DNA from: a virus
DNA length: 44,455 nt
Reading direction: 5' to 3' (one strand)
Virus record (IMG/VR): IMGVR_UViG_3300034374_005054
Span: 1 to 44,455 of that record
The position numbers were made by a program, and so were the translations under genes. The stretch's first letter is position 1. Every line of letters starts with the position of its first letter. The notes beneath the pieces are model-generated. The model was not told the DNA's origin. It was given only the letters and a program-made list of their open reading frames with translations, and ran no database searches. This document shows positions 1 through 44,455 of the stretch, one piece after another.

Positions 1-37
1 CCTCGCGGGCATGCGGCGCGAAGGGACCCGTTATGTC

Positions 38-137
38 GGCGCGTATATAACGATGTACAAATTTTGCGCTATATACGGATCGATACAACGCTGTACAAAA
101 AATGCGCTATATACCGTGGGATACAACGCTGTACAAA
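38..137. repeat. Three degenerate direct repeats with TACA-N4-TGTA palindromes
   Basis: Three copies of a GCGC-TATATA...TGTACAAA unit lie at about 38-60, 66-99 and 104-137. The second and third contain the same 12-bp interrupted palindrome, TACAACGCTGTA, at 84-95 and 122-133. The first is degenerate. The third copy also carries the GTGGGATA word found in the arrays at 1942-2090. The position is just downstream of an operon terminator (156-181). If the window ends join, it is directly upstream of the leftward gene at 44455. An operator or promoter region is the simplest reading, by inference only. Confidence 0.6.
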
Positions 138-155
138 GTTTGGCCACCACGGGAT

Positions 156-181
156 AAAAAAAAGGGCCGCGAATGCGGCCC
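156..181 (-). terminator. Rho-independent terminator of the 1608-201 operon
   Basis: On the minus strand a perfect 7-bp GC stem (GGGCCGC/GCGGCCC, 164-170 with 175-181) encloses a 4-base loop and is followed by eight T residues (A tract 156-163 on the plus strand). This is a textbook intrinsic terminator. It closes the leftward operon that starts near 1608. Confidence 0.9.
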
Positions 182-200
182 GGTTTCGGTAGGTTTTGGG

Positions 201-308
201 TTATCGGTTTGCTATGTAGTGCAGCAGTAGAAACGCCGCTAGCGTCGCGATAGTTTCGGGTAGGGCGTTGGTCCCATGCAATTGAATCGCTGCAAGATTA
301 TCGATCAT
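201..308 (-). CDS. Small hydrophobic peptide, 35 aa
   Basis: This is a short leftward reading frame. It starts at the ATG at 306-308 and overlaps the end of the preceding gene by 11 bases. An AGGGG ribosome-binding site lies about 8 bases upstream, the same motif used by its operon neighbours. Residues from about 17 to 32 are hydrophobic (PETIATLAAFLLLHYIA), which suggests one membrane segment. It is the last gene before the terminator at 156-181. I recognise no family. The binding site and operon position support it, but its shortness leaves doubt. Confidence 0.55.
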   Translation of the reverse strand: MIDNLAAIQLHGTNALPETIATLAAFLLLHYIANR

Positions 309-507
309 CACGCGCCCCTTGTTTTGTTTCGTAATCAGTGGACGCGATCACGTGATCGCATAGCGTCGCGCTATATATCGCGCCGTCGTCTAGCAGCGCC
401 GCATATAGGCGCGCCGCGTCGCTGTAGTCTTCAAAGGCTTGCCAATAATCCATTAGCGGCGCGTCTGCGCGTCCGCCTACTCTCTTCGACCATATAACGA
501 AAAACAT
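298..507 (-). CDS. Hypothetical protein, 69 aa
   Basis: The start chosen is the ATG at 505-507, because AAGGGG lies 7-12 bases upstream and the previous gene stops 2 bases away. A longer frame to 615 would overlap the upstream gene heavily. The protein begins MFFVIWSKRVGG, is rich in aromatic and acidic residues, and has no cysteine pair, signal peptide or membrane segment beyond the weakly hydrophobic start. It lies between a DUF7227-like gene and a 35-aa membrane peptide in one operon. Function unknown. Confidence 0.75.
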   Translation of the reverse strand: MFFVIWSKRVGGRADAPLMDYWQAFEDYSDAARLYAALLDDGAIYSATLCDHVIASTDYETKQGARDDR

Positions 508-509
508 AG

Positions 510-1223
510 TTAACCCCTTGCGATAATGTCGGCGCTTTTCTTTTGCGCGCCGTGGGCAGGAAAACCAACAATAACGCGGCGCGTTTTGCGCTGGCACAAT
601 TGGCACTCTTTGCAATTGGTGTCTGAATAGGTCGCCGGGCAGGTCGCGACCTTGCGACCTTGTGGCGTGATTAGTGTTTTCGGCGCGTCCTCTGGCAGCA
701 CCACAACGACAGGAACATTGCCGAGCGTGGCCAATTCGTCCGCATGTTCTAAGTTATTGGCGCTCAGATTGATCGTGAACCCTTGCAGGTTCGCGAATCG
801 CACTATGTCCAAATTTTGCGGCGTGGTGGGATAATGGGTATAGGTAAACCCTTTGCGGCCCTTGTTCGCACTCACAAGCGCATTGAGCGCCACTTCGTCG
901 ATTGTTTCGCCGTCGCCTGGTAGATCGCCAGCGACATTGTGTCGCCACAATTGACCGGCTGGCAGCGCTGCAATGTTCGCGCACAAGGTCGCCCAATTGT
1001 CGCCACGTTCGCCCGCTGTGACTTTTTTCCAATGCCAAGAAACCGGGCCAACGCCCGCATAGCATCCAGAATCATAAAACGGGCAGCCGGTCGGGCAGGT
1101 TTTGCGCTCTGATACTGTCGCCGGGATAGGTCCAATTTTCGCGTTGCTGCTCTTTGGCGTAAAGTGGACGTTATAAGCGCCAGCAATAGCGGCGCGCATG
1201 ATGTTCTCATTTAATGCTTGCAT
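510..1223 (-). CDS. DUF7227-like cysteine-motif phage protein
   Basis: The 237-residue protein carries a cysteine cluster near residues 43-55 (CPTGCPFYDSGCYA) and a second near the C terminus (CPATYSDTNCKECQLCQ). Between them is a segment with alternating hydrophobic strands. The layout resembles DUF7227 and Gp37/Gp68-type phage proteins, which are discussed as radical-SAM-like metal proteins with a barrel fold. That match is from memory and not from a search. The start at 1223 is supported by AGGGGAATAAAC directly upstream, a leader shared by two operon genes. It is the central and largest gene of the 1608-201 operon, whose other members are small and partly membrane-bound. Biochemical role unknown. 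Confidence 0.8.
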   Translation of the reverse strand: MQALNENIMRAAIAGAYNVHFTPKSSNAKIGPIPATVSERKTCPTGCPFYDSGCYAGVGPVSWHWKKVTAGERGDNWATLCANIAALPAGQLWRHNVAGDLPGDGETIDEVALNALVSANKGRKGFTYTHYPTTPQNLDIVRFANLQGFTINLSANNLEHADELATLGNVPVVVVLPEDAPKTLITPQGRKVATCPATYSDTNCKECQLCQRKTRRVIVGFPAHGAQKKSADIIARG

Positions 1224-1225
1224 GT

Positions 1226-1396
1226 TTATTCCCCTAATTTTTTATCATCTAGCAGCGCGCACAATATCGCGCCAATTGCACAAGCGATCGCACAAGCGAT
1301 CGCAATATCAGCAGCGCCCAAAAGAAGCGCCGCGATCATCCAAGCGAAACCACAAAGAGCGACGCCACCGAACAAAGAAGAGAAAAGGCGCTTCAT
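1226..1396 (-). CDS. Small alanine-rich membrane protein, 56 aa
   Basis: The reading frame starts at the ATG at 1394-1396, which overlaps the stop of the preceding gene in an ATGA junction, and ends 2 bases before the DUF7227-like gene. After a basic start (MKRLFSS) it has one long hydrophobic stretch of roughly 38 residues rich in Ala, Ile, Leu and Cys, enough for one or two membrane passes, and ends LDDKKLGE. A 12-bp tandem repeat (GCGATCGCACAA) at 1284-1303 encodes an IACAIACAI segment. Holin-like by size and hydrophobicity, but it lies far from the lysis genes, so the function is open. Confidence 0.75.
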   Translation of the reverse strand: MKRLFSSLFGGVALCGFAWMIAALLLGAADIAIACAIACAIGAILCALLDDKKLGE

Positions 1397-1608
1397 GATT
1401 CAGCGCCCATCTTTTCGAGGTATAAAGTATCGAACGCATTACCCGCCAAGCTTTTGAGATTGGCGCGCACAATTTCAGCCTTTTCATAATCAGCTTCGTT
1501 ATAGCAAATCGTCCAAAGACCCGTGATCTGGTCCATCCAACGCTGGACGAATTCGTCACGGTTAACTTCAATGTCGCCGTTCCAATTTTGAACTGTGATT
1601 GTTTGCAT
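1393..1608 (-). CDS. Hypothetical protein, 71 aa
   Basis: This is the first gene of the leftward 1608-201 operon. The start at 1608 follows AGGGGAATAAAC, the same leader that precedes the DUF7227-like gene. The product is soluble, with an acidic helical centre (about residues 18-55) and no recognisable motif. Its stop overlaps the next start by 4 bases (ATGA), so translation of the downstream membrane peptide is probably coupled to it. No family recognised. Confidence 0.75.
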   Translation of the reverse strand: MQTITVQNWNGDIEVNRDEFVQRWMDQITGLWTICYNEADYEKAEIVRANLKSLAGNAFDTLYLEKMGAES

Positions 1609-1736
1609 GTTTATTCCCCTATTTGGTTTTTCGTTTTCGCCTTGTATGCAGCGATGAAACTGTAAATGCAGACTTTATGCCAAATCAAAAAACGGCAATA
1701 AAAACAATAACTTGCAATTTCGTATTAGACTAAAGT
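1609..1736. other. Upstream region of the 1608-201 operon
   Basis: This AT-rich stretch has no supported reading frame. It must hold the leader of the leftward operon that begins at 1608. On the minus strand, weak promoter-like words occur (TTGATT, 17-base spacer, TTACAG), but nothing strong enough to name as a promoter. Confidence 0.3.
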
Positions 1737-1784
1737 AGTGTTACTAAACGGAACGAAAGTGTTACCGGGCGCGGGAAGTGTTAC
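1737..1784. repeat. Three AGTGTTAC direct repeats
   Basis: AGTGTTAC occurs at 1737-1744, 1758-1765 and 1777-1784. The spacings are 21 and 19 bases, about two helical turns. The second and third copies extend to AAGTGTTACCG. They open a dense noncoding repeat block that runs to 2090. The regular spacing suggests protein binding on one face of the helix. Confidence 0.65.
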
Positions 1785-1803
1785 CGAATCGGTGTGCAAA
1801 AAA

Positions 1804-1930
1804 TGATCAAATATTGTGCGGATGCGAGAAAATTGATCAAATTTTGACCAAAATCGAGGGCAAATTGATCAAATATTGATCAATATTGTGCGATGCAGCA
1901 AAAACCGGGATTGGTCAAAAAATGATCAAT
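1804..1930. repeat. TGATCAA repeats with a TGATCAAAWTTTGACCA site
   Basis: TGATCAA occurs at 1804, 1834, 1866, 1877 and 1923. A longer site (TGATCAAATTTTGACCA, 1834-1850) recurs with one change at 41026-41042 in the other noncoding block, and in inverted orientation with two changes at 1911-1930. TTGTGCGGATGC (1814-1825) and TTGTGCGATGC (1886-1896) accompany them, as TTGTGCGGTGC does at 41006-41016. These are probably binding sites for one protein acting on both regions, possibly a replication initiator or a repressor. Confidence 0.7.
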
Positions 1931-1941
1931 GCGCGACCGAC

Positions 1942-2090
1942 CCCACCGTGGGATAGTAAATAACCCCACCATGGGATAGTAAATAGGATGACCACCGTGG
2001 GATACAGCAAGTGACCACCGTGGGATAGTAAGCAGGGATGAGAACCCTACCGTGGGATAGTAAATAAAGTTGCTACCCCACCGTGGGATA
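1942..2090. repeat. Array of six CCCACCGTGGGATA sites
   Basis: Six copies of CCAC-C-GTGGGATA are centred at about 1947, 1970, 1996, 2019, 2051 and 2082. Spacings are 23, 26, 23, 32 and 31 bases. The best copies (for example TACCCCACCGTGGGATA at 2074-2090) are near-perfect odd palindromes with arms TAYCCCAC/GTGGGATA. Two more copies sit upstream of the gene at 2944, and related words occur at 111-123 and 144-156. Most copies are followed by AGTAAATA. They look like operators or iterons. The array ends on the stop codon of the gene at 2093. Confidence 0.8.
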
Positions 2091-2092
2091 CA

Positions 2093-2944
2093 TTAACGAA
2101 GAACTAACGATGAGCCTGGGCGGAAAGCATCAGGAGATGCTTGAATATCTCTAATTCTTCCTGCAACTTGGCGGCGACGAAGGATTGCTTCGTTGGTTAA
2201 GTTGTACTCTTTGACTTGCTTCGCTGCCATTCTCTGGAACCTACGGGAGAATGATGGGCCGAATGTTTGTTTGATGGTCTTCTCAGAAGATTCAAAGTAA
2301 TAGAACCTCTTCCTATACTGTGGTTGCCTAACGGCAATCAGTACCGCTTCAAAGTTTTTGCTTCCTACAGAATCCCGCTTGTATATGCCAGGAGGCAAAT
2401 TAGCAAAGTCGCCCTTTCTAAAAATTGGAAAGTAAAGGCTCTTTTTAGGATTCTTGATATTTGCCTTATATCCCTGTTCGCCAAAGGCTTGTAAGTGCGA
2501 AAGCATTGTTGTGACAAACTTGCTGCGAAGGTCGCCCTTGCTATCAAGTATTGAGTTATTGCCCCTGGCTGGGACAAAGAAAACATTCCTGCCAAACTGC
2601 GGGAACTTGCTGAGAATGGCCTTCTCAAATCTTTTATGCGCTCTTGGGCCACCATAGATTTGAGGAGCCAAGTATTTATCTGGAGCCGTTCCACCCTTTG
2701 CTGTGTCCTCCAAGCCAACCAGGACACTAAGGTTATCCTTAGTGGCTCTACGCATCACTCGACCAGAATTTGATGTGTAAGGTCTTGGGTTATCGAAAAC
2801 CCGCCTCATCTGCTCTTTCCAACGCTTGCGGACTTGGAAAGCAGTGTCGTTGAGTGCTGAAGAAACAGCATAACGGAACAAGAATGGGAACTTCTTGACC
2901 AACGGAGCCGTACTAGTTTTGCTGATATTGAACTCGACCGCCAT
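2093..2944 (-). CDS. Putative minor tail / virion morphogenesis protein
   Basis: A basic 283-residue protein. The N-terminal half (helix around residues 22-50, then DKYLAPQIYGGPRAHKRFEKA near 89-109) resembles phage minor tail protein Z and related virion assembly proteins, in which a PQI-GG-R motif recurs. This is a from-memory resemblance. The C-terminal part is rich in Arg, Phe and Tyr. The start at 2944 has GGAGG 4 bases upstream. The gene lies apart from the structural region, and GTGGGATA palindromes flank it on both sides, one overlapping its ribosome-binding site. It may therefore be a separately controlled cassette. Assignment to a virion role is tentative. Confidence 0.65.
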   Translation of the reverse strand: MAVEFNISKTSTAPLVKKFPFLFRYAVSSALNDTAFQVRKRWKEQMRRVFDNPRPYTSNSGRVMRRATKDNLSVLVGLEDTAKGGTAPDKYLAPQIYGGPRAHKRFEKAILSKFPQFGRNVFFVPARGNNSILDSKGDLRSKFVTTMLSHLQAFGEQGYKANIKNPKKSLYFPIFRKGDFANLPPGIYKRDSVGSKNFEAVLIAVRQPQYRKRFYYFESSEKTIKQTFGPSFSRRFQRMAAKQVKEYNLTNEAILRRRQVAGRIRDIQASPDAFRPGSSLVLR

Positions 2945-2992
2945 ATGACCTCCGTGGGATAGTAAACCGATTATACCCCACTATGGGATACG
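2945..2992 (-). promoter_or_regulatory. Promoter with two palindromic operator-like sites
   Basis: Two GTGGGATA palindromes are centred at about 2953 and 2982. On the minus strand a TATAAT box (2970-2975) lies between them, and the upstream palindrome covers the spacer region. The downstream palindrome overlaps the GGAGG ribosome-binding site of the gene at 2944. Both transcription and translation could be blocked by a protein bound here. No clear -35 box is seen (TTAACG at 15 bases is weak). Confidence 0.55.
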
Positions 2993-3238
2993 TTAATCGT
3001 CGTACCCTTCGTGCATCGCAGCCATGATGTTAAGTTTCTCAACTTCGCCAACGGCGCGATAAGAAAAGTTAGGATGGAACTCAGGTCGATTCATCGTATG
3101 CCAGCGATCAACTGATCCATAGTTTGTAGCGCCTGGCGTTACACGGAACTGGAGTTCATCCCCATCAGCCCAACGACTGACTGCCCTCGCAAAAGACTGA
3201 CGATGCCCGTCTGCCATTTCCTTCAAATCACTCATCAT
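2993..3238 (-). CDS. Hypothetical protein, 81 aa
   Basis: The frame extends to 3277, but the start chosen is the ATG at 3236-3238 (MMSDLKEM), preceded by GGGGTAAGC. The earlier part has no binding site and overlaps another small gene. The product is soluble and mixed in charge, with no cysteines and no motif I recognise. It is the last gene of a run of four small genes that begins at 3799, just upstream of the operator-controlled gene at 2944. Confidence 0.65.
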   Translation of the reverse strand: MMSDLKEMADGHRQSFARAVSRWADGDELQFRVTPGATNYGSVDRWHTMNRPEFHPNFSYRAVGEVEKLNIMAAMHEGYDD

Positions 3239-3326
3239 GCTTACCCCACTGTGAAAGTGCATACAACGTGTATACACCTATGACCACAAAGATGATTACG
3301 CCAGTGATAGCTAAACTATCCGGCAT
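3228..3326 (-). CDS. Tiny single-pass membrane peptide, 32 aa
   Basis: The frame starts at the ATG at 3324-3326, overlapping the end of the preceding gene, and its stop (3228-3230) overlaps the start of the following gene. Residues 5-24 form one hydrophobic segment (LAITGVIIFVVIGVYTLYAL), followed by a polar tail SQWGKHDE. The ribosome-binding site is weak, so coupling to the upstream gene is needed. Hydrophobic pattern and double overlap support it. Its size warrants caution. Confidence 0.5.
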   Translation of the reverse strand: MPDSLAITGVIIFVVIGVYTLYALSQWGKHDE

Positions 3327-3537
3327 AGCTTAAATGCGTATCACCAAACGCATCCTCTGCCTTCTTCCACTTCTCAGCATCACAGAAATGTTCTTCGTCA
3401 CCATCGACCTCCATCAGAATCCACTCCTCTGGCTCAGTCTGAGTGGCTTTGTACTTAGCCCACTTGACATGATGCTCGATGTAGCCGTCTTCGCCATCGT
3501 CCTCAAGCCAAGTGCCGCTATAATAATCCACTTTCAC
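3316..3537 (-). CDS. Acidic hypothetical protein, 73 aa
   Basis: The start is a GTG at 3535-3537 with GAGG upstream, and the frame overlaps the preceding gene by 20 bases. The protein is strongly acidic and rich in Trp and Tyr (for example EPEEWILMEVDGDEEH near residues 36-51), a composition common in small phage proteins that mimic DNA or bind host enzymes. No specific family is recognised, and the mimic idea is speculation from composition. Confidence 0.65.
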   Translation of the reverse strand: MKVDYYSGTWLEDDGEDGYIEHHVKWAKYKATQTEPEEWILMEVDGDEEHFCDAEKWKKAEDAFGDTHLSYAG

Positions 3538-3799
3538 CTACCTCAATCCTCTCGGTAACCGCAAACTTAACTTCCGTATACCAGCCAGGATTCTTCTTGT
3601 AAATCACTTGCACTTGACCATTGACCACCTCCATCGTCTTATCTAGCCAGTACACGAACCGATTGTCGTCTTTATGAGCCAGATGGAAGTACCAATCGTC
3701 TCTTAATTCGCCAAGAGTGATCTCTTCGCCAACATGTGCGTTCAGCGCCTTTATCATCGCTAACATAGGTGTGTCATATGTTTGAGCTTTCTTTTGCAT
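3518..3799 (-). CDS. Hypothetical protein, 93 aa
   Basis: This is the first gene of the small-gene run 3799-2993, after a roughly 150-base spacer holding two hairpins. It starts at the ATG at 3799, with an AGGAA word about 10 bases upstream. The protein is soluble, with a helical N-terminal half and a strand-rich second half (VVNGQVQVIYKKNPGWYTEV). No motif recognised. Confidence 0.65.
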   Translation of the reverse strand: MQKKAQTYDTPMLAMIKALNAHVGEEITLGELRDDWYFHLAHKDDNRFVYWLDKTMEVVNGQVQVIYKKNPGWYTEVKFAVTERIEVGESGLL

Positions 3800-3850
3800 T
3801 CTTGATGTTCCTATTAACTTTTAGAGGGTCTTAAAGTGAAGGGATTTTGT

Positions 3851-3886
3851 AGTGATAGATAGGGGACAACAAGTCCCCCTATCACT
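3851..3886 (-). terminator. Possible terminator hairpin after the helicase gene
   Basis: AGTGATAG...GGGGAC (3851-3867) pairs with GTCCCCCTATCACT (3873-3886) across a short loop, with a 3-base bulge. On the minus strand it is followed by ACAAAATCCC and not by a T tract, so it is a weak intrinsic terminator at best. It may act instead as an mRNA-stabilising hairpin between the replication cluster and the small-gene run. Confidence 0.45.
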
Positions 3887-3923
3887 ATGAAATCACGCTT
3901 TAATAGACCCACTTAAATACCTC

Positions 3924-3980
3924 AAATGTTGTTGTTGTTGGTGGTATATATACTAGGGGTTTTGACCACCAACAACATTT
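3924..3980 (-). other. Long hairpin spanning the helicase stop codon
   Basis: AAATGTTG...TTGGTGGT (3924-3945, with extra GTT units) is complementary to ACCACCAACAACATTT (3965-3980). The 19-base loop contains the TAG stop (3953-3955) of the RepA-like helicase gene. The right arm lies in its last codons (VGGQNP end). No T tract follows. It could modulate termination or protect the 3' end of the message. Confidence 0.5.
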
Positions 3981-5074
3981 ATCCCGACCTCGATTCCCTT
4001 TGGCGTATAAACCGGCTCCCAAGCAAATGAATCCTTGATGTATTCGATCATTGCTGGGACGTTTCTGGTGTTGTCCACAACGTCTGACAAACGGAATGGA
4101 ACGCAGCCAGCAGGAATCCTTGCCCTTGTGTTCGTATGGATAAATATCGGCTTCCTGGCGAGACGAACAGCTTCCGCCACCTTCGCCTTCATTGCGTCCA
4201 TCTCAACCTCTTTACGAAGCTCTTTGGCGACCTCAACGGCATCCTCGCTGAACTCTTCCCAATCAAGGATCATGACTTCAGCCTGACCGTTGGTAAAGTT
4301 CACCGGCACACGGTGACCCTGACCTGCCCACTGTGGCGAATGATCAATGATCCGCCAACGATCCTTGTCCCATCGAGCGACAGTCTTCTCAATGTCCTTC
4401 TCCCACTGCACATTGATCGACCAGTCGATGTTCCCGATCAACGCAGACGCACCTCTGGCTGAACGACCTTCGGATGCCTTGCTCGTGTGATGCACGATCA
4501 CGACGCAGCCACTAGGGTCCAGATTCGGAACAATGTGATCCTCAATGCGCTTGATCAGCTTAGACGCTTCCTTGTTGTCGTTCTCTTCAAAGGAAAACAT
4601 CGTCGCCAGAGTATCGAACACGATCATCATTGGCGGGTTAGGCAGCTTCTGCATCCACTTACCCAGAGACTCCACCTGATGCACCTCTAGCGCCTTCGTA
4701 GGAAGCGCGTACAGGGCGTTCGTCTTTGGCTTACCCTTGTACCCCAAATACGCCTTCAGACGCGCCAGAATGTGCCCCTGTGACTCAGAGAACAGCACAA
4801 CATCACCTGACTGCATGGCGTGACCTTGCCACTGATCTTCGCCAATCATCATTGACGTTATAACGTCACAGATCAGATGTGACTTGCCTGAGTTGGATGG
4901 CCCGAACAACATGCCAATCGACTTGGCGGGGATCATCCGATCAAGCGTCCAAGTCGGCATGGTGATCTGCATATCCCAATCCTCTATGGGATACAGATTC
5001 TCTGGCTGTTCAGCCGCATATTCTTCGTATTCTTTGACCTTTTTCAGCTCCGCATCGAAGTCAAATTCGCTCAT
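3953..5074 (-). CDS. RepA-like hexameric replicative helicase (RecA-fold ATPase)
   Basis: The 373-residue ATPase has Walker A GPSNSGKS (residues 58-65), a Walker B strand ending IVFDTLA (Asp154) and an HHTSK sensor-like motif at 195-199. This is the order seen in the RepA/AAA_25 branch of DnaB-like helicases from plasmids and phages, and the length fits. It would unwind the replication fork in the cytoplasm using ATP. The upstream neighbour, overlapping by 14 bases, encodes a primase-type zinc finger, so the two probably form a helicase-primase unit. The C-terminal 90 residues are less typical and may bind partners or DNA. The start at 5074 is the first ATG, within the overlap. Confidence 0.85.
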   Translation of the reverse strand: MSEFDFDAELKKVKEYEEYAAEQPENLYPIEDWDMQITMPTWTLDRMIPAKSIGMLFGPSNSGKSHLICDVITSMMIGEDQWQGHAMQSGDVVLFSESQGHILARLKAYLGYKGKPKTNALYALPTKALEVHQVESLGKWMQKLPNPPMMIVFDTLATMFSFEENDNKEASKLIKRIEDHIVPNLDPSGCVVIVHHTSKASEGRSARGASALIGNIDWSINVQWEKDIEKTVARWDKDRWRIIDHSPQWAGQGHRVPVNFTNGQAEVMILDWEEFSEDAVEVAKELRKEVEMDAMKAKVAEAVRLARKPIFIHTNTRARIPAGCVPFRLSDVVDNTRNVPAMIEYIKDSFAWEPVYTPKGIEVGINVVGGQNP

Positions 5075-5546
5075 TGATCAATCCCTTCTCTATTATTTCT
5101 GCGTGGGTCCAGAAGAAATCTCGATCCATCGCAGTCACCCCATTTCTATTTGCCCTTGACAGGACTTCCGCTGCGTCTCGAAAGGTCGGTATATCTTCTT
5201 CTTCGCACCCCTCTTCAGCCACTATGTCCAAGACAGTCAATGCCCACAGGTGCAGTTGATACGGCACAGGGCTTTCCACCTTGAACTGGTGGATGACTTC
5301 TTTGCTTAGTTTCTCGTTTTGTACTAACCCGCGATCAGCGAGTTCCTTCATGATTTCAGGGTAGGTGCAACCGGCGCGACACCCAAAGATGATTGGTAAC
5401 TTTCGCCCTGGACGTATCCAGAACCGATCAGTTCCCCCGCATACCGGACACGGACCTTTTCTTTCCTGACTGCCGCCTTTTAAGTTTAGCGCCTCGCTGA
5501 AGGTTGATGAGGCGTTCCCCCACGACATTTCTAATATTGAGTTCAC
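5061..5546 (-). CDS. Primase-type zinc-binding protein
   Basis: The start chosen is a GTG at 5544-5546, because AAGGGGAA lies about 8 bases upstream. Longer frames lack a site. The 161-residue protein carries CPVCGG, then GCRAGC about 20 residues later (roughly residues 33-58), the layout of the DnaG/gp4 zinc-binding domain that recognises template DNA. No Toprim catalytic motif follows. The remaining 100 residues are helical and may contact the helicase encoded just downstream. It probably supplies the template-recognition half of a primase. The gene providing the polymerising half is not visible in the window. Confidence 0.75.
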   Translation of the reverse strand: MNSILEMSWGNASSTFSEALNLKGGSQERKGPCPVCGGTDRFWIRPGRKLPIIFGCRAGCTYPEIMKELADRGLVQNEKLSKEVIHQFKVESPVPYQLHLWALTVLDIVAEEGCEEEDIPTFRDAAEVLSRANRNGVTAMDRDFFWTHAEIIEKGLINERI

Positions 5547-5697
5547 AGATAACTTCCCCTTTCGCATCATAGCCGTCAAACGACTTGACACGATACATGC
5601 CTTTTGTAGTTCTTATGATCCGATGGGACCGGGCTTCCGATCCCACCAGAAACTCCAACTCCTCAAAGGCAGCCTCTAAGTCGTTGAATTGGCTCAT
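5428..5697 (-). CDS. Hypothetical protein, 89 aa, long overlap with primase gene
   Basis: It starts at the ATG at 5697, 1 base after the DUF669 gene stop, without a clear ribosome-binding site, so coupling is likely. The first 50 residues look like a normal soluble protein. The last 39 codons overlap the primase zinc-finger gene in another frame and read as a basic tail (KLKRRQSGKKRSVSG), typical of out-of-frame translation of that gene. Either the overlap is genuine or a +1 frameshift joins the two frames. Function unknown. Confidence 0.55.
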   Translation of the reverse strand: MSQFNDLEAAFEELEFLVGSEARSHRIIRTTKGMYRVKSFDGYDAKGEVICELNIRNVVGERLINLQRGAKLKRRQSGKKRSVSGMRGN

Positions 5698-5698
5698 A

Positions 5699-6184
5699 CT
5701 AGAAAGGTATCGCGTCGTCTACGGGTGCATCAGACGGAGGAGTCGCTTGTGCAGGATTCGTGCCATACAACTTCTGACCTGCATCCATCTGGCTAGTCTC
5801 TTTCTTCTTGAACGCCTTGATGCGGTTATATTCGCCATCAATGGCAATGTAGACCTCCAACTCCTTGTCCATCAGTTCCACAGGGTTCCATGGGTCTTGG
5901 ATCGAGTTGTACCCAGTAGCGATACAGAAATTGCCTAGCTGTTGCATTGCAATCTCGACCGTCTTTGGGTTGGTGTGAGTCATGTTGAAGTTATGCCAAC
6001 ACTTGCGAGCAGTGCTACCAACGGTCACTGTAAACTCGACGTTCAGCAGTTCGCCATTGCCAGACTTCATCGCTCGACGCTCAAAGCCAGTCATCTTGGC
6101 TGTGTAGTTCCCTTCAGGGATAGGTGAGCGGTCCATTGGTGCAGATTCAGTGTTCTGCGACACATATTGAGTTGCATCAAACAT
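5699..6184 (-). CDS. DUF669-type single-stranded DNA-binding protein
   Basis: The 161-residue protein has the DUF669 pattern: an early strand-rich PEGNYTAKMTGFE segment (about 24-36), a strand with VEFTV, then NPKTVEIAMQQLG. It ends in a disordered Pro/Ala linker and the acidic tip DDAIPF, the classic SSB-type tail that docks partner proteins. It would coat ssDNA during replication and recombination. The gene sits directly after the Sak4-type ATPase (shared TAATG junction), and DUF669 and Sak4-type genes are often neighbours in phages. This supports a joint annealing role. Confidence 0.85.
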   Translation of the reverse strand: MFDATQYVSQNTESAPMDRSPIPEGNYTAKMTGFERRAMKSGNGELLNVEFTVTVGSTARKCWHNFNMTHTNPKTVEIAMQQLGNFCIATGYNSIQDPWNPVELMDKELEVYIAIDGEYNRIKAFKKKETSQMDAGQKLYGTNPAQATPPSDAPVDDAIPF

Positions 6185-6921
6185 TACTTTTCTCCTTTTA
6201 ATGCTTTGAGGAATGCATCGTATGAAAGCTCCATCTCAGATGGTAGCCCGTAACGATTCTTTGCCAACCACGCAGGACGTTCCTCTGTGTAGAGGATACG
6301 TTCCCCAGTCCCGACAGCGCGAGTGCGTTGACCGCCACGCGATTCAGACTTCATGGTTGACTTCTTATAGTTGGCGAACAATATCGCATCCGAATGCTCG
6401 CACACAAGGTCAGACGCTTTCTGTTGCAGCTTGATCTGATAGCGATCAAACGCATCGGTGTCTGGCGACTTGAACTCACGGATGATCGAGTGACCAACCA
6501 AGATCGTCTGCATCGCCTTCATGTCACGCAGATAGTTCAGCCGATCCAAGAACTCACGCCAATACTTGAGCGCCTCCACATAGCCACGACCGTAGCCTGG
6601 TTGTTCAATCGTCTTGTAACCATTGGCATCACAAGTATGCGACCAGATCAACGGCTCTAACCAATCCAGTGAGTCCACAACTATCGTTTTGTAGTCGTGA
6701 TCCTCCTTGATAAGGGCATCAAGCGAATCTCTGGCTTCTGTGTATGACTTTGGGCTTGGGAAAGCATCTGCTTCGATCTTGCCAAGTCCGTCCTCGATAG
6801 GGAGGAAGATAGGCTTCGGCGCTGCCGATCCAAAAGTCGTCTTTCCAATTCCTGCCTGTCCATAGATCAATATCCTTGGCGGCTTCATCTTGCCGCCCTT
6901 GCTGACTTGAGATAAGTCCAT
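6184..6921 (-). CDS. Sak4-type RecA-fold recombination ATPase (AAA_24)
   Basis: The start chosen is the ATG at 6919-6921 (MDLSQVSKGG), preceded by AGAGGAAAAACG. The longer frame to 6990 overlaps the nuclease gene and lacks a site. The 245-residue protein has Walker A YGQAGIGKTT (Gly21-Thr28) and a Walker B strand TIVVDSLDW. The compact single-domain layout matches the AAA_24 / phage nucleotide-binding (Sak4) family, reduced RecA relatives that stimulate single-strand annealing with a cognate SSB. The DUF669 protein encoded next is the likely partner. Confidence 0.82.
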   Translation of the reverse strand: MDLSQVSKGGKMKPPRILIYGQAGIGKTTFGSAAPKPIFLPIEDGLGKIEADAFPSPKSYTEARDSLDALIKEDHDYKTIVVDSLDWLEPLIWSHTCDANGYKTIEQPGYGRGYVEALKYWREFLDRLNYLRDMKAMQTILVGHSIIREFKSPDTDAFDRYQIKLQQKASDLVCEHSDAILFANYKKSTMKSESRGGQRTRAVGTGERILYTEERPAWLAKNRYGLPSEMELSYDAFLKALKGEK

Positions 6922-6932
6922 CGTTTTTCCTC

Positions 6933-7322
6933 TTACATTTCTTCTCTGAGCCATCCACAGAATAGCTCTAGGTCCACATCGCATGTACACCGGAAGTCTC
7001 CAATGTCATACAACTCAATGTGCAGCGGATACTGCACAATACAGCGCCAAGGCTGGCGATCTGCTCTGTAGATAACGACAGGACGCTTATGAACCCGCTT
7101 GGCTTGATCAACAGCCTGTCGCCACCAATTCTTTTTTGATGCGGTATCAGCGACCGCATATCGCTTGACTTCAATAGCCCAGTCATCAAGTCCAATGAGG
7201 TCATGACCGCCCCAGGCAGTCTGGGAATAGTTACGCTGTAGCTCAATGCCAGTGAGGTCATAGATGGCCTTAATACACTCGCGTTCACCTGACGCGCCCT
7301 TGTTTCTGCTATTGATCGACAT
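6933..7322 (-). CDS. PDDEXK nuclease, Holliday-junction-resolvase-like
   Basis: The 129-residue protein begins with NKGASGERE (Glu13), followed by the GGHDLIG motif (Asp41) and AIEVKRY (Glu51, Lys53). This is the E...D...ExK core of the PDDEXK fold, as in archaeal-type Hjc resolvases and related phage nucleases. It would cleave branched DNA made during replication and recombination. Its neighbours, a Sak4-type ATPase and an SSB, support this. A general VRR-NUC-like or tRNA-unrelated nuclease cannot be excluded. The start at 7322 overlaps a small upstream frame by 14 bases. Confidence 0.75.
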   Translation of the reverse strand: MSINSRNKGASGERECIKAIYDLTGIELQRNYSQTAWGGHDLIGLDDWAIEVKRYAVADTASKKNWWRQAVDQAKRVHKRPVVIYRADRQPWRCIVQYPLHIELYDIGDFRCTCDVDLELFCGWLREEM

Positions 7323-7440
7323 TTTTCAGCTTAAGCTCCAATCGAATGGCTTTGTCTTCTAACTCGTATCCTCTGGCAATCAGTCCATTAGAAAATGCGT
7401 ACAACATTTTTATGTACGTTTTTCTAAGCTTCCTTAACAC
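7309..7440 (-). CDS. Possible small basic helical protein, 43 aa
   Basis: A frame in the gap between the HTH/zinc-ribbon and nuclease genes starts at a GTG (7438-7440) after GGAAAA and ends inside the nuclease start region. The product is basic at its N terminus (VLRKLRKTYIK) and forms a charged helix afterwards (RGYELEDKAIRLELKLKN). It fills an otherwise unexplained 128-base gap, and overlap with the next gene is usual here. The non-ATG start and small size keep confidence low. Confidence 0.45.
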   Translation of the reverse strand: MLRKLRKTYIKMLYAFSNGLIARGYELEDKAIRLELKLKNVDQ

Positions 7441-7450
7441 TTTTCCGCGC

Positions 7451-7771
7451 TTACTTCCCATTGACGATGCTCTTCCTTAACTGCGACCAACACGACCCGC
7501 ATTCGTAAATTCCATCTTCAAAGATCACAGCCTTCTCACCGCAATGACATTTGTTGTTGAGTGGCTCTGCCTGTTTGTCGGCAATATCCGACTGAATAAC
7601 CAAATGCTTCCAGGTCTTCCCCTTCAATATCTTGCTGACATGGGCATTAGTTATCTCAAACTTCTCAGCAATCTGCTTTTGAGTTAACCCTTCCTTGTAC
7701 AGCGCATGGATCAAGGGAATGTCTTCTGGGTCTATTTTTCTGTTCACACGATTTTCCCAATGGTTGCTCAT
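7451..7771 (-). CDS. HTH and zinc-ribbon protein
   Basis: The 106-residue protein has an N-terminal helix-turn-helix (GLTQKQIAEKFEITNAHVSK, about residues 28-47) followed by a treble-clef or ribbon with CHC at about 76 and CGSCW near 92. It should bind DNA, with the metal site adding structure or a second contact. It overlaps the Cro-like gene by 4 bases and is thus transcribed from the divergent promoter at 7959-7987. It is probably a regulator of early transcription. HNH-associated HTH proteins share this layout, but no catalytic motif is visible. Confidence 0.7.
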   Translation of the reverse strand: MSNHWENRVNRKIDPEDIPLIHALYKEGLTQKQIAEKFEITNAHVSKILKGKTWKHLVIQSDIADKQAEPLNNKCHCGEKAVIFEDGIYECGSCWSQLRKSIVNGK

Positions 7772-7938
7772 TGTTTTGCCTTTAACTTTCCTCTGGTTTC
7801 AAGTTCGATCTGTGCTTGTCTAGCGAAAGGAATCTTGCCCTTCTTCTTCCACAGGTAGATCGTCTGCCGACTAACCCCAAGCGAATCAGCCAGCCCCTTA
7901 ATACTCCCGTAGTATTTGATTGTTTCTTCAAGTGTCAT
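7768..7938 (-). CDS. Cro/YdaS-like repressor, 56 aa
   Basis: The start at 7938 is fixed by AGGAGG 4 bases upstream (AGGAGGTGTTATG). The frame to 7956 would begin inside that site. The protein is a compact helix-turn-helix (GLADSLGVSRQTIYLWKKKG, about residues 13-32), like YdaS and Cro repressors. It is the first leftward gene after a divergent promoter pair. The palindrome and direct repeats between 7949 and 7991 are natural targets, so it may repress its own promoter and that of the YqaJ gene. Confidence 0.8.
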   Translation of the reverse strand: MTLEETIKYYGSIKGLADSLGVSRQTIYLWKKKGKIPFARQAQIELETRGKLKAKQ

Positions 7939-7949
7939 AACACCTCCTG

Positions 7950-7978
7950 TTGACAACTAACTTAACGCCCCTTAATCT
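7950..7978 (+). promoter_or_regulatory. Rightward sigma70-type promoter for the YqaJ gene
   Basis: TTGACA (7950-7955) and TAATCT (7973-7978) are separated by exactly 17 bases, 33 bases upstream of the ATG at 8012. GTTGACAAC around the -35 box is a near palindrome. The word CAACTAA recurs at 7954 and 7985, 31 bases apart, and could be repressor half-sites. Confidence 0.75.
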
Positions 7979-7987
7979 GAGTGTCAA
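7959..7987 (-). promoter_or_regulatory. Leftward sigma70-type promoter for the Cro-like operon
   Basis: On the minus strand TTGACA (7982-7987) and TAAGTT (7959-7964) are separated by 17 bases, just upstream of the Cro-like start at 7938. It overlaps the rightward promoter almost completely, so the two must compete. This is the arrangement of a genetic switch. Confidence 0.7.
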
Positions 7988-8011
7988 CTAATTAGACAAA
8001 GGGAAACACAA

Positions 8012-8953
8012 ATGGTAGGAAAACTATCCGATGATCGGCTGATGTCTGGGAGTAGAATCCCGGTCCTGTATGCCTGGCTAATCGCCAAGGAAGGGCATCC
8101 TTACTCAACGCCAAACGATGAACTGAGGAAGTCCATCGCAGCGAAGCATGGAGAGTACGAACGTGATAACGCCCATAGTGAACCCGCTTATTGCGGCAAC
8201 CTATTTGAATCGACCATTGCAGTCGATGTTTGCCAAGAACTTGGCTTACCTGACCCAGAGCTATCCCCGTCTGTTTTTCACGCCGAAGACGGCAGTTGGC
8301 AATGCTCTATGGACGCACTTATTACACTGCCAAACACTACAACAATATTCGCTAATGACTTGGTTGAGATTGATGGAGAATTACCGCACATCGAACTCAG
8401 CGGACCCGTTCCAATCGAGGTGAAGACCACCGAACAACGCTATGACGCTAAAACGCCAATCTGGCGTGGTCCAGTACAGTTACAGATGCAGATGATGGCT
8501 GTCGATGCGAAGTTTGGCATTCTAGCCACAGTGCATCGCGGCAACTATCGTCATTACAAGATTTATCGTAGCGATCCAGTCATGCAACAAGTGATCGGTG
8601 ATCTTTGTCTCGACTTCCGTGATAGAGTGGCTGAAGAAAGATTTTATCCGCCGGTGAACGTAGATGACTGTAGCAAGACACATCAAGGAGGGAATACTGA
8701 TCCTGTTGAACTCAACAGCCTCGCTGATGATGTGGAACGATTGGTTGGACTACTCCAGAAAGCTAAAGACATCGAAGCAGAGATCGGTACAGTGCAAACC
8801 AAGATTATGTCGGAAATGCAAGATAGCGAAGTCGCACAGGTGGGCGAGTTTACCGTCAAATGGCCTAGACGACACTACAAAGCACAACCCGAAAAAGTAA
8901 CTCCCGCCAAAGAAGCCCGGACTATCCGATTGAAAACCTTGCAAATAAGATGA
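8012..8953 (+). CDS. YqaJ-type viral exonuclease (PDDEXK)
   Basis: The only supported rightward gene. The 313-residue protein has the YqaJ/lambda-exonuclease order of motifs: GNLFE (Glu66), CSMDALI (Asp101), PIEVKTT (Glu136, Lys138) and a following QLQMQMMA helix with the conserved Gln. It would degrade one strand of double-stranded DNA ends, giving a 3' overhang for an annealing protein. The Sak4-type ATPase and SSB on the other strand are the likely partners. It has its own strong promoter (7950-7978) and terminator (9021-9045). This isolation is unusual for an exonuclease, which normally shares an operon with its annealase. The C-terminal 100 residues are helical. Confidence 0.85.
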   Translation: MVGKLSDDRLMSGSRIPVLYAWLIAKEGHPYSTPNDELRKSIAAKHGEYERDNAHSEPAYCGNLFESTIAVDVCQELGLPDPELSPSVFHAEDGSWQCSMDALITLPNTTTIFANDLVEIDGELPHIELSGPVPIEVKTTEQRYDAKTPIWRGPVQLQMQMMAVDAKFGILATVHRGNYRHYKIYRSDPVMQQVIGDLCLDFRDRVAEERFYPPVNVDDCSKTHQGGNTDPVELNSLADDVERLVGLLQKAKDIEAEIGTVQTKIMSEMQDSEVAQVGEFTVKWPRRHYKAQPEKVTPAKEARTIRLKTLQIR

Positions 8954-9018
8954 GTGGCATGTAAATTGCAAGGGAGTTCATCGAACTTTCCCTCACCTGC
9001 CCCCCTATGCAGGAGACT

Positions 9019-9576
9019 TTAGCCCTCTTTTGAGGGCTTTTTTTTGATCAATTCGTCCTGAATCTGTGACTGTCTGTCTGAGTCGAACCGCGATGCTTTT
9101 TGCCTGTTGGCTGCCTTAGTGAGTACCTGTACGTTATCCGGTACGTCTAGTCCGCACACCAATTCATGGATCAGTGGGATGATGTGATCAACTTCGTGCT
9201 TTATACCAGTATCGATAGATAACAACTGTGCCTCAAGTCGAATCCTGCGTAGCTCTGTAATGCCTTTATCGGTTGCGACTCGTGATTTCTTCTCAAAGTA
9301 TCGGCGATTCTTAACTGCTCGCTTGTGGGCTTCTGAGTCTGCATATCGCTTCGCTCGATCTCTTTTATGCTGCTTGTAGGCTTCGTCTCCGTAGTCGAGC
9401 CAGTAATCTTTTTTTGTTCTAGCGCGATTTCGTATGCGTAAACACTCGCGGCAGTTCTTGTTCTTAGCGAATCGCTCCGACAGATGACCATGCTTACATG
9501 GCTTGCCGGTGAAATAGTAAGTAACACCTTGTCTTAGTGCCTCTGCCTGGGTCGCAGGAAATTTCCTTTTCTCCAT
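9019..9576 (-). CDS. HNH endonuclease
   Basis: The 185-residue protein ends with an HNH core: HEVDHIIPL (about residues 128-136), a loop with LDVPDNVQVLTKAANRQK, where Asn and Asn/Lys complete the metal site. The N terminus has a CKHGH...NCRECLRIR zinc-knuckle pattern (about 27-49) common in phage HNH proteins. It cuts DNA in a metal-dependent way and may be a homing nuclease or assist packaging. The gene is the last of the leftward late operon, after the endolysin, and its final codons form the terminator of the opposing YqaJ gene. Confidence 0.85.
   Translation of the reverse strand: MEKRKFPATQAEALRQGVTYYFTGKPCKHGHLSERFAKNKNCRECLRIRNRARTKKDYWLDYGDEAYKQHKRDRAKRYADSEAHKRAVKNRRYFEKKSRVATDKGITELRRIRLEAQLLSIDTGIKHEVDHIIPLIHELVCGLDVPDNVQVLTKAANRQKASRFDSDRQSQIQDELIKKKPSKEG
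9021..9045 (+). terminator. Terminator of the YqaJ gene
   Basis: AGCCCTC and GAGGGCT (9021-9027, 9032-9038) form a perfect 7-bp stem with a 4-base loop, followed by eight T residues on the plus strand. The stem and T run also lie in the last codons of the convergent HNH gene, so one stretch of DNA serves both. Confidence 0.9.
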
Positions 9577-9588
9577 TGACCCAACTTA

Positions 9589-9969
9589 TCAATATGACCA
9601 AATGGTCGGTCGAGGCCACCCCTCATCTCTGGTTAAATCATCCAGATGTATGAAGCGCGCGGAACCCTTTTGGTTCACACCTATCCCAGTAAATCCATGC
9701 CCTAGCGCCGCACACAGGAACTTGTATGCGTCTTCTCCTTGAATCGCTATATCAACTGCTCTGCCGCTTGCGTGAGCGCCTGGCTTTGTCTTCCTTGCCT
9801 CTATGGGATGATTCGGGCAGCGGTAGCCGCTCGTCACTGTCATCGGCTGACTCCAATCCGCTCTGAGGCTTGTCAGCTTCTCCATAAATTCTTTGTGCAT
9901 ACCGTCCTGCTCGCACCCACACTGGCATCGCATTTCTTCCTCTGTGAAGAATGGTGAACTCCAAGTCAT
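9589..9969 (-). CDS. Peptidase M15 endolysin
   Basis: The 126-residue protein is a single peptidase M15 (D-Ala-D-Ala carboxypeptidase-like) domain. SGYRCPNHP (47-55), GAHASGRAVDI (64-74, His66 and Asp73) and FIHLD (His108) give the zinc ligands and catalytic surroundings. It cleaves peptide stems of peptidoglycan to free progeny. It lacks a signal peptide, so access to the wall depends on the holin, whose gene precedes it with an ATGA overlap. An added CQCGC near the N terminus is typical of this phage subfamily. Confidence 0.9.
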   Translation of the reverse strand: MTWSSPFFTEEEMRCQCGCEQDGMHKEFMEKLTSLRADWSQPMTVTSGYRCPNHPIEARKTKPGAHASGRAVDIAIQGEDAYKFLCAALGHGFTGIGVNQKGSARFIHLDDLTRDEGWPRPTIWSY

Positions 9970-10331
9970 TTCTTTTTCTTCTCCATGAATCCTTCGACGG
10001 CTCCTCCGCCAAAGTAAAAGCCAAGGATGATGAGCATGGCATAGTTAATACTGAACTGCTCCATGACCTTAGTCACTGCGTCTGGATCGCCCTGGCCTGA
10101 GATTGTCATGCCCAGAACTAAGACGTAACTCAACAAAAATGTTAATCCAAACATCAGCGCCAGGTAACGCTGCGCGAGCTTGAATGGTGCATATGCGGAG
10201 AGCAAGTCCGTTTTTGCCTTGGCTTTTGCGGCAATCTCTTCCTCTGTTGAGGTGTGCATGTTGTCAATCAGGTCAAGACCCTTCTCGATTACATTGCCTG
10301 ATCCTAGCATCTTGCTGATGACACCGATCAT
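9966..10331 (-). CDS. 3TM-type holin
   Basis: The 121-residue protein has an N-terminal amphipathic part (about 1-50), then hydrophobic segments near 54-76 (LALMFGLTFLLSYVLVLG region) and 95-110 (AMLIILGFYFGG) and a lysine-rich tail MEKKKK. This matches the phage 3TM holin family (Holin_3TMs), which forms membrane lesions at lysis. It overlaps the endolysin gene by 4 bases, and its start shares a TAATG with the preceding gene, so the lysis pair is translationally coupled. Confidence 0.85.
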   Translation of the reverse strand: MIGVISKMLGSGNVIEKGLDLIDNMHTSTEEEIAAKAKAKTDLLSAYAPFKLAQRYLALMFGLTFLLSYVLVLGMTISGQGDPDAVTKVMEQFSINYAMLIILGFYFGGGAVEGFMEKKKK

Positions 10332-10513
10332 TATGTGCCTCCTATATTGTGATCTGTCTGAATACAGATCGAGTCGTAGTTAATCTTTGGCTGTGGTGCG
10401 GTAGCCATGAAGAAGTCTCTAGCCTCAAAGCAATCAACCATCGTGGGATATACGCCCTGCGGAGCGACGATATACCGATCAACCTCTAACAAAATCACAA
10501 ATAGAATCCACAT
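10331..10513 (-). CDS. Small signal-anchor protein, 60 aa
   Basis: Begins MWILFVILLEVDRY, a short hydrophobic anchor, followed by a polar region with two cysteines (CFEARD, SICIQT). AGGGG lies about 6 bases upstream of the ATG at 10513. Its stop overlaps the holin start (TAATG). Position beside the holin and an exported-looking N terminus suggest a lysis accessory or spanin-like role, but no lipobox is clear. Function unproven. Confidence 0.65.
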   Translation of the reverse strand: MWILFVILLEVDRYIVAPQGVYPTMVDCFEARDFFMATAPQPKINYDSICIQTDHNIGGT

Positions 10514-10516
10514 GGC

Positions 10517-10951
10517 TCACCCCTTTGCTGATGAGATTACCCAGATAAAAGCAAAGACAACAGCGATAGCCGCCAGTGAACCACCGACAATAATCGCAAT
10601 GTCCTGCTGCATCTTCTGCTTCTTGAGCTTGGCCTTGGTTTCCTCGATTTTCTTCTGCTTTTCGGCTTCGCGCCTATCTTCAACGAACTTTTGATACTGG
10701 TTCCAATGCCCACTGTACACCAGCATTTCTTTGATTTCTGCCCACTTTTGCTCTAGCTCCACCTGGGCAGCATAGAGTTCTAGGTCGGACTTTTCTGGGC
10801 TATTGGCAACCGCTTTCTCGACAGCTTGCTTGGCTGTCATCATCTTGCCAATGTTGGCAAATATCTGTGATATTTCACCTGCGTTGCTTGCCGCAGTTTT
10901 GACAACTGCGTAACTTGCGTTAAAAGCAGCTATCGCAGTTAAAGGGTCCAC
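10517..10951 (-). CDS. C-terminally anchored coiled-coil membrane protein (copy 1)
   Basis: A 144-residue protein with a weakly hydrophobic N terminus, a long charged helix (about 50-115), and one C-terminal membrane segment (DIAIIVGGSLAAIAVVFAFI region). The start is a GTG at 10951, overlapping the TAG of the preceding gene. It is a paralogue of the gene at 11692: both share an E-IK-M-hY-G...W..YQKF...R....E.KK pattern before the anchor. The pair flanks a virion protein gene. A role in lysis timing or in a virion membrane-contact protein is possible. Neither is shown. Confidence 0.7.
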   Translation of the reverse strand: MDPLTAIAAFNASYAVVKTAASNAGEISQIFANIGKMMTAKQAVEKAVANSPEKSDLELYAAQVELEQKWAEIKEMLVYSGHWNQYQKFVEDRREAEKQKKIEETKAKLKKQKMQQDIAIIVGGSLAAIAVVFAFIWVISSAKG

Positions 10952-11688
10952 TAAGACTTGTCCGCAATAAGCATTATATCAAATGCCGCAGTGATCCTGG
11001 CGTTGTTTGATCGGACGGTCGCTCTTATATCAATATCAGATTTTTCTGGTATTCGTAGAGGTATACCGAAGTCATACATATACTCGCCGCCAGCACCAGA
11101 AAATTCAAAAGAATGACCTACGCGAAAAGAGGCTTCGCCGAAATACCGAACGTACATATCGCCAGTCGCATCAGCACCATCCTGACAAGTAGCCGCGCCT
11201 TTCATTATGTACGCTGTGTATCCAGCCGGAACAGTGTAAATCGCGGCATGAGATACAGCCTTGCCAGCAGTGATCCGCATAACAGTCACACCGCCTTTTT
11301 GAACATTTATGTCAGCTACATTTATTGCTGATCCGTTTGTAATAAAGGCTTCTACTACACGAATGAATGAACTGGTAGTAGCTGTCGCTTCAGCACTGGA
11401 AACAGTCACAACCTCCTGAATTAGGTCATAGGATGCGTTCAAACCGATAATCCGTATCGTTTTACCATTATCAGACGCATTGACAGCCGGTACAGACAGC
11501 GTTCCAGCAGAAGTAAAGGATGACCAAGGGTAGGCTGTGTCGTTTACGTCCCAGATTGTTCCGGTACTATTCTGACTCATTGCAGGGACAGCACCGAACT
11601 TGTGGACGTGCGAAAGACCTTGATAATGATTTGCCGCAACGCCTAATAGTCCATGCGGTAAACGGATAATGTCCTGAATCATACTCAT
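10951..11688 (-). CDS. Putative virion surface or tail protein, 245 aa
   Basis: Strand-rich and poor in Lys, with many Ser, Thr, Ala and Gly, as in phage decoration and tail-surface proteins. The start MSMIQDIIRLPHG and a repeated VSS/TATTSS segment near 95-106 lead to a C-terminal jelly-roll-like pattern ending DIMLIADKS. I recall similar proteins as structural components in marine phages but cannot name a family. It stands between two paralogous membrane-anchored proteins, which is unusual. Confidence 0.6.
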   Translation of the reverse strand: MSMIQDIIRLPHGLLGVAANHYQGLSHVHKFGAVPAMSQNSTGTIWDVNDTAYPWSSFTSAGTLSVPAVNASDNGKTIRIIGLNASYDLIQEVVTVSSAEATATTSSFIRVVEAFITNGSAINVADINVQKGGVTVMRITAGKAVSHAAIYTVPAGYTAYIMKGAATCQDGADATGDMYVRYFGEASFRVGHSFEFSGAGGEYMYDFGIPLRIPEKSDIDIRATVRSNNARITAAFDIMLIADKS

Positions 11689-11691
11689 AAG

Positions 11692-12141
11692 TTACTTACC
11701 TTTAAGGCTAATAAGCCACAGTAATAGGGCCACGGCCCCGCCCACAGCACCGAGAACAGCAATGCCAACAGCACCATACAAAAATCCATTCTGTATGGCT
11801 TTTTTACGAGCCAGTGCTTTAGCTTCTGCACGTTTCTTTTCGTTCTCCCGCATTTGCTTACGGTTAGCTATGAACTTCTGGTAGTCATCCCACAGTCCTG
11901 CCCGACCGTTATAGATAAACATTTGCTTAATTTCAGCTTCTTTCTTACGAATATCTTCCAAGGCAAAAAAAGCATCCATGTCGCCATCTTTAGCTTTCTT
12001 TTCTATTTCGCCTTTAGCATCAGCGAGTTTAGTAAGTTGCGGCCCCATCTCACCAACAGATTGAATGTGACCTGCAAACTCTTTGATTGCGCCGATAGCC
12101 TCGTTTGCGATCTTGATAGCGGCTATGGCTTCAAAGATCAT
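11692..12141 (-). CDS. C-terminally anchored coiled-coil membrane protein (copy 2)
   Basis: The 149-residue paralogue of the gene at 10517. It shares the IKQMFIYNG...W.DYQKFIANR block (about 70-95), a Lys/Arg/Glu helix and a C-terminal membrane segment (about 122-145, GAVGIAVLGAVGGAVALLL) before LKGK. The copies differ strongly in the N-terminal third. Tandem duplication and divergence around a structural gene is the likely history. Confidence 0.7.
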   Translation of the reverse strand: MIFEAIAAIKIANEAIGAIKEFAGHIQSVGEMGPQLTKLADAKGEIEKKAKDGDMDAFFALEDIRKKEAEIKQMFIYNGRAGLWDDYQKFIANRKQMRENEKKRAEAKALARKKAIQNGFLYGAVGIAVLGAVGGAVALLLWLISLKGK

Positions 12142-12143
12142 GG

Positions 12144-12335
12144 CTACGTCTTAGCGAGAAGGGAAATGAGGAGCATGATGGTTGCACCTGCTGTGCCGAT
12201 CATTATGGCTTCGATTCGTTTGATTCTTAGAATTGTCTCAGTCCAACGCTCAGTGCAGACAGCCTCATGCTTGGCAAACTCTGATGCAAGCTCATCAATT
12301 CTTTCATGTGCTGAAGCTACTGTACGCTTATCCAC
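12144..12335 (-). CDS. XhlA-like small membrane protein, 63 aa
   Basis: The start is a GTG (12333-12335) with a strong AAAGGAGG 6 bases upstream. Residues 1-40 form an amphipathic charged helix, and 43-61 a membrane segment (AIMIGTAGATIMLLISLLA). This is the layout of XhlA/hemolysin-type holin partners and of Gram-negative phage equivalents. Position in the lysis and membrane region supports a role there. The assignment rests on shape only. Confidence 0.65.
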   Translation of the reverse strand: MDKRTVASAHERIDELASEFAKHEAVCTERWTETILRIKRIEAIMIGTAGATIMLLISLLAKT

Positions 12336-12366
12336 GTTGAACCTCCTTTAAAGTCAACGAATTATA

Positions 12367-12615
12367 TCAGACGTTTGGTTTTTTAGGCCAATCCTCTACT
12401 GCTAACCGAGGCCAGTTTGGATGATCGGGAAGATCACGCAAAGCCTGACGATAGCCAACATACGCATAGCGAGTCTGCTGATTTACATCAGAGAGTTGCG
12501 TCCAATCTGATTGCTCTAGCAGATAATCTCTATTGACGCGATTTATCTCTGCTGTTGACTCATCTGGCAAGTCATCACGCGCAGGAGTTGGGGGGTATTG
12601 TCCTTCTTCAATCAT
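12367..12615 (-). CDS. Phage tail assembly chaperone (Phage_tail_APC type)
   Basis: The 82-residue protein has the family signature: NRDYLLEQSDWTQLSDV (about 28-44), a Tyr/Arg helix, then YRQALRDLPDHPNWP (about 55-69). This is characteristic of the Phage_tail_APC family, found next to tail fibre genes in many siphoviruses and myoviruses and thought to assist fibre assembly. Its place directly after the fibre genes agrees. Confidence 0.8.
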   Translation of the reverse strand: MIEEGQYPPTPARDDLPDESTAEINRVNRDYLLEQSDWTQLSDVNQQTRYAYVGYRQALRDLPDHPNWPRLAVEDWPKKPNV

Positions 12616-12619
12616 ATAA

Positions 12620-13231
12620 TCACCATGAAGTATTCATTCGATATGCACTTGCAACGCACCTTGGGAAGTATACGTCACTACCAATACTGCTAGTAAAAGT
12701 GAACAATCTCATATTCGTTGGAAGATTAGTATAGTCATGTACTCGCCCATGAAAGTATCCTTGAATTGGCCTACCTTTGTCTGGACATATCGGCCCTACT
12801 ACTTGTCCACGATAGGCACAATTGCCAACCTCTAGTCGCAATTCCATTCTTACAACAACACTGTGTAATGTGCTAGGGAAAGTCGGATTTGTTCCAGAAA
12901 AGAATCTTTGCGCTGTGGCAGAGCTTTCAGTAGAGTTATAAGTCCAATTAAAACCATTATGCCAAGAGATAGTAAAAAAAGTCGTAGGCAAGGCAGTGCC
13001 TTGATTCATCATCTGGAAGCTTGGGCTAGCATTTTGTGTATTTAGACTAGTTGTGCCATCAACTGTTGCTTGGGTATAGCATATATAAATCATATATGTC
13101 CCTTCCGTAACAGTGCCAGACTCTACATATTCATTCCAAGAGATGATGTGTTCTGTTTCATATTCGCTTGATGTATCACTAACTTCTAGCAGTTGTACCC
13201 AATCAAATCCTGAACCAGTAAAGATCGCCAT
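12620..13231 (-). CDS. Putative tail-surface / receptor-binding protein A
   Basis: A 203-residue strand-rich protein, high in Ser, Thr, Tyr and Phe, low in charged residues. It has no motif I recognise. It is the last of three coupled genes downstream of the large fibre (shared TAATG at 13231), a position often held by receptor-binding or side-fibre proteins. Its cysteines are spread out (ICYTQ, GNCAYRG, GPICPD, RCVAS). Function inferred from place only. Confidence 0.6.
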   Translation of the reverse strand: MAIFTGSGFDWVQLLEVSDTSSEYETEHIISWNEYVESGTVTEGTYMIYICYTQATVDGTTSLNTQNASPSFQMMNQGTALPTTFFTISWHNGFNWTYNSTESSATAQRFFSGTNPTFPSTLHSVVVRMELRLEVGNCAYRGQVVGPICPDKGRPIQGYFHGRVHDYTNLPTNMRLFTFTSSIGSDVYFPRCVASAYRMNTSW

Positions 13232-13788
13232 TACAAATCAATCCCCACGATGCTGATATAATTAGCAACATCAAATGCTGTACCGCCAAAAAGAGAAAGA
13301 GTTACCTTTCTGACTTCAACAACAGAACCATTGGCTCCTCCAATCCTTACAGCCCCGTAAATCATAGTTTCGTACCCAGTGGTTGTTGAATTGTACGATC
13401 CGCGAAACATGACGTTCGTGTTGTATCCAGATAGATTTGTTACCTCGATAAACCAATTTGAGTGGTAACTTGGTGAATTATCAATTTGAAAGCCGCCTAA
13501 GAATACAGAATTTAAGTTGTTAAGTGATGAAGAATGCCCCCGAGTTGATCCGCCTCGATGAGTCCTGTAATTTCCCGTCCAACGTAACTGGTTGTTGCTA
13601 GCATCATAAAAATCCATGATTGGGTCTATTGTCCCAGTTGAGCTTGATGGGTAACACTGAAACTCAATTCTCGTAACCCTGTCTCCAGATGGAATATCTA
13701 CATTAAATTCTGTCGTAGTCGGACTGCTTGTAGTAACGCTTTGTCTAGCATTATAGTCAAACCCCTCTCTGACAAGATTGAAAGCCAT
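13231..13788 (-). CDS. Putative tail-surface / receptor-binding protein B
   Basis: A 185-residue Ser/Thr/Asn/Gly-rich, strand-rich protein. The opening SVTTSSPTTTEFNVDIPSG is followed by RVTRIEF, a pattern loosely echoed in the gene at 13788 (ITTSDVAFFLINLEP...NRIRVNY), so the two may be distant paralogues. It is coupled to both neighbours through TAATG junctions. A role at the tail tip or fibre surface is inferred. Confidence 0.6.
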   Translation of the reverse strand: MAFNLVREGFDYNARQSVTTSSPTTTEFNVDIPSGDRVTRIEFQCYPSSSTGTIDPIMDFYDASNNQLRWTGNYRTHRGGSTRGHSSSLNNLNSVFLGGFQIDNSPSYHSNWFIEVTNLSGYNTNVMFRGSYNSTTTGYETMIYGAVRIGGANGSVVEVRKVTLSLFGGTAFDVANYISIVGIDL

Positions 13789-14369
13789 CAGTTTACGCCC
13801 TCAAAAACTTGGCCTTCCACCCAATGCTTAACATTTGCCTTTGCAAATTGACCATTATTGTTAAAGCCAATCAACATCCCCAAAGGTTCTTCATCTGCCG
13901 ATGAGCGATAGGATATAGTGCCGCCGCCATGAGAAATACGTCTTGTCCCAGAACTGGTTATGTAACTATCTTCGGAAAAGAAAGCGGGCTGAAAAAAATG
14001 ATCGTAACTGGTTCTGATGACTGTTAAATCCAAAAAATCAGTAGGATAAGTTGTAGTAGCATTGTGATAAAAAGAGGAAACGTAATGAAATTCCTGATTT
14101 AACGCAGTGCCACTTGTATAATAAGTATGAGTATCAGTAGGAGCCTCATCAACATTATGCGCCTTAATATACATTCGGGTTGCCGCATCATTTGTATTGG
14201 CGGCATTGAAGAATCTGATGTATGGCGTTCCCAGTGTATTGGCCTTCATCTTATAGTTGACTCTGATCCGATTGACATAAGGCTCTAAATTTATCAAAAA
14301 AAACGCAACGTCTGATGTGGTTATAGTCTGAACGACTTGCTGACCATTTGCACCGTATGTAGTTGCCAT
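13788..14369 (-). CDS. Putative tail-surface / receptor-binding protein C
   Basis: A 193-residue strand-rich protein with many Thr, Tyr and His, directly after the S74 fibre gene and sharing a TAATG with it. Its N terminus resembles that of protein B. A glycine-rich RISHGGGTISY loop lies at about 147-157. As the gene adjoining the large fibre it is a good candidate for a second receptor-binding subunit, but no family is recognised. Confidence 0.6.
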   Translation of the reverse strand: MATTYGANGQQVVQTITTSDVAFFLINLEPYVNRIRVNYKMKANTLGTPYIRFFNAANTNDAATRMYIKAHNVDEAPTDTHTYYTSGTALNQEFHYVSSFYHNATTTYPTDFLDLTVIRTSYDHFFQPAFFSEDSYITSSGTRRISHGGGTISYRSSADEEPLGMLIGFNNNGQFAKANVKHWVEGQVFEGVN

Positions 14370-17300
14370 TATTCAAACCCCTTCAGTCGAGTGACTTCTG
14401 CCTTCAAATCGTCAATCTGAGTCTGCTGTTCTTTAATCGCTTCGATGAGTAGGCCGACCATGTTTGCGTAGGCGACTGACTTAATACCATCCTCGCCGTC
14501 TTTGACCACTTCTGGCAGGACTTTCTCTACTTCTTGAGCGATTACCCCTGCATGGCGTGTATCGTCATCAGTATCAGTTCTGTTGAAGGTTACACCACGA
14601 ATAGCTTGTACTTTCTCAAGCGCACCATCAATCTGTTCGATGTTGTCTTTGATGCGCTCGTCAGAGTTGACTGTCAATTCGCCAGTTAAAGTAGCGTTGC
14701 CATTACTGGCAAGTGTAAATACGTCAGCACTACCGTCCCAAGAATAGAATCTTAATTCACCACTCGTAGTCGTGCCTGTACGCATCTGCCATTTAAGCGA
14801 TCCCGCAGTAGCAAGACGAATGTGAGATTGAATAGCGGCATCAACATACAAACCTGTGTAGGCCGCCCCACTAGCGGAGTTAGTATTCTTAATATGTAAC
14901 CCTGAATATGGCTCTGCTGATAAATTTGTGTGAGCAATTTCGACAGGGTTATATAGCTTAGTTCTTTCTCCGGCATTGGCGGCAAATGTTGCAAATGTTC
15001 TGTTGTCCGAATTATTCCAAAATTGGAACCTTCCACCACCGTCAGTATTCCCACTTGCGTTAGATATAAGCCAAAGTTCTTTTCCGTTTGTGCCATTTGA
15101 GTCTAGTTTTATCGCAGGGCCACCAGTAGACGTAGAGCTTATAATCGGCCCATAACTGCCAGTGCTTCCGCCACTGAATGTAAATTGGCCTGAGCCTGTG
15201 GTTATTGCGCCGTTACTGCTATTGTTTAGTTTTAATGGGCTAGCCTCTATTGATAATGAGTTGTATGCATCCCCTCCATAGCTGTCAATATAAGCGTTTG
15301 ACGCATCCGCTTGGAAGTACAGCCGATGATTACCTGTCCCGTTACCGCCGCCTAATCGGATTCCGCCTCTTGTAGCTGATTGCTTTACAGTCAGCCCAAC
15401 ATCATCAGAATTGTCGATTGTCACAGGCCCACTTAGAAAACTTGATGAAGACGTATCTACTTTCGCTAAACCGTTTGGAGTGTAATCCGCAATCGAATCG
15501 TAAATCTCTTGGTTAAGAACTGTCGTTCCAGACTGCGTATCTTTGTATGAAATGACTTTTAATTGATGTTCTGCCGCACCACTTATGTCTGTAATTGCTT
15601 GGCCGATGAAATAAGCTTCGTTATATGGATTGGCTGTGTACGCAAACTCGATCCCCAACCAAGTAATATTGTCATAGTCAAAGCTAACAAACTTATGACC
15701 AGTTCTCTGCCCATGTGATATAAAACTCGCTCTATTATCGGTGTAGACATTATTGACGTATACATCAAAAAAGTCGCAAACATTACCTCCGGTCTTTGCC
15801 ATCGTAATACGACCATTGACACGGTTTTGATGAGATGTGCTAGTCGTAATAAGCGGAGCAAGTAAGATAACTCGATGGTCATAGGAGTTGCCGGTTCCGC
15901 CCGCTAGGTCAAATAAATTGATTGCGCGAAACTCACTTGCATACATACCGATGTTGTTTAATTCAGCCCTGACAGCACCATCTGTAAGCAATCTGAGCTT
16001 AGAATCATCATCCGTGTTCCCAGCGTCAGAACTTATATCAAAATTGCTTCCAGATTGGCTGACTGCGGAATAAGTTGAATTATCTTTTAATCTTATACTT
16101 GCGGCCTGATCTGTACTTTCAAATATAGCAACATTGTCGATAGTTCCTGAATTAACGTGCAATTTGGCGGATGGATCGTCTTCGTTTATCCCGACTTTGC
16201 CATCATTCGTTACTCGCATCCTTTCTACCGCCGCCGCAGATTCAGGGCGCGTAATGATTACTAGATCAGCACCATAGTCATTTGAAGTATTTGCTTTTAC
16301 AGCCGCAATGCCTGTTCCTGCGTTCTGGTGATAAGTGTCATTTAACTCAAAGACAATCCCGCAAGAATTATTGGCGTTCTCGCTTGTGTTCCTTACTATG
16401 ATGTTATGCCATGAGCTTGTAGATGCTGAAAAACTATTATCATCAGTGAATGTAATGTAGCTATCACCTGATAGGTAGAGGTCTTTGAAGCGCGAACCAC
16501 TCAACCCTAAATCAGTGGTAGCATCACTATTACTGCCATCACTAGCGCAAGGCATTACATACCCATCAGAAAATCTGATCCCAGAACCGTTTGTTCCCGC
16601 CTCAGTCCTAATGTGGAGATAGCCATTTCTAGTACCAATCGACCCGACTGTTGTGCCGTTTTTGCGGAAGCCAAGAATACCCCCATCGGTACTTGTGCGG
16701 TTAATGTCCATCACCACGCCAACATTTGTAGTGGCTTTATAAGCACTAAACAAAGCTAATCCATCGTTTCGCAGTGCCATTTCATTATCAGCAGTAGTTC
16801 CTGCGCTATTGGTATTTGGAGTTGTGTTACTTCCAGAAATTAGCAGGTTACCACTAGAGTCTATTCGCATGGATTCTATATCCGTCCCACTGCTCTTGCG
16901 GGTTCCGAAAAGAAGTGCGCCAGTAAAATTACCATCGGTTATATTTTCTTTAACGCCAGAAATAGTAGCAAAAGTTGTACTAGCTTCAGATGAATTATAC
17001 TCCCCAGTAAAAACAATTCCTGATCCAGCGTTTCCTGAATTGTACGCATCAGTGCCTTGAAGCAGAATTGTGTATGGAGTGTCAAACGTATTATTATTAG
17101 CCCCTACAACATCTAGATTAGTGGAGGGTGATATTGTCCCTATGCCAACGCGCTGGGTTGAACGCTGAATATTCAACACATCATAATCAGTGCCAGAATA
17201 CTCTACCCCAAAGGTCACAACATTATCGTCTGTCGTGCCATCGGAGTTAAAGTCAAAGTATCCCCCCGCCGCAGTAGGGGATGTTGGATGGCTTAATCTA

Positions 17301-17518
17301 AGCAGTCTTTGATTGTTCGTTCCTGCAAGAATATCGAGCGCATTTTCAGTGCTTGTACTGATAGTGACTTGACCAGTGAAAGCGGCCCCAGACAGGTTAG
17401 CTTTCAAAGCATCTTCAGCAACTAGCTCGATGAAATTGTTGTCTAATTCCTCATTAGTCAGAGGAGCGTTCTCATTGGTTACGCCAGTACCATCTGTTTG
17501 GCGGGTTTTAATAGCCAT
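14369..17518 (-). CDS. Large tail fibre with S74 intramolecular chaperone domain
   Basis: The 1049-residue protein begins like many phage fibres (IKTRQTDGTGVTNENAPLT...ELDNNFIEL), continues through a long Ser/Thr/Asp-rich strand region with recurring IDNS/ISTS and RLKD units, and ends with a Peptidase_S74 domain. The autocleavage serine is in SDERIKDNI (about residue 952). HAGVIAQEVEKVLPEVV and a terminal coiled coil follow. S74 domains trimerise the fibre and then cut themselves off. The protein would recognise the host surface. The N terminus attaches to the tail tip. Confidence 0.88.
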   Translation of the reverse strand: MAIKTRQTDGTGVTNENAPLTNEELDNNFIELVAEDALKANLSGAAFTGQVTISTSTENALDILAGTNNQRLLRLSHPTSPTAAGGYFDFNSDGTTDDNVVTFGVEYSGTDYDVLNIQRSTQRVGIGTISPSTNLDVVGANNNTFDTPYTILLQGTDAYNSGNAGSGIVFTGEYNSSEASTTFATISGVKENITDGNFTGALLFGTRKSSGTDIESMRIDSSGNLLISGSNTTPNTNSAGTTADNEMALRNDGLALFSAYKATTNVGVVMDINRTSTDGGILGFRKNGTTVGSIGTRNGYLHIRTEAGTNGSGIRFSDGYVMPCASDGSNSDATTDLGLSGSRFKDLYLSGDSYITFTDDNSFSASTSSWHNIIVRNTSENANNSCGIVFELNDTYHQNAGTGIAAVKANTSNDYGADLVIITRPESAAAVERMRVTNDGKVGINEDDPSAKLHVNSGTIDNVAIFESTDQAASIRLKDNSTYSAVSQSGSNFDISSDAGNTDDDSKLRLLTDGAVRAELNNIGMYASEFRAINLFDLAGGTGNSYDHRVILLAPLITTSTSHQNRVNGRITMAKTGGNVCDFFDVYVNNVYTDNRASFISHGQRTGHKFVSFDYDNITWLGIEFAYTANPYNEAYFIGQAITDISGAAEHQLKVISYKDTQSGTTVLNQEIYDSIADYTPNGLAKVDTSSSSFLSGPVTIDNSDDVGLTVKQSATRGGIRLGGGNGTGNHRLYFQADASNAYIDSYGGDAYNSLSIEASPLKLNNSSNGAITTGSGQFTFSGGSTGSYGPIISSTSTGGPAIKLDSNGTNGKELWLISNASGNTDGGGRFQFWNNSDNRTFATFAANAGERTKLYNPVEIAHTNLSAEPYSGLHIKNTNSASGAAYTGLYVDAAIQSHIRLATAGSLKWQMRTGTTTSGELRFYSWDGSADVFTLASNGNATLTGELTVNSDERIKDNIEQIDGALEKVQAIRGVTFNRTDTDDDTRHAGVIAQEVEKVLPEVVKDGEDGIKSVAYANMVGLLIEAIKEQQTQIDDLKAEVTRLKGFE

Positions 17519-17541
17519 GTAAAAACGCTCCTCGTCCTAAA

Positions 17542-17988
17542 TTAAGATGCAGTCAGTGTGATCGTCCAAGTGATCGTCATGCTATCGGCGGCGGCCTTGT
17601 TGATAACATCGAAAACCACATGGCATAACATATCACCTGCTGACGCGGCATTGAAAATACCTGCCTCAACCAAAGCACCTGTACCAGTACCCGCTGAATA
17701 TGAAGCAACGTACTCAATGGTGTTTGTAGAGACTGTGGTGCTAGTCAAAGCAACTCGTGCCAGTTCAGTACCCAGAGTTGTATCCCCTGCGGCTACGGCA
17801 GTGTTGTCTGTGCCAACAGCCATGTGCGACATAACGTCTTGGCTCGTGCCTTCCATCCGCGAACAGATAAAGTTCAGGCCATCGTTGACAACCAAGTTCT
17901 CAGTCGTCTGCTCGTCAATGATATTGCCGTCTTTGTCTCGTAGGACAATTCCGACCCGTCCACTTAGTTTCAAGCTATCTTGTAGCAT
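17542..17988 (-). CDS. Tail-associated structural protein, 148 aa
   Basis: Starts MLQDSLKLSGRVGIVLRDKDG and runs through a strand-rich region with many Thr, Ala and Val and a VVNDG loop, ending TWTITLTAS. The opening GRV...DKDGNIIDE pattern is met in small tail and fibre-region proteins of many siphoviruses. It lies between the repeat protein and the S74 fibre. It could be a fibre adaptor or attachment protein. No firm family name. Confidence 0.65.
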   Translation of the reverse strand: MLQDSLKLSGRVGIVLRDKDGNIIDEQTTENLVVNDGLNFICSRMEGTSQDVMSHMAVGTDNTAVAAGDTTLGTELARVALTSTTVSTNTIEYVASYSAGTGTGALVEAGIFNAASAGDMLCHVVFDVINKAAADSMTITWTITLTAS

Positions 17989-18000
17989 GGTGTTCTCCTA

Positions 18001-19344
18001 TTAGAACAATGAGCCGGTAGTCCCGACATAGTTTTCAGCAAAATACGTCATCGTATCAACGTAATCTTGCACTTCATACGCGCCTGACTCCGTGAAATTT
18101 GCAGAGTCGGACGGGTTCTTACCCACTGATTTTACCTCTGAATCAGAGGTATAACCAATGTTTGTAAGATTCTTGAAGAATTGTGCGTTCTGGTCATCAT
18201 CGACTGCCGCACCATTTACATCATCTGTAACGTAAATCGTCTCAGTAAATGATCGGCTAAACGCTACAACTCGACTAAAGGACTCAGCAACAGAGCCAGA
18301 GTCAGTTAGTGTCTTCGATAGATCGACAACGTGCAGATCAGATAGCGATCCTGAATCAGATGGGTTCTTGCCGACATTAAACACAGAGTCATCTGTAAAT
18401 GAACCAGAGTCAGTCAGAACTTTACTTGGGCTGTTTGAAATGCTCTCTGTGACGCTTCCTAAGTCAGCTTGGATACTGCCATAGGAAACAGCGTGATCGT
18501 CCGCTAGAGAGCTTGTATCGGCCTGTACAAACCTAAATGACACTTCATGCGCTTCAGTTACGCTTGCTGAGTCTGTTTTGACAGTACCTAGGTCAAATTC
18601 CTGTGTCTCTGTGAGGTTGGCTGAATCAGATGGAGCCTTGCCAAAGTCTACGGTGTTTGAGTCTGTCAGCGCACCGCTATCATTAACAACCTTGCCATAC
18701 GCCAGTGAGTGCAGATCGGATGCGCTAAATGCGTCAGATATTGGCCCCCTGACAAAATCAATCGCGTGAGCCTCTGCAACCTGTGCTGTATTTAGACGTA
18801 TCTTGTTGTACGTCATATTCTGATCGTCTTCGATGGTTGCGTTACCATCAACGTCATCAGTGGCGTTTACTGTGTCAGATAAAGATTTACCGAATGAAAA
18901 TACAGCCTGTTCTGTGAGATTAGGAAACTCGATTGGATTCTTGCCGTACGCAATCGTGCTGTCATCTGATGCTGAGAAGGCGTCTGTCTCTGGCTTAGAT
19001 ACAGACTTGGCGGCTAGTTGCGTAACGCCAATAGATTCTGACTCATTCTTACCGTAATCGATTGTATGTTCATCTGTCAGGTCTGCTGAGTCAGATAATC
19101 TCTTGACGAATAATAAACTGAATATCTGAGACACAGACACATTGTCTTGAGTCCTCAATATCTCAATGAACCGGCCAATAACAATCGCAACTTGAAGTTG
19201 TGCGGCTGTTACAGATGCGCTAATCCTGCTTGCGGTGATAGAAGCAAGGACTCGTCCCGCTGATATAGCGGCCTTTACCCTACCAGCGGATATTGCGGCT
19301 AGTATTCTCTTAGCAACAATAGCCGCCGATAGGCTCAAACTCAC
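18001..19344 (-). CDS. Repetitive fibre protein made of 9- and 18-residue repeats
   Basis: The 447-residue protein is almost entirely repeats. Residues 13-57 follow a strict 9-residue period (RVKAAISAG, RVLASITAS, RISASVTAA). From about 78 to 435 there are some 18 units of 18 residues with consensus K-x-x-S/T-D-S-x-x-L/V-T-D/E-x-h-x-V/I-x-Y/F-G. Two units are lengthened by Asp/Asn-rich inserts (DDVDGNATIEDDQN; DDVNGAAVDDDQN) that could bind calcium. This should form an elongated shaft, probably a beta-solenoid or fibrous trimer. It lies between a BppU-like gene and a structural gene, so it is a tail-tip or fibre shaft. Confidence 0.7.
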   Translation of the reverse strand: MSLSLSAAIVAKRILAAISAGRVKAAISAGRVLASITASRISASVTAAQLQVAIVIGRFIEILRTQDNVSVSQIFSLLFVKRLSDSADLTDEHTIDYGKNESESIGVTQLAAKSVSKPETDAFSASDDSTIAYGKNPIEFPNLTEQAVFSFGKSLSDTVNATDDVDGNATIEDDQNMTYNKIRLNTAQVAEAHAIDFVRGPISDAFSASDLHSLAYGKVVNDSGALTDSNTVDFGKAPSDSANLTETQEFDLGTVKTDSASVTEAHEVSFRFVQADTSSLADDHAVSYGSIQADLGSVTESISNSPSKVLTDSGSFTDDSVFNVGKNPSDSGSLSDLHVVDLSKTLTDSGSVAESFSRVVAFSRSFTETIYVTDDVNGAAVDDDQNAQFFKNLTNIGYTSDSEVKSVGKNPSDSANFTESGAYEVQDYVDTMTYFAENYVGTTGSLF

Positions 19345-19676
19345 TGGAAGTCTTCTCTCATTAAGAAGTTAAGTGTTTCATACACTGTTTCACGGGTTCC
19401 ACCATTGAACAGAACCTCAATCTCACCTTCATACTCCCCAGCATCAAGATCAAGATTCCCTGCGGCAAAGACAAAGATACAAATGCCATCTGCGGCCTGA
19501 TCGGATGTGCCTTGGTTGGTCAGTGAGAACAATACAGTTTCAGAGAACTTTCTACGGAAATGGAGCTTTACTGTTGCATCAGACACGTCAACAGCATCGC
19601 CTGTGTCGCTACGGGTTACAGTTGCTTTGATTTGCGGGGCTGTATCCCCTTGTACGAGTTTGATTGGATCAGCCAT
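19341..19676 (-). CDS. BppU-type baseplate upper protein
   Basis: The start chosen is the ATG at 19674-19676 (MADPIKLVQGDTAP), since AGGTGG lies at good distance before it and the J-like gene stops 1 base upstream. The 111-residue protein matches the N-terminal immunoglobulin-like domain of BppU-family proteins: QGDTAPQIKATVT, a central LHFRRKF strand, and a closing GEYEGEIEVLF strand. In lactococcal phages BppU anchors receptor-binding proteins to the tail tip. Here it probably anchors the repeat fibre encoded next. Confidence 0.75.
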   Translation of the reverse strand: MADPIKLVQGDTAPQIKATVTRSDTGDAVDVSDATVKLHFRRKFSETVLFSLTNQGTSDQAADGICIFVFAAGNLDLDAGEYEGEIEVLFNGGTRETVYETLNFLMREDFQ

Positions 19677-19677
19677 A

Positions 19678-22600
19678 TCATCCACCTAAGTAAATACAAG
19701 CGATTTGTTTAACCTCATCAGCGGATGCGAACGTCACATTCTCGCGTGATTTAGCTACCGTGTACGAGCGAATTATATCATCACTCTGCTTCATACCTTT
19801 ACCCTGCATATCAGATGCGACAATTAAGTCTCCAACAGAGATATTCCCCGCCTGACCGCAGACGTTGATTTTCCCTTCACCGATAGAGTTGACAGCTATC
19901 ATCGAATATTGATCTGGAAGGTTTGCGTATTCATCTTTTAAAGTAACTTTTATCCCTTCGCTGGGTTCATTACCAGTTTGCTTGGTTGTCTTAGCTAAAG
20001 AAGCAGGGATAAACCCTCGATCATTGTATCCCGCACATACTCCTATAACTCCGACTTGGTTTGCTTCTGAGCTTACTTTCATCGTAGTAATACAGTCATT
20101 GACGTTAGGAGAAGCGAACACATCAATATCCACAACAATATCGCCAATCTCAGGCTGAGCTAGCGTTCTATCTATTAAGCCATCGTGCGATGCTGTAAAT
20201 GGCCCTGTTGTACCTTGGAACGTATAAATCGAATAAGCAGTTCCATATAACCAAGCAATCCGAACGTGCGCGGCAGGGGTAAAAGATGTTCCTGAAGTTA
20301 TTAACTCCGGTCTTGATAAGTTTTGGGCCGTGCCTCCACTTCCGGCAGACCACGATGTACCGTCTACGGAAACTGTTAAATCTATATCTGTGTATAGATC
20401 GAACGCAGGAGCAACCCCGCTTATTTTCTTAATGTAATAGCTGTTTCCGTTTAATTGCGTCATTCCAGAAACGCCAGTTATATAAATTACATCACCATCG
20501 CCCCAGCCTTGTGAGCTGACCATGTTGACCCTAACTGGGTTAGTGGTTGCTGTACTAAATATAGTTTGAGCGGCTTCTTGTGCGCCGAGAACAAAATCTC
20601 CGCCCATATTCATATACGCAAGTCTTACATCAGAAGTAAACTTCGGCGGGCTTCCATAAACATACCCGCCCAGTAAAGTAGCCGCACCGTAAAAATCGCT
20701 GTGTCCATAACTATTGCTGTTTTCTGTAATCGCCTGAAGAGCTGGCCCCAACTCAGCGTAACCTATGACTCCGCCTTTAATAGCGGTTCCAGAGTCGTTA
20801 TCGTATCCCTTTCCGCCTATTGCGAAAGAAGAGGCTTCAAATCCTGATCCAGAACCCGCTGGCCCGACATATCCTTTGTAATGAGGATTTGCAACTGTGC
20901 CACCGTATGATTTAGCTGAGAATGCTTCAGTCTTTTCAAATGGAAGTGAATCATCCTCTACTTGTGTTCCTGTTAGCGACCCCGCAACAATTCTTGTCCC
21001 GTTGTAATCATTCTGATGAGCAACAGTTGTTGTGAATCCAACGGTTGCTGATGCGTTACTTGCAACACCAAATCTATCAATTATCCTGTAATAAAACTGA
21101 TAAGTGCTACCTGCGGTAAATCCATATAAGATAAATCGAGGACTCTTCTGGAATACCGTTGAGTAATCCCCTGAAGTTCCTATGCGGTAGTTAATTTCAT
21201 AGTAATCGGTAAACTCGTATGTCGATGAAGTTGCAGTGAACAACAAATATCTTTTGCTTGCGCCATCCGTATCTGTCTCAGTTTCAACAGTCAAAGTGGG
21301 TATTGATGGAGTGATCGGATTCTTGATGAACTCAACCTTCGGCACGCTTATCGTAGGCGGAGTTACAGTGGCAACCTCGTCATCCTCGTACCAAGTGTAG
21401 AGCGTGTCGTCATGCTCTAATAAAGTAAAGCTACACGAGCTGTCGTTATTGATTGTCATTGCCCTGACCTTAAACTCCTTGTTAGAGAAGTTAAGGGCTG
21501 GATAGTTCAGCACCACCTTGTCGCCTACTTCACATACGAGGCAAGTGGCATTTGGGTTCTGGCTTGTTAGATTTTGATGAGCGGTAAAACTAACAGTTAA
21601 ATTCTGCGAACGACTAAATTCCAGCGCAATCTTAGCTATATCTCTAGCCTGATAGACTGATGTTGTAGCAGGAAGATCAATCGTTGTTTCTTGTATGAAG
21701 TTATTATCTGCAACTAAGAATGCAGTATGTTCTGCGCTACCTGTCTCTGGATAACTCACCTCATCAGGCTCATAATTCTTTTCTTTGTTTACAAAGTTAG
21801 CAATGACGCGATTATATCTATCCTTGCGGGATGTACTTTGTACTGAGATTCCAGAAGCGATATTGTCAGCATCGAACGTAAAGGTACTGGACGCAGGATC
21901 ATCGTCCACAATGATCTTATACACGCCATTACTGTACGGAAGCATTCCTCTGAAGCTTTTCAGCATGGCCGCTACGTTACTGAATATTTGAACGCTCGTA
22001 TCGACAACCATGTTGCAGTTATAAAGGTTTGTAGTGCCTGATGCTCCAGTATATTCCGTCACCGATGTGTCAATGAGATTGGCGGCTACTTTGACTGATA
22101 CGTCGTCAATCTCCGACGAGGGAATGCCTTTGCCGTAGTTATCATCGAACAAATAGTCGCGCAAACAAATGACATTGTTGTCAGTCCATTCCCACGTTGT
22201 AACATCATTTTCACGATGCGTACTTACACCAAGTAAACTGTCATACCCATCAGACGTACTATCCTTGCGTGGATCATATATTTTGCGTCCTTTTACGACT
22301 GCTTGGATATTCGGTAGCCCAGAAAACACATTTGAGTCGTACTTCAGCCGAATACCAAGATAAGCAAGGCCGCTCAATTTGTGAGTAGAAGTCCAAGATG
22401 TAGCTTCTGTCAGAGTTGTGCTAGCTGTCTGATTTGATTCACCAGTCTTCTTGTCAATCGTAACCAGACCTGAAAACTGAGAATCTGTGGAAAGAACATC
22501 GTCAATATAAATGTCGCCAATAGAATGTACCGGCCCTTCACATAGCACTAATGCAATGTACAAATACTGATTATCCGTGCCGCCCGTCTCCATGAAAACA

Positions 22601-22878
22601 CGAACGCCGCCGACTCTACGCTCACCATAGATGACAGGTATGTGAGCATCATTGGCTTGCTTATTCAGTAAAGCTGATCGTTGGGAAGCAGAAAAATCGC
22701 CAAAATCAGGAATATCAACAAACAGCTCGACTAGCTCGGTGAACCCGCCGTTAATTTCTTCTAGCGGATTGTTTAATAAACCGCCAGCCGCCTTAAAGGT
22801 ATTTCTAACACCGCTAGTGGCGGCATTGAAGTTAAGATTACTTTTTGTTTCTTTCCAAAGATTGTCTATTAGACCCAT
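19678..22878 (-). CDS. Tail tip host-specificity protein (lambda J-like)
   Basis: The start is the ATG at 22876-22878, sharing a TAATG with the DUF2163-type gene; a 5-codon longer form lacks a site. The 1066-residue protein has the order of gpJ/TipJ proteins: an N-terminal region with IPVIYGERRVGG, VLCEGPVHSIGDIYIDD, a central hub part (CLVCEVGDKVVLNYP), fibronectin-type strands (about 550-640) and a C-terminal variable part. It forms the tail hub and tip and contacts the host. Terminal ASADEVKQIACIYLGG lies at the end. Confidence 0.85.
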   Translation of the reverse strand: MGLIDNLWKETKSNLNFNAATSGVRNTFKAAGGLLNNPLEEINGGFTELVELFVDIPDFGDFSASQRSALLNKQANDAHIPVIYGERRVGGVRVFMETGGTDNQYLYIALVLCEGPVHSIGDIYIDDVLSTDSQFSGLVTIDKKTGESNQTASTTLTEATSWTSTHKLSGLAYLGIRLKYDSNVFSGLPNIQAVVKGRKIYDPRKDSTSDGYDSLLGVSTHRENDVTTWEWTDNNVICLRDYLFDDNYGKGIPSSEIDDVSVKVAANLIDTSVTEYTGASGTTNLYNCNMVVDTSVQIFSNVAAMLKSFRGMLPYSNGVYKIIVDDDPASSTFTFDADNIASGISVQSTSRKDRYNRVIANFVNKEKNYEPDEVSYPETGSAEHTAFLVADNNFIQETTIDLPATTSVYQARDIAKIALEFSRSQNLTVSFTAHQNLTSQNPNATCLVCEVGDKVVLNYPALNFSNKEFKVRAMTINNDSSCSFTLLEHDDTLYTWYEDDEVATVTPPTISVPKVEFIKNPITPSIPTLTVETETDTDGASKRYLLFTATSSTYEFTDYYEINYRIGTSGDYSTVFQKSPRFILYGFTAGSTYQFYYRIIDRFGVASNASATVGFTTTVAHQNDYNGTRIVAGSLTGTQVEDDSLPFEKTEAFSAKSYGGTVANPHYKGYVGPAGSGSGFEASSFAIGGKGYDNDSGTAIKGGVIGYAELGPALQAITENSNSYGHSDFYGAATLLGGYVYGSPPKFTSDVRLAYMNMGGDFVLGAQEAAQTIFSTATTNPVRVNMVSSQGWGDGDVIYITGVSGMTQLNGNSYYIKKISGVAPAFDLYTDIDLTVSVDGTSWSAGSGGTAQNLSRPELITSGTSFTPAAHVRIAWLYGTAYSIYTFQGTTGPFTASHDGLIDRTLAQPEIGDIVVDIDVFASPNVNDCITTMKVSSEANQVGVIGVCAGYNDRGFIPASLAKTTKQTGNEPSEGIKVTLKDEYANLPDQYSMIAVNSIGEGKINVCGQAGNISVGDLIVASDMQGKGMKQSDDIIRSYTVAKSRENVTFASADEVKQIACIYLGG

Positions 22879-23432
22879 TACGCAACACCCCACTTCATGT
22901 CACGAACGGCTTCTGCGGCAAAGTCCATCCCATCATCCGCTGAATCATATTGATGCTGTGAATTGGTGTTTGTTCTCCTTCCGCCAATTCTTTCAAAGTC
23001 AGCCCAATGAGAGTCCGCTGTCAACTCTAATTGACTGCCATCTTCTTCGCTTAGACTCCAAGTGGACAAAAGACCCTTAAACATCAGGACTGGACTACCA
23101 ATGATAGATGACGAAGAATCACAAGCGGCTAGATAGTAAAGAACTTCGCCGTTGTGCCAGTTATACGTCTGCATATACTGTGCAAAACTACCTTCGGCAG
23201 TGGATATAGAAATGCCCAACTGATTGTTTTGCAACGTGGAGCTTTGCGCCACCCCTCCTACATTCACAAATAGCTCGCTTGCTGTGTAAGTATTTGAGTT
23301 GTAAGTCACGTCGATAGGTGCAGATGTATATCGTATAACAGTCGTCGTCAGGTCAACGCTGACTAGATGCAGAATGTATGAAGAGTCCGACTGAAACGAA
23401 GCAAGAGTGCTGGAATTGATAGTCCGTGCCAT
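22878..23432 (-). CDS. DUF2163-type tail hub protein
   Basis: The 184-residue protein opens MARTINSSTLASFQSDSSYI, then HLVSVDLTTTVIRYTSAPIDVTY and EVLYYLAACDSSSSIIGSP, as in DUF2163 tail proteins of siphoviruses, between the distal tail protein and the J-like tip. It ends near DMKWGVA, the spot from which longer relatives continue into another domain, so this one is minimal. It would be part of the hub that joins tube and tip. Coupled to both neighbours. Confidence 0.7.
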   Translation of the reverse strand: MARTINSSTLASFQSDSSYILHLVSVDLTTTVIRYTSAPIDVTYNSNTYTASELFVNVGGVAQSSTLQNNQLGISISTAEGSFAQYMQTYNWHNGEVLYYLAACDSSSSIIGSPVLMFKGLLSTWSLSEEDGSQLELTADSHWADFERIGGRRTNTNSQHQYDSADDGMDFAAEAVRDMKWGVA

Positions 23433-24001
23433 TAGTAAGACTCTCTAAAATCAACTTCAAACGTATACTGATTGTTAGAGTTTAACTCAAATTCCTGAAT
23501 ATCATTGACCAATCTTACCTGCACCGGCACATCATCATAGACAACCGTATGAGATGTTGTCACAGCCTGAAGCAAAGCAGGAAATATTGTCAGCGTTCCA
23601 TTGCCGCTACGATCCTCTGTAACCATGTAGACCTTTGTATGGTTGGAGAACTTGACTAAATCACCTTTAAGTAAAGTCCCAGTAAGCCCCACAGATACAG
23701 TTGTTGCTCCTGCGCTGGCCCCAGAAGTAATCGTGCAAGTGCCGCTGGCAGTCCCGCGAGCCGAACTAATTTCTGTTGGAGTGACTGAAAACTCTCCAAA
23801 CTGACCGCCCTGCGAAACAAGAAATGCGTACACAGGGCCAAACTCTGCCTTAGTAAGCCTGTCATATCTAGCTGAAAACTCCCATCTCTGAGAATTTAAT
23901 GAGCGAACTGTGCGCTTCCCTGAGATAGATGTATTAGAGGTAACCGGAGAATTAGACCTGAAATTGACTGACTGAAACTCTGGATCAGTTGGATAGCTCA
24001 T
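23432..24001 (-). CDS. Distal tail / minor tail protein
   Basis: A 189-residue protein with a strand-rich N terminus (VNFRSNSPVTSNTSISGKRTVRS) and a C-terminal half (VPVQVRLVNDIQEFELNSNN...FEVDFRESY), a closing pattern common in DUF2460-like and other distal tail proteins. A central Gly/Ser/Ala-rich stretch (GTASGTCTITSGASAGATTVS) may be an inserted surface loop or small domain. It lies after the tape measure and overlaps it by 4 bases, as expected for a ring protein closing the tail. Confidence 0.7.
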   Translation of the reverse strand: MSYPTDPEFQSVNFRSNSPVTSNTSISGKRTVRSLNSQRWEFSARYDRLTKAEFGPVYAFLVSQGGQFGEFSVTPTEISSARGTASGTCTITSGASAGATTVSVGLTGTLLKGDLVKFSNHTKVYMVTEDRSGNGTLTIFPALLQAVTTSHTVVYDDVPVQVRLVNDIQEFELNSNNQYTFEVDFRESY

Positions 24002-25977
24002 ACTAAGCCTCTCCTTCCACGATTATTCATTGCTTGGTTAATCATGCTGACAATCATACCTCGTCTTGCGACAAGAAGTTGATCGAATCCTGATGCATCA
24101 TTCGCAGTGATCTGGAAGTTAATATTGACTGTCTCTGACACAGACTGAGTGCCAGTAGAACCCCTGAGTTTCTCATTCGGGGTGACAGTGCCGCTTCCGC
24201 CCATCGTCAGCAGTTCTGGGCCACGTTCTCCGACAACATAGGTTTGACCACCACGAACCTGCCCACCAAGCGCACGGCCCTGATATTGTTGTGACTGAAT
24301 TGATGCTACGTTGGCTAATCCCATTGCTACGATCCCTGCCGCCGCCGCGATACTCCACGGGAGCGGAATCTCTGCAAATGCTTTTGTTGCGGCGGCATAA
24401 GTATCCATAACCGCCTTGCCCGATGCGTAAGCCTTGTGCGCTTCAAATGCTGTCTTGTTGTATTGACCCAAAGCCTGAAGGCCATCAGCCGCAGTCTTGA
24501 TTGCGGCATCTTGAGTCTTCTTGTCTAGCTTTTTCTTTGCTTCACCAAACTCTTCCTCAGTAATGCTTTTCTGAGCAAGGAATAATTTGAGCTTATCTAG
24601 TTGTCTTTGGTACGAAAGGTCTTGCAACCTCTCCTCTTCCAATAGGCCAGCTTGACGTAACTCAGCAATCGCCTTATTTCTATCGTCTTCAAAGGCTTTT
24701 GCCAGCTCTAACTGAGCTTGCTTTAACGCCTCTTGCTCTCTCTGTCTGGCGGCGGCTACCTGTTGACTAATTCGCAATGATTCGCGCTGTTCATCATTTA
24801 GCTCTTTCTGACGCTCTTGTTCATCAATTTGCTGTTGTATTCTTACTGCCGCAATCGTTACTCGCTTCATCTGCTCGTCGTTGAGATTTTTTGTCGCGGC
24901 TGTTGCCATGATCTGCTGGAATACAGATTTACCTTGCTTTTGAGATTGTAGTTCTAATGACTCAATGTAACTCTTGCGGGCGGCCTTCCGAGCCTCTTCT
25001 TCTCGATCTGCTTTCTTTTTGGCCTCTTGATCTGCCTTAAATGCCGCAGTAGCCTCTAACTGCGCTCGACGAGCCTTGATCTGATCTTCAGTAGCACCTT
25101 GCAATGAAAACCTAAACAGCTCTGCCTCGATTGCGCTCATTCTAAGGGTAGCTACTTGTATTCTTCCTTGATTGAGAGTTTCCTCAACAGCCTTTTTCCT
25201 GCGCTTCTGAGCTTCCGTTTCCTCGTCAACCTTGCCGGTTAATATGTCAAAAATATCCGACAGTTCTTTGTAAGCCTGTTTTTGATCTTCTACGTTAGCT
25301 TGCGCTATCAACAATTCTTCGCTTGATTGAGCAAGAGCTTCATCGTAATCGATGACTCCGTTTTTTAGTTGGTAGTAAATAGACGCAACATCTTTCCCGC
25401 CCTTCTGGAAGGTCTGATTCGTGCTTATTGCATCTTGTAAAGATTCTTCTGCTTGCTTGATTGCTTCTCTAGTTTCGCGCATTTGCCGAGCAAGTATTGC
25501 TCCCCTCGCCGCTTTTTCAGCTTCGGTCAGCTCATATATCTTATCTTTGACCCCCTCAAGACCTTTTGTTGCCTTTTCGAGCTGTTCGTTGGCGGCTAGC
25601 AAGCTATTGACAAACGGCCCTGCAATGATCGCGCCGACTGCAATCAATGCACCGACGACAGCACCAGTTGGGCCAAAGATAGAGGCAATCTGCGGCCCCT
25701 GTTGCGCGAATATGCGGAGGCCATCAGTACCCATTTGTGCTTGGACTGCAACATCCTGCAACTGAACAGATAATTGACCAGTAGTATTAGTTAGAGCTGA
25801 GGTTGCGCCCCTATATCCTTTTAAGAGAGGAGGAGCTTTTTTCGTTTGTTTATTTAATCCATCAACGCCGTTTGCCGCTTCATCAGCGGCTTTCTTCATT
25901 CTGGTAAGCTCTTTTTGAGCGGCTTTTGTGCCTACCGTCTCAATCGCAATTTGTAGCTTTTCAATATCTGTTGCCAT
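23998..25977 (-). CDS. Tail tape measure protein
   Basis: The 659-residue protein is largely helical, with long coiled coils rich in Glu, Gln, Arg and Lys (about 150-480) and hydrophobic segments near 110-127 (GAVVGALIAVGAIIAGPFV) and 540-560 (LPWSIAAAAGIVAMGLA). This is the lambda-family tape measure form. Length sets the tail length, so the tail would be somewhat shorter than lambda's. The C-terminal part includes GQVRGGQTYVVGERGPELLT, a motif typical of these proteins. It lies after the chaperone pair as expected. Confidence 0.88.
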   Translation of the reverse strand: MATDIEKLQIAIETVGTKAAQKELTRMKKAADEAANGVDGLNKQTKKAPPLLKGYRGATSALTNTTGQLSVQLQDVAVQAQMGTDGLRIFAQQGPQIASIFGPTGAVVGALIAVGAIIAGPFVNSLLAANEQLEKATKGLEGVKDKIYELTEAEKAARGAILARQMRETREAIKQAEESLQDAISTNQTFQKGGKDVASIYYQLKNGVIDYDEALAQSSEELLIAQANVEDQKQAYKELSDIFDILTGKVDEETEAQKRRKKAVEETLNQGRIQVATLRMSAIEAELFRFSLQGATEDQIKARRAQLEATAAFKADQEAKKKADREEEARKAARKSYIESLELQSQKQGKSVFQQIMATAATKNLNDEQMKRVTIAAVRIQQQIDEQERQKELNDEQRESLRISQQVAAARQREQEALKQAQLELAKAFEDDRNKAIAELRQAGLLEEERLQDLSYQRQLDKLKLFLAQKSITEEEFGEAKKKLDKKTQDAAIKTAADGLQALGQYNKTAFEAHKAYASGKAVMDTYAAATKAFAEIPLPWSIAAAAGIVAMGLANVASIQSQQYQGRALGGQVRGGQTYVVGERGPELLTMGGSGTVTPNEKLRGSTGTQSVSETVNINFQITANDASGFDQLLVARRGMIVSMINQAMNNRGRRGLV

Positions 25978-25979
25978 AA

Positions 25980-26264
25980 CTAAACCTTATGCTTCGCAAG
26001 CTCCATAATTGCTGTGACCTCCCACCAATCCAATTCTGATTGAGTGAGGCGCATATAACTTTCTAACTCAAGATAAGTATGCTCCCTGAGAGAAGTATAC
26101 GCATTCCAACTATCAGTATGTTGCCAAGATAGCTTTGGCGCGTTCAAAAGCTCTGGCGGTGTGACCCCGCGACTTTTCTCAACTTGTTTCAGCGTTTCGT
26201 ATCGACTGATCTTTGAACCTTCGGGAAACTGGTTCATGTGATAGCACCATTTCCCGTAGGTCAC
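25980..26264 (-). CDS. Tail assembly chaperone, downstream (T-like) frame
   Basis: A 94-residue helical protein rich in Trp, Tyr and Glu. The nominal start is a GTG at 26264 with no ribosome-binding site. The same frame stays open upstream to 26291, in the -1 register relative to the preceding gene, and ORF1's last codons pass through TTTT at 26288-26291. Expression as a fusion by -1 frameshifting, like lambda gpGT, is the best explanation. The fusion would read through YRRLIDEFVTYGKW. It would bind the tape measure during tail assembly. Confidence 0.7.
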   Translation of the reverse strand: MTYGKWCYHMNQFPEGSKISRYETLKQVEKSRGVTPPELLNAPKLSWQHTDSWNAYTSLREHTYLELESYMRLTQSELDWWEVTAIMELAKHKV

Positions 26265-26275
26265 AAATTCATCAA

Positions 26276-26647
26276 TCAGTCTTCGGTAAAATTATCCCTA
26301 TCGACAATGAACGCAAATATCTGACTGACAACAATCGGAGAGTTTTCACACAACCACTGAGCATTCTCTTCAGAATATTCAAATGGCTCTCCTCCTTTAT
26401 TCAAGTTGTCCCAGCTAATGATGACGCTTGCCACCATAGGCCATAGATATTCATGGTCTACAAAGTCAATAGACTCTTCATCTTGATACTTCCTGCGCTG
26501 TGCTTTACTTGCTTCGCGCCAAGATTTTGAGTCAGTACCCTTGACCTTAAATACTGCGTCCTCTTTTTCACCAGTTACCTGATTTACGAGCTGGAACTCC
26601 ATCCCAGCTTCGTGCCTTTCAACTGTTGCCAGTTGTTTAATCTCCAT
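26276..26647 (-). CDS. Tail assembly chaperone, upstream (G-like) frame
   Basis: A 123-residue protein between tail tube and tape measure genes, the fixed place of the G chaperone. It begins MEIKQLATVERHEAGMEF, has EKEDAVFKVKGTDSKSW, and ends acidic near NFTED. The length and fold match gpG-type chaperones, which coat the tape measure. GGGGG about 5 bases before the ATG gives the start. Near its 3' end it overlaps the -1 frame used by the next gene. Confidence 0.75.
   Translation of the reverse strand: MEIKQLATVERHEAGMEFQLVNQVTGEKEDAVFKVKGTDSKSWREASKAQRRKYQDEESIDFVDHEYLWPMVASVIISWDNLNKGGEPFEYSEENAQWLCENSPIVVSQIFAFIVDRDNFTED
26288..26291 (-). promoter_or_regulatory. Candidate -1 frameshift site (TTTT)
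   Basis: On the minus strand the codon TTT of the G-like frame is preceded by T, so a single phenylalanine tRNA can slip from TTT to TTT by -1. The -1 frame is open from here to the T-like gene, and a stop (TAA) closes it just upstream, at 26292-26294. No full slippery heptamer is present, so the signal is weaker than lambda's GGGAAAG. Confidence 0.45.
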
Positions 26648-26676
26648 AAAACCCCCTAGGTTTTATTGTTTCTAAA

Positions 26677-27594
26677 TTATGCCGGTGTACGGGTAATAAC
26701 GAGCTGTGAAGCGTCAGCACTGCTGTACAAGGCAACAAAGTCCATGCTCACTGTAACCGCACCTTCCCCTGAAACGTCCGGCTGTCCTGAGTTAAACTTA
26801 ACTCGCGTCAAATCGATGATGTAGTCATTCCCTGCTGTATCTGTCAGTGTGCATACAATGTCAGACTCAGTTTCATTTAGGAACTTCTCGTACAGTGCCT
26901 TGCTGTCGAAGTAAGTGGTTAGTGAACCAGTGACGCGAGACTTGCCAATCGAAGGGCGGCTAGTTGTGTCATCACCTACCGAGAACAAAGGCTCCAGACC
27001 ATTCTCAATAGAAATATCGAGTGCTGTGACTGTTGCGATTGAAGAACCACCTTCATTGATCGATCCAGTAAATGAATCAAACGGTGTATTGCCAATGTCA
27101 GCAGAATAGGTTGATGAAGCAACTTCAGCAGTATCAAGTGCTAAATCCTTACCTACAACCCCGAAAGTAGTGCTAACCATAGCATTTGGGCTGATCGACA
27201 TACTCATTGTGTTGAACTCACACCCTGTATAGCGATGAAACTCTGGAGTTGCCAAATCTGCGAACTTACGCTCAAGAGTGAAAGAGCGACGAGTTGTGCC
27301 TGTCTTTAGGACGTTAGTTGTCCAAGTTCCGCACATCACAGCTTCAAGAATGTCGTCAAATGCTCCGTATTCTAATTCAGCGGAAACATCCCCTGAAACA
27401 GACTTGTTGCCATGACGAAAATCTTCGACCTGCCGGTCACCGCGCAGTTTCTCTGATTCAATGCCATCTTTTGACAAAGCCAAAGTCGTTCCTGTGTGCG
27501 GTAAAGGAGTCCAAGTTGGTGTTGCTGGAGTAGTTCCATAGGTACTCTCTGCAATAAAGTGCAGGGAATGTTGTGCGCCGTTTGCGATAGCCAT
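26677..27594 (-). CDS. Major tail tube protein
   Basis: The 305-residue protein starts MAIANGAQHSLHFIAESTYG, then TPATPTWTPLPHTG and SKDGIESEKLRGDRQVEDFRHG, the typical opening of phage tail tube proteins of the TTP/Phage_tail_2 group. It ends with a strand-rich second half and VSMDFVALYSS. Hexameric rings of it build the tail shaft around the tape measure. Location between the tail terminator and chaperones agrees. AGGAAAA upstream gives the start. Confidence 0.85.
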   Translation of the reverse strand: MAIANGAQHSLHFIAESTYGTTPATPTWTPLPHTGTTLALSKDGIESEKLRGDRQVEDFRHGNKSVSGDVSAELEYGAFDDILEAVMCGTWTTNVLKTGTTRRSFTLERKFADLATPEFHRYTGCEFNTMSMSISPNAMVSTTFGVVGKDLALDTAEVASSTYSADIGNTPFDSFTGSINEGGSSIATVTALDISIENGLEPLFSVGDDTTSRPSIGKSRVTGSLTTYFDSKALYEKFLNETESDIVCTLTDTAGNDYIIDLTRVKFNSGQPDVSGEGAVTVSMDFVALYSSADASQLVITRTPA

Positions 27595-27599
27595 TTTTC

Positions 27600-28007
27600 C
27601 TACCTCGCGTCAGTATAAGTTTGAAAATCGACTGTCACTGGCACGAAATGAAACGCACCCTCAGTCACAGCAGGATCAATCGAAACAGATCGAATCCTGA
27701 CATTTAGACCATTATAAGACAAAACAGTGCCTCTCTTAAAATGATCTGCCACAGAATCAGGAATCGTAGAACGCCCTGCCCCTGCTGGATAAACAACATC
27801 TATTTGATAAATGCCGTTTGTTTCATCCTTGCCAGTAGAGCCAAGCCCTGCTTGTACCGTTCCTGTTGGTAAAAAGGATGGACTAAGAAAAGTTTGATTT
27901 GCCTCTGGCTCAAACTTTGTATTCGGCCAAGCGATAGAATATCCGCCACTCAGTGTCGATAACCTACCATCTAATGCCGCCTGAAGATCATTGAAATGAG
28001 TAGCCAT
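27600..28007 (-). CDS. Tail terminator protein (DUF4128-like, gpU-like)
   Basis: The 135-residue protein has an N-terminal helix (HFNDLQAALDGRLSTL), the NQTFLSPSFLPTGT segment (about 38-52) and closes VPVTVDFQTYTDAR. This is the pattern of DUF4128 and other tail terminators of the gpU fold. It caps the tail tube and joins it to the connector. It lies between the HK97 gp10-like and tube genes and overlaps the former by a TAATG junction. Confidence 0.75.
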   Translation of the reverse strand: MATHFNDLQAALDGRLSTLSGGYSIAWPNTKFEPEANQTFLSPSFLPTGTVQAGLGSTGKDETNGIYQIDVVYPAGAGRSTIPDSVADHFKRGTVLSYNGLNVRIRSVSIDPAVTEGAFHFVPVTVDFQTYTDAR

Positions 28008-28450
28008 TAAACAGCTCCCCCAGCTCGTATTTTGGAGATGAGCTTTCTAATGTTAATCCTGACCATTCCTGCCGGAGCTTGCTTAGAGAACCCATTGACA
28101 GTCTTGCCTGTTGGATTCTTTGGAGGATTTGGATACAAGCCATATTCCACAACCCTCGCATATGGAAGATTGTTAGCCATGTAAAAAGTCTGCCCTAGTT
28201 TTAAAGAGTCAACGGTTTTGTTGATTCTTGCGATGGACTTTTTGCCACTACGGTCAACAGACTTAGTTCTACCCTGCGGGAAATTTCCCTTGGATGCATA
28301 CCAATTATTGATTAGCAGACCTTTATCTTTAGGGGTTTGCCTGATGATTGCTCGTGCAGTTACGCCAATTAAGTTTTTGACGCGCTTTTCCGCCTTATCA
28401 ATAATCCTTGCAGTAGCACCTTCCAGCCTTTTGCCAAACTTACGACTCAC
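28007..28450 (-). CDS. HK97 gp10-like neck / tail completion protein
   Basis: The 147-residue basic protein has two N-terminal helices (about 8-40, VKNLIGVTARAIIRQTP), then GLLINNWYASKG and NNLPYARVVEYG, which are recurrent in gp10-like proteins. It would sit at the neck between head and tail. The region is rich in Lys and Arg, and the C terminus is basic. It follows the head-closure gene with an ATGA overlap. Confidence 0.75.
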   Translation of the reverse strand: MSRKFGKRLEGATARIIDKAEKRVKNLIGVTARAIIRQTPKDKGLLINNWYASKGNFPQGRTKSVDRSGKKSIARINKTVDSLKLGQTFYMANNLPYARVVEYGLYPNPPKNPTGKTVNGFSKQAPAGMVRINIRKLISKIRAGGAV

Positions 28451-28797
28451 TTTCTCACCTGCAAGTTACACGCTAGTACAGTACCAGCCGGTTGAATGTT
28501 AGATACTGCAACAACTCGAAAGTTTTGACTATCAAGAGATACAGTATCTCCTACTTGATAAGCATGGCCTTCTGCTAAGACTCGACGATCACCCGCCTCA
28601 ATATTATCTAAGGTTAGCTCTTCGGCAGAATAATCAAACACGCAAGCGTACTTTGTAAACGTCGTAGTAGTTTGCGTCTTCTTGCCTGTCGTCGCGTCAT
28701 ACGCTCCATCTGCCGTACGAGTGAACGTCAACTGCCTCCCGAACTTCTGAAGCAAGGCTCCAGCACTATTCTGTAACGCAGTGTAATTGAAGCTCAT
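28447..28797 (-). CDS. Head closure / head-tail joining protein
   Basis: The 116-residue strand-rich protein includes GRQLTFTRTADGAYDATTG, a central YACVFDYSAEE segment and VSLDSQNFRVVAVSNIQPAG, typical of small head-closure (SPP1 gp16 / lambda FII-like) proteins. It would plug the connector after packaging. Its gene lies between the adaptor and gp10-like genes and overlaps both by 4 bases. Confidence 0.7.
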   Translation of the reverse strand: MSFNYTALQNSAGALLQKFGRQLTFTRTADGAYDATTGKKTQTTTTFTKYACVFDYSAEELTLDNIEAGDRRVLAEGHAYQVGDTVSLDSQNFRVVAVSNIQPAGTVLACNLQVRK

Positions 28798-29270
28798 AGT
28801 CTTCCTACGATAGTCGCCGGTTGCACCAGTTTACTCAGCGCAGAGGTAAGCGCAGGGGTAATCGTACGGTTCTCGCTGTTATCAGCGTATTGAATCTCAA
28901 TATCACCGATCTTCTCGCGGATTGTCCTGCGGTCTTGGTTATTTAGTTCTGAATACCCGTCTGCTTCGACTTTAACAGCCTCGTACACGGCTTTCTTCAC
29001 TTGGGCAGGTATTTCCGTCGCATCAGCATAATAGCCGTCTATGAGGGCTTCTGTGCGAGGCCATTGGAGGAGTTGATTTTCATTAGCTTTGTTACCAATG
29101 AACACTAATTGTTCAAAGTAATCCATTGCACGAAGCACATAGCGTTCAAGCACTGTGTCTGAATCTGACGCACTAATCCCTCGTGCGTTCGCCCATGCGC
29201 GATAATCAGCTAGGGTAATGTAAGAATTAGCCCCAGAAACGACTGACCCATCTTCGACTACAAGTGCCAT
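28794..29270 (-). CDS. Head-tail adaptor, DnaT-like domain
   Basis: The 158-residue protein has the opening VEDGSVVSGANSYITLADYRAW and then ANENQLLQWPRTEALIDG, the hallmark of phage proteins labelled DnaT-like or gp6-type connector proteins, found just after the coat gene. It is helical in its second half. It would bind under the portal as the first adaptor ring. It starts in a TAATG junction with a small upstream gene. Confidence 0.8.
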   Translation of the reverse strand: MALVVEDGSVVSGANSYITLADYRAWANARGISASDSDTVLERYVLRAMDYFEQLVFIGNKANENQLLQWPRTEALIDGYYADATEIPAQVKKAVYEAVKVEADGYSELNNQDRRTIREKIGDIEIQYADNSENRTITPALTSALSKLVQPATIVGRL

Positions 29271-29443
29271 TACTCTTCCTCTTTGAACCCGCCGGATTTG
29301 TATGCCGGAATCATTGACTCGTGTGCATACGCAACTCTGCCGTCAGCGTGAACCATCTTTGTCGTCCCTTTCGGGGCAGATGTAGTTTCAACGACAACCT
29401 CTTCTTCGACAGCCACTTCCTCAACCACGTCTTTCTTAGCCAT
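29270..29443 (-). CDS. Small acidic head-region protein, 57 aa
   Basis: A frame from the ATG at 29441-29443 to a TAA at 29270-29272, sharing a TAATG with the adaptor gene. The N-terminal half is very acidic (DVVEEVAVEEEVVVE), and the C-terminal half reads MVHADGRVAYAHESMIPAYK then SGGFKE. This half aligns with the end of the neighbour at 29446 (same MV..G..A..H.SM...YKSGG.KE), so the two are tandem paralogues. A short C-terminal domain of this sort is known in small phage head proteins. Role unproven. Confidence 0.75.
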   Translation of the reverse strand: MAKKDVVEEVAVEEEVVVETTSAPKGTTKMVHADGRVAYAHESMIPAYKSGGFKEEE

Positions 29444-29445
29444 GA

Positions 29446-29625
29446 TTATGCTTCCTTGTAACCGCCTGATTTGTAGTCTTCAACCATTGATGGATGAACA
29501 CTTGCTGTCTTGCCCTCGTCATTAACCATTGTGACAAGCGCATTGGATTCTTTCTTTGGAGCCGCCTTCTTAACCGCTGGCTTCTTAGCCGGAGCTTTCT
29601 TTGCGGTAGTCTTTGATTCTGCCAT
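29446..29625 (-). CDS. Small basic head-region protein, 59 aa
   Basis: The start chosen is the ATG at 29623-29625 (MAESKTTAKK), preceded by GAGGAAG; the frame to 29643 adds 6 codons without a better site. Residues 5-28 are a Lys/Ala/Pro tail (AKKAPAKKPAVKKAAPKK), histone-H1-like in composition. The C-terminal half is a paralogue of the 29270 product. It lies after the coat gene terminator and may bind DNA or coat. Function unknown. Confidence 0.7.
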   Translation of the reverse strand: MAESKTTAKKAPAKKPAVKKAAPKKESNALVTMVNDEGKTASVHPSMVEDYKSGGYKEA

Positions 29626-29641
29626 CTTCAGCTTCCTCATC

Positions 29642-29664
29642 AAAAACGGGGGCCGAAGCCCCCG
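29642..29664 (-). terminator. Terminator after the major coat gene
   Basis: On the minus strand CGGGGGC and GCCCCCG (29647-29653, 29658-29664) form a perfect 7-bp stem with a stable TTCG loop, followed by TTTTTG. It lies 7 bases after the coat gene stop. It probably reduces read-through, giving a high coat level and lower expression of the connector genes. Confidence 0.85.
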
Positions 29665-29670
29665 CTACTT

Positions 29671-30816
29671 TTAGCCAACCAATGTGGCAATGAAGTCAGA
29701 CTTCCAAGCCTTAACACCCCAAGATGCCGCAACTTCGATCATAGTCTTACGATAGCCCTTATAAACACGGACTTCAAAGACCAATCCTGAAACTGGATCT
29801 TGAACTGTCATAGCATCGTCTGCTGTATCTCCGCCTTGTGGTACTGCTGGCGCACGAACCGCCAACTCAAGAGCGCGACGATGGAACGCAATGTTCGCTG
29901 TGTAGCTGTTGCCCACAGTGATCGCGTCGTTGTCAGCTTCAGCCGCAGTCAAACCAGTTCCGCCGATGACGAATGAACCGCCAGACAGAGCTGTGTTTAC
30001 AACGTACTGAGTTGATGTACCTGCGAAGGTCACAATGTCACCTGCAAGGATAGTTCCTGTACCAGTGTCAGTTGCGATTGTCGTATCACCGACAGCAGAT
30101 GAAGCATCGTTCAACAGGTAGCCAGTACCAGTACCCTTGGTGTGAGTGCTGACTTGTGCAGACTCGCGGATGCCCAGACCTTGAAGGTCAAGCAAAACGC
30201 CCTGACGCAGAAGATCAGTACCGCCAGCAGTGTTTGCTTGCTGTAACTGAGCCAACTGACGCAAGTTAGTTCCTGCGAGAGTGTTCAGTACAAGTGATAC
30301 TTGACCGTCGTTTTGTGGCATACCGTTGTCAACGAGGATTTGGCGAATCTCAGCAATCTCTGAGAAGTTAGAGCCAAATGGTGTTGTACCGGCAGTACCG
30401 AACGCACGAGAAGAGTTGGTGTAGGCTTCTTCCCACAAGTCCTGCTCCATTTCGTTTGTCAGAGTACGCATTGCCTGAGCAATCTGGTCACCGTACACAG
30501 TCTCGTATCCAATACCGTTGTTCAAGTGGAGAATGTCTTCACCAGTGTACGGAATCTGAACTGCACGAGCGTTTGTGATGCTCAGAGTCTTGTTATCAAC
30601 AGTCTGATCGGTTCCTTCTGGAATCGTCATAGACTCTGATACATCAACTGCTGTTGCTTCGCGTGTGAATGATGCACGAACTACGTCACCCTTCGCCGCA
30701 CGCTCTGAGCCGTTAGCGTTAATTGTAGATGCAGGGATAAAGCCAACCAGCTCACGCCCTACTACGTCTGCGGCTTTGTAAATGTCTGCCGCCAAATCTG
30801 TTAATACGTTAGCCAT
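29671..30816 (-). CDS. Major capsid protein, P22 coat type
   Basis: The 381-residue protein opens MANVLTDLAADIYKAADVVGRELVGF, as in P22 coat protein relatives, with TINANGSERAAKGD and VSESMTIPEG later, and a central inserted region with Gly/Thr/Ser strands (about 235-305, TGYLLNDASSAVGDTT), similar to the P22 insertion domain in place. The C terminus VAASWGVKAWKSDFIATLVG closes the fold. It forms the HK97-fold shell. No protease gene is found and none is needed in the P22 type, where a scaffold exits intact. Confidence 0.85.
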   Translation of the reverse strand: MANVLTDLAADIYKAADVVGRELVGFIPASTINANGSERAAKGDVVRASFTREATAVDVSESMTIPEGTDQTVDNKTLSITNARAVQIPYTGEDILHLNNGIGYETVYGDQIAQAMRTLTNEMEQDLWEEAYTNSSRAFGTAGTTPFGSNFSEIAEIRQILVDNGMPQNDGQVSLVLNTLAGTNLRQLAQLQQANTAGGTDLLRQGVLLDLQGLGIRESAQVSTHTKGTGTGYLLNDASSAVGDTTIATDTGTGTILAGDIVTFAGTSTQYVVNTALSGGSFVIGGTGLTAAEADNDAITVGNSYTANIAFHRRALELAVRAPAVPQGGDTADDAMTVQDPVSGLVFEVRVYKGYRKTMIEVAASWGVKAWKSDFIATLVG

Positions 30817-30827
30817 GTGGCCTCTCC

Positions 30828-31502
30828 TTAATCATTAAATACTCTGCCTCCCTCTTTCAGGAATTGCGCTCGTTGACCTTGCGCTAATGCCTCAAAATCT
30901 GTTCGGCTGATCTGTCGATTGCCCACATCGGCCCTGCCTTGTGAACGAGTGGCCCCGCCACCAGTTGCTTGGATTCCATCGACTAAGAACGGAAAATCGT
31001 TCTTGACCGTAGTCACCAAATCATCGAGCGAACTGACTGTCAGTTGACCTGAGTCATCAGTCACTCTAATTTCTCCATCTAAAAGCGTAAGTCTCTGACT
31101 TAGCTTTTCTTCCAATAATTTTGCCTTACCTACGTCTTTTGTCAACGTAGAAGCAATCTTTGTGGCCTCCGACTGCACTTTTTGTCGGGTAGCCAGATAA
31201 TTCATTTCTTCGATTTTTTGGCGTAGAGTTTCGGCTTCTTGCTTTTGGCTTTCATAAAGCTCTTGGTATTGCCCGTTTTCTTTAGCATACCTCTCTTGGT
31301 CAGCTCTGGCCTTGGCATCTAGCTCCTCCTTCGCTCGCTGTGCGGCCTTCTTCTCAGCCAACAGCTCGTCGTTTTTCGCCTTGAGTCCCGAAACTTCTTC
31401 CGCGACTTTCTCTTCCAGACTCTTATCCAGAGTCTCCTTGAACTTCTCGGCCAGTTGTTGTTTGACCGTATCGTCCAGTTCTACTTCATTTAGAAATTCC
31501 AT
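30828..31502 (-). CDS. Capsid scaffolding protein
   Basis: The 224-residue protein is almost all helix. A charged coiled coil from about 20 to 120, rich in Glu, Lys, Gln and Ala, is followed by a basic, Gly-containing C terminus (GGGATRSQGRADVGNRQIS) and a final GQRAQFLKEGGRVFND. This composition and the position before the coat gene are those of scaffold proteins in P22-type phages. It guides shell assembly and then leaves. The start at 31502 has GAGGTG upstream. Confidence 0.8.
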   Translation of the reverse strand: MEFLNEVELDDTVKQQLAEKFKETLDKSLEEKVAEEVSGLKAKNDELLAEKKAAQRAKEELDAKARADQERYAKENGQYQELYESQKQEAETLRQKIEEMNYLATRQKVQSEATKIASTLTKDVGKAKLLEEKLSQRLTLLDGEIRVTDDSGQLTVSSLDDLVTTVKNDFPFLVDGIQATGGGATRSQGRADVGNRQISRTDFEALAQGQRAQFLKEGGRVFND

Positions 31503-31542
31503 GCTTCACCTCTAGCTTCGCACGTTGAGTCTCAGACTCCAG

Positions 31543-32589
31543 TTACAATTTTAACCTATTAAACACTTCAGGTTCGACTTTTCTTAACTCATCGAGCGTC
31601 AGGGTTTTCCCTGAATCATCAACGAACTTAGAAAGATTTAAGCCCCCGCGACGAAACAACCGTCCTCGCGTGACTCCTAATACTTCATCTTGGAAAGATG
31701 CGGGTTGTCTAATCAACCATGATTCATACGTTGTGGTCTGCCTGACCTTTGTCTTACCTTTTGCGCCTTCTGCTGTCCGAGGCTTTGGCTTTTTTACCCG
31801 ATCCTCAAACCCCGCCTTCACTACCGGAGTGATCGTCGAGCGACAGTTGAAGTGCGCCGGAGGCTTCGGTGACTTTTCAGGATCATCCGTCAATGGATAT
31901 ATTTTTCCATCTCTCCCTGCACAAATGATCGACGTACGAGAATCGAGTACAGCAACCCACTCATACCCATCAAACAGACCAATGTTTTCTTGCAGGACAG
32001 TATCTCTCGTTTTCACGGACACATGATTACTGATCGTGCGGATCATCGAACCTGCTTGCTTCTTGTGCAATCCAGTCACAGATTCAGCCCGTCGTCCGAT
32101 CTGAAAGTTATCTTCCCGCATCGTCACACCATCTCGAATGGCTTGCATAAGCTGAACGGTCTTGGTTTGCCGGAAGGCATTTGCCACTCCGCGCACCGTT
32201 GCACCCGCCACTCCAGCGAGTAAAACTTCAGCAAAAACAGATAGTTCCGTGCGAAATGCAGAAGGTACTGTAATATCTTCTCCGATGATTCGACTGAGTA
32301 ATCCTGCGTTCCAATCTACTTCTTGGGCCGCAAGTTCCCGTGCATCATCAGCAACTTTGTCTGCCAGAGCTTGATATTGCTCCTCGGCAAACAGTTGGAC
32401 TTCATCCATAAATCGGTTCAGACGTGCAAGATCAAGATCAGTCAGCTCCTCGTTGCGAAGTTCATCCTGAATCATCTCTTTTACACGGTCTACATATTGC
32501 GACGCTTCTTTCTCGCGCCCTGCGGCATACCTTAATATGAAAATTTGATGCCTTGTTATGGCATCTTGTATCTCATCAGAAAGTGCCAT
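31543..32589 (-). CDS. Mu F-like minor head protein
   Basis: The 348-residue protein has the Phage_Mu_F block: YEWVAVLDSRTSIICAGRDG (about 209-228), then PPAHFNCRSTITPVV. This Cys-Arg-Asp and His-Asn-Cys motif is conserved in minor head proteins (SPP1 gp7-like). It is injected or bound near the portal. A helical N-terminal half of about 190 residues precedes it. It lies between two small basic genes and the scaffold. Confidence 0.85.
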   Translation of the reverse strand: MALSDEIQDAITRHQIFILRYAAGREKEASQYVDRVKEMIQDELRNEELTDLDLARLNRFMDEVQLFAEEQYQALADKVADDARELAAQEVDWNAGLLSRIIGEDITVPSAFRTELSVFAEVLLAGVAGATVRGVANAFRQTKTVQLMQAIRDGVTMREDNFQIGRRAESVTGLHKKQAGSMIRTISNHVSVKTRDTVLQENIGLFDGYEWVAVLDSRTSIICAGRDGKIYPLTDDPEKSPKPPAHFNCRSTITPVVKAGFEDRVKKPKPRTAEGAKGKTKVRQTTTYESWLIRQPASFQDEVLGVTRGRLFRRGGLNLSKFVDDSGKTLTLDELRKVEPEVFNRLKL

Positions 32590-32592
32590 TGA

Positions 32593-32880
32593 CTACCATT
32601 TCGTTTTATCAGCCCAATATGCCGCAGACATTTTGCCCTTGGCGATGTTCTTTGCATGACGCGCCTTGAATGACGCACGTTTCTTCTTCATTGCTTCTGA
32701 CTCACCGGCTTTCGGTTTACCTGCGGTCTTCGCGCCCTGTTCGCCAAATCGGATGGTCTTCACCTTATCCCCGACTTTTGCGACAACGACGTGAGATTTT
32801 TTCGGGTGACTCGGCGTTCTCTTGGGTTTGTTGTACCCAGCAACACCTGCACGAGCGAGCCTAGGGTCTTTCTTAGCCAC
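32593..32880 (-). CDS. Basic head-region protein, 95 aa
   Basis: The start is a GTG (32878-32880) with AGGAG upstream, overlapping the previous gene by 8 bases. The protein is highly basic (KKDPRLARAGVAGYNKPKRTP; KKKRASFKARHAKNIAKGK) with few acidic residues, and contains HPKKSHVVVAKVGDKVKTIR and FGEQGAKTAG. This is a conserved phage sequence I have seen near portal genes, but I cannot name the family. Likely DNA-binding or a packaged core protein. Confidence 0.65.
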   Translation of the reverse strand: MAKKDPRLARAGVAGYNKPKRTPSHPKKSHVVVAKVGDKVKTIRFGEQGAKTAGKPKAGESEAMKKKRASFKARHAKNIAKGKMSAAYWADKTKW

Positions 32881-33244
32881 GAGTTGCTCTCCTCACTGCT
32901 TTCCTTTCGGACGGCGTGTACTTGGCTGTTTGCTTTCCTGATTTTGTTGCTTTGTTTTTGGCTCGGCTTCCTGCGGCCTTTTGACCGGCTGATAGTGATT
33001 CCCGTGCCTTCTTCGGAAGATAGCGAGACTTACCTTCTTTGCCAGTGTAGTCCCAATCCTGCTTAGTCCACTTAGATAAACTATTGCTTGGCTTCTTAGC
33101 CCCTGCATACTTACCGCCTTTGTCCTTGTAAATCTTAGTCGCTAGTTGCATGGCACGGGCAGAATGCTTCCCGCCCATCTTTGCTTTGGCTTCCGCTTTG
33201 GCCTTCTCCCAGAGTTTAGGATTGGTTTTCTTCGCCGTTGCCAT
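32873..33244 (-). CDS. DUF5872-like basic protein, 123 aa
   Basis: The start at 33244 (MATAKKTNPKL) follows AGGAGATTACGA; the longer frame to 33268 has no site. The protein matches my memory of DUF5872: PKLWEKAKAEAKAKMGGKHSAR, then LATKIYKDKGGKYAG and LSKWTKQDW. The C-terminal third is Arg/Lys/Ser rich (KAAGSRAKNKATKSGKQ). It overlaps the portal gene end by 29 bases. Role unknown. Two basic neighbours in a row suggest nucleic-acid contact in the head. Confidence 0.75.
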   Translation of the reverse strand: MATAKKTNPKLWEKAKAEAKAKMGGKHSARAMQLATKIYKDKGGKYAGAKKPSNSLSKWTKQDWDYTGKEGKSRYLPKKARESLSAGQKAAGSRAKNKATKSGKQTAKYTPSERKAVRRATRG

Positions 33245-34658
33245 TCGTAATCTCCTGCGCTGGCGCAAAGCCGATCATTCCAGACTCGTCTTGCACGTCC
33301 ATCAGTGTTCGTTCTGGTTCGACAATCCCTGCCGACTTGAGTCGATTGAATATGTCCTGTTCCGAAACGATTGATCTATCGAGCAAAGTGACCATCGACA
33401 TAATCAACTGCGGATCAAGAGCTTTATCGTAAAACTCACGGTTAATCTCAAACTTCGCATCGGATGTATCTACACCCATAAACTCACCGACCCAGCCAAT
33501 GCACGTCTCAATCGCTTCCGAGAGATTCCATACCACATCACCAAGGACAGAGTTTTCACTTGCAAAGCGGATTTTCGCCGCTTCAGCAGTCTCGCGGTCT
33601 GCGCGATCAGTGATAATCCGTGCGCCGATCATAACCATTTGCTCTTCTTTGGTCTTCATAGCCTCCATGACCAGTTGGTTTGGATTGGCTTGAAGCAAAG
33701 TGGCAGAACCCGTCTCACCTAAGACGTGACCGGCGCGAGAGCCTAGTTTGATTCCTTGTGGGTTGTACTCCTTGAACTGTTCCAACGAGAGGGAATGCGT
33801 GAGAAACAGGCTGGGTTGGCCCACAAGGAAACAGGACTCTTCGTAATCTGCTGAGTTACGGAAGTGAGCGATGTTGACTTCGGCAATATCTGCCAGAGGT
33901 GCATCATCAATCGTTGAGTCGTTATTCTTTGCCCCTACGAAGACCAGTGGAATCTTATCCCAGTTGGTTCCGTCAGCTCGTGTCGGGTAAAACTCTTCCG
34001 TGAATGGCTCGTCTTCACGATAAATCTGTTGAGAATATCCCTGTTCCTTCAGTCGGAGAACGCGATATTGAATCTTCTTGGTATGGTCAAACTCATCCGC
34101 CGCCACCAAGTAGTGTTCAGCGATCACTACTGAGGTGAGCATTCTGCGGCCACCGACAATATCTGTCTTCCAGTTAATGACTTGTTCCGCTGTGTACGGA
34201 ATGATACTCGCTCGGAGGTTCATTCGTTCCACATCTTCCGCACTAAGGCCAGTTTCAATCTGCGGATAGTCAACGAGGAATACCGTGCGCCCCGTTTCCA
34301 TGACGTTGGACATTTCGTCTTTCGATAGCTGGATCAGAGATAGTCCGTCGCCTGTCGCATCTTTTCTCAGATACTCCAAGTCTTCCGGTAGTTCGATCTT
34401 TGGGTTCTTGCGGAATGCCGCACCCACTAGCGCATTTTTCGTGCGTCCAGTGAAGTTCGCATACAGAGCGCGTTTCATGTACTGGCGGTAACGAACTGTC
34501 TCCGTTCCCTTGCGTTCGTCTCCAGAAGTGTTGTCTGGGACGGGAAGATAGTTGTGTTTCTTCTCTTTGACAGCGATTGATCCACAAACTGCGTCACGAG
34601 TTTGCGTCCAAATCGGTAGGTATTTGGCGTACTCTGGATGCTGGGTGCTTACTGGCAT
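33216..34658 (-). CDS. Portal protein (DUF4055 type)
   Basis: The 480-residue protein begins MPVSTQHPEYAKYLPIWTQT and contains YRQYMKRALYANFTGRTKNALVG and a central YTAEQVINWKTD segment, as in DUF4055 portal proteins. A stretch near QPSLFLTHS...IKLGSRAGHVLGETGS is also typical. Twelve copies form the ring through which DNA is packed and ejected. The gene lies directly after terminase, as usual. AAGGG upstream supports the ATG at 34658. Confidence 0.85.
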   Translation of the reverse strand: MPVSTQHPEYAKYLPIWTQTRDAVCGSIAVKEKKHNYLPVPDNTSGDERKGTETVRYRQYMKRALYANFTGRTKNALVGAAFRKNPKIELPEDLEYLRKDATGDGLSLIQLSKDEMSNVMETGRTVFLVDYPQIETGLSAEDVERMNLRASIIPYTAEQVINWKTDIVGGRRMLTSVVIAEHYLVAADEFDHTKKIQYRVLRLKEQGYSQQIYREDEPFTEEFYPTRADGTNWDKIPLVFVGAKNNDSTIDDAPLADIAEVNIAHFRNSADYEESCFLVGQPSLFLTHSLSLEQFKEYNPQGIKLGSRAGHVLGETGSATLLQANPNQLVMEAMKTKEEQMVMIGARIITDRADRETAEAAKIRFASENSVLGDVVWNLSEAIETCIGWVGEFMGVDTSDAKFEINREFYDKALDPQLIMSMVTLLDRSIVSEQDIFNRLKSAGIVEPERTLMDVQDESGMIGFAPAQEITNGNGEENQS

Positions 34659-34704
34659 GGCTTAACCCTTCACAAATTTAGGCATATTGTATCCCCAACA
34701 GTCA

Positions 34705-35979
34705 TCATACAGCAAAACCAAAGTCCACATCAGCCACTCTCTTACGAATCGGAAACTCATACGCAATCGGATAAGTGGTTGCGTCGTTCTGGTGATCGTG
34801 GCCCGCAGATTTATCTGGTTCACCATTCTTGTAGGTTTGTTGTTCCAGACAATCGGCAGTCACAGGGCAGGTAATCGGATTGATTTTCACCTTCCCGTAT
34901 TCCAGAGCCGCATTCATTGCCGCGATTCGATCCCGTACACGAGGGTTAGCCCTGTTCGCACGGACGGTAAACCCAGCTTCTTCCAGCAAGGCTAAGTCAG
35001 AAATACTCGCATTCACGGATTTAGTCGCCGCCCCACTCGCATCAGGGTAGATGTAAATGGCATGACCTTTCGACTGCCATTCGTTCTGAATCTTGTCAAT
35101 CATGCGAGGAGTATCTTGCATCTTGACCAGTTCAGCCACGCCGTGCCAAATCCCTTGCCTCTGCACATACACAGTGGCGGCCTGATTCATCACGTTAAAG
35201 TCACATCCAATGTACAAAGGCTCTCCCCTGCGGATTGTTTCTTCGCTTCGACAAACCTTCCGGTCATACGAGGAGTAAACCGAACCAGATTGTAAGTTGA
35301 CAAACTGTCCATACAAGTAAGCATCCAGTAGGTTACTGGGATACATATCTCGTAGCGATTTGATATAATCTTCAGGTAGATAAGGGTTCGACTCCGTAGG
35401 AGCTTGGATAATCTCATACCCCTCTTTCGGGGATTGCTTCCAAGTCCGGTAGACAAACCGGAAGCCTTCAGGAGTGGTAGTAACTCCAATCGTATTTTTC
35501 GATCCATCAGGTTTGTACTGTCGATTCCGTGCAAGGATCATTCGCCATACGTCTTGAGCATCATCAGTTTTCAACGTATCCAACTCGTCCACATCAGCAT
35601 CACAGTGTTCGTAACCGATAATCCTCGATGGATTCTCCATACTCCGAAACAGTATTTCCCCAATGCCATGAATGATAATCCGATTCAACGGACTCTTCTG
35701 CAAAGTAAAGGGAACCCCCAATCGTTCCAGAATTGCCTCAAACCTCGGCCATGCAATGACTCGAATCAAGTCAAACGTCGGAGCATAAAACCCCCGTACA
35801 GGATAGAACTTCTCACTCGATTGATCGGTATTACAGGCATTCGCAGTATTGATTAAGCCGAAAATCGCTCGAAACACAGCCGCTTCAGTCTTCCCAGCAC
35901 CGAATCCAGCCACCATTGCCGGAAACTGACTACCCGTCTCAATGTACTCAATCTGTGGTTTGGTCAGCTCTAAATGCAA
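34705..35979 (-). CDS. Terminase large subunit
   Basis: The start is a TTG (35977-35979) with AAGGA upstream; no ATG fits. The 424-residue protein has Walker A GFGAGKT (25-31), Walker B with DVDELD (129-134) and a C-terminal nuclease with Asp260 (IGCDFN), Asp313 (YPDASG) and Asp399 (HDHQND). ATP-driven translocation and cleavage of the DNA concatemer take place at the portal. The size is short but complete for siphovirus terminases. The portal gene follows. Confidence 0.9.
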   Translation of the reverse strand: MHLELTKPQIEYIETGSQFPAMVAGFGAGKTEAAVFRAIFGLINTANACNTDQSSEKFYPVRGFYAPTFDLIRVIAWPRFEAILERLGVPFTLQKSPLNRIIIHGIGEILFRSMENPSRIIGYEHCDADVDELDTLKTDDAQDVWRMILARNRQYKPDGSKNTIGVTTTPEGFRFVYRTWKQSPKEGYEIIQAPTESNPYLPEDYIKSLRDMYPSNLLDAYLYGQFVNLQSGSVYSSYDRKVCRSEETIRRGEPLYIGCDFNVMNQAATVYVQRQGIWHGVAELVKMQDTPRMIDKIQNEWQSKGHAIYIYPDASGAATKSVNASISDLALLEEAGFTVRANRANPRVRDRIAAMNAALEYGKVKINPITCPVTADCLEQQTYKNGEPDKSAGHDHQNDATTYPIAYEFPIRKRVADVDFGFAV

Positions 35980-36208
35980 AAAAGTATCCTTATTCGTTTA
36001 TCGCCCCGCGAGACGATGTTCATTTATTAACATTTGAGGGAAGCCCTTTTAGTCTCCCAGATTTTTCGGGCCGAGTCGAACGCCATTTGTCTGGCTGGAG
36101 TTAAGGGGGGCTGTCCGCCGCCGCCTCGGATTCGATGGGGGGATGCACCCGCCCGCCCGAAAGCCGCGCCCCGCCTGACTTTCCGCCCGATCCGCCGCCG
36201 CCCGCTCG
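35980..36208. other. GC-rich gap between terminase genes
   Basis: The 229-base gap includes a strongly GC-rich island (about 36075-36225) made of CCGCC/GGCGG words, in contrast to the AT-rich flanks. On the minus strand one frame stays open from inside the small-subunit gene to a TAA near 36030 and ends with a protein-like run (LTPARQMAFDSARKIWETK). No start codon or ribosome-binding site fits it well. It may be a cos or pac site, a frameshifted extension of the small subunit, or both. Not resolved. Confidence 0.4.
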
Positions 36209-36637
36209 CTACCCGTCCGCATCTAGTTCCAGATGGTCAGGCCGTGGAGTCACGTCGCGCTCGATCCGATCCGGTGCTTGGGTGTAGGTGATATTGATTG
36301 TCGGCTTCTCCTGTTCCGGTGTTGCCTCAGTCCAGCCCGCCATGCACTTGAGCCAAAAGAGCTGAGCTAGAGGATTCATCTTTTGCGTGGCGTTCTTGAA
36401 TAGGGATTGGCTGACCGCTAGGTTCGCGTTTGCCCGTCCCTTTTTCCACGCCGTATTAACAGACTCATTCTCCCGAATCAGTTTGGTCATGGTGTTCTCG
36501 CTGATCCCAATGATCGCGGCGGCTTCACGCTGTGATAGGAAGCCCGCCATTGTTTCGAGTTGTGTGAGTTCTTGCGATGTTAGGGCGACTTCAGGCCGTC
36601 CCCCTTTTGGATTGGTAACAGGTTTGTGAATTGGCAT
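36209..36637 (-). CDS. Terminase small subunit
   Basis: The 142-residue protein has a helix-turn-helix (SQREAAAIIGISENTMTKLI, about 35-54), a second helical part (AWKKGRANANLAVSQSLFKNA) and a segment LAQLFWLKCMAGW, the form of phage small terminase subunits. It recognises the packaging site and hands DNA to the large subunit. It is the first gene of the leftward structural region. The start at 36637 has only a weak GGGG site upstream. No clear promoter was found. Confidence 0.8.
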   Translation of the reverse strand: MPIHKPVTNPKGGRPEVALTSQELTQLETMAGFLSQREAAAIIGISENTMTKLIRENESVNTAWKKGRANANLAVSQSLFKNATQKMNPLAQLFWLKCMAGWTEATPEQEKPTINITYTQAPDRIERDVTPRPDHLELDADG

Positions 36638-36710
36638 TGTCTAAGACCCCATCTATGAACAATGGGTGAAAGCATATCAGAGGCTTACAGAGAGACGCTA
36701 GGAGAGGACA

Positions 36711-36745
36711 TAAGAAAGGCCGGAGAGGTTTTTACCCGTCCGGCC
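36711..36745 (-). terminator. Terminator of the 39496-36775 operon
   Basis: On the minus strand GGCCGGA and TCCGGCC (36739-36745 with 36718-36724) form a 7-bp stem with a 14-base loop, followed by TTTCTT. It lies about 30 bases after the stop of the last gene of the accessory operon. The loop is long and the T tract broken, so efficiency may be moderate. Confidence 0.65.
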
Positions 36746-36774
36746 CTAGATCGTTTACTGTGTGGCTTTTTAGG

Positions 36775-37218
36775 CTACCTCAGACCGATCCTTCGCTCTA
36801 CCTCGTTTCTGGCTTCGCTAATCCCTATTCTGCCCAGTATGTCAGCGAGTCGCTCAACCCCTGAGCGTTTAGCCTGAAAGCATAGGCTATGGAACCACGG
36901 CGAACTGATCGCCTCGCCCGCCTCTGTTCTGATCTGACCCCCTGAGAAGGTCTGACCCTTTACCCATACGGGAGGTGATACAGAAGTGCCGATCCATGTA
37001 GGATCAACGCAAGCCCGCACCTTGAGGACAAACAGGTTAAGGTCACCGGCTAGGTATTCCCGAACCTCTGAAGGCTGAAGCCGTTGATAGCTATCAGCCA
37101 TCTCCTTTGCGTTCGCCTCCCAAACCTCTATTTCATAGTGCCAAGGGCCGTCAGGTTCATGGTTGAACTCTTCAACCACTACCCGCTCGAATCCCCTTAA
37201 TTTTACCACATTCGACAT
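36775..37218 (-). CDS. Hypothetical protein, 147 aa
   Basis: The start at 37218 (MSNVVKLRGFERV) follows AGGGGTTAGT; the frame to 37251 runs into the upstream gene. The product is soluble, mixed alpha and beta, with acidic and aromatic residues (EFNHEPDGPWHYEIEVWEANA) and two cysteines. The final KRSGVERLADILGRIG helix precedes ERRIGLR. It is the last gene of the accessory operon. No family recognised. Confidence 0.7.
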   Translation of the reverse strand: MSNVVKLRGFERVVVEEFNHEPDGPWHYEIEVWEANAKEMADSYQRLQPSEVREYLAGDLNLFVLKVRACVDPTWIGTSVSPPVWVKGQTFSGGQIRTEAGEAISSPWFHSLCFQAKRSGVERLADILGRIGISEARNEVERRIGLR

Positions 37219-37219
37219 A

Positions 37220-37429
37220 CTAACCCCTTGATTTATCTGGATTTGATGCAACTGAGACAGCCGCGCAAATAGTCATAAAAACGGCCAACGGGAACAGATA
37301 TTCAGTTGCACCCATTAGCAAGCAAGCGAACAGAAAGCCAAGCCCCGAAACGCTGAGATAGCCCGCCACATAATGAGCCGCCCGCTTGAAGCGATAGGCC
37401 CGCGAATATCCAAAGGTCTGAGTTTTCAT
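37220..37429 (-). CDS. Two-pass membrane protein, 69 aa
   Basis: A basic N terminus (SRAYRFKRAAHYVAGY) is followed by a hydrophobic run (about 24-60, GFLFACLLMGATEYLFPLA) suggesting two membrane passes joined by a short loop, then SNPDKSRG. It overlaps the upstream gene by 4 bases (ATGA). No family recognised. Confidence 0.65.
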   Translation of the reverse strand: MKTQTFGYSRAYRFKRAAHYVAGYLSVSGLGFLFACLLMGATEYLFPLAVFMTICAAVSVASNPDKSRG

Positions 37430-37719
37430 ACCGCCACCCCGTAACGCTCCGCGAAGTGGTCAAGCATTATGGCTTCTTGCATACCGCGCAGGAATTCGTA
37501 GCACTCCCGCGCCGTACCGCTCCGCAGGTCACGCACTCCGCCGCCCTTGGTTACGATCTGTTCGATGTGCCAAGACCCAGAAGACCGCTTGCAAAGGATG
37601 TGGCCGATCTGACCCTCATAATTGCCGCTTGCCATCCACTTAAACGCCTCCCGAGGGTAACCCTTTTCAGCGTTCACCCAATCAGTCAGATTTTCTAAAT
37701 GTGCCGTTGTGATTCTCAT
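37426..37719 (-). CDS. Hypothetical protein, 97 aa
   Basis: The start at 37719 (MRITTAHLENLTDW) is preceded by GGGGG about 8 bases upstream; the frame to 37803 has no site and overlaps the upstream gene. It has an N-terminal helix (LTDWVNAEKGY), strands around IGHILCKRSSGSWHIEQIV and a C-terminal helix. This resembles small phage proteins with a beta-sheet and helix, but no family can be named. Confidence 0.65.
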   Translation of the reverse strand: MRITTAHLENLTDWVNAEKGYPREAFKWMASGNYEGQIGHILCKRSSGSWHIEQIVTKGGGVRDLRSGTARECYEFLRGMQEAIMLDHFAERYGVAV

Positions 37720-37721
37720 AA

Positions 37722-38705
37722 TTAAAACCCCCATTTGTCGCGGCAAATTGGCCCGATGCCGTCTTCGATTGATTTGTGATTGGTCAGAGTGCGGCCACAG
37801 CACCCACAGCGGCCCTCGCCCCTTTCGGTAGTCACTTTCGCATATTCAGTCAGACCCGCCAAAGGATCAGACGCGCTAGCCTCGACAGCCGCCGCCTGTG
37901 CATCGGTGCATGACTTGGAGCGGACAAACTCGCCGGAGGGCGTGATTTTGCCAAGGTACTCGCGGTCTTCGTAATGATCCGCATCGTCATTCACATACAA
38001 ACAGCCAGCGTTGACCGATCCAGCTTTCGCCTCGGCAATCCGAAGGCCGACAAAGCGTAAAACTGGCTTGGCTTTGTATGCCGCCTTAGCTTTCTCGAAA
38101 TGAGCAAATAGCTCGACAAACTTCTCGGACACAGCGCACGGCGTCAACTGCCGCTCTTTCTGAGCCGCTTTCTCAGCTTGACGTTCGACGGCTTTGGAAT
38201 GCCACCGCATGACCATCTCCAACTGCTTCTCGCTCCACGGCTTCGACTTGCGGAACTGTTCAATCAAGCTCTGGGCGACTTCGTTATTCATCCAGAAAGG
38301 GATATATGTCGTCGCAGTGATAAGCCACCCGCAAGCGTCGCGCTGTTCATCAGTAAGGCCGAAATGCCAATCAGCGTGAGCCTTAATGGCCGCCTTACGC
38401 TCGGCGGCCTTCTTATCGGATGACCGCTTGCGAGCCTTGGCCCGCTGTTCTGGGCTAGTCTTAAATGACTGCTTGCCCGCGCCGTTGCACTTAAAGCACT
38501 CACCAACCACTCGGCCAGTGTAAGACCGGAAACGGCCCGTACCGTTACACGCCGCGCACTTCTCGACATACTCCGCAACCGTCTCAGCGTCGGCCCCTGC
38601 TATCAGTGCGTGGCTCGCGTTGGCAAACTCTGCCCGAGGCGTTGCCGCTACATCAGCGGCCAGTTCTGGAATACCCGCAAACGGGTCTTGATTGTGTGCG
38701 CTCAT
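37722..38705 (-). CDS. Zinc-finger protein with DnaJ-like repeats and DUF6011 tail
   Basis: The 327-residue protein has two CxxCxGxG repeats (CAACNGTG about 50-57, CFKCNGAG about 70-77) like the DnaJ cysteine-rich domain, a long Ala/Lys/Glu helical middle, and a C-terminal DUF6011-like module (CGCCGRTL...SIEDGIGPICRDKWG). The DUF6011 zinc fold is frequent in actinophage and other phage proteins of unknown role. Two metal sites at either end suggest nucleic-acid or protein binding. It overlaps the following gene by 4 bases. Largest gene of this operon. Confidence 0.75.
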   Translation of the reverse strand: MSAHNQDPFAGIPELAADVAATPRAEFANASHALIAGADAETVAEYVEKCAACNGTGRFRSYTGRVVGECFKCNGAGKQSFKTSPEQRAKARKRSSDKKAAERKAAIKAHADWHFGLTDEQRDACGWLITATTYIPFWMNNEVAQSLIEQFRKSKPWSEKQLEMVMRWHSKAVERQAEKAAQKERQLTPCAVSEKFVELFAHFEKAKAAYKAKPVLRFVGLRIAEAKAGSVNAGCLYVNDDADHYEDREYLGKITPSGEFVRSKSCTDAQAAAVEASASDPLAGLTEYAKVTTERGEGRCGCCGRTLTNHKSIEDGIGPICRDKWGF

Positions 38706-38896
38706 TGCTCACCCCCTGAGATAGAAACAAGAAAGAAAAAGGTACAAACCGCACAAAGGCCGATTTGCAAAGAACCGAGCAACACCGCTTCAGTGTCACC
38801 CGAAAGCAAGCCCCAAAGGATAAAACCCAAAGGGGCAACCCATCCGGCGATAAAGAATACCGCCACCAAAAAAGCTGAAAGACGATCATTCATCAT
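38702..38896 (-). CDS. Small membrane protein, 64 aa
   Basis: The start at 38896 (MMNDRLSAFLVAVFF) has AGAGGA upstream and overlaps the preceding stop (ATGA). Hydrophobic stretches at about 8-30 (FLVAVFFIAGWVAPLGFIL) and 38-60 suggest two membrane passes. No family recognised. It belongs to the accessory operon. Confidence 0.65.
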   Translation of the reverse strand: MMNDRLSAFLVAVFFIAGWVAPLGFILWGLLSGDTEAVLLGSLQIGLCAVCTFFFLVSISGGEQ

Positions 38897-39057
38897 GCAA
38901 TCCTCTCCGCCCAAAGTTTCCGGCGATTCTCGTTAGTGTCTGAAATGCCCTCGGCTTGATTGAATATAGACTTGGCCGCATCAAAGCTGACCGCATCGAT
39001 CTTAAAGCCTTTAGACTTCTGCCCTTTCGGATAAACAAAATAGGTTCCGATCCTCAT
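38893..39057 (-). CDS. Hypothetical protein, 54 aa
   Basis: The start at 39057 (MRIGTYFVYPKG) is set by GAGGGGG just upstream; the frame to 39093 has no site. A short strand-rich opening (TYFVYPKGQKSKGFKIDAV) leads to a helix with FDAAKSIFNQAEG. Small soluble phage protein of unknown role. Confidence 0.65.
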   Translation of the reverse strand: MRIGTYFVYPKGQKSKGFKIDAVSFDAAKSIFNQAEGISDTNENRRKLWAERIA

Positions 39058-39058
39058 C

Positions 39059-39496
39059 TCACACCCCCTCAACATACGAAACGTCGAAGCCATGCAAGGC
39101 GAAAGCCTTCACAACATCTTCGGGCAATTCATAAACGCCATCGTAGTCGGTAATCTCGCCGCCCATAATCCAAACGTTACCGCTTCCCATTTCTTCATCG
39201 GTTGAATGGTGACCAAACCACCAAATCTCCCGGCCTGTTTCTGGCTCGTCTTTGACTTTGCCAATGTCCCATTCACCAACACGGCGGGCGACATTTTCAG
39301 GAAGTGGCTCCGGCTCATACGCTTCTGGATGCTCGGCACGGCGGCGAACCATCGCGGCGGCTGTGTCAAATGCATCTTGCTTTTCATCCTCTTCGGCTGT
39401 GGCTTCTGGGCGGCCATCTACAACCACCTTGAACACGTCCCACTCCTTGTCAAAGTAGACCGAGATAACATCATCAAACTTCTTTATTAATTTCAT
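39059..39496 (-). CDS. Acidic hypothetical protein, 145 aa
   Basis: This is the first gene of the accessory operon. AAAGGAGT lies upstream of the ATG at 39496. The protein is acidic, with Trp-rich parts (GREIWWFGHHSTDEEM) and a closing ELPEDVVKAFALHGFDVSYV. Similar charge patterns are common in phage early proteins that bind host factors. No family recognised. Confidence 0.65.
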   Translation of the reverse strand: MKLIKKFDDVISVYFDKEWDVFKVVVDGRPEATAEEDEKQDAFDTAAAMVRRRAEHPEAYEPEPLPENVARRVGEWDIGKVKDEPETGREIWWFGHHSTDEEMGSGNVWIMGGEITDYDGVYELPEDVVKAFALHGFDVSYVEGV

Positions 39497-39786
39497 AATT
39501 TCAGACTCCTTTTAGCTGAGTCCTAAAGATAACCATTGAAAGCAACAAATACAACAGCGGCGGGGACTTTATTTGCTTATGAGAGCAAAAAAATCTCCCC
39601 CTCTTTATATGTACTTATTATCTATATAAGGCGGGATAGTTTCGGCGGATGTTTACAAAGTGCGCTGAGACGCATTCTAAAGCCCGTCACGCGACGATCT
39701 GCCCGCACCCTTGCTAGGGTATTCCCAGAGAAAGATCGTCGATTCCCTTATAAATCAATAACTTAGGTCATTTTGACGGTTTGGGC
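39497..39786. promoter_or_regulatory. Promoter region and nested inverted repeat
   Basis: The 290-base gap must hold the leader of the leftward operon starting at 39496. Weak leftward promoter words (TTGTAT, 16 bases, TTATCT) lie near 39525-39560. In its right part a 9-bp inverted repeat (CGACGATCT at 39692-39700, AGATCGTCG at 39733-39741) encloses a small hairpin (ACCCT/AGGGT, 39707-39720). The structure could be a terminator-like element, an operator, or an end of the primase gene message. No T tract follows. No protein frame is supported here. Confidence 0.4.
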
Positions 39787-40410
39787 TTATTTCTGGGCCA
39801 TCAACCACGCCTCGGCGGTAGGTTCTGGGGCGGGTTCTAGCTCAGAGAAAGCCGCCGCAGTGTCGGCAATTCTTCGCTCCTTTCTGCGGACTCGATCCGC
39901 TACCCCGTCCCAGTGACTATCGACTAACTCAGAACGAAGGGCGGGCGACTGTTCCAACGCTTGCCGAAATTGTGCCTTGAATGGATCAAGGGCGGGGTGA
40001 CTTATTGGCGGGGCTTCTTCTTCTGCTTGCTCGGCTTTCAGTTCGTACCCCTTCGCCCTTTCTTTCGCCTTCAGCCTTGCCCGATATTCTGCCAACGTCG
40101 GCTCGCTCTTTGGCGGAGCCTGAAGCGTCAACCCGTCCTCTATGTTCTTTCTCCGCATTTCTCGGTTGACCGTCGGAGGCGTGTAGTCGTCATCAGGGAA
40201 TAGCAAGGCCAAAGGAAGGCCGAGAGCCTTTACCAATTCCGGCCCACCCGCCCCGCAACTGAAACAGTGCGCCACGATATAGCCGCCGCCCTTTGCCGTG
40301 ATCGAGAGGGTCTGACCTTTGGAGCCGTGAACCGGACAGCAAGCCCGCACCGAATCGCCCGAGCCTTTCACCTTATCGAGCCGCGAAACGATAGCCTCAA
40401 ATTTTTCCAT
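39787..40410 (-). CDS. Primase zinc-finger protein with charged helical tail
   Basis: The start chosen is the ATG at 40408-40410; a TTG three codons earlier is less likely. The 207-residue protein has a CHC2-type zinc ribbon (ACCPVHG about 24-30, then HCFSCGAGG about 48-56), as at the N terminus of DnaG-type primases, and a long Ala/Glu/Arg/Lys helical second half. Toprim and helicase motifs are absent. It lies downstream of the repeat block at 40466-41144, which suggests a part in initiation at that site. A second zinc-finger protein of the same kind is encoded at 5061. Confidence 0.7.
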   Translation of the reverse strand: MEKFEAIVSRLDKVKGSGDSVRACCPVHGSKGQTLSITAKGGGYIVAHCFSCGAGGPELVKALGLPLALLFPDDDYTPPTVNREMRRKNIEDGLTLQAPPKSEPTLAEYRARLKAKERAKGYELKAEQAEEEAPPISHPALDPFKAQFRQALEQSPALRSELVDSHWDGVADRVRRKERRIADTAAAFSELEPAPEPTAEAWLMAQK

Positions 40411-40432
40411 ATAAATCAACCAGTTAGCGATG

Positions 40433-40463
40433 GATCGAGGGCCGATCGAGGGCCGATCGAACC
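40433..40463. repeat. 11-bp tandem repeats (GATCGAGGGCC)
   Basis: GATCGAGGGCC is repeated in tandem at 40433-40443 and 40444-40454 with a partial third at 40455 (GATCGAACC). It lies between the primase zinc-finger gene and the 21-bp repeats. One copy per helical turn suggests a protein binding on one face, perhaps an operator for that gene. Confidence 0.6.
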
Positions 40464-40465
40464 TG

Positions 40466-40512
40466 AATATAGTTTCAAAAAGGGGTAATATAGTTTCAAG
40501 AATATAGTTTCA
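40466..40512. repeat. AATATAGTTTCA repeats, right-side cluster (three copies)
   Basis: AATATAGTTTCA occurs at 40466-40477, 40487-40498 and 40501-40512, spaced 21 and 14 bases. These mark one edge of the AT-rich block. The same 12-mer appears five more times at 41049-41144, so eight copies frame the block. Confidence 0.8.
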
Positions 40513-40531
40513 AAATCCAAAATTTTCTAAC

Positions 40532-40832
40532 CTCCTAAAAGCTCATTTTAAAATTTTTCTCGACCCTTATGACCTCCTAAAAGGTCATTTTGAAATTTTT
40601 TTTTCTCCTAAATGACGAAAACGAAATTTTTTTTTCTCCTAAATTGCCGTTTCAAAATTTTTCGAGAGCGTTAATGTCCACGCGCAAATTTTCTAACCTC
40701 CTAAAAAGTGCCATAGTCAAAAATCCCAGTGCGTTAATGTTCACGCTGAAAAAATCAGACCTTGTAAAAAGTGCCATCGTCAAAAATCCTAGTGCGTAAA
40801 TGTCCACGCCGGAAAAATTCGACCTCCTAAAA
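40532..40832. repeat. TCCTAAA repeats with 31/62-base modules
   Basis: CTCCTAAA occurs at about 40532, 40574, 40605, 40636, 40698 and 40824, with a variant CTTGTAAAA at 40761. Spacings of 42, 31, 31, 62, 63 and 63 show a 31-base or doubled step. Two longer modules (AAAAAGTGCCATNGTCAAAA, then GTGCGTTAATGTNCACGC) recur at about 40702 and 40766 and partly at 40666 and 40793. On the minus strand the core reads TTTAGGAG, like a ribosome-binding site, but no long frame follows. Confidence 0.7.
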
Positions 40833-40865
40833 ATCGACGCGGCAAAAAATCGAGCTTGTCATTTT

Positions 40866-41044
40866 TCGCTGTGCAAATTTTGACCTGTGCAATTTCTGCA
40901 CTTTTCCGCATTGCACCAATTTGTGCAGTGCCGCAAATCATCAACCAAAAGGGGCAGAAAAAGGCGCATTTTGTGCGTTGCACCATTATTGTGCAGTGCA
41001 TCATTTTGTGCGGTGCAACATCGATTGATCAAAATTTGACCAAA
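40866..41044. repeat. TGTGCA-rich region with a TGATCAAAATTTGACCA site
   Basis: TGTGCA, TTGCAC and GTGCAGTG words recur about ten times between 40868 and 41016, several as inverted pairs. At 41006-41016 TTGTGCGGTGC is followed at 41024-41044 by a 21-base site centred on TGATCAAAATTTGACCA, which is found with one change at 1832-1852 after a TTGTGCGGATGC. The region is one half of the motif pair linking the two noncoding blocks. Confidence 0.7.
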
Positions 41045-41048
41045 TCCG

Positions 41049-41144
41049 AATATAGTTTCAAGAAAGGCCAATATAGTTTCTGACGTGACCAATATAGTTT
41101 CAAGAAGCATGAATATAGTTTCAAGAAACGTAAATCTAGTTTCA
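41049..41144. repeat. Five AATATAGTTTCA iterons with exact 21-bp spacing
   Basis: AATATAGTTTCA-like units begin at 41049, 41070, 41091, 41112 and 41133, each 21 bases apart, exactly two helical turns. The last copy (AATCTAGTTTCA) overlaps the stop codon of the helicase gene at 41142. Between units the sequence varies except for a common AAGAA. Regular iterons next to AT-rich DNA and beside replication genes are typical of initiator-binding origins. An operator array is the alternative. Confidence 0.85.
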
Positions 41145-42626
41145 AGAAGCACGTCGCCCCCAAAATCCTCGCGCCTTTCTGATTTGGTCATACTGAATAT
41201 ATTTTCTGACGGCATCACTGATTTGCGTCGCAGGGATCGGCTCAATACGTTCAGGCCACTCGCCAAACTTCTGCTTGTACAGGTGACCAGCCCAGCTAGA
41301 CTTATATCCCTTCTGCTTTGCATGAAGCTCCAGCTCGCCTAAGAACATTGCCTTATCTTCTGGCGTGTTCAGGTAGTTTGCCTTCTCTACCGCAGTCATA
41401 CGCTTGAGTATCTGCTGGTCTGCTTTGATTTGCTCTACCTTCGGCAGTTCGTACCCGCATGGACACTTCATGCCTGTACGCTGTTGGTAGCACTCTGGAC
41501 ACTCCCAGACTGTCGCCTCTTTTTTCTCCTTGATCTGTTTAGTTTCAGAGAATGGTCTGTCACCTGTATCTAGTTCTAAAGGCACGATGTGTTCTGCAAA
41601 GCCATGCCTTGCCACGTTTCCAGAATGATCCAAGTAGATGCTATACGGTTTATTTGGAGCTGTTCTGGCGATTCTTCCGGCTCTCTGGACGTACGCAATA
41701 ACAGACGTTGTTGGATAGCAGTCGATCAAACACCGTACAGAAGGTGCGTCGTACCCTACGTTCAGTAGCTTGGAGCAAGAGAGAATCTTAAACTCACCAC
41801 GGTCATGCGCTCGGAACATCACTTCCCGTAAGTCTGGGTCTGTGTATCCATCGATGTGTTCTGCGCTAATCCCATTCTGCCGGAACAGCTCTACCATGTA
41901 CTTTGAGTGCTTGATCGAGGGGCTGAATGCGATAGTCTGACTATCCTCTCCATGCTTCAGCCAGTTCTTAACAATATCTCCTGCAAGCAAAGAATCTTTT
42001 TCGATGCGATGCTCTAACGATTTTGGATCGTAGTCCGTGCCTCCGGTAGGTAAAGCCCTACGGTTCAGGTCATCCAAATTGACCTTCCTGCCGCCGTAAT
42101 AGTGGATCGGGCAGAGATAATCCTGTTCCAGTAGCTCAACTGGCGTGATTGGGACAATCAGATCGTCATACACATTCCCCAGACCCTTACTAAATGGAGT
42201 GGCCGACAATCCAATGAAAGGAATGTTGTTGTAGGCTTTCATCATATCCAAGAGATACTTGTGGACTGAATGGCACTCATCGACGATGGCAAAATCAAAG
42301 GTAGGCATACGAGAACGACGTGCAAGCGTTTGAATGCTCGCTATCTGTACCGGCATATAACCATCTGATCTATGATGGTTGCCTTGTATAACTCCTGTTT
42401 CTATGCCGTGAATATCAAAGGCTTCCAAGCTCTGTTCGACTAACTTGATCCGATCACAGATGAAGATTCCGCGCTTGCCGCGCTTCACTGCCTCCTCAAA
42501 AATGTAAGCCGCTGTAATGGTTTTCCCGAATGAACATGGTGCGGCTAGGATTGGTCTTCTTTTTCCTCTGCTGAGTGAGTATCTCAGCATATCGACTGCT
42601 TTTTCTTGATGTGGACGTAGTTCCAT
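41142..42626 (-). CDS. Superfamily 2 DNA/RNA helicase with C-terminal zinc ribbon
   Basis: The 494-residue protein has all core motifs: I (APCSFGKT, 29-36), II (DECHS, Asp116-His119), III (SAT, 141-143) and VI (QRAGRIAR, 313-320), as in the DEAD/DEAH-type UvsW and type III restriction helicase group. A zinc ribbon follows (CPEC at 375-378, CPCG at 387-390), then a helical tail. It would remodel forks or branched DNA. Its stop codon overlaps the last iteron at 41133, so gene and repeat block are fused in space. Confidence 0.88.
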   Translation of the reverse strand: MELRPHQEKAVDMLRYSLSRGKRRPILAAPCSFGKTITAAYIFEEAVKRGKRGIFICDRIKLVEQSLEAFDIHGIETGVIQGNHHRSDGYMPVQIASIQTLARRSRMPTFDFAIVDECHSVHKYLLDMMKAYNNIPFIGLSATPFSKGLGNVYDDLIVPITPVELLEQDYLCPIHYYGGRKVNLDDLNRRALPTGGTDYDPKSLEHRIEKDSLLAGDIVKNWLKHGEDSQTIAFSPSIKHSKYMVELFRQNGISAEHIDGYTDPDLREVMFRAHDRGEFKILSCSKLLNVGYDAPSVRCLIDCYPTTSVIAYVQRAGRIARTAPNKPYSIYLDHSGNVARHGFAEHIVPLELDTGDRPFSETKQIKEKKEATVWECPECYQQRTGMKCPCGYELPKVEQIKADQQILKRMTAVEKANYLNTPEDKAMFLGELELHAKQKGYKSSWAGHLYKQKFGEWPERIEPIPATQISDAVRKYIQYDQIRKARGFWGRRAS

Positions 42627-42644
42627 TTATTTTTCCCATAGTTG

Positions 42645-42803
42645 TCATTTAGAGGACGTAGGGTGATCCCTGTCCATCCAGTACGTTATCGTCCATGCAG
42701 TCACAGTAATCAGCAGTGCTTTTGCAGTGGGTAACTCTGCCGGTAGCTCAACCGTCCCTGCCCGTAGGCGGATCACCTCTAACGCTGTTTGTCCCGTCCT
42801 CAA
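42645..42803 (-). CDS. Possible small membrane protein, 52 aa
   Basis: In the 395-base gap upstream of the helicase gene, one leftward frame reads LRTGQTALEVIRLRAGTVEL, then a Pro/Ala part and a hydrophobic helix (AKALLITVTAWTITYWM), then DRDHPTSSK, ending 18 bases before the helicase start. It looks like a real membrane peptide, but its only usable start codons are TTG (42801-42803) or internal GTG, none with a ribosome-binding site. The frame stays open to about 42835. It may use a rare start or a frameshift from an upstream frame. Confidence 0.4.
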   Translation of the reverse strand: MRTGQTALEVIRLRAGTVELPAELPTAKALLITVTAWTITYWMDRDHPTSSK

Positions 42804-42930
42804 AGGTTGGACTGCAATCTCGCTTTTTATGTACTACTGCACGATGCGACAGTTTTAACGGACGCAGGAGGGACTGAAAGAGTGGAAAAGTATTGATAAT
42901 GTAACTATTTATGTTTACATTTGTACCCGT

Positions 42931-43009
42931 GTGCCGGAGTGCGGCTAGGGTCACTTTTCCTCAGTTCTCAGTCCGGTCTGCTAGGGGCTTCTCACACCCC
43001 GTCCGGCAC
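42931..43009. other. Long-range hairpin GTGCCGGA...TCCGGCAC
   Basis: An 8-bp perfect inverted repeat (42931-42938 and 43002-43009) encloses 63 bases and is followed on the plus strand by TATTTTTCTTTTT. Inside are a GGGG/CCCC hairpin (42984-43000) and a repeated GCTAGGG. It resembles a structured RNA but has no tRNA features that hold together (no proper T loop). It lies downstream of the zinc-ribbon gene at 43022 and may be a terminator-like or regulatory RNA element. Confidence 0.4.
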
Positions 43010-43021
43010 ATATTTTTCTTT

Positions 43022-43210
43022 TTACTCCGGTATTCCATCGGAGTCAACTTCAGATGAAAACTCCTCCGGATCAGGATCGTTCCATAAGTCCAGTTGTAGG
43101 GATACTTTGTACCCATCACAGATTGGACAGCGGATGCTGGCTTGTTCTGTATCCTTCGCACTGAACGTCGAACCGCAGTGGTTGCAGAAAAACTTTGCAT
43201 CAATCTTCAT
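43022..43210 (-). CDS. Zinc-ribbon protein, 62 aa
   Basis: The small protein has CNHCGSTF (about 9-16) and CPICDG (about 28-33), a two-knuckle zinc ribbon like rubredoxin or transcription-related ribbons, then an acidic tail with NDPDPEEFSSEVDSD. GGAGGAA lies upstream of the ATG at 43210, and it overlaps the previous gene by 11 bases. It may bind a protein or DNA partner. Function unknown. Confidence 0.75.
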   Translation of the reverse strand: MKIDAKFFCNHCGSTFSAKDTEQASIRCPICDGYKVSLQLDLWNDPDPEEFSSEVDSDGIPE

Positions 43211-43529
43211 CAGTAACTTCCTCCCACATAGGAGTGAACCACTCTATATCATCTGGCAAATCCCACAACTTGCACATATCTATCTCTGTTTTTGTTTCTT
43301 CTTCAGGTTCACAACTGTCTGGCGTTTGAATCAAAGCAGAAAAACCTACATCACAAATGTCACTACTCGGCATTCTGGCTAATTCAACATCGTACGGATT
43401 GCCGTGTTCATCTATCTGCCAATAAAGCTCATGGTCTGCATTGGTATATACAAAACCAATAAAACCTTCGTATCGCATCAAGAACAAACGATCCTCAAAT
43501 GGAACGGCTAAATACCTAACTAACATCAT
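43200..43529 (-). CDS. Acidic hypothetical protein, 109 aa
   Basis: It starts with ATGATG at 43529, with GGGGG 4 bases upstream, and overlaps the previous gene by 14 bases. The product is acidic, strand-rich and ends DDIEWFTPMWEEVTDED. The middle ELARMPSSDICDVGFSA and CEPEEETK include two cysteines. No family recognised. Confidence 0.7.
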   Translation of the reverse strand: MMLVRYLAVPFEDRLFLMRYEGFIGFVYTNADHELYWQIDEHGNPYDVELARMPSSDICDVGFSALIQTPDSCEPEEETKTEIDMCKLWDLPDDIEWFTPMWEEVTDED

Positions 43530-44118
43530 ATCCCCCTAGTTTCTGACGATGTTTTAACAAACGTGTAAAGATACTTTTCACACGTTTCGCGTAATCTATA
43601 TCATGCTCTTTGGTACTTTGCAAACACTCTAGGTACTCTACTTTTTCATGCCCTAGTTTCCAAATGAGTGCCACTCGATACTCCGAAACATTCCCTGAAA
43701 GGTAGCGATTGCACTTCACACACTGCTTATGACAGTTCCAAAGATGGAATCTCAAATGAGGGGCTGACCCCCTTGAACGGAAATGACCAGCGTCATAATT
43801 ACCGCCGAACTTCCCGCCAATGTGTTTACCGCAGGAAATGCATCCATTGTGCCGGTCACGCCATCGAACATAGGCATTAAATGCGCTCTGAGCTTCAGAG
43901 AGCCACTGTGAGCGAGTTTTTTGCTTTTCCCGTACCTTAGCCCTATCTTCACGATCTTGTCGCTCTATGGCCTTCCTAACGGTCTTCTTGCCCTGTTCGG
44001 ACTTTGTGTACAGCATTAGGCACTCCATCGAGCAAAAAGCCCTCAAACCACGAGCCAATGCGTCGTCTGCATCGACTTTCTTCTTACACTGACTGCAACG
44101 ACGTGACTTGCTCTGCAT
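43516..44118 (-). CDS. NinG/Rap-like recombination endonuclease
   Basis: The 200-residue protein has a N-terminal CSQCKKKVDADDA zinc knuckle, a CSMEC segment, then the NinG core: CISCGKHIGG (about 93-102), YDAGHFRSRGSAPHLRFH (His, Arg), NCHKQCVKCNRYLSG. Lambda ninG (Rap) resolves recombination branches. The order of motifs and length fit well. It overlaps the upstream gene by 35 bases and belongs to the early cluster. Confidence 0.88.
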   Translation of the reverse strand: MQSKSRRCSQCKKKVDADDALARGLRAFCSMECLMLYTKSEQGKKTVRKAIERQDREDRAKVREKQKTRSQWLSEAQSAFNAYVRWRDRHNGCISCGKHIGGKFGGNYDAGHFRSRGSAPHLRFHLWNCHKQCVKCNRYLSGNVSEYRVALIWKLGHEKVEYLECLQSTKEHDIDYAKRVKSIFTRLLKHRQKLGGYDVS

Positions 44119-44455
44119 CTTCTTTGAACTTTGTTATCTCTTCTTGTGTCATGCAATAGGTTGGCCCATGACCCAAATCTTTGATCCGCTTCTCGTTGAT
44201 AATTTCATCCTCAACAGCAAATCCCCGAAAATCAACCACGTTTTTGTCGATCACCCCCAGAACATACACATCTGAACTGCCCTTTTTCTTCTTTACTGGG
44301 ACGATCAACTGACCATTCTCAAGGTCTGTTGCCTTAATGTCGCATTTCCATCCTTGATAGATTACATCAGTCGTTCCAGACTGAGGGGCAATATCGAGAT
44401 TCGGATACTGATTGGCCCACTTACAGAATGCCATCTCTGCCATAACGCCAATCAT
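44084..44455 (-). CDS. Nuclease-fold-like protein, possibly truncated at the window end
   Basis: A 123-residue frame reaching the last base. The opening GVMAEMAFCKWANQYPNLDI, then GWKCDIKATDLENGQLIVP and SDVYVLGVI, resembles phage PDDEXK-like proteins with E...D-x-K (Glu near 7, Asp-x-Lys in DIKA). If the window ends join, the same frame continues to an ATG at 10-12 and a stop at 31-33, so the gene is then complete with three or four more residues. Otherwise it is partial. It overlaps the NinG-like gene by 35 bases. Confidence 0.6.
   Translation of the reverse strand: MIGVMAEMAFCKWANQYPNLDIAPQSGTTDVIYQGWKCDIKATDLENGQLIVPVKKKKGSSDVYVLGVIDKNVVDFRGFAVEDEIINEKRIKDLGHGPTYCMTQEEITKFKEDAEQVTSLQSV

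Follow-up and report, generated by a model that had tools for sequence, protein, structure and literature searches.

A strand-oriented 11-bp repeat array beside a minor tail protein gene of phages and its possible role in transcription control

Results

The window analysed in this study is the whole 44,455-nt stretch of the viral record IMGVR_UViG_3300034374_005054. Gene X, which encodes a minor tail protein, is located at 2093-2944, and the features around it are listed in Table 1. Eight minus-strand copies of TATCCCA(C/T)(G/A)G surround this gene, six of them 3' of the stop codon and two 5' of the start codon, in agreement with the number given in the initial annotation. The copies are read on the minus strand, which is the sense strand of gene X, and coordinates are given on the plus strand. 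The word GTGGGATA occurs 9 times in the window against 0.89 expected, a count that was reached in 0 of 100 shuffles. Coordinates also bore out the placement of the upstream copies at a TATAAT spacer and at the ribosome-binding site, and in relatives of the window's clade the counterpart of 5' copy 1 is likewise followed by a -10-like hexamer. A downstream copy had been thought to end on the stop codon; the first copy actually starts 2 nt past the TAA. Related words had been noted at 111-156 as well. One is indeed present at 114-123; it is part of a 38-bp tandem repeat next to a cos-like site and may be a coincidence, because the homologous repeat in contig G006 reads TATATCGCGG at that place.

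Table 1. Positions of gene X, the repeat copies and neighbouring features in the window
Feature	Position	Strand	Basis
Gene X, minor tail protein (phrog_1924), 283 aa	2093..2944	-	phrog_1924, E 3.8e-48
Repeat cores, downstream set	1946-1955, 1969-1978, 1995-2004, 2018-2027, 2050-2059, 2081-2090	-	sequence
Repeat cores, upstream set	2952-2961, 2981-2990	-	sequence
3' array, six TATCCCA(C/T)GG copies directly past the X stop codon	1946..2090	-	sequence
5' copy 1 (TATCCCATAG), inside the 17-nt spacer of GATTAA-N17-TATAAT	2981..2990	-	sequence
5' copy 2, overlapping the X Shine-Dalgarno GGAGG (2949-2953)	2952..2961	-	sequence, relatives
-10-like TATAAT of the putative X promoter	2970..2975	-	sequence, inference
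Weak -35-like GATTAA of the putative X promoter	2993-2998	-	sequence
Second repeat set, specific to the lineage, TGATCAAAT-type, in noncoding sequence past the array	1797..1930	-	sequence
Intrinsic terminator GGGCCGC-ATTC-GCGGCCC-T8, closing the gene cluster past the array; neighbour	156..181	-	sequence
cos-like site GGGTCCCTTCGCGCC; neighbour, outside the array	15-29 (within 1..137)	-	G006 homology
38-bp tandem repeats adjoining the cos-like site	45-137	-	G006 homology

Window positions 1185-11609 are matched by an independent contig at 99.9%, and the part from 32.6 to 44.5 kb matches contig L227 at 99.9%. The L227-type phage encodes NinG, helicase, primase and terminase of its own, and 12 contigs of this type contained no motif copy. 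Since in L238 and L244 the second phage continues differently at gene 10951-11688, which is common to both phage types, we regard the window as a probable chimera with its junction at about 10,976-11,607, inside that gene. The join recurs in contigs L236 and L237 from a different assembly, and a real recombinant is possible. The array and gene X lie in the validated part of the window. Tandem repeats of 63, 17 and 21 bp were also seen at 40668-41152.

The profile phrog_1924 was matched by X in all 20 of the diverse relatives scanned. Profile searches with X used clade alignments, the full X alignment having no stretch that was conserved enough. The BFVD matches of an AlphaFold model of X from contig L056 (pLDDT 88.7) are predicted minor tail proteins of viruses, and comparison of the model with the PDB gave no convincing fold match. 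In known relatives X either stands at the end of the genome or immediately precedes the terminase genes. The separation of X from other structural genes, pointed out at the outset, therefore holds here and is the normal placement for the family, and it is exaggerated in the window because the contig is probably chimeric. In Sinorhizobium phage phi2LM21 (L199, 554-2169), a gene annotated as encoding a NusG-type antitermination protein stands directly before X and the terminase genes come after it.

Comparison of about 70 viral contigs, from uncultured aquatic phages, identified the conserved element as CTATCCCACGG, an asymmetric 11-bp direct repeat that usually has TTTA or GG directly 5' of it in the aligned copies. 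Information in these copies is about 1.3-1.9 bits per core position and below 0.9 bits in the right half. The GTGGG half, which is the source of the palindromic look, is largely confined to the window's lineage. The palindrome first described is thus found in some copies and is a lineage feature, not the real unit; across relatives only the asymmetric TATCCCACGG core is conserved. In 903 kb scanned with the repeat profile there were 515 sense and 5 antisense matches, and permuted-motif control profiles gave 0.33 and 0.37. This strand count excludes eight viral pattern matches without X, which have two copies and lie mostly within large ORFs. In 20 whole contigs, exact copies were all on one strand with no reverse exact copy. 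A palindromic operator was rejected, since the site is asymmetric, its right half is unconserved and nearly all copies share one orientation. Sense matches were clustered in 482 cases and single in 33, and 21 of the single matches fall within coding sequence. Repeat spacings are 11, 15, 21, 23, 27 and 29 with a phase coherence of about 0.33, and tandem runs at 11-base spacing reach up to about 16 copies.

The motif was searched for in other phages together with its neighbours. Viral contigs were scanned for two cores 5-35 bases apart, which gave 81 stretches. At 64 of the 66 loci with at least three clustered copies, an X homologue precedes the array on its 5' side and is encoded on the same strand; the array of the two exceptions is at the contig edge. 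The loci were fetched by motif, so the linkage to X was not selected for, and some of them are near-copies or pieces of one contig. X and the array are within 60 nt of each other in 50 of these 64 loci; in the remaining ones the gap is 67-511 nt, and an inserted gene fills several of these gaps. One or two copies are often found also 5' of X or of the X operon, in several lineages at -10-like sequences or start codons, with some only 1-8 nt before the start. The bracketing of one gene on both sides, proposed from the window, is kept in diverged relatives.

When the same scan was applied to a 257-billion-base genome collection, 59 matches were inspected; none was a phage-type array and none had an X homologue, which argues against carriage of the array by prophages or hosts. 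No such array was found in 84,980 reference genomes, a BLAST search with the array found none in cultured phages, for which short repeats are a hard query, and literature on the 11-mer yielded only unrelated papers. Protein-side searches from X revealed arrays in close relatives. The array was absent in the X-bearing contigs L009, L184 and L185 and around X in Cronusvirus and S-CBS3. The same gene without repeats thus occurs in these relatives and was not seen within the array-bearing lineages. Two changes are needed to explain the array carriers on a tree of 42 X proteins, and a single clade of array-bearing X was rejected (p-AU 0.008). Arrays accompany two X lineages.

In long contigs, nearly all genes point in one direction, and the order is replication genes, X, array, a noncoding stretch of about 50-400 nt, small genes, terminator, cos-like site, TerS and TerL. 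The noncoding stretch holds lineage-specific repeats, which in the window are of the TGATCAAAT and AGTGTTACC types (1740-1930, between the array and the next gene) and in other lineages are unrelated to these. GP88 or DUF7227 is among the small genes past the array in several lineages. A T-run terminator is located 1.4-2.6 kb past the array in about 17 contigs, about half of those scanned, and no intrinsic terminator was detected inside the arrays of the contigs scanned. Window positions 1-137 are homologous to the stretch just 5' of TerS/TerL in G006, and in both contigs the array is about 1.9 kb from the cos-like site. From this homology, the cos-like site and its 38-bp repeats are probably the terminase recognition region. 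A head/terminase module is common to the array phages, and two unrelated helicase/primase sets accompany the motif. In 12 contigs there was no match to a tyrosine or serine integrase/resolvase (PF00589, PF00239), no NusG-family gene and no HTH_3 gene common to all, HTH_3 genes being present in only 5 of the 12. Also considered was a small HTH protein whose gene contains a motif copy; it is found in G018, L076 and L082 and is not general among array phages. No Rfam match was found in window 1-4500.

Genes are found between repeat copies in some contigs. X is 99% identical in L078 and L056, and L078 has in addition an ORF and a repeat copy, inserted exactly between copies. The inserted ORF, of 90 aa, is at L078 9430-9725, compared with L056 9157, beside nearly identical X genes. 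The arrays of the two also differ in length, with 6 versus 14 copies. The same slot is occupied by a PDDEXK_14 nuclease in G004, by a different small protein in G003, L044 and L075, and by TsaE in L081.

Discussion

The array has features in common with several known systems. Stoperators of Cluster A mycobacteriophages (L5-type) number more than 20 per genome and are spread across it in short intergenic gaps; the immunity repressor of the phage binds them and stops elongation in one orientation (PMC9283540). The array resembles them in being a short asymmetric site, here an 11-bp core with a variable right half, whose orientation tracks transcription (515 sense, 5 antisense) and whose copies are located in promoters and short intergenic gaps. 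Unlike stoperators, it has a different sequence, forms tandem clusters beside one tail gene (482 of 515 matches) and comes with no repressor or integrase that we found. Start-associated sequences (SAS) of Cluster K mycobacteriophages, GGGATAGGAGCCC, include the Shine-Dalgarno core and lie 3-7 bp before start codons (PMC3203893). They too are short asymmetric repeats in almost one orientation, and some copies of the present repeat are a few nt from start codons; however, its consensus is CTATCCCACGG, and most copies are in tandem 3' of the X stop codon. Because the array has some defining features of stoperators and SAS and lacks others, we assign it to neither. It differs from integron cassette arrays in the lack of a PF00589 or PF00239 match in 12 contigs and of a conserved hairpin as in attC.

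We tentatively regard the array as direction-specific transcription-control sites that bracket the X transcription unit, with a probability of roughly 0.38. The 5' copies, at the promoter or start of X or the X operon, would act as operators. The 3' cluster, between X and the next gene cluster, would serve as a protein roadblock on transcription, as L5 stoperators do. In a genome transcribed almost wholly one way, such a roadblock would prevent read-through between the X unit and the unit after it, which is presumably early. This reading is based on the orientation of the copies, which follows transcription, on the X homologue 5' of nearly every array, and on the 5' copies that several lineages have at start codons or -10-like sequences. 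It is also suggested by the strong terminator that closes the following cluster when no terminator was detected in the arrays, and by the independence of the motif from replication genes. Points against it are that promoter predictions past the array are mostly no better than shuffles, beating them in only a few lineages, and that some copies are inside coding sequence. In addition, transcription in these genomes runs nearly all one way, so that an orientation following transcription is indistinguishable from one following replication or packaging.

The protein that would bind these control sites is more likely a host factor or an unrecognised phage protein than X itself. X is unlikely as the binder because array-bearing X falls into two lineages that do not group as a single clade and because array-less X relatives exist. 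The copy number of 14 versus 6 beside X genes that are 99% identical is easier to reconcile with a redundant binding platform than with a precise structure. It counts against the control-site reading that no binding protein turned up in the 12 contigs searched; these have neither a common HTH_3 gene nor an integrase or resolvase, which makes an immunity repressor improbable. The repressor-controlled cassette of the initial annotation was an inference for which we found no regulator, and the DNA loop suggested between the two sets of copies gained no specific support.

We ranked four other explanations, with a replication origin first, followed by an RNA element, a recombination seam and a packaging function. 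An origin is rather unlikely. In this reading the repeats would be iterons bound by a host factor or an initiator, and unwinding would take place in the noncoding stretch that follows. Like iteron-type origins of phages and plasmids, the array consists of tandem direct repeats in one orientation near replication genes, with helicase and primase genes nearby in many lineages and a second repeat set in the noncoding stretch behind. However, the spacing is only partly in step with the helix (11, 21 and 23, but also 15, 27 and 29), the 200 nt past the array do not consistently exceed the genome in AT content, and GC skew has no extreme at the array. Nor is there a single replication module, since the motif occurs with unrelated helicase/primase sets and is missing from phages that share one set (12 contigs).

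The next possibility, which we consider doubtful, is that CUAUCCCACGG is read in the 5' leader or 3' end of the X mRNA by an RNA-binding protein or an RNA, and would thereby regulate translation, processing or antitermination. The near-total sense-strand bias is equally compatible with an RNA role, because the 3' array would sit in the X transcript, and copies 1-8 nt before start codons and directly past the stop codon are in line with it. On the other hand, one 5' copy in the window's lineage is in the promoter spacer and so outside the transcript from that promoter, the variable right half leaves no conserved hairpin evident, and neither an Rfam match (window 1-4500) nor a NusG-family gene (12 contigs) was found.

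It is improbable that the repeats persist as recombination linkers, that is, short identical words at gene junctions that let co-infecting phages exchange or lose genes. The extra ORF and repeat copy of L078, and the unrelated cargo in the same slot of other contigs, would be explained in this way. This evidence amounts to one clean empty/filled pair and one looser pair, and an ordinary deletion between direct repeats would look alike. In addition, the 12 contigs have no tyrosine or serine recombinase, and the tandem expansion beside X and the promoter copies are left unexplained. We consider equally improbable a related version, an integrase-less gene-cassette site beside X, where genes would be gained or lost as units that each comprise a gene and one oriented 11-bp repeat.

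Repeats bound by terminase, such as the R sites of lambda cosB, are known at phage cos sites. A packaging or DNA-end function, by terminase recognition or by X as a tail protein anchoring the genome end, is very unlikely: the array does consist of direct repeats within the few kb that precede the terminase genes of phages sharing a head/terminase module, with X in its usual place, but it is not beside a cosN, the cos-like site about 1.9 kb away (window and G006) has its own 38-bp repeats, known X relatives have no such array, and the array-bearing X lineages are not one clade. The same position and separate repeat set make the array unlikely as a terminase site in particular.

In conclusion, an 11-base word is kept near letter-for-letter constant beside X proteins whose identity goes down to 25%. 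This constancy and the spread of the word imply a conserved reader common to these phages or their hosts. If the reader is identified, it would reveal how aquatic phages without recognised integrases separate their transcription units. If the cassette reading is true, the repeats would be both control sites and a shared seam for trading small cargo such as nucleases, TsaE and small ORFs. The word TTTACTATCCCACGG is an easy marker for finding members of this phage group.
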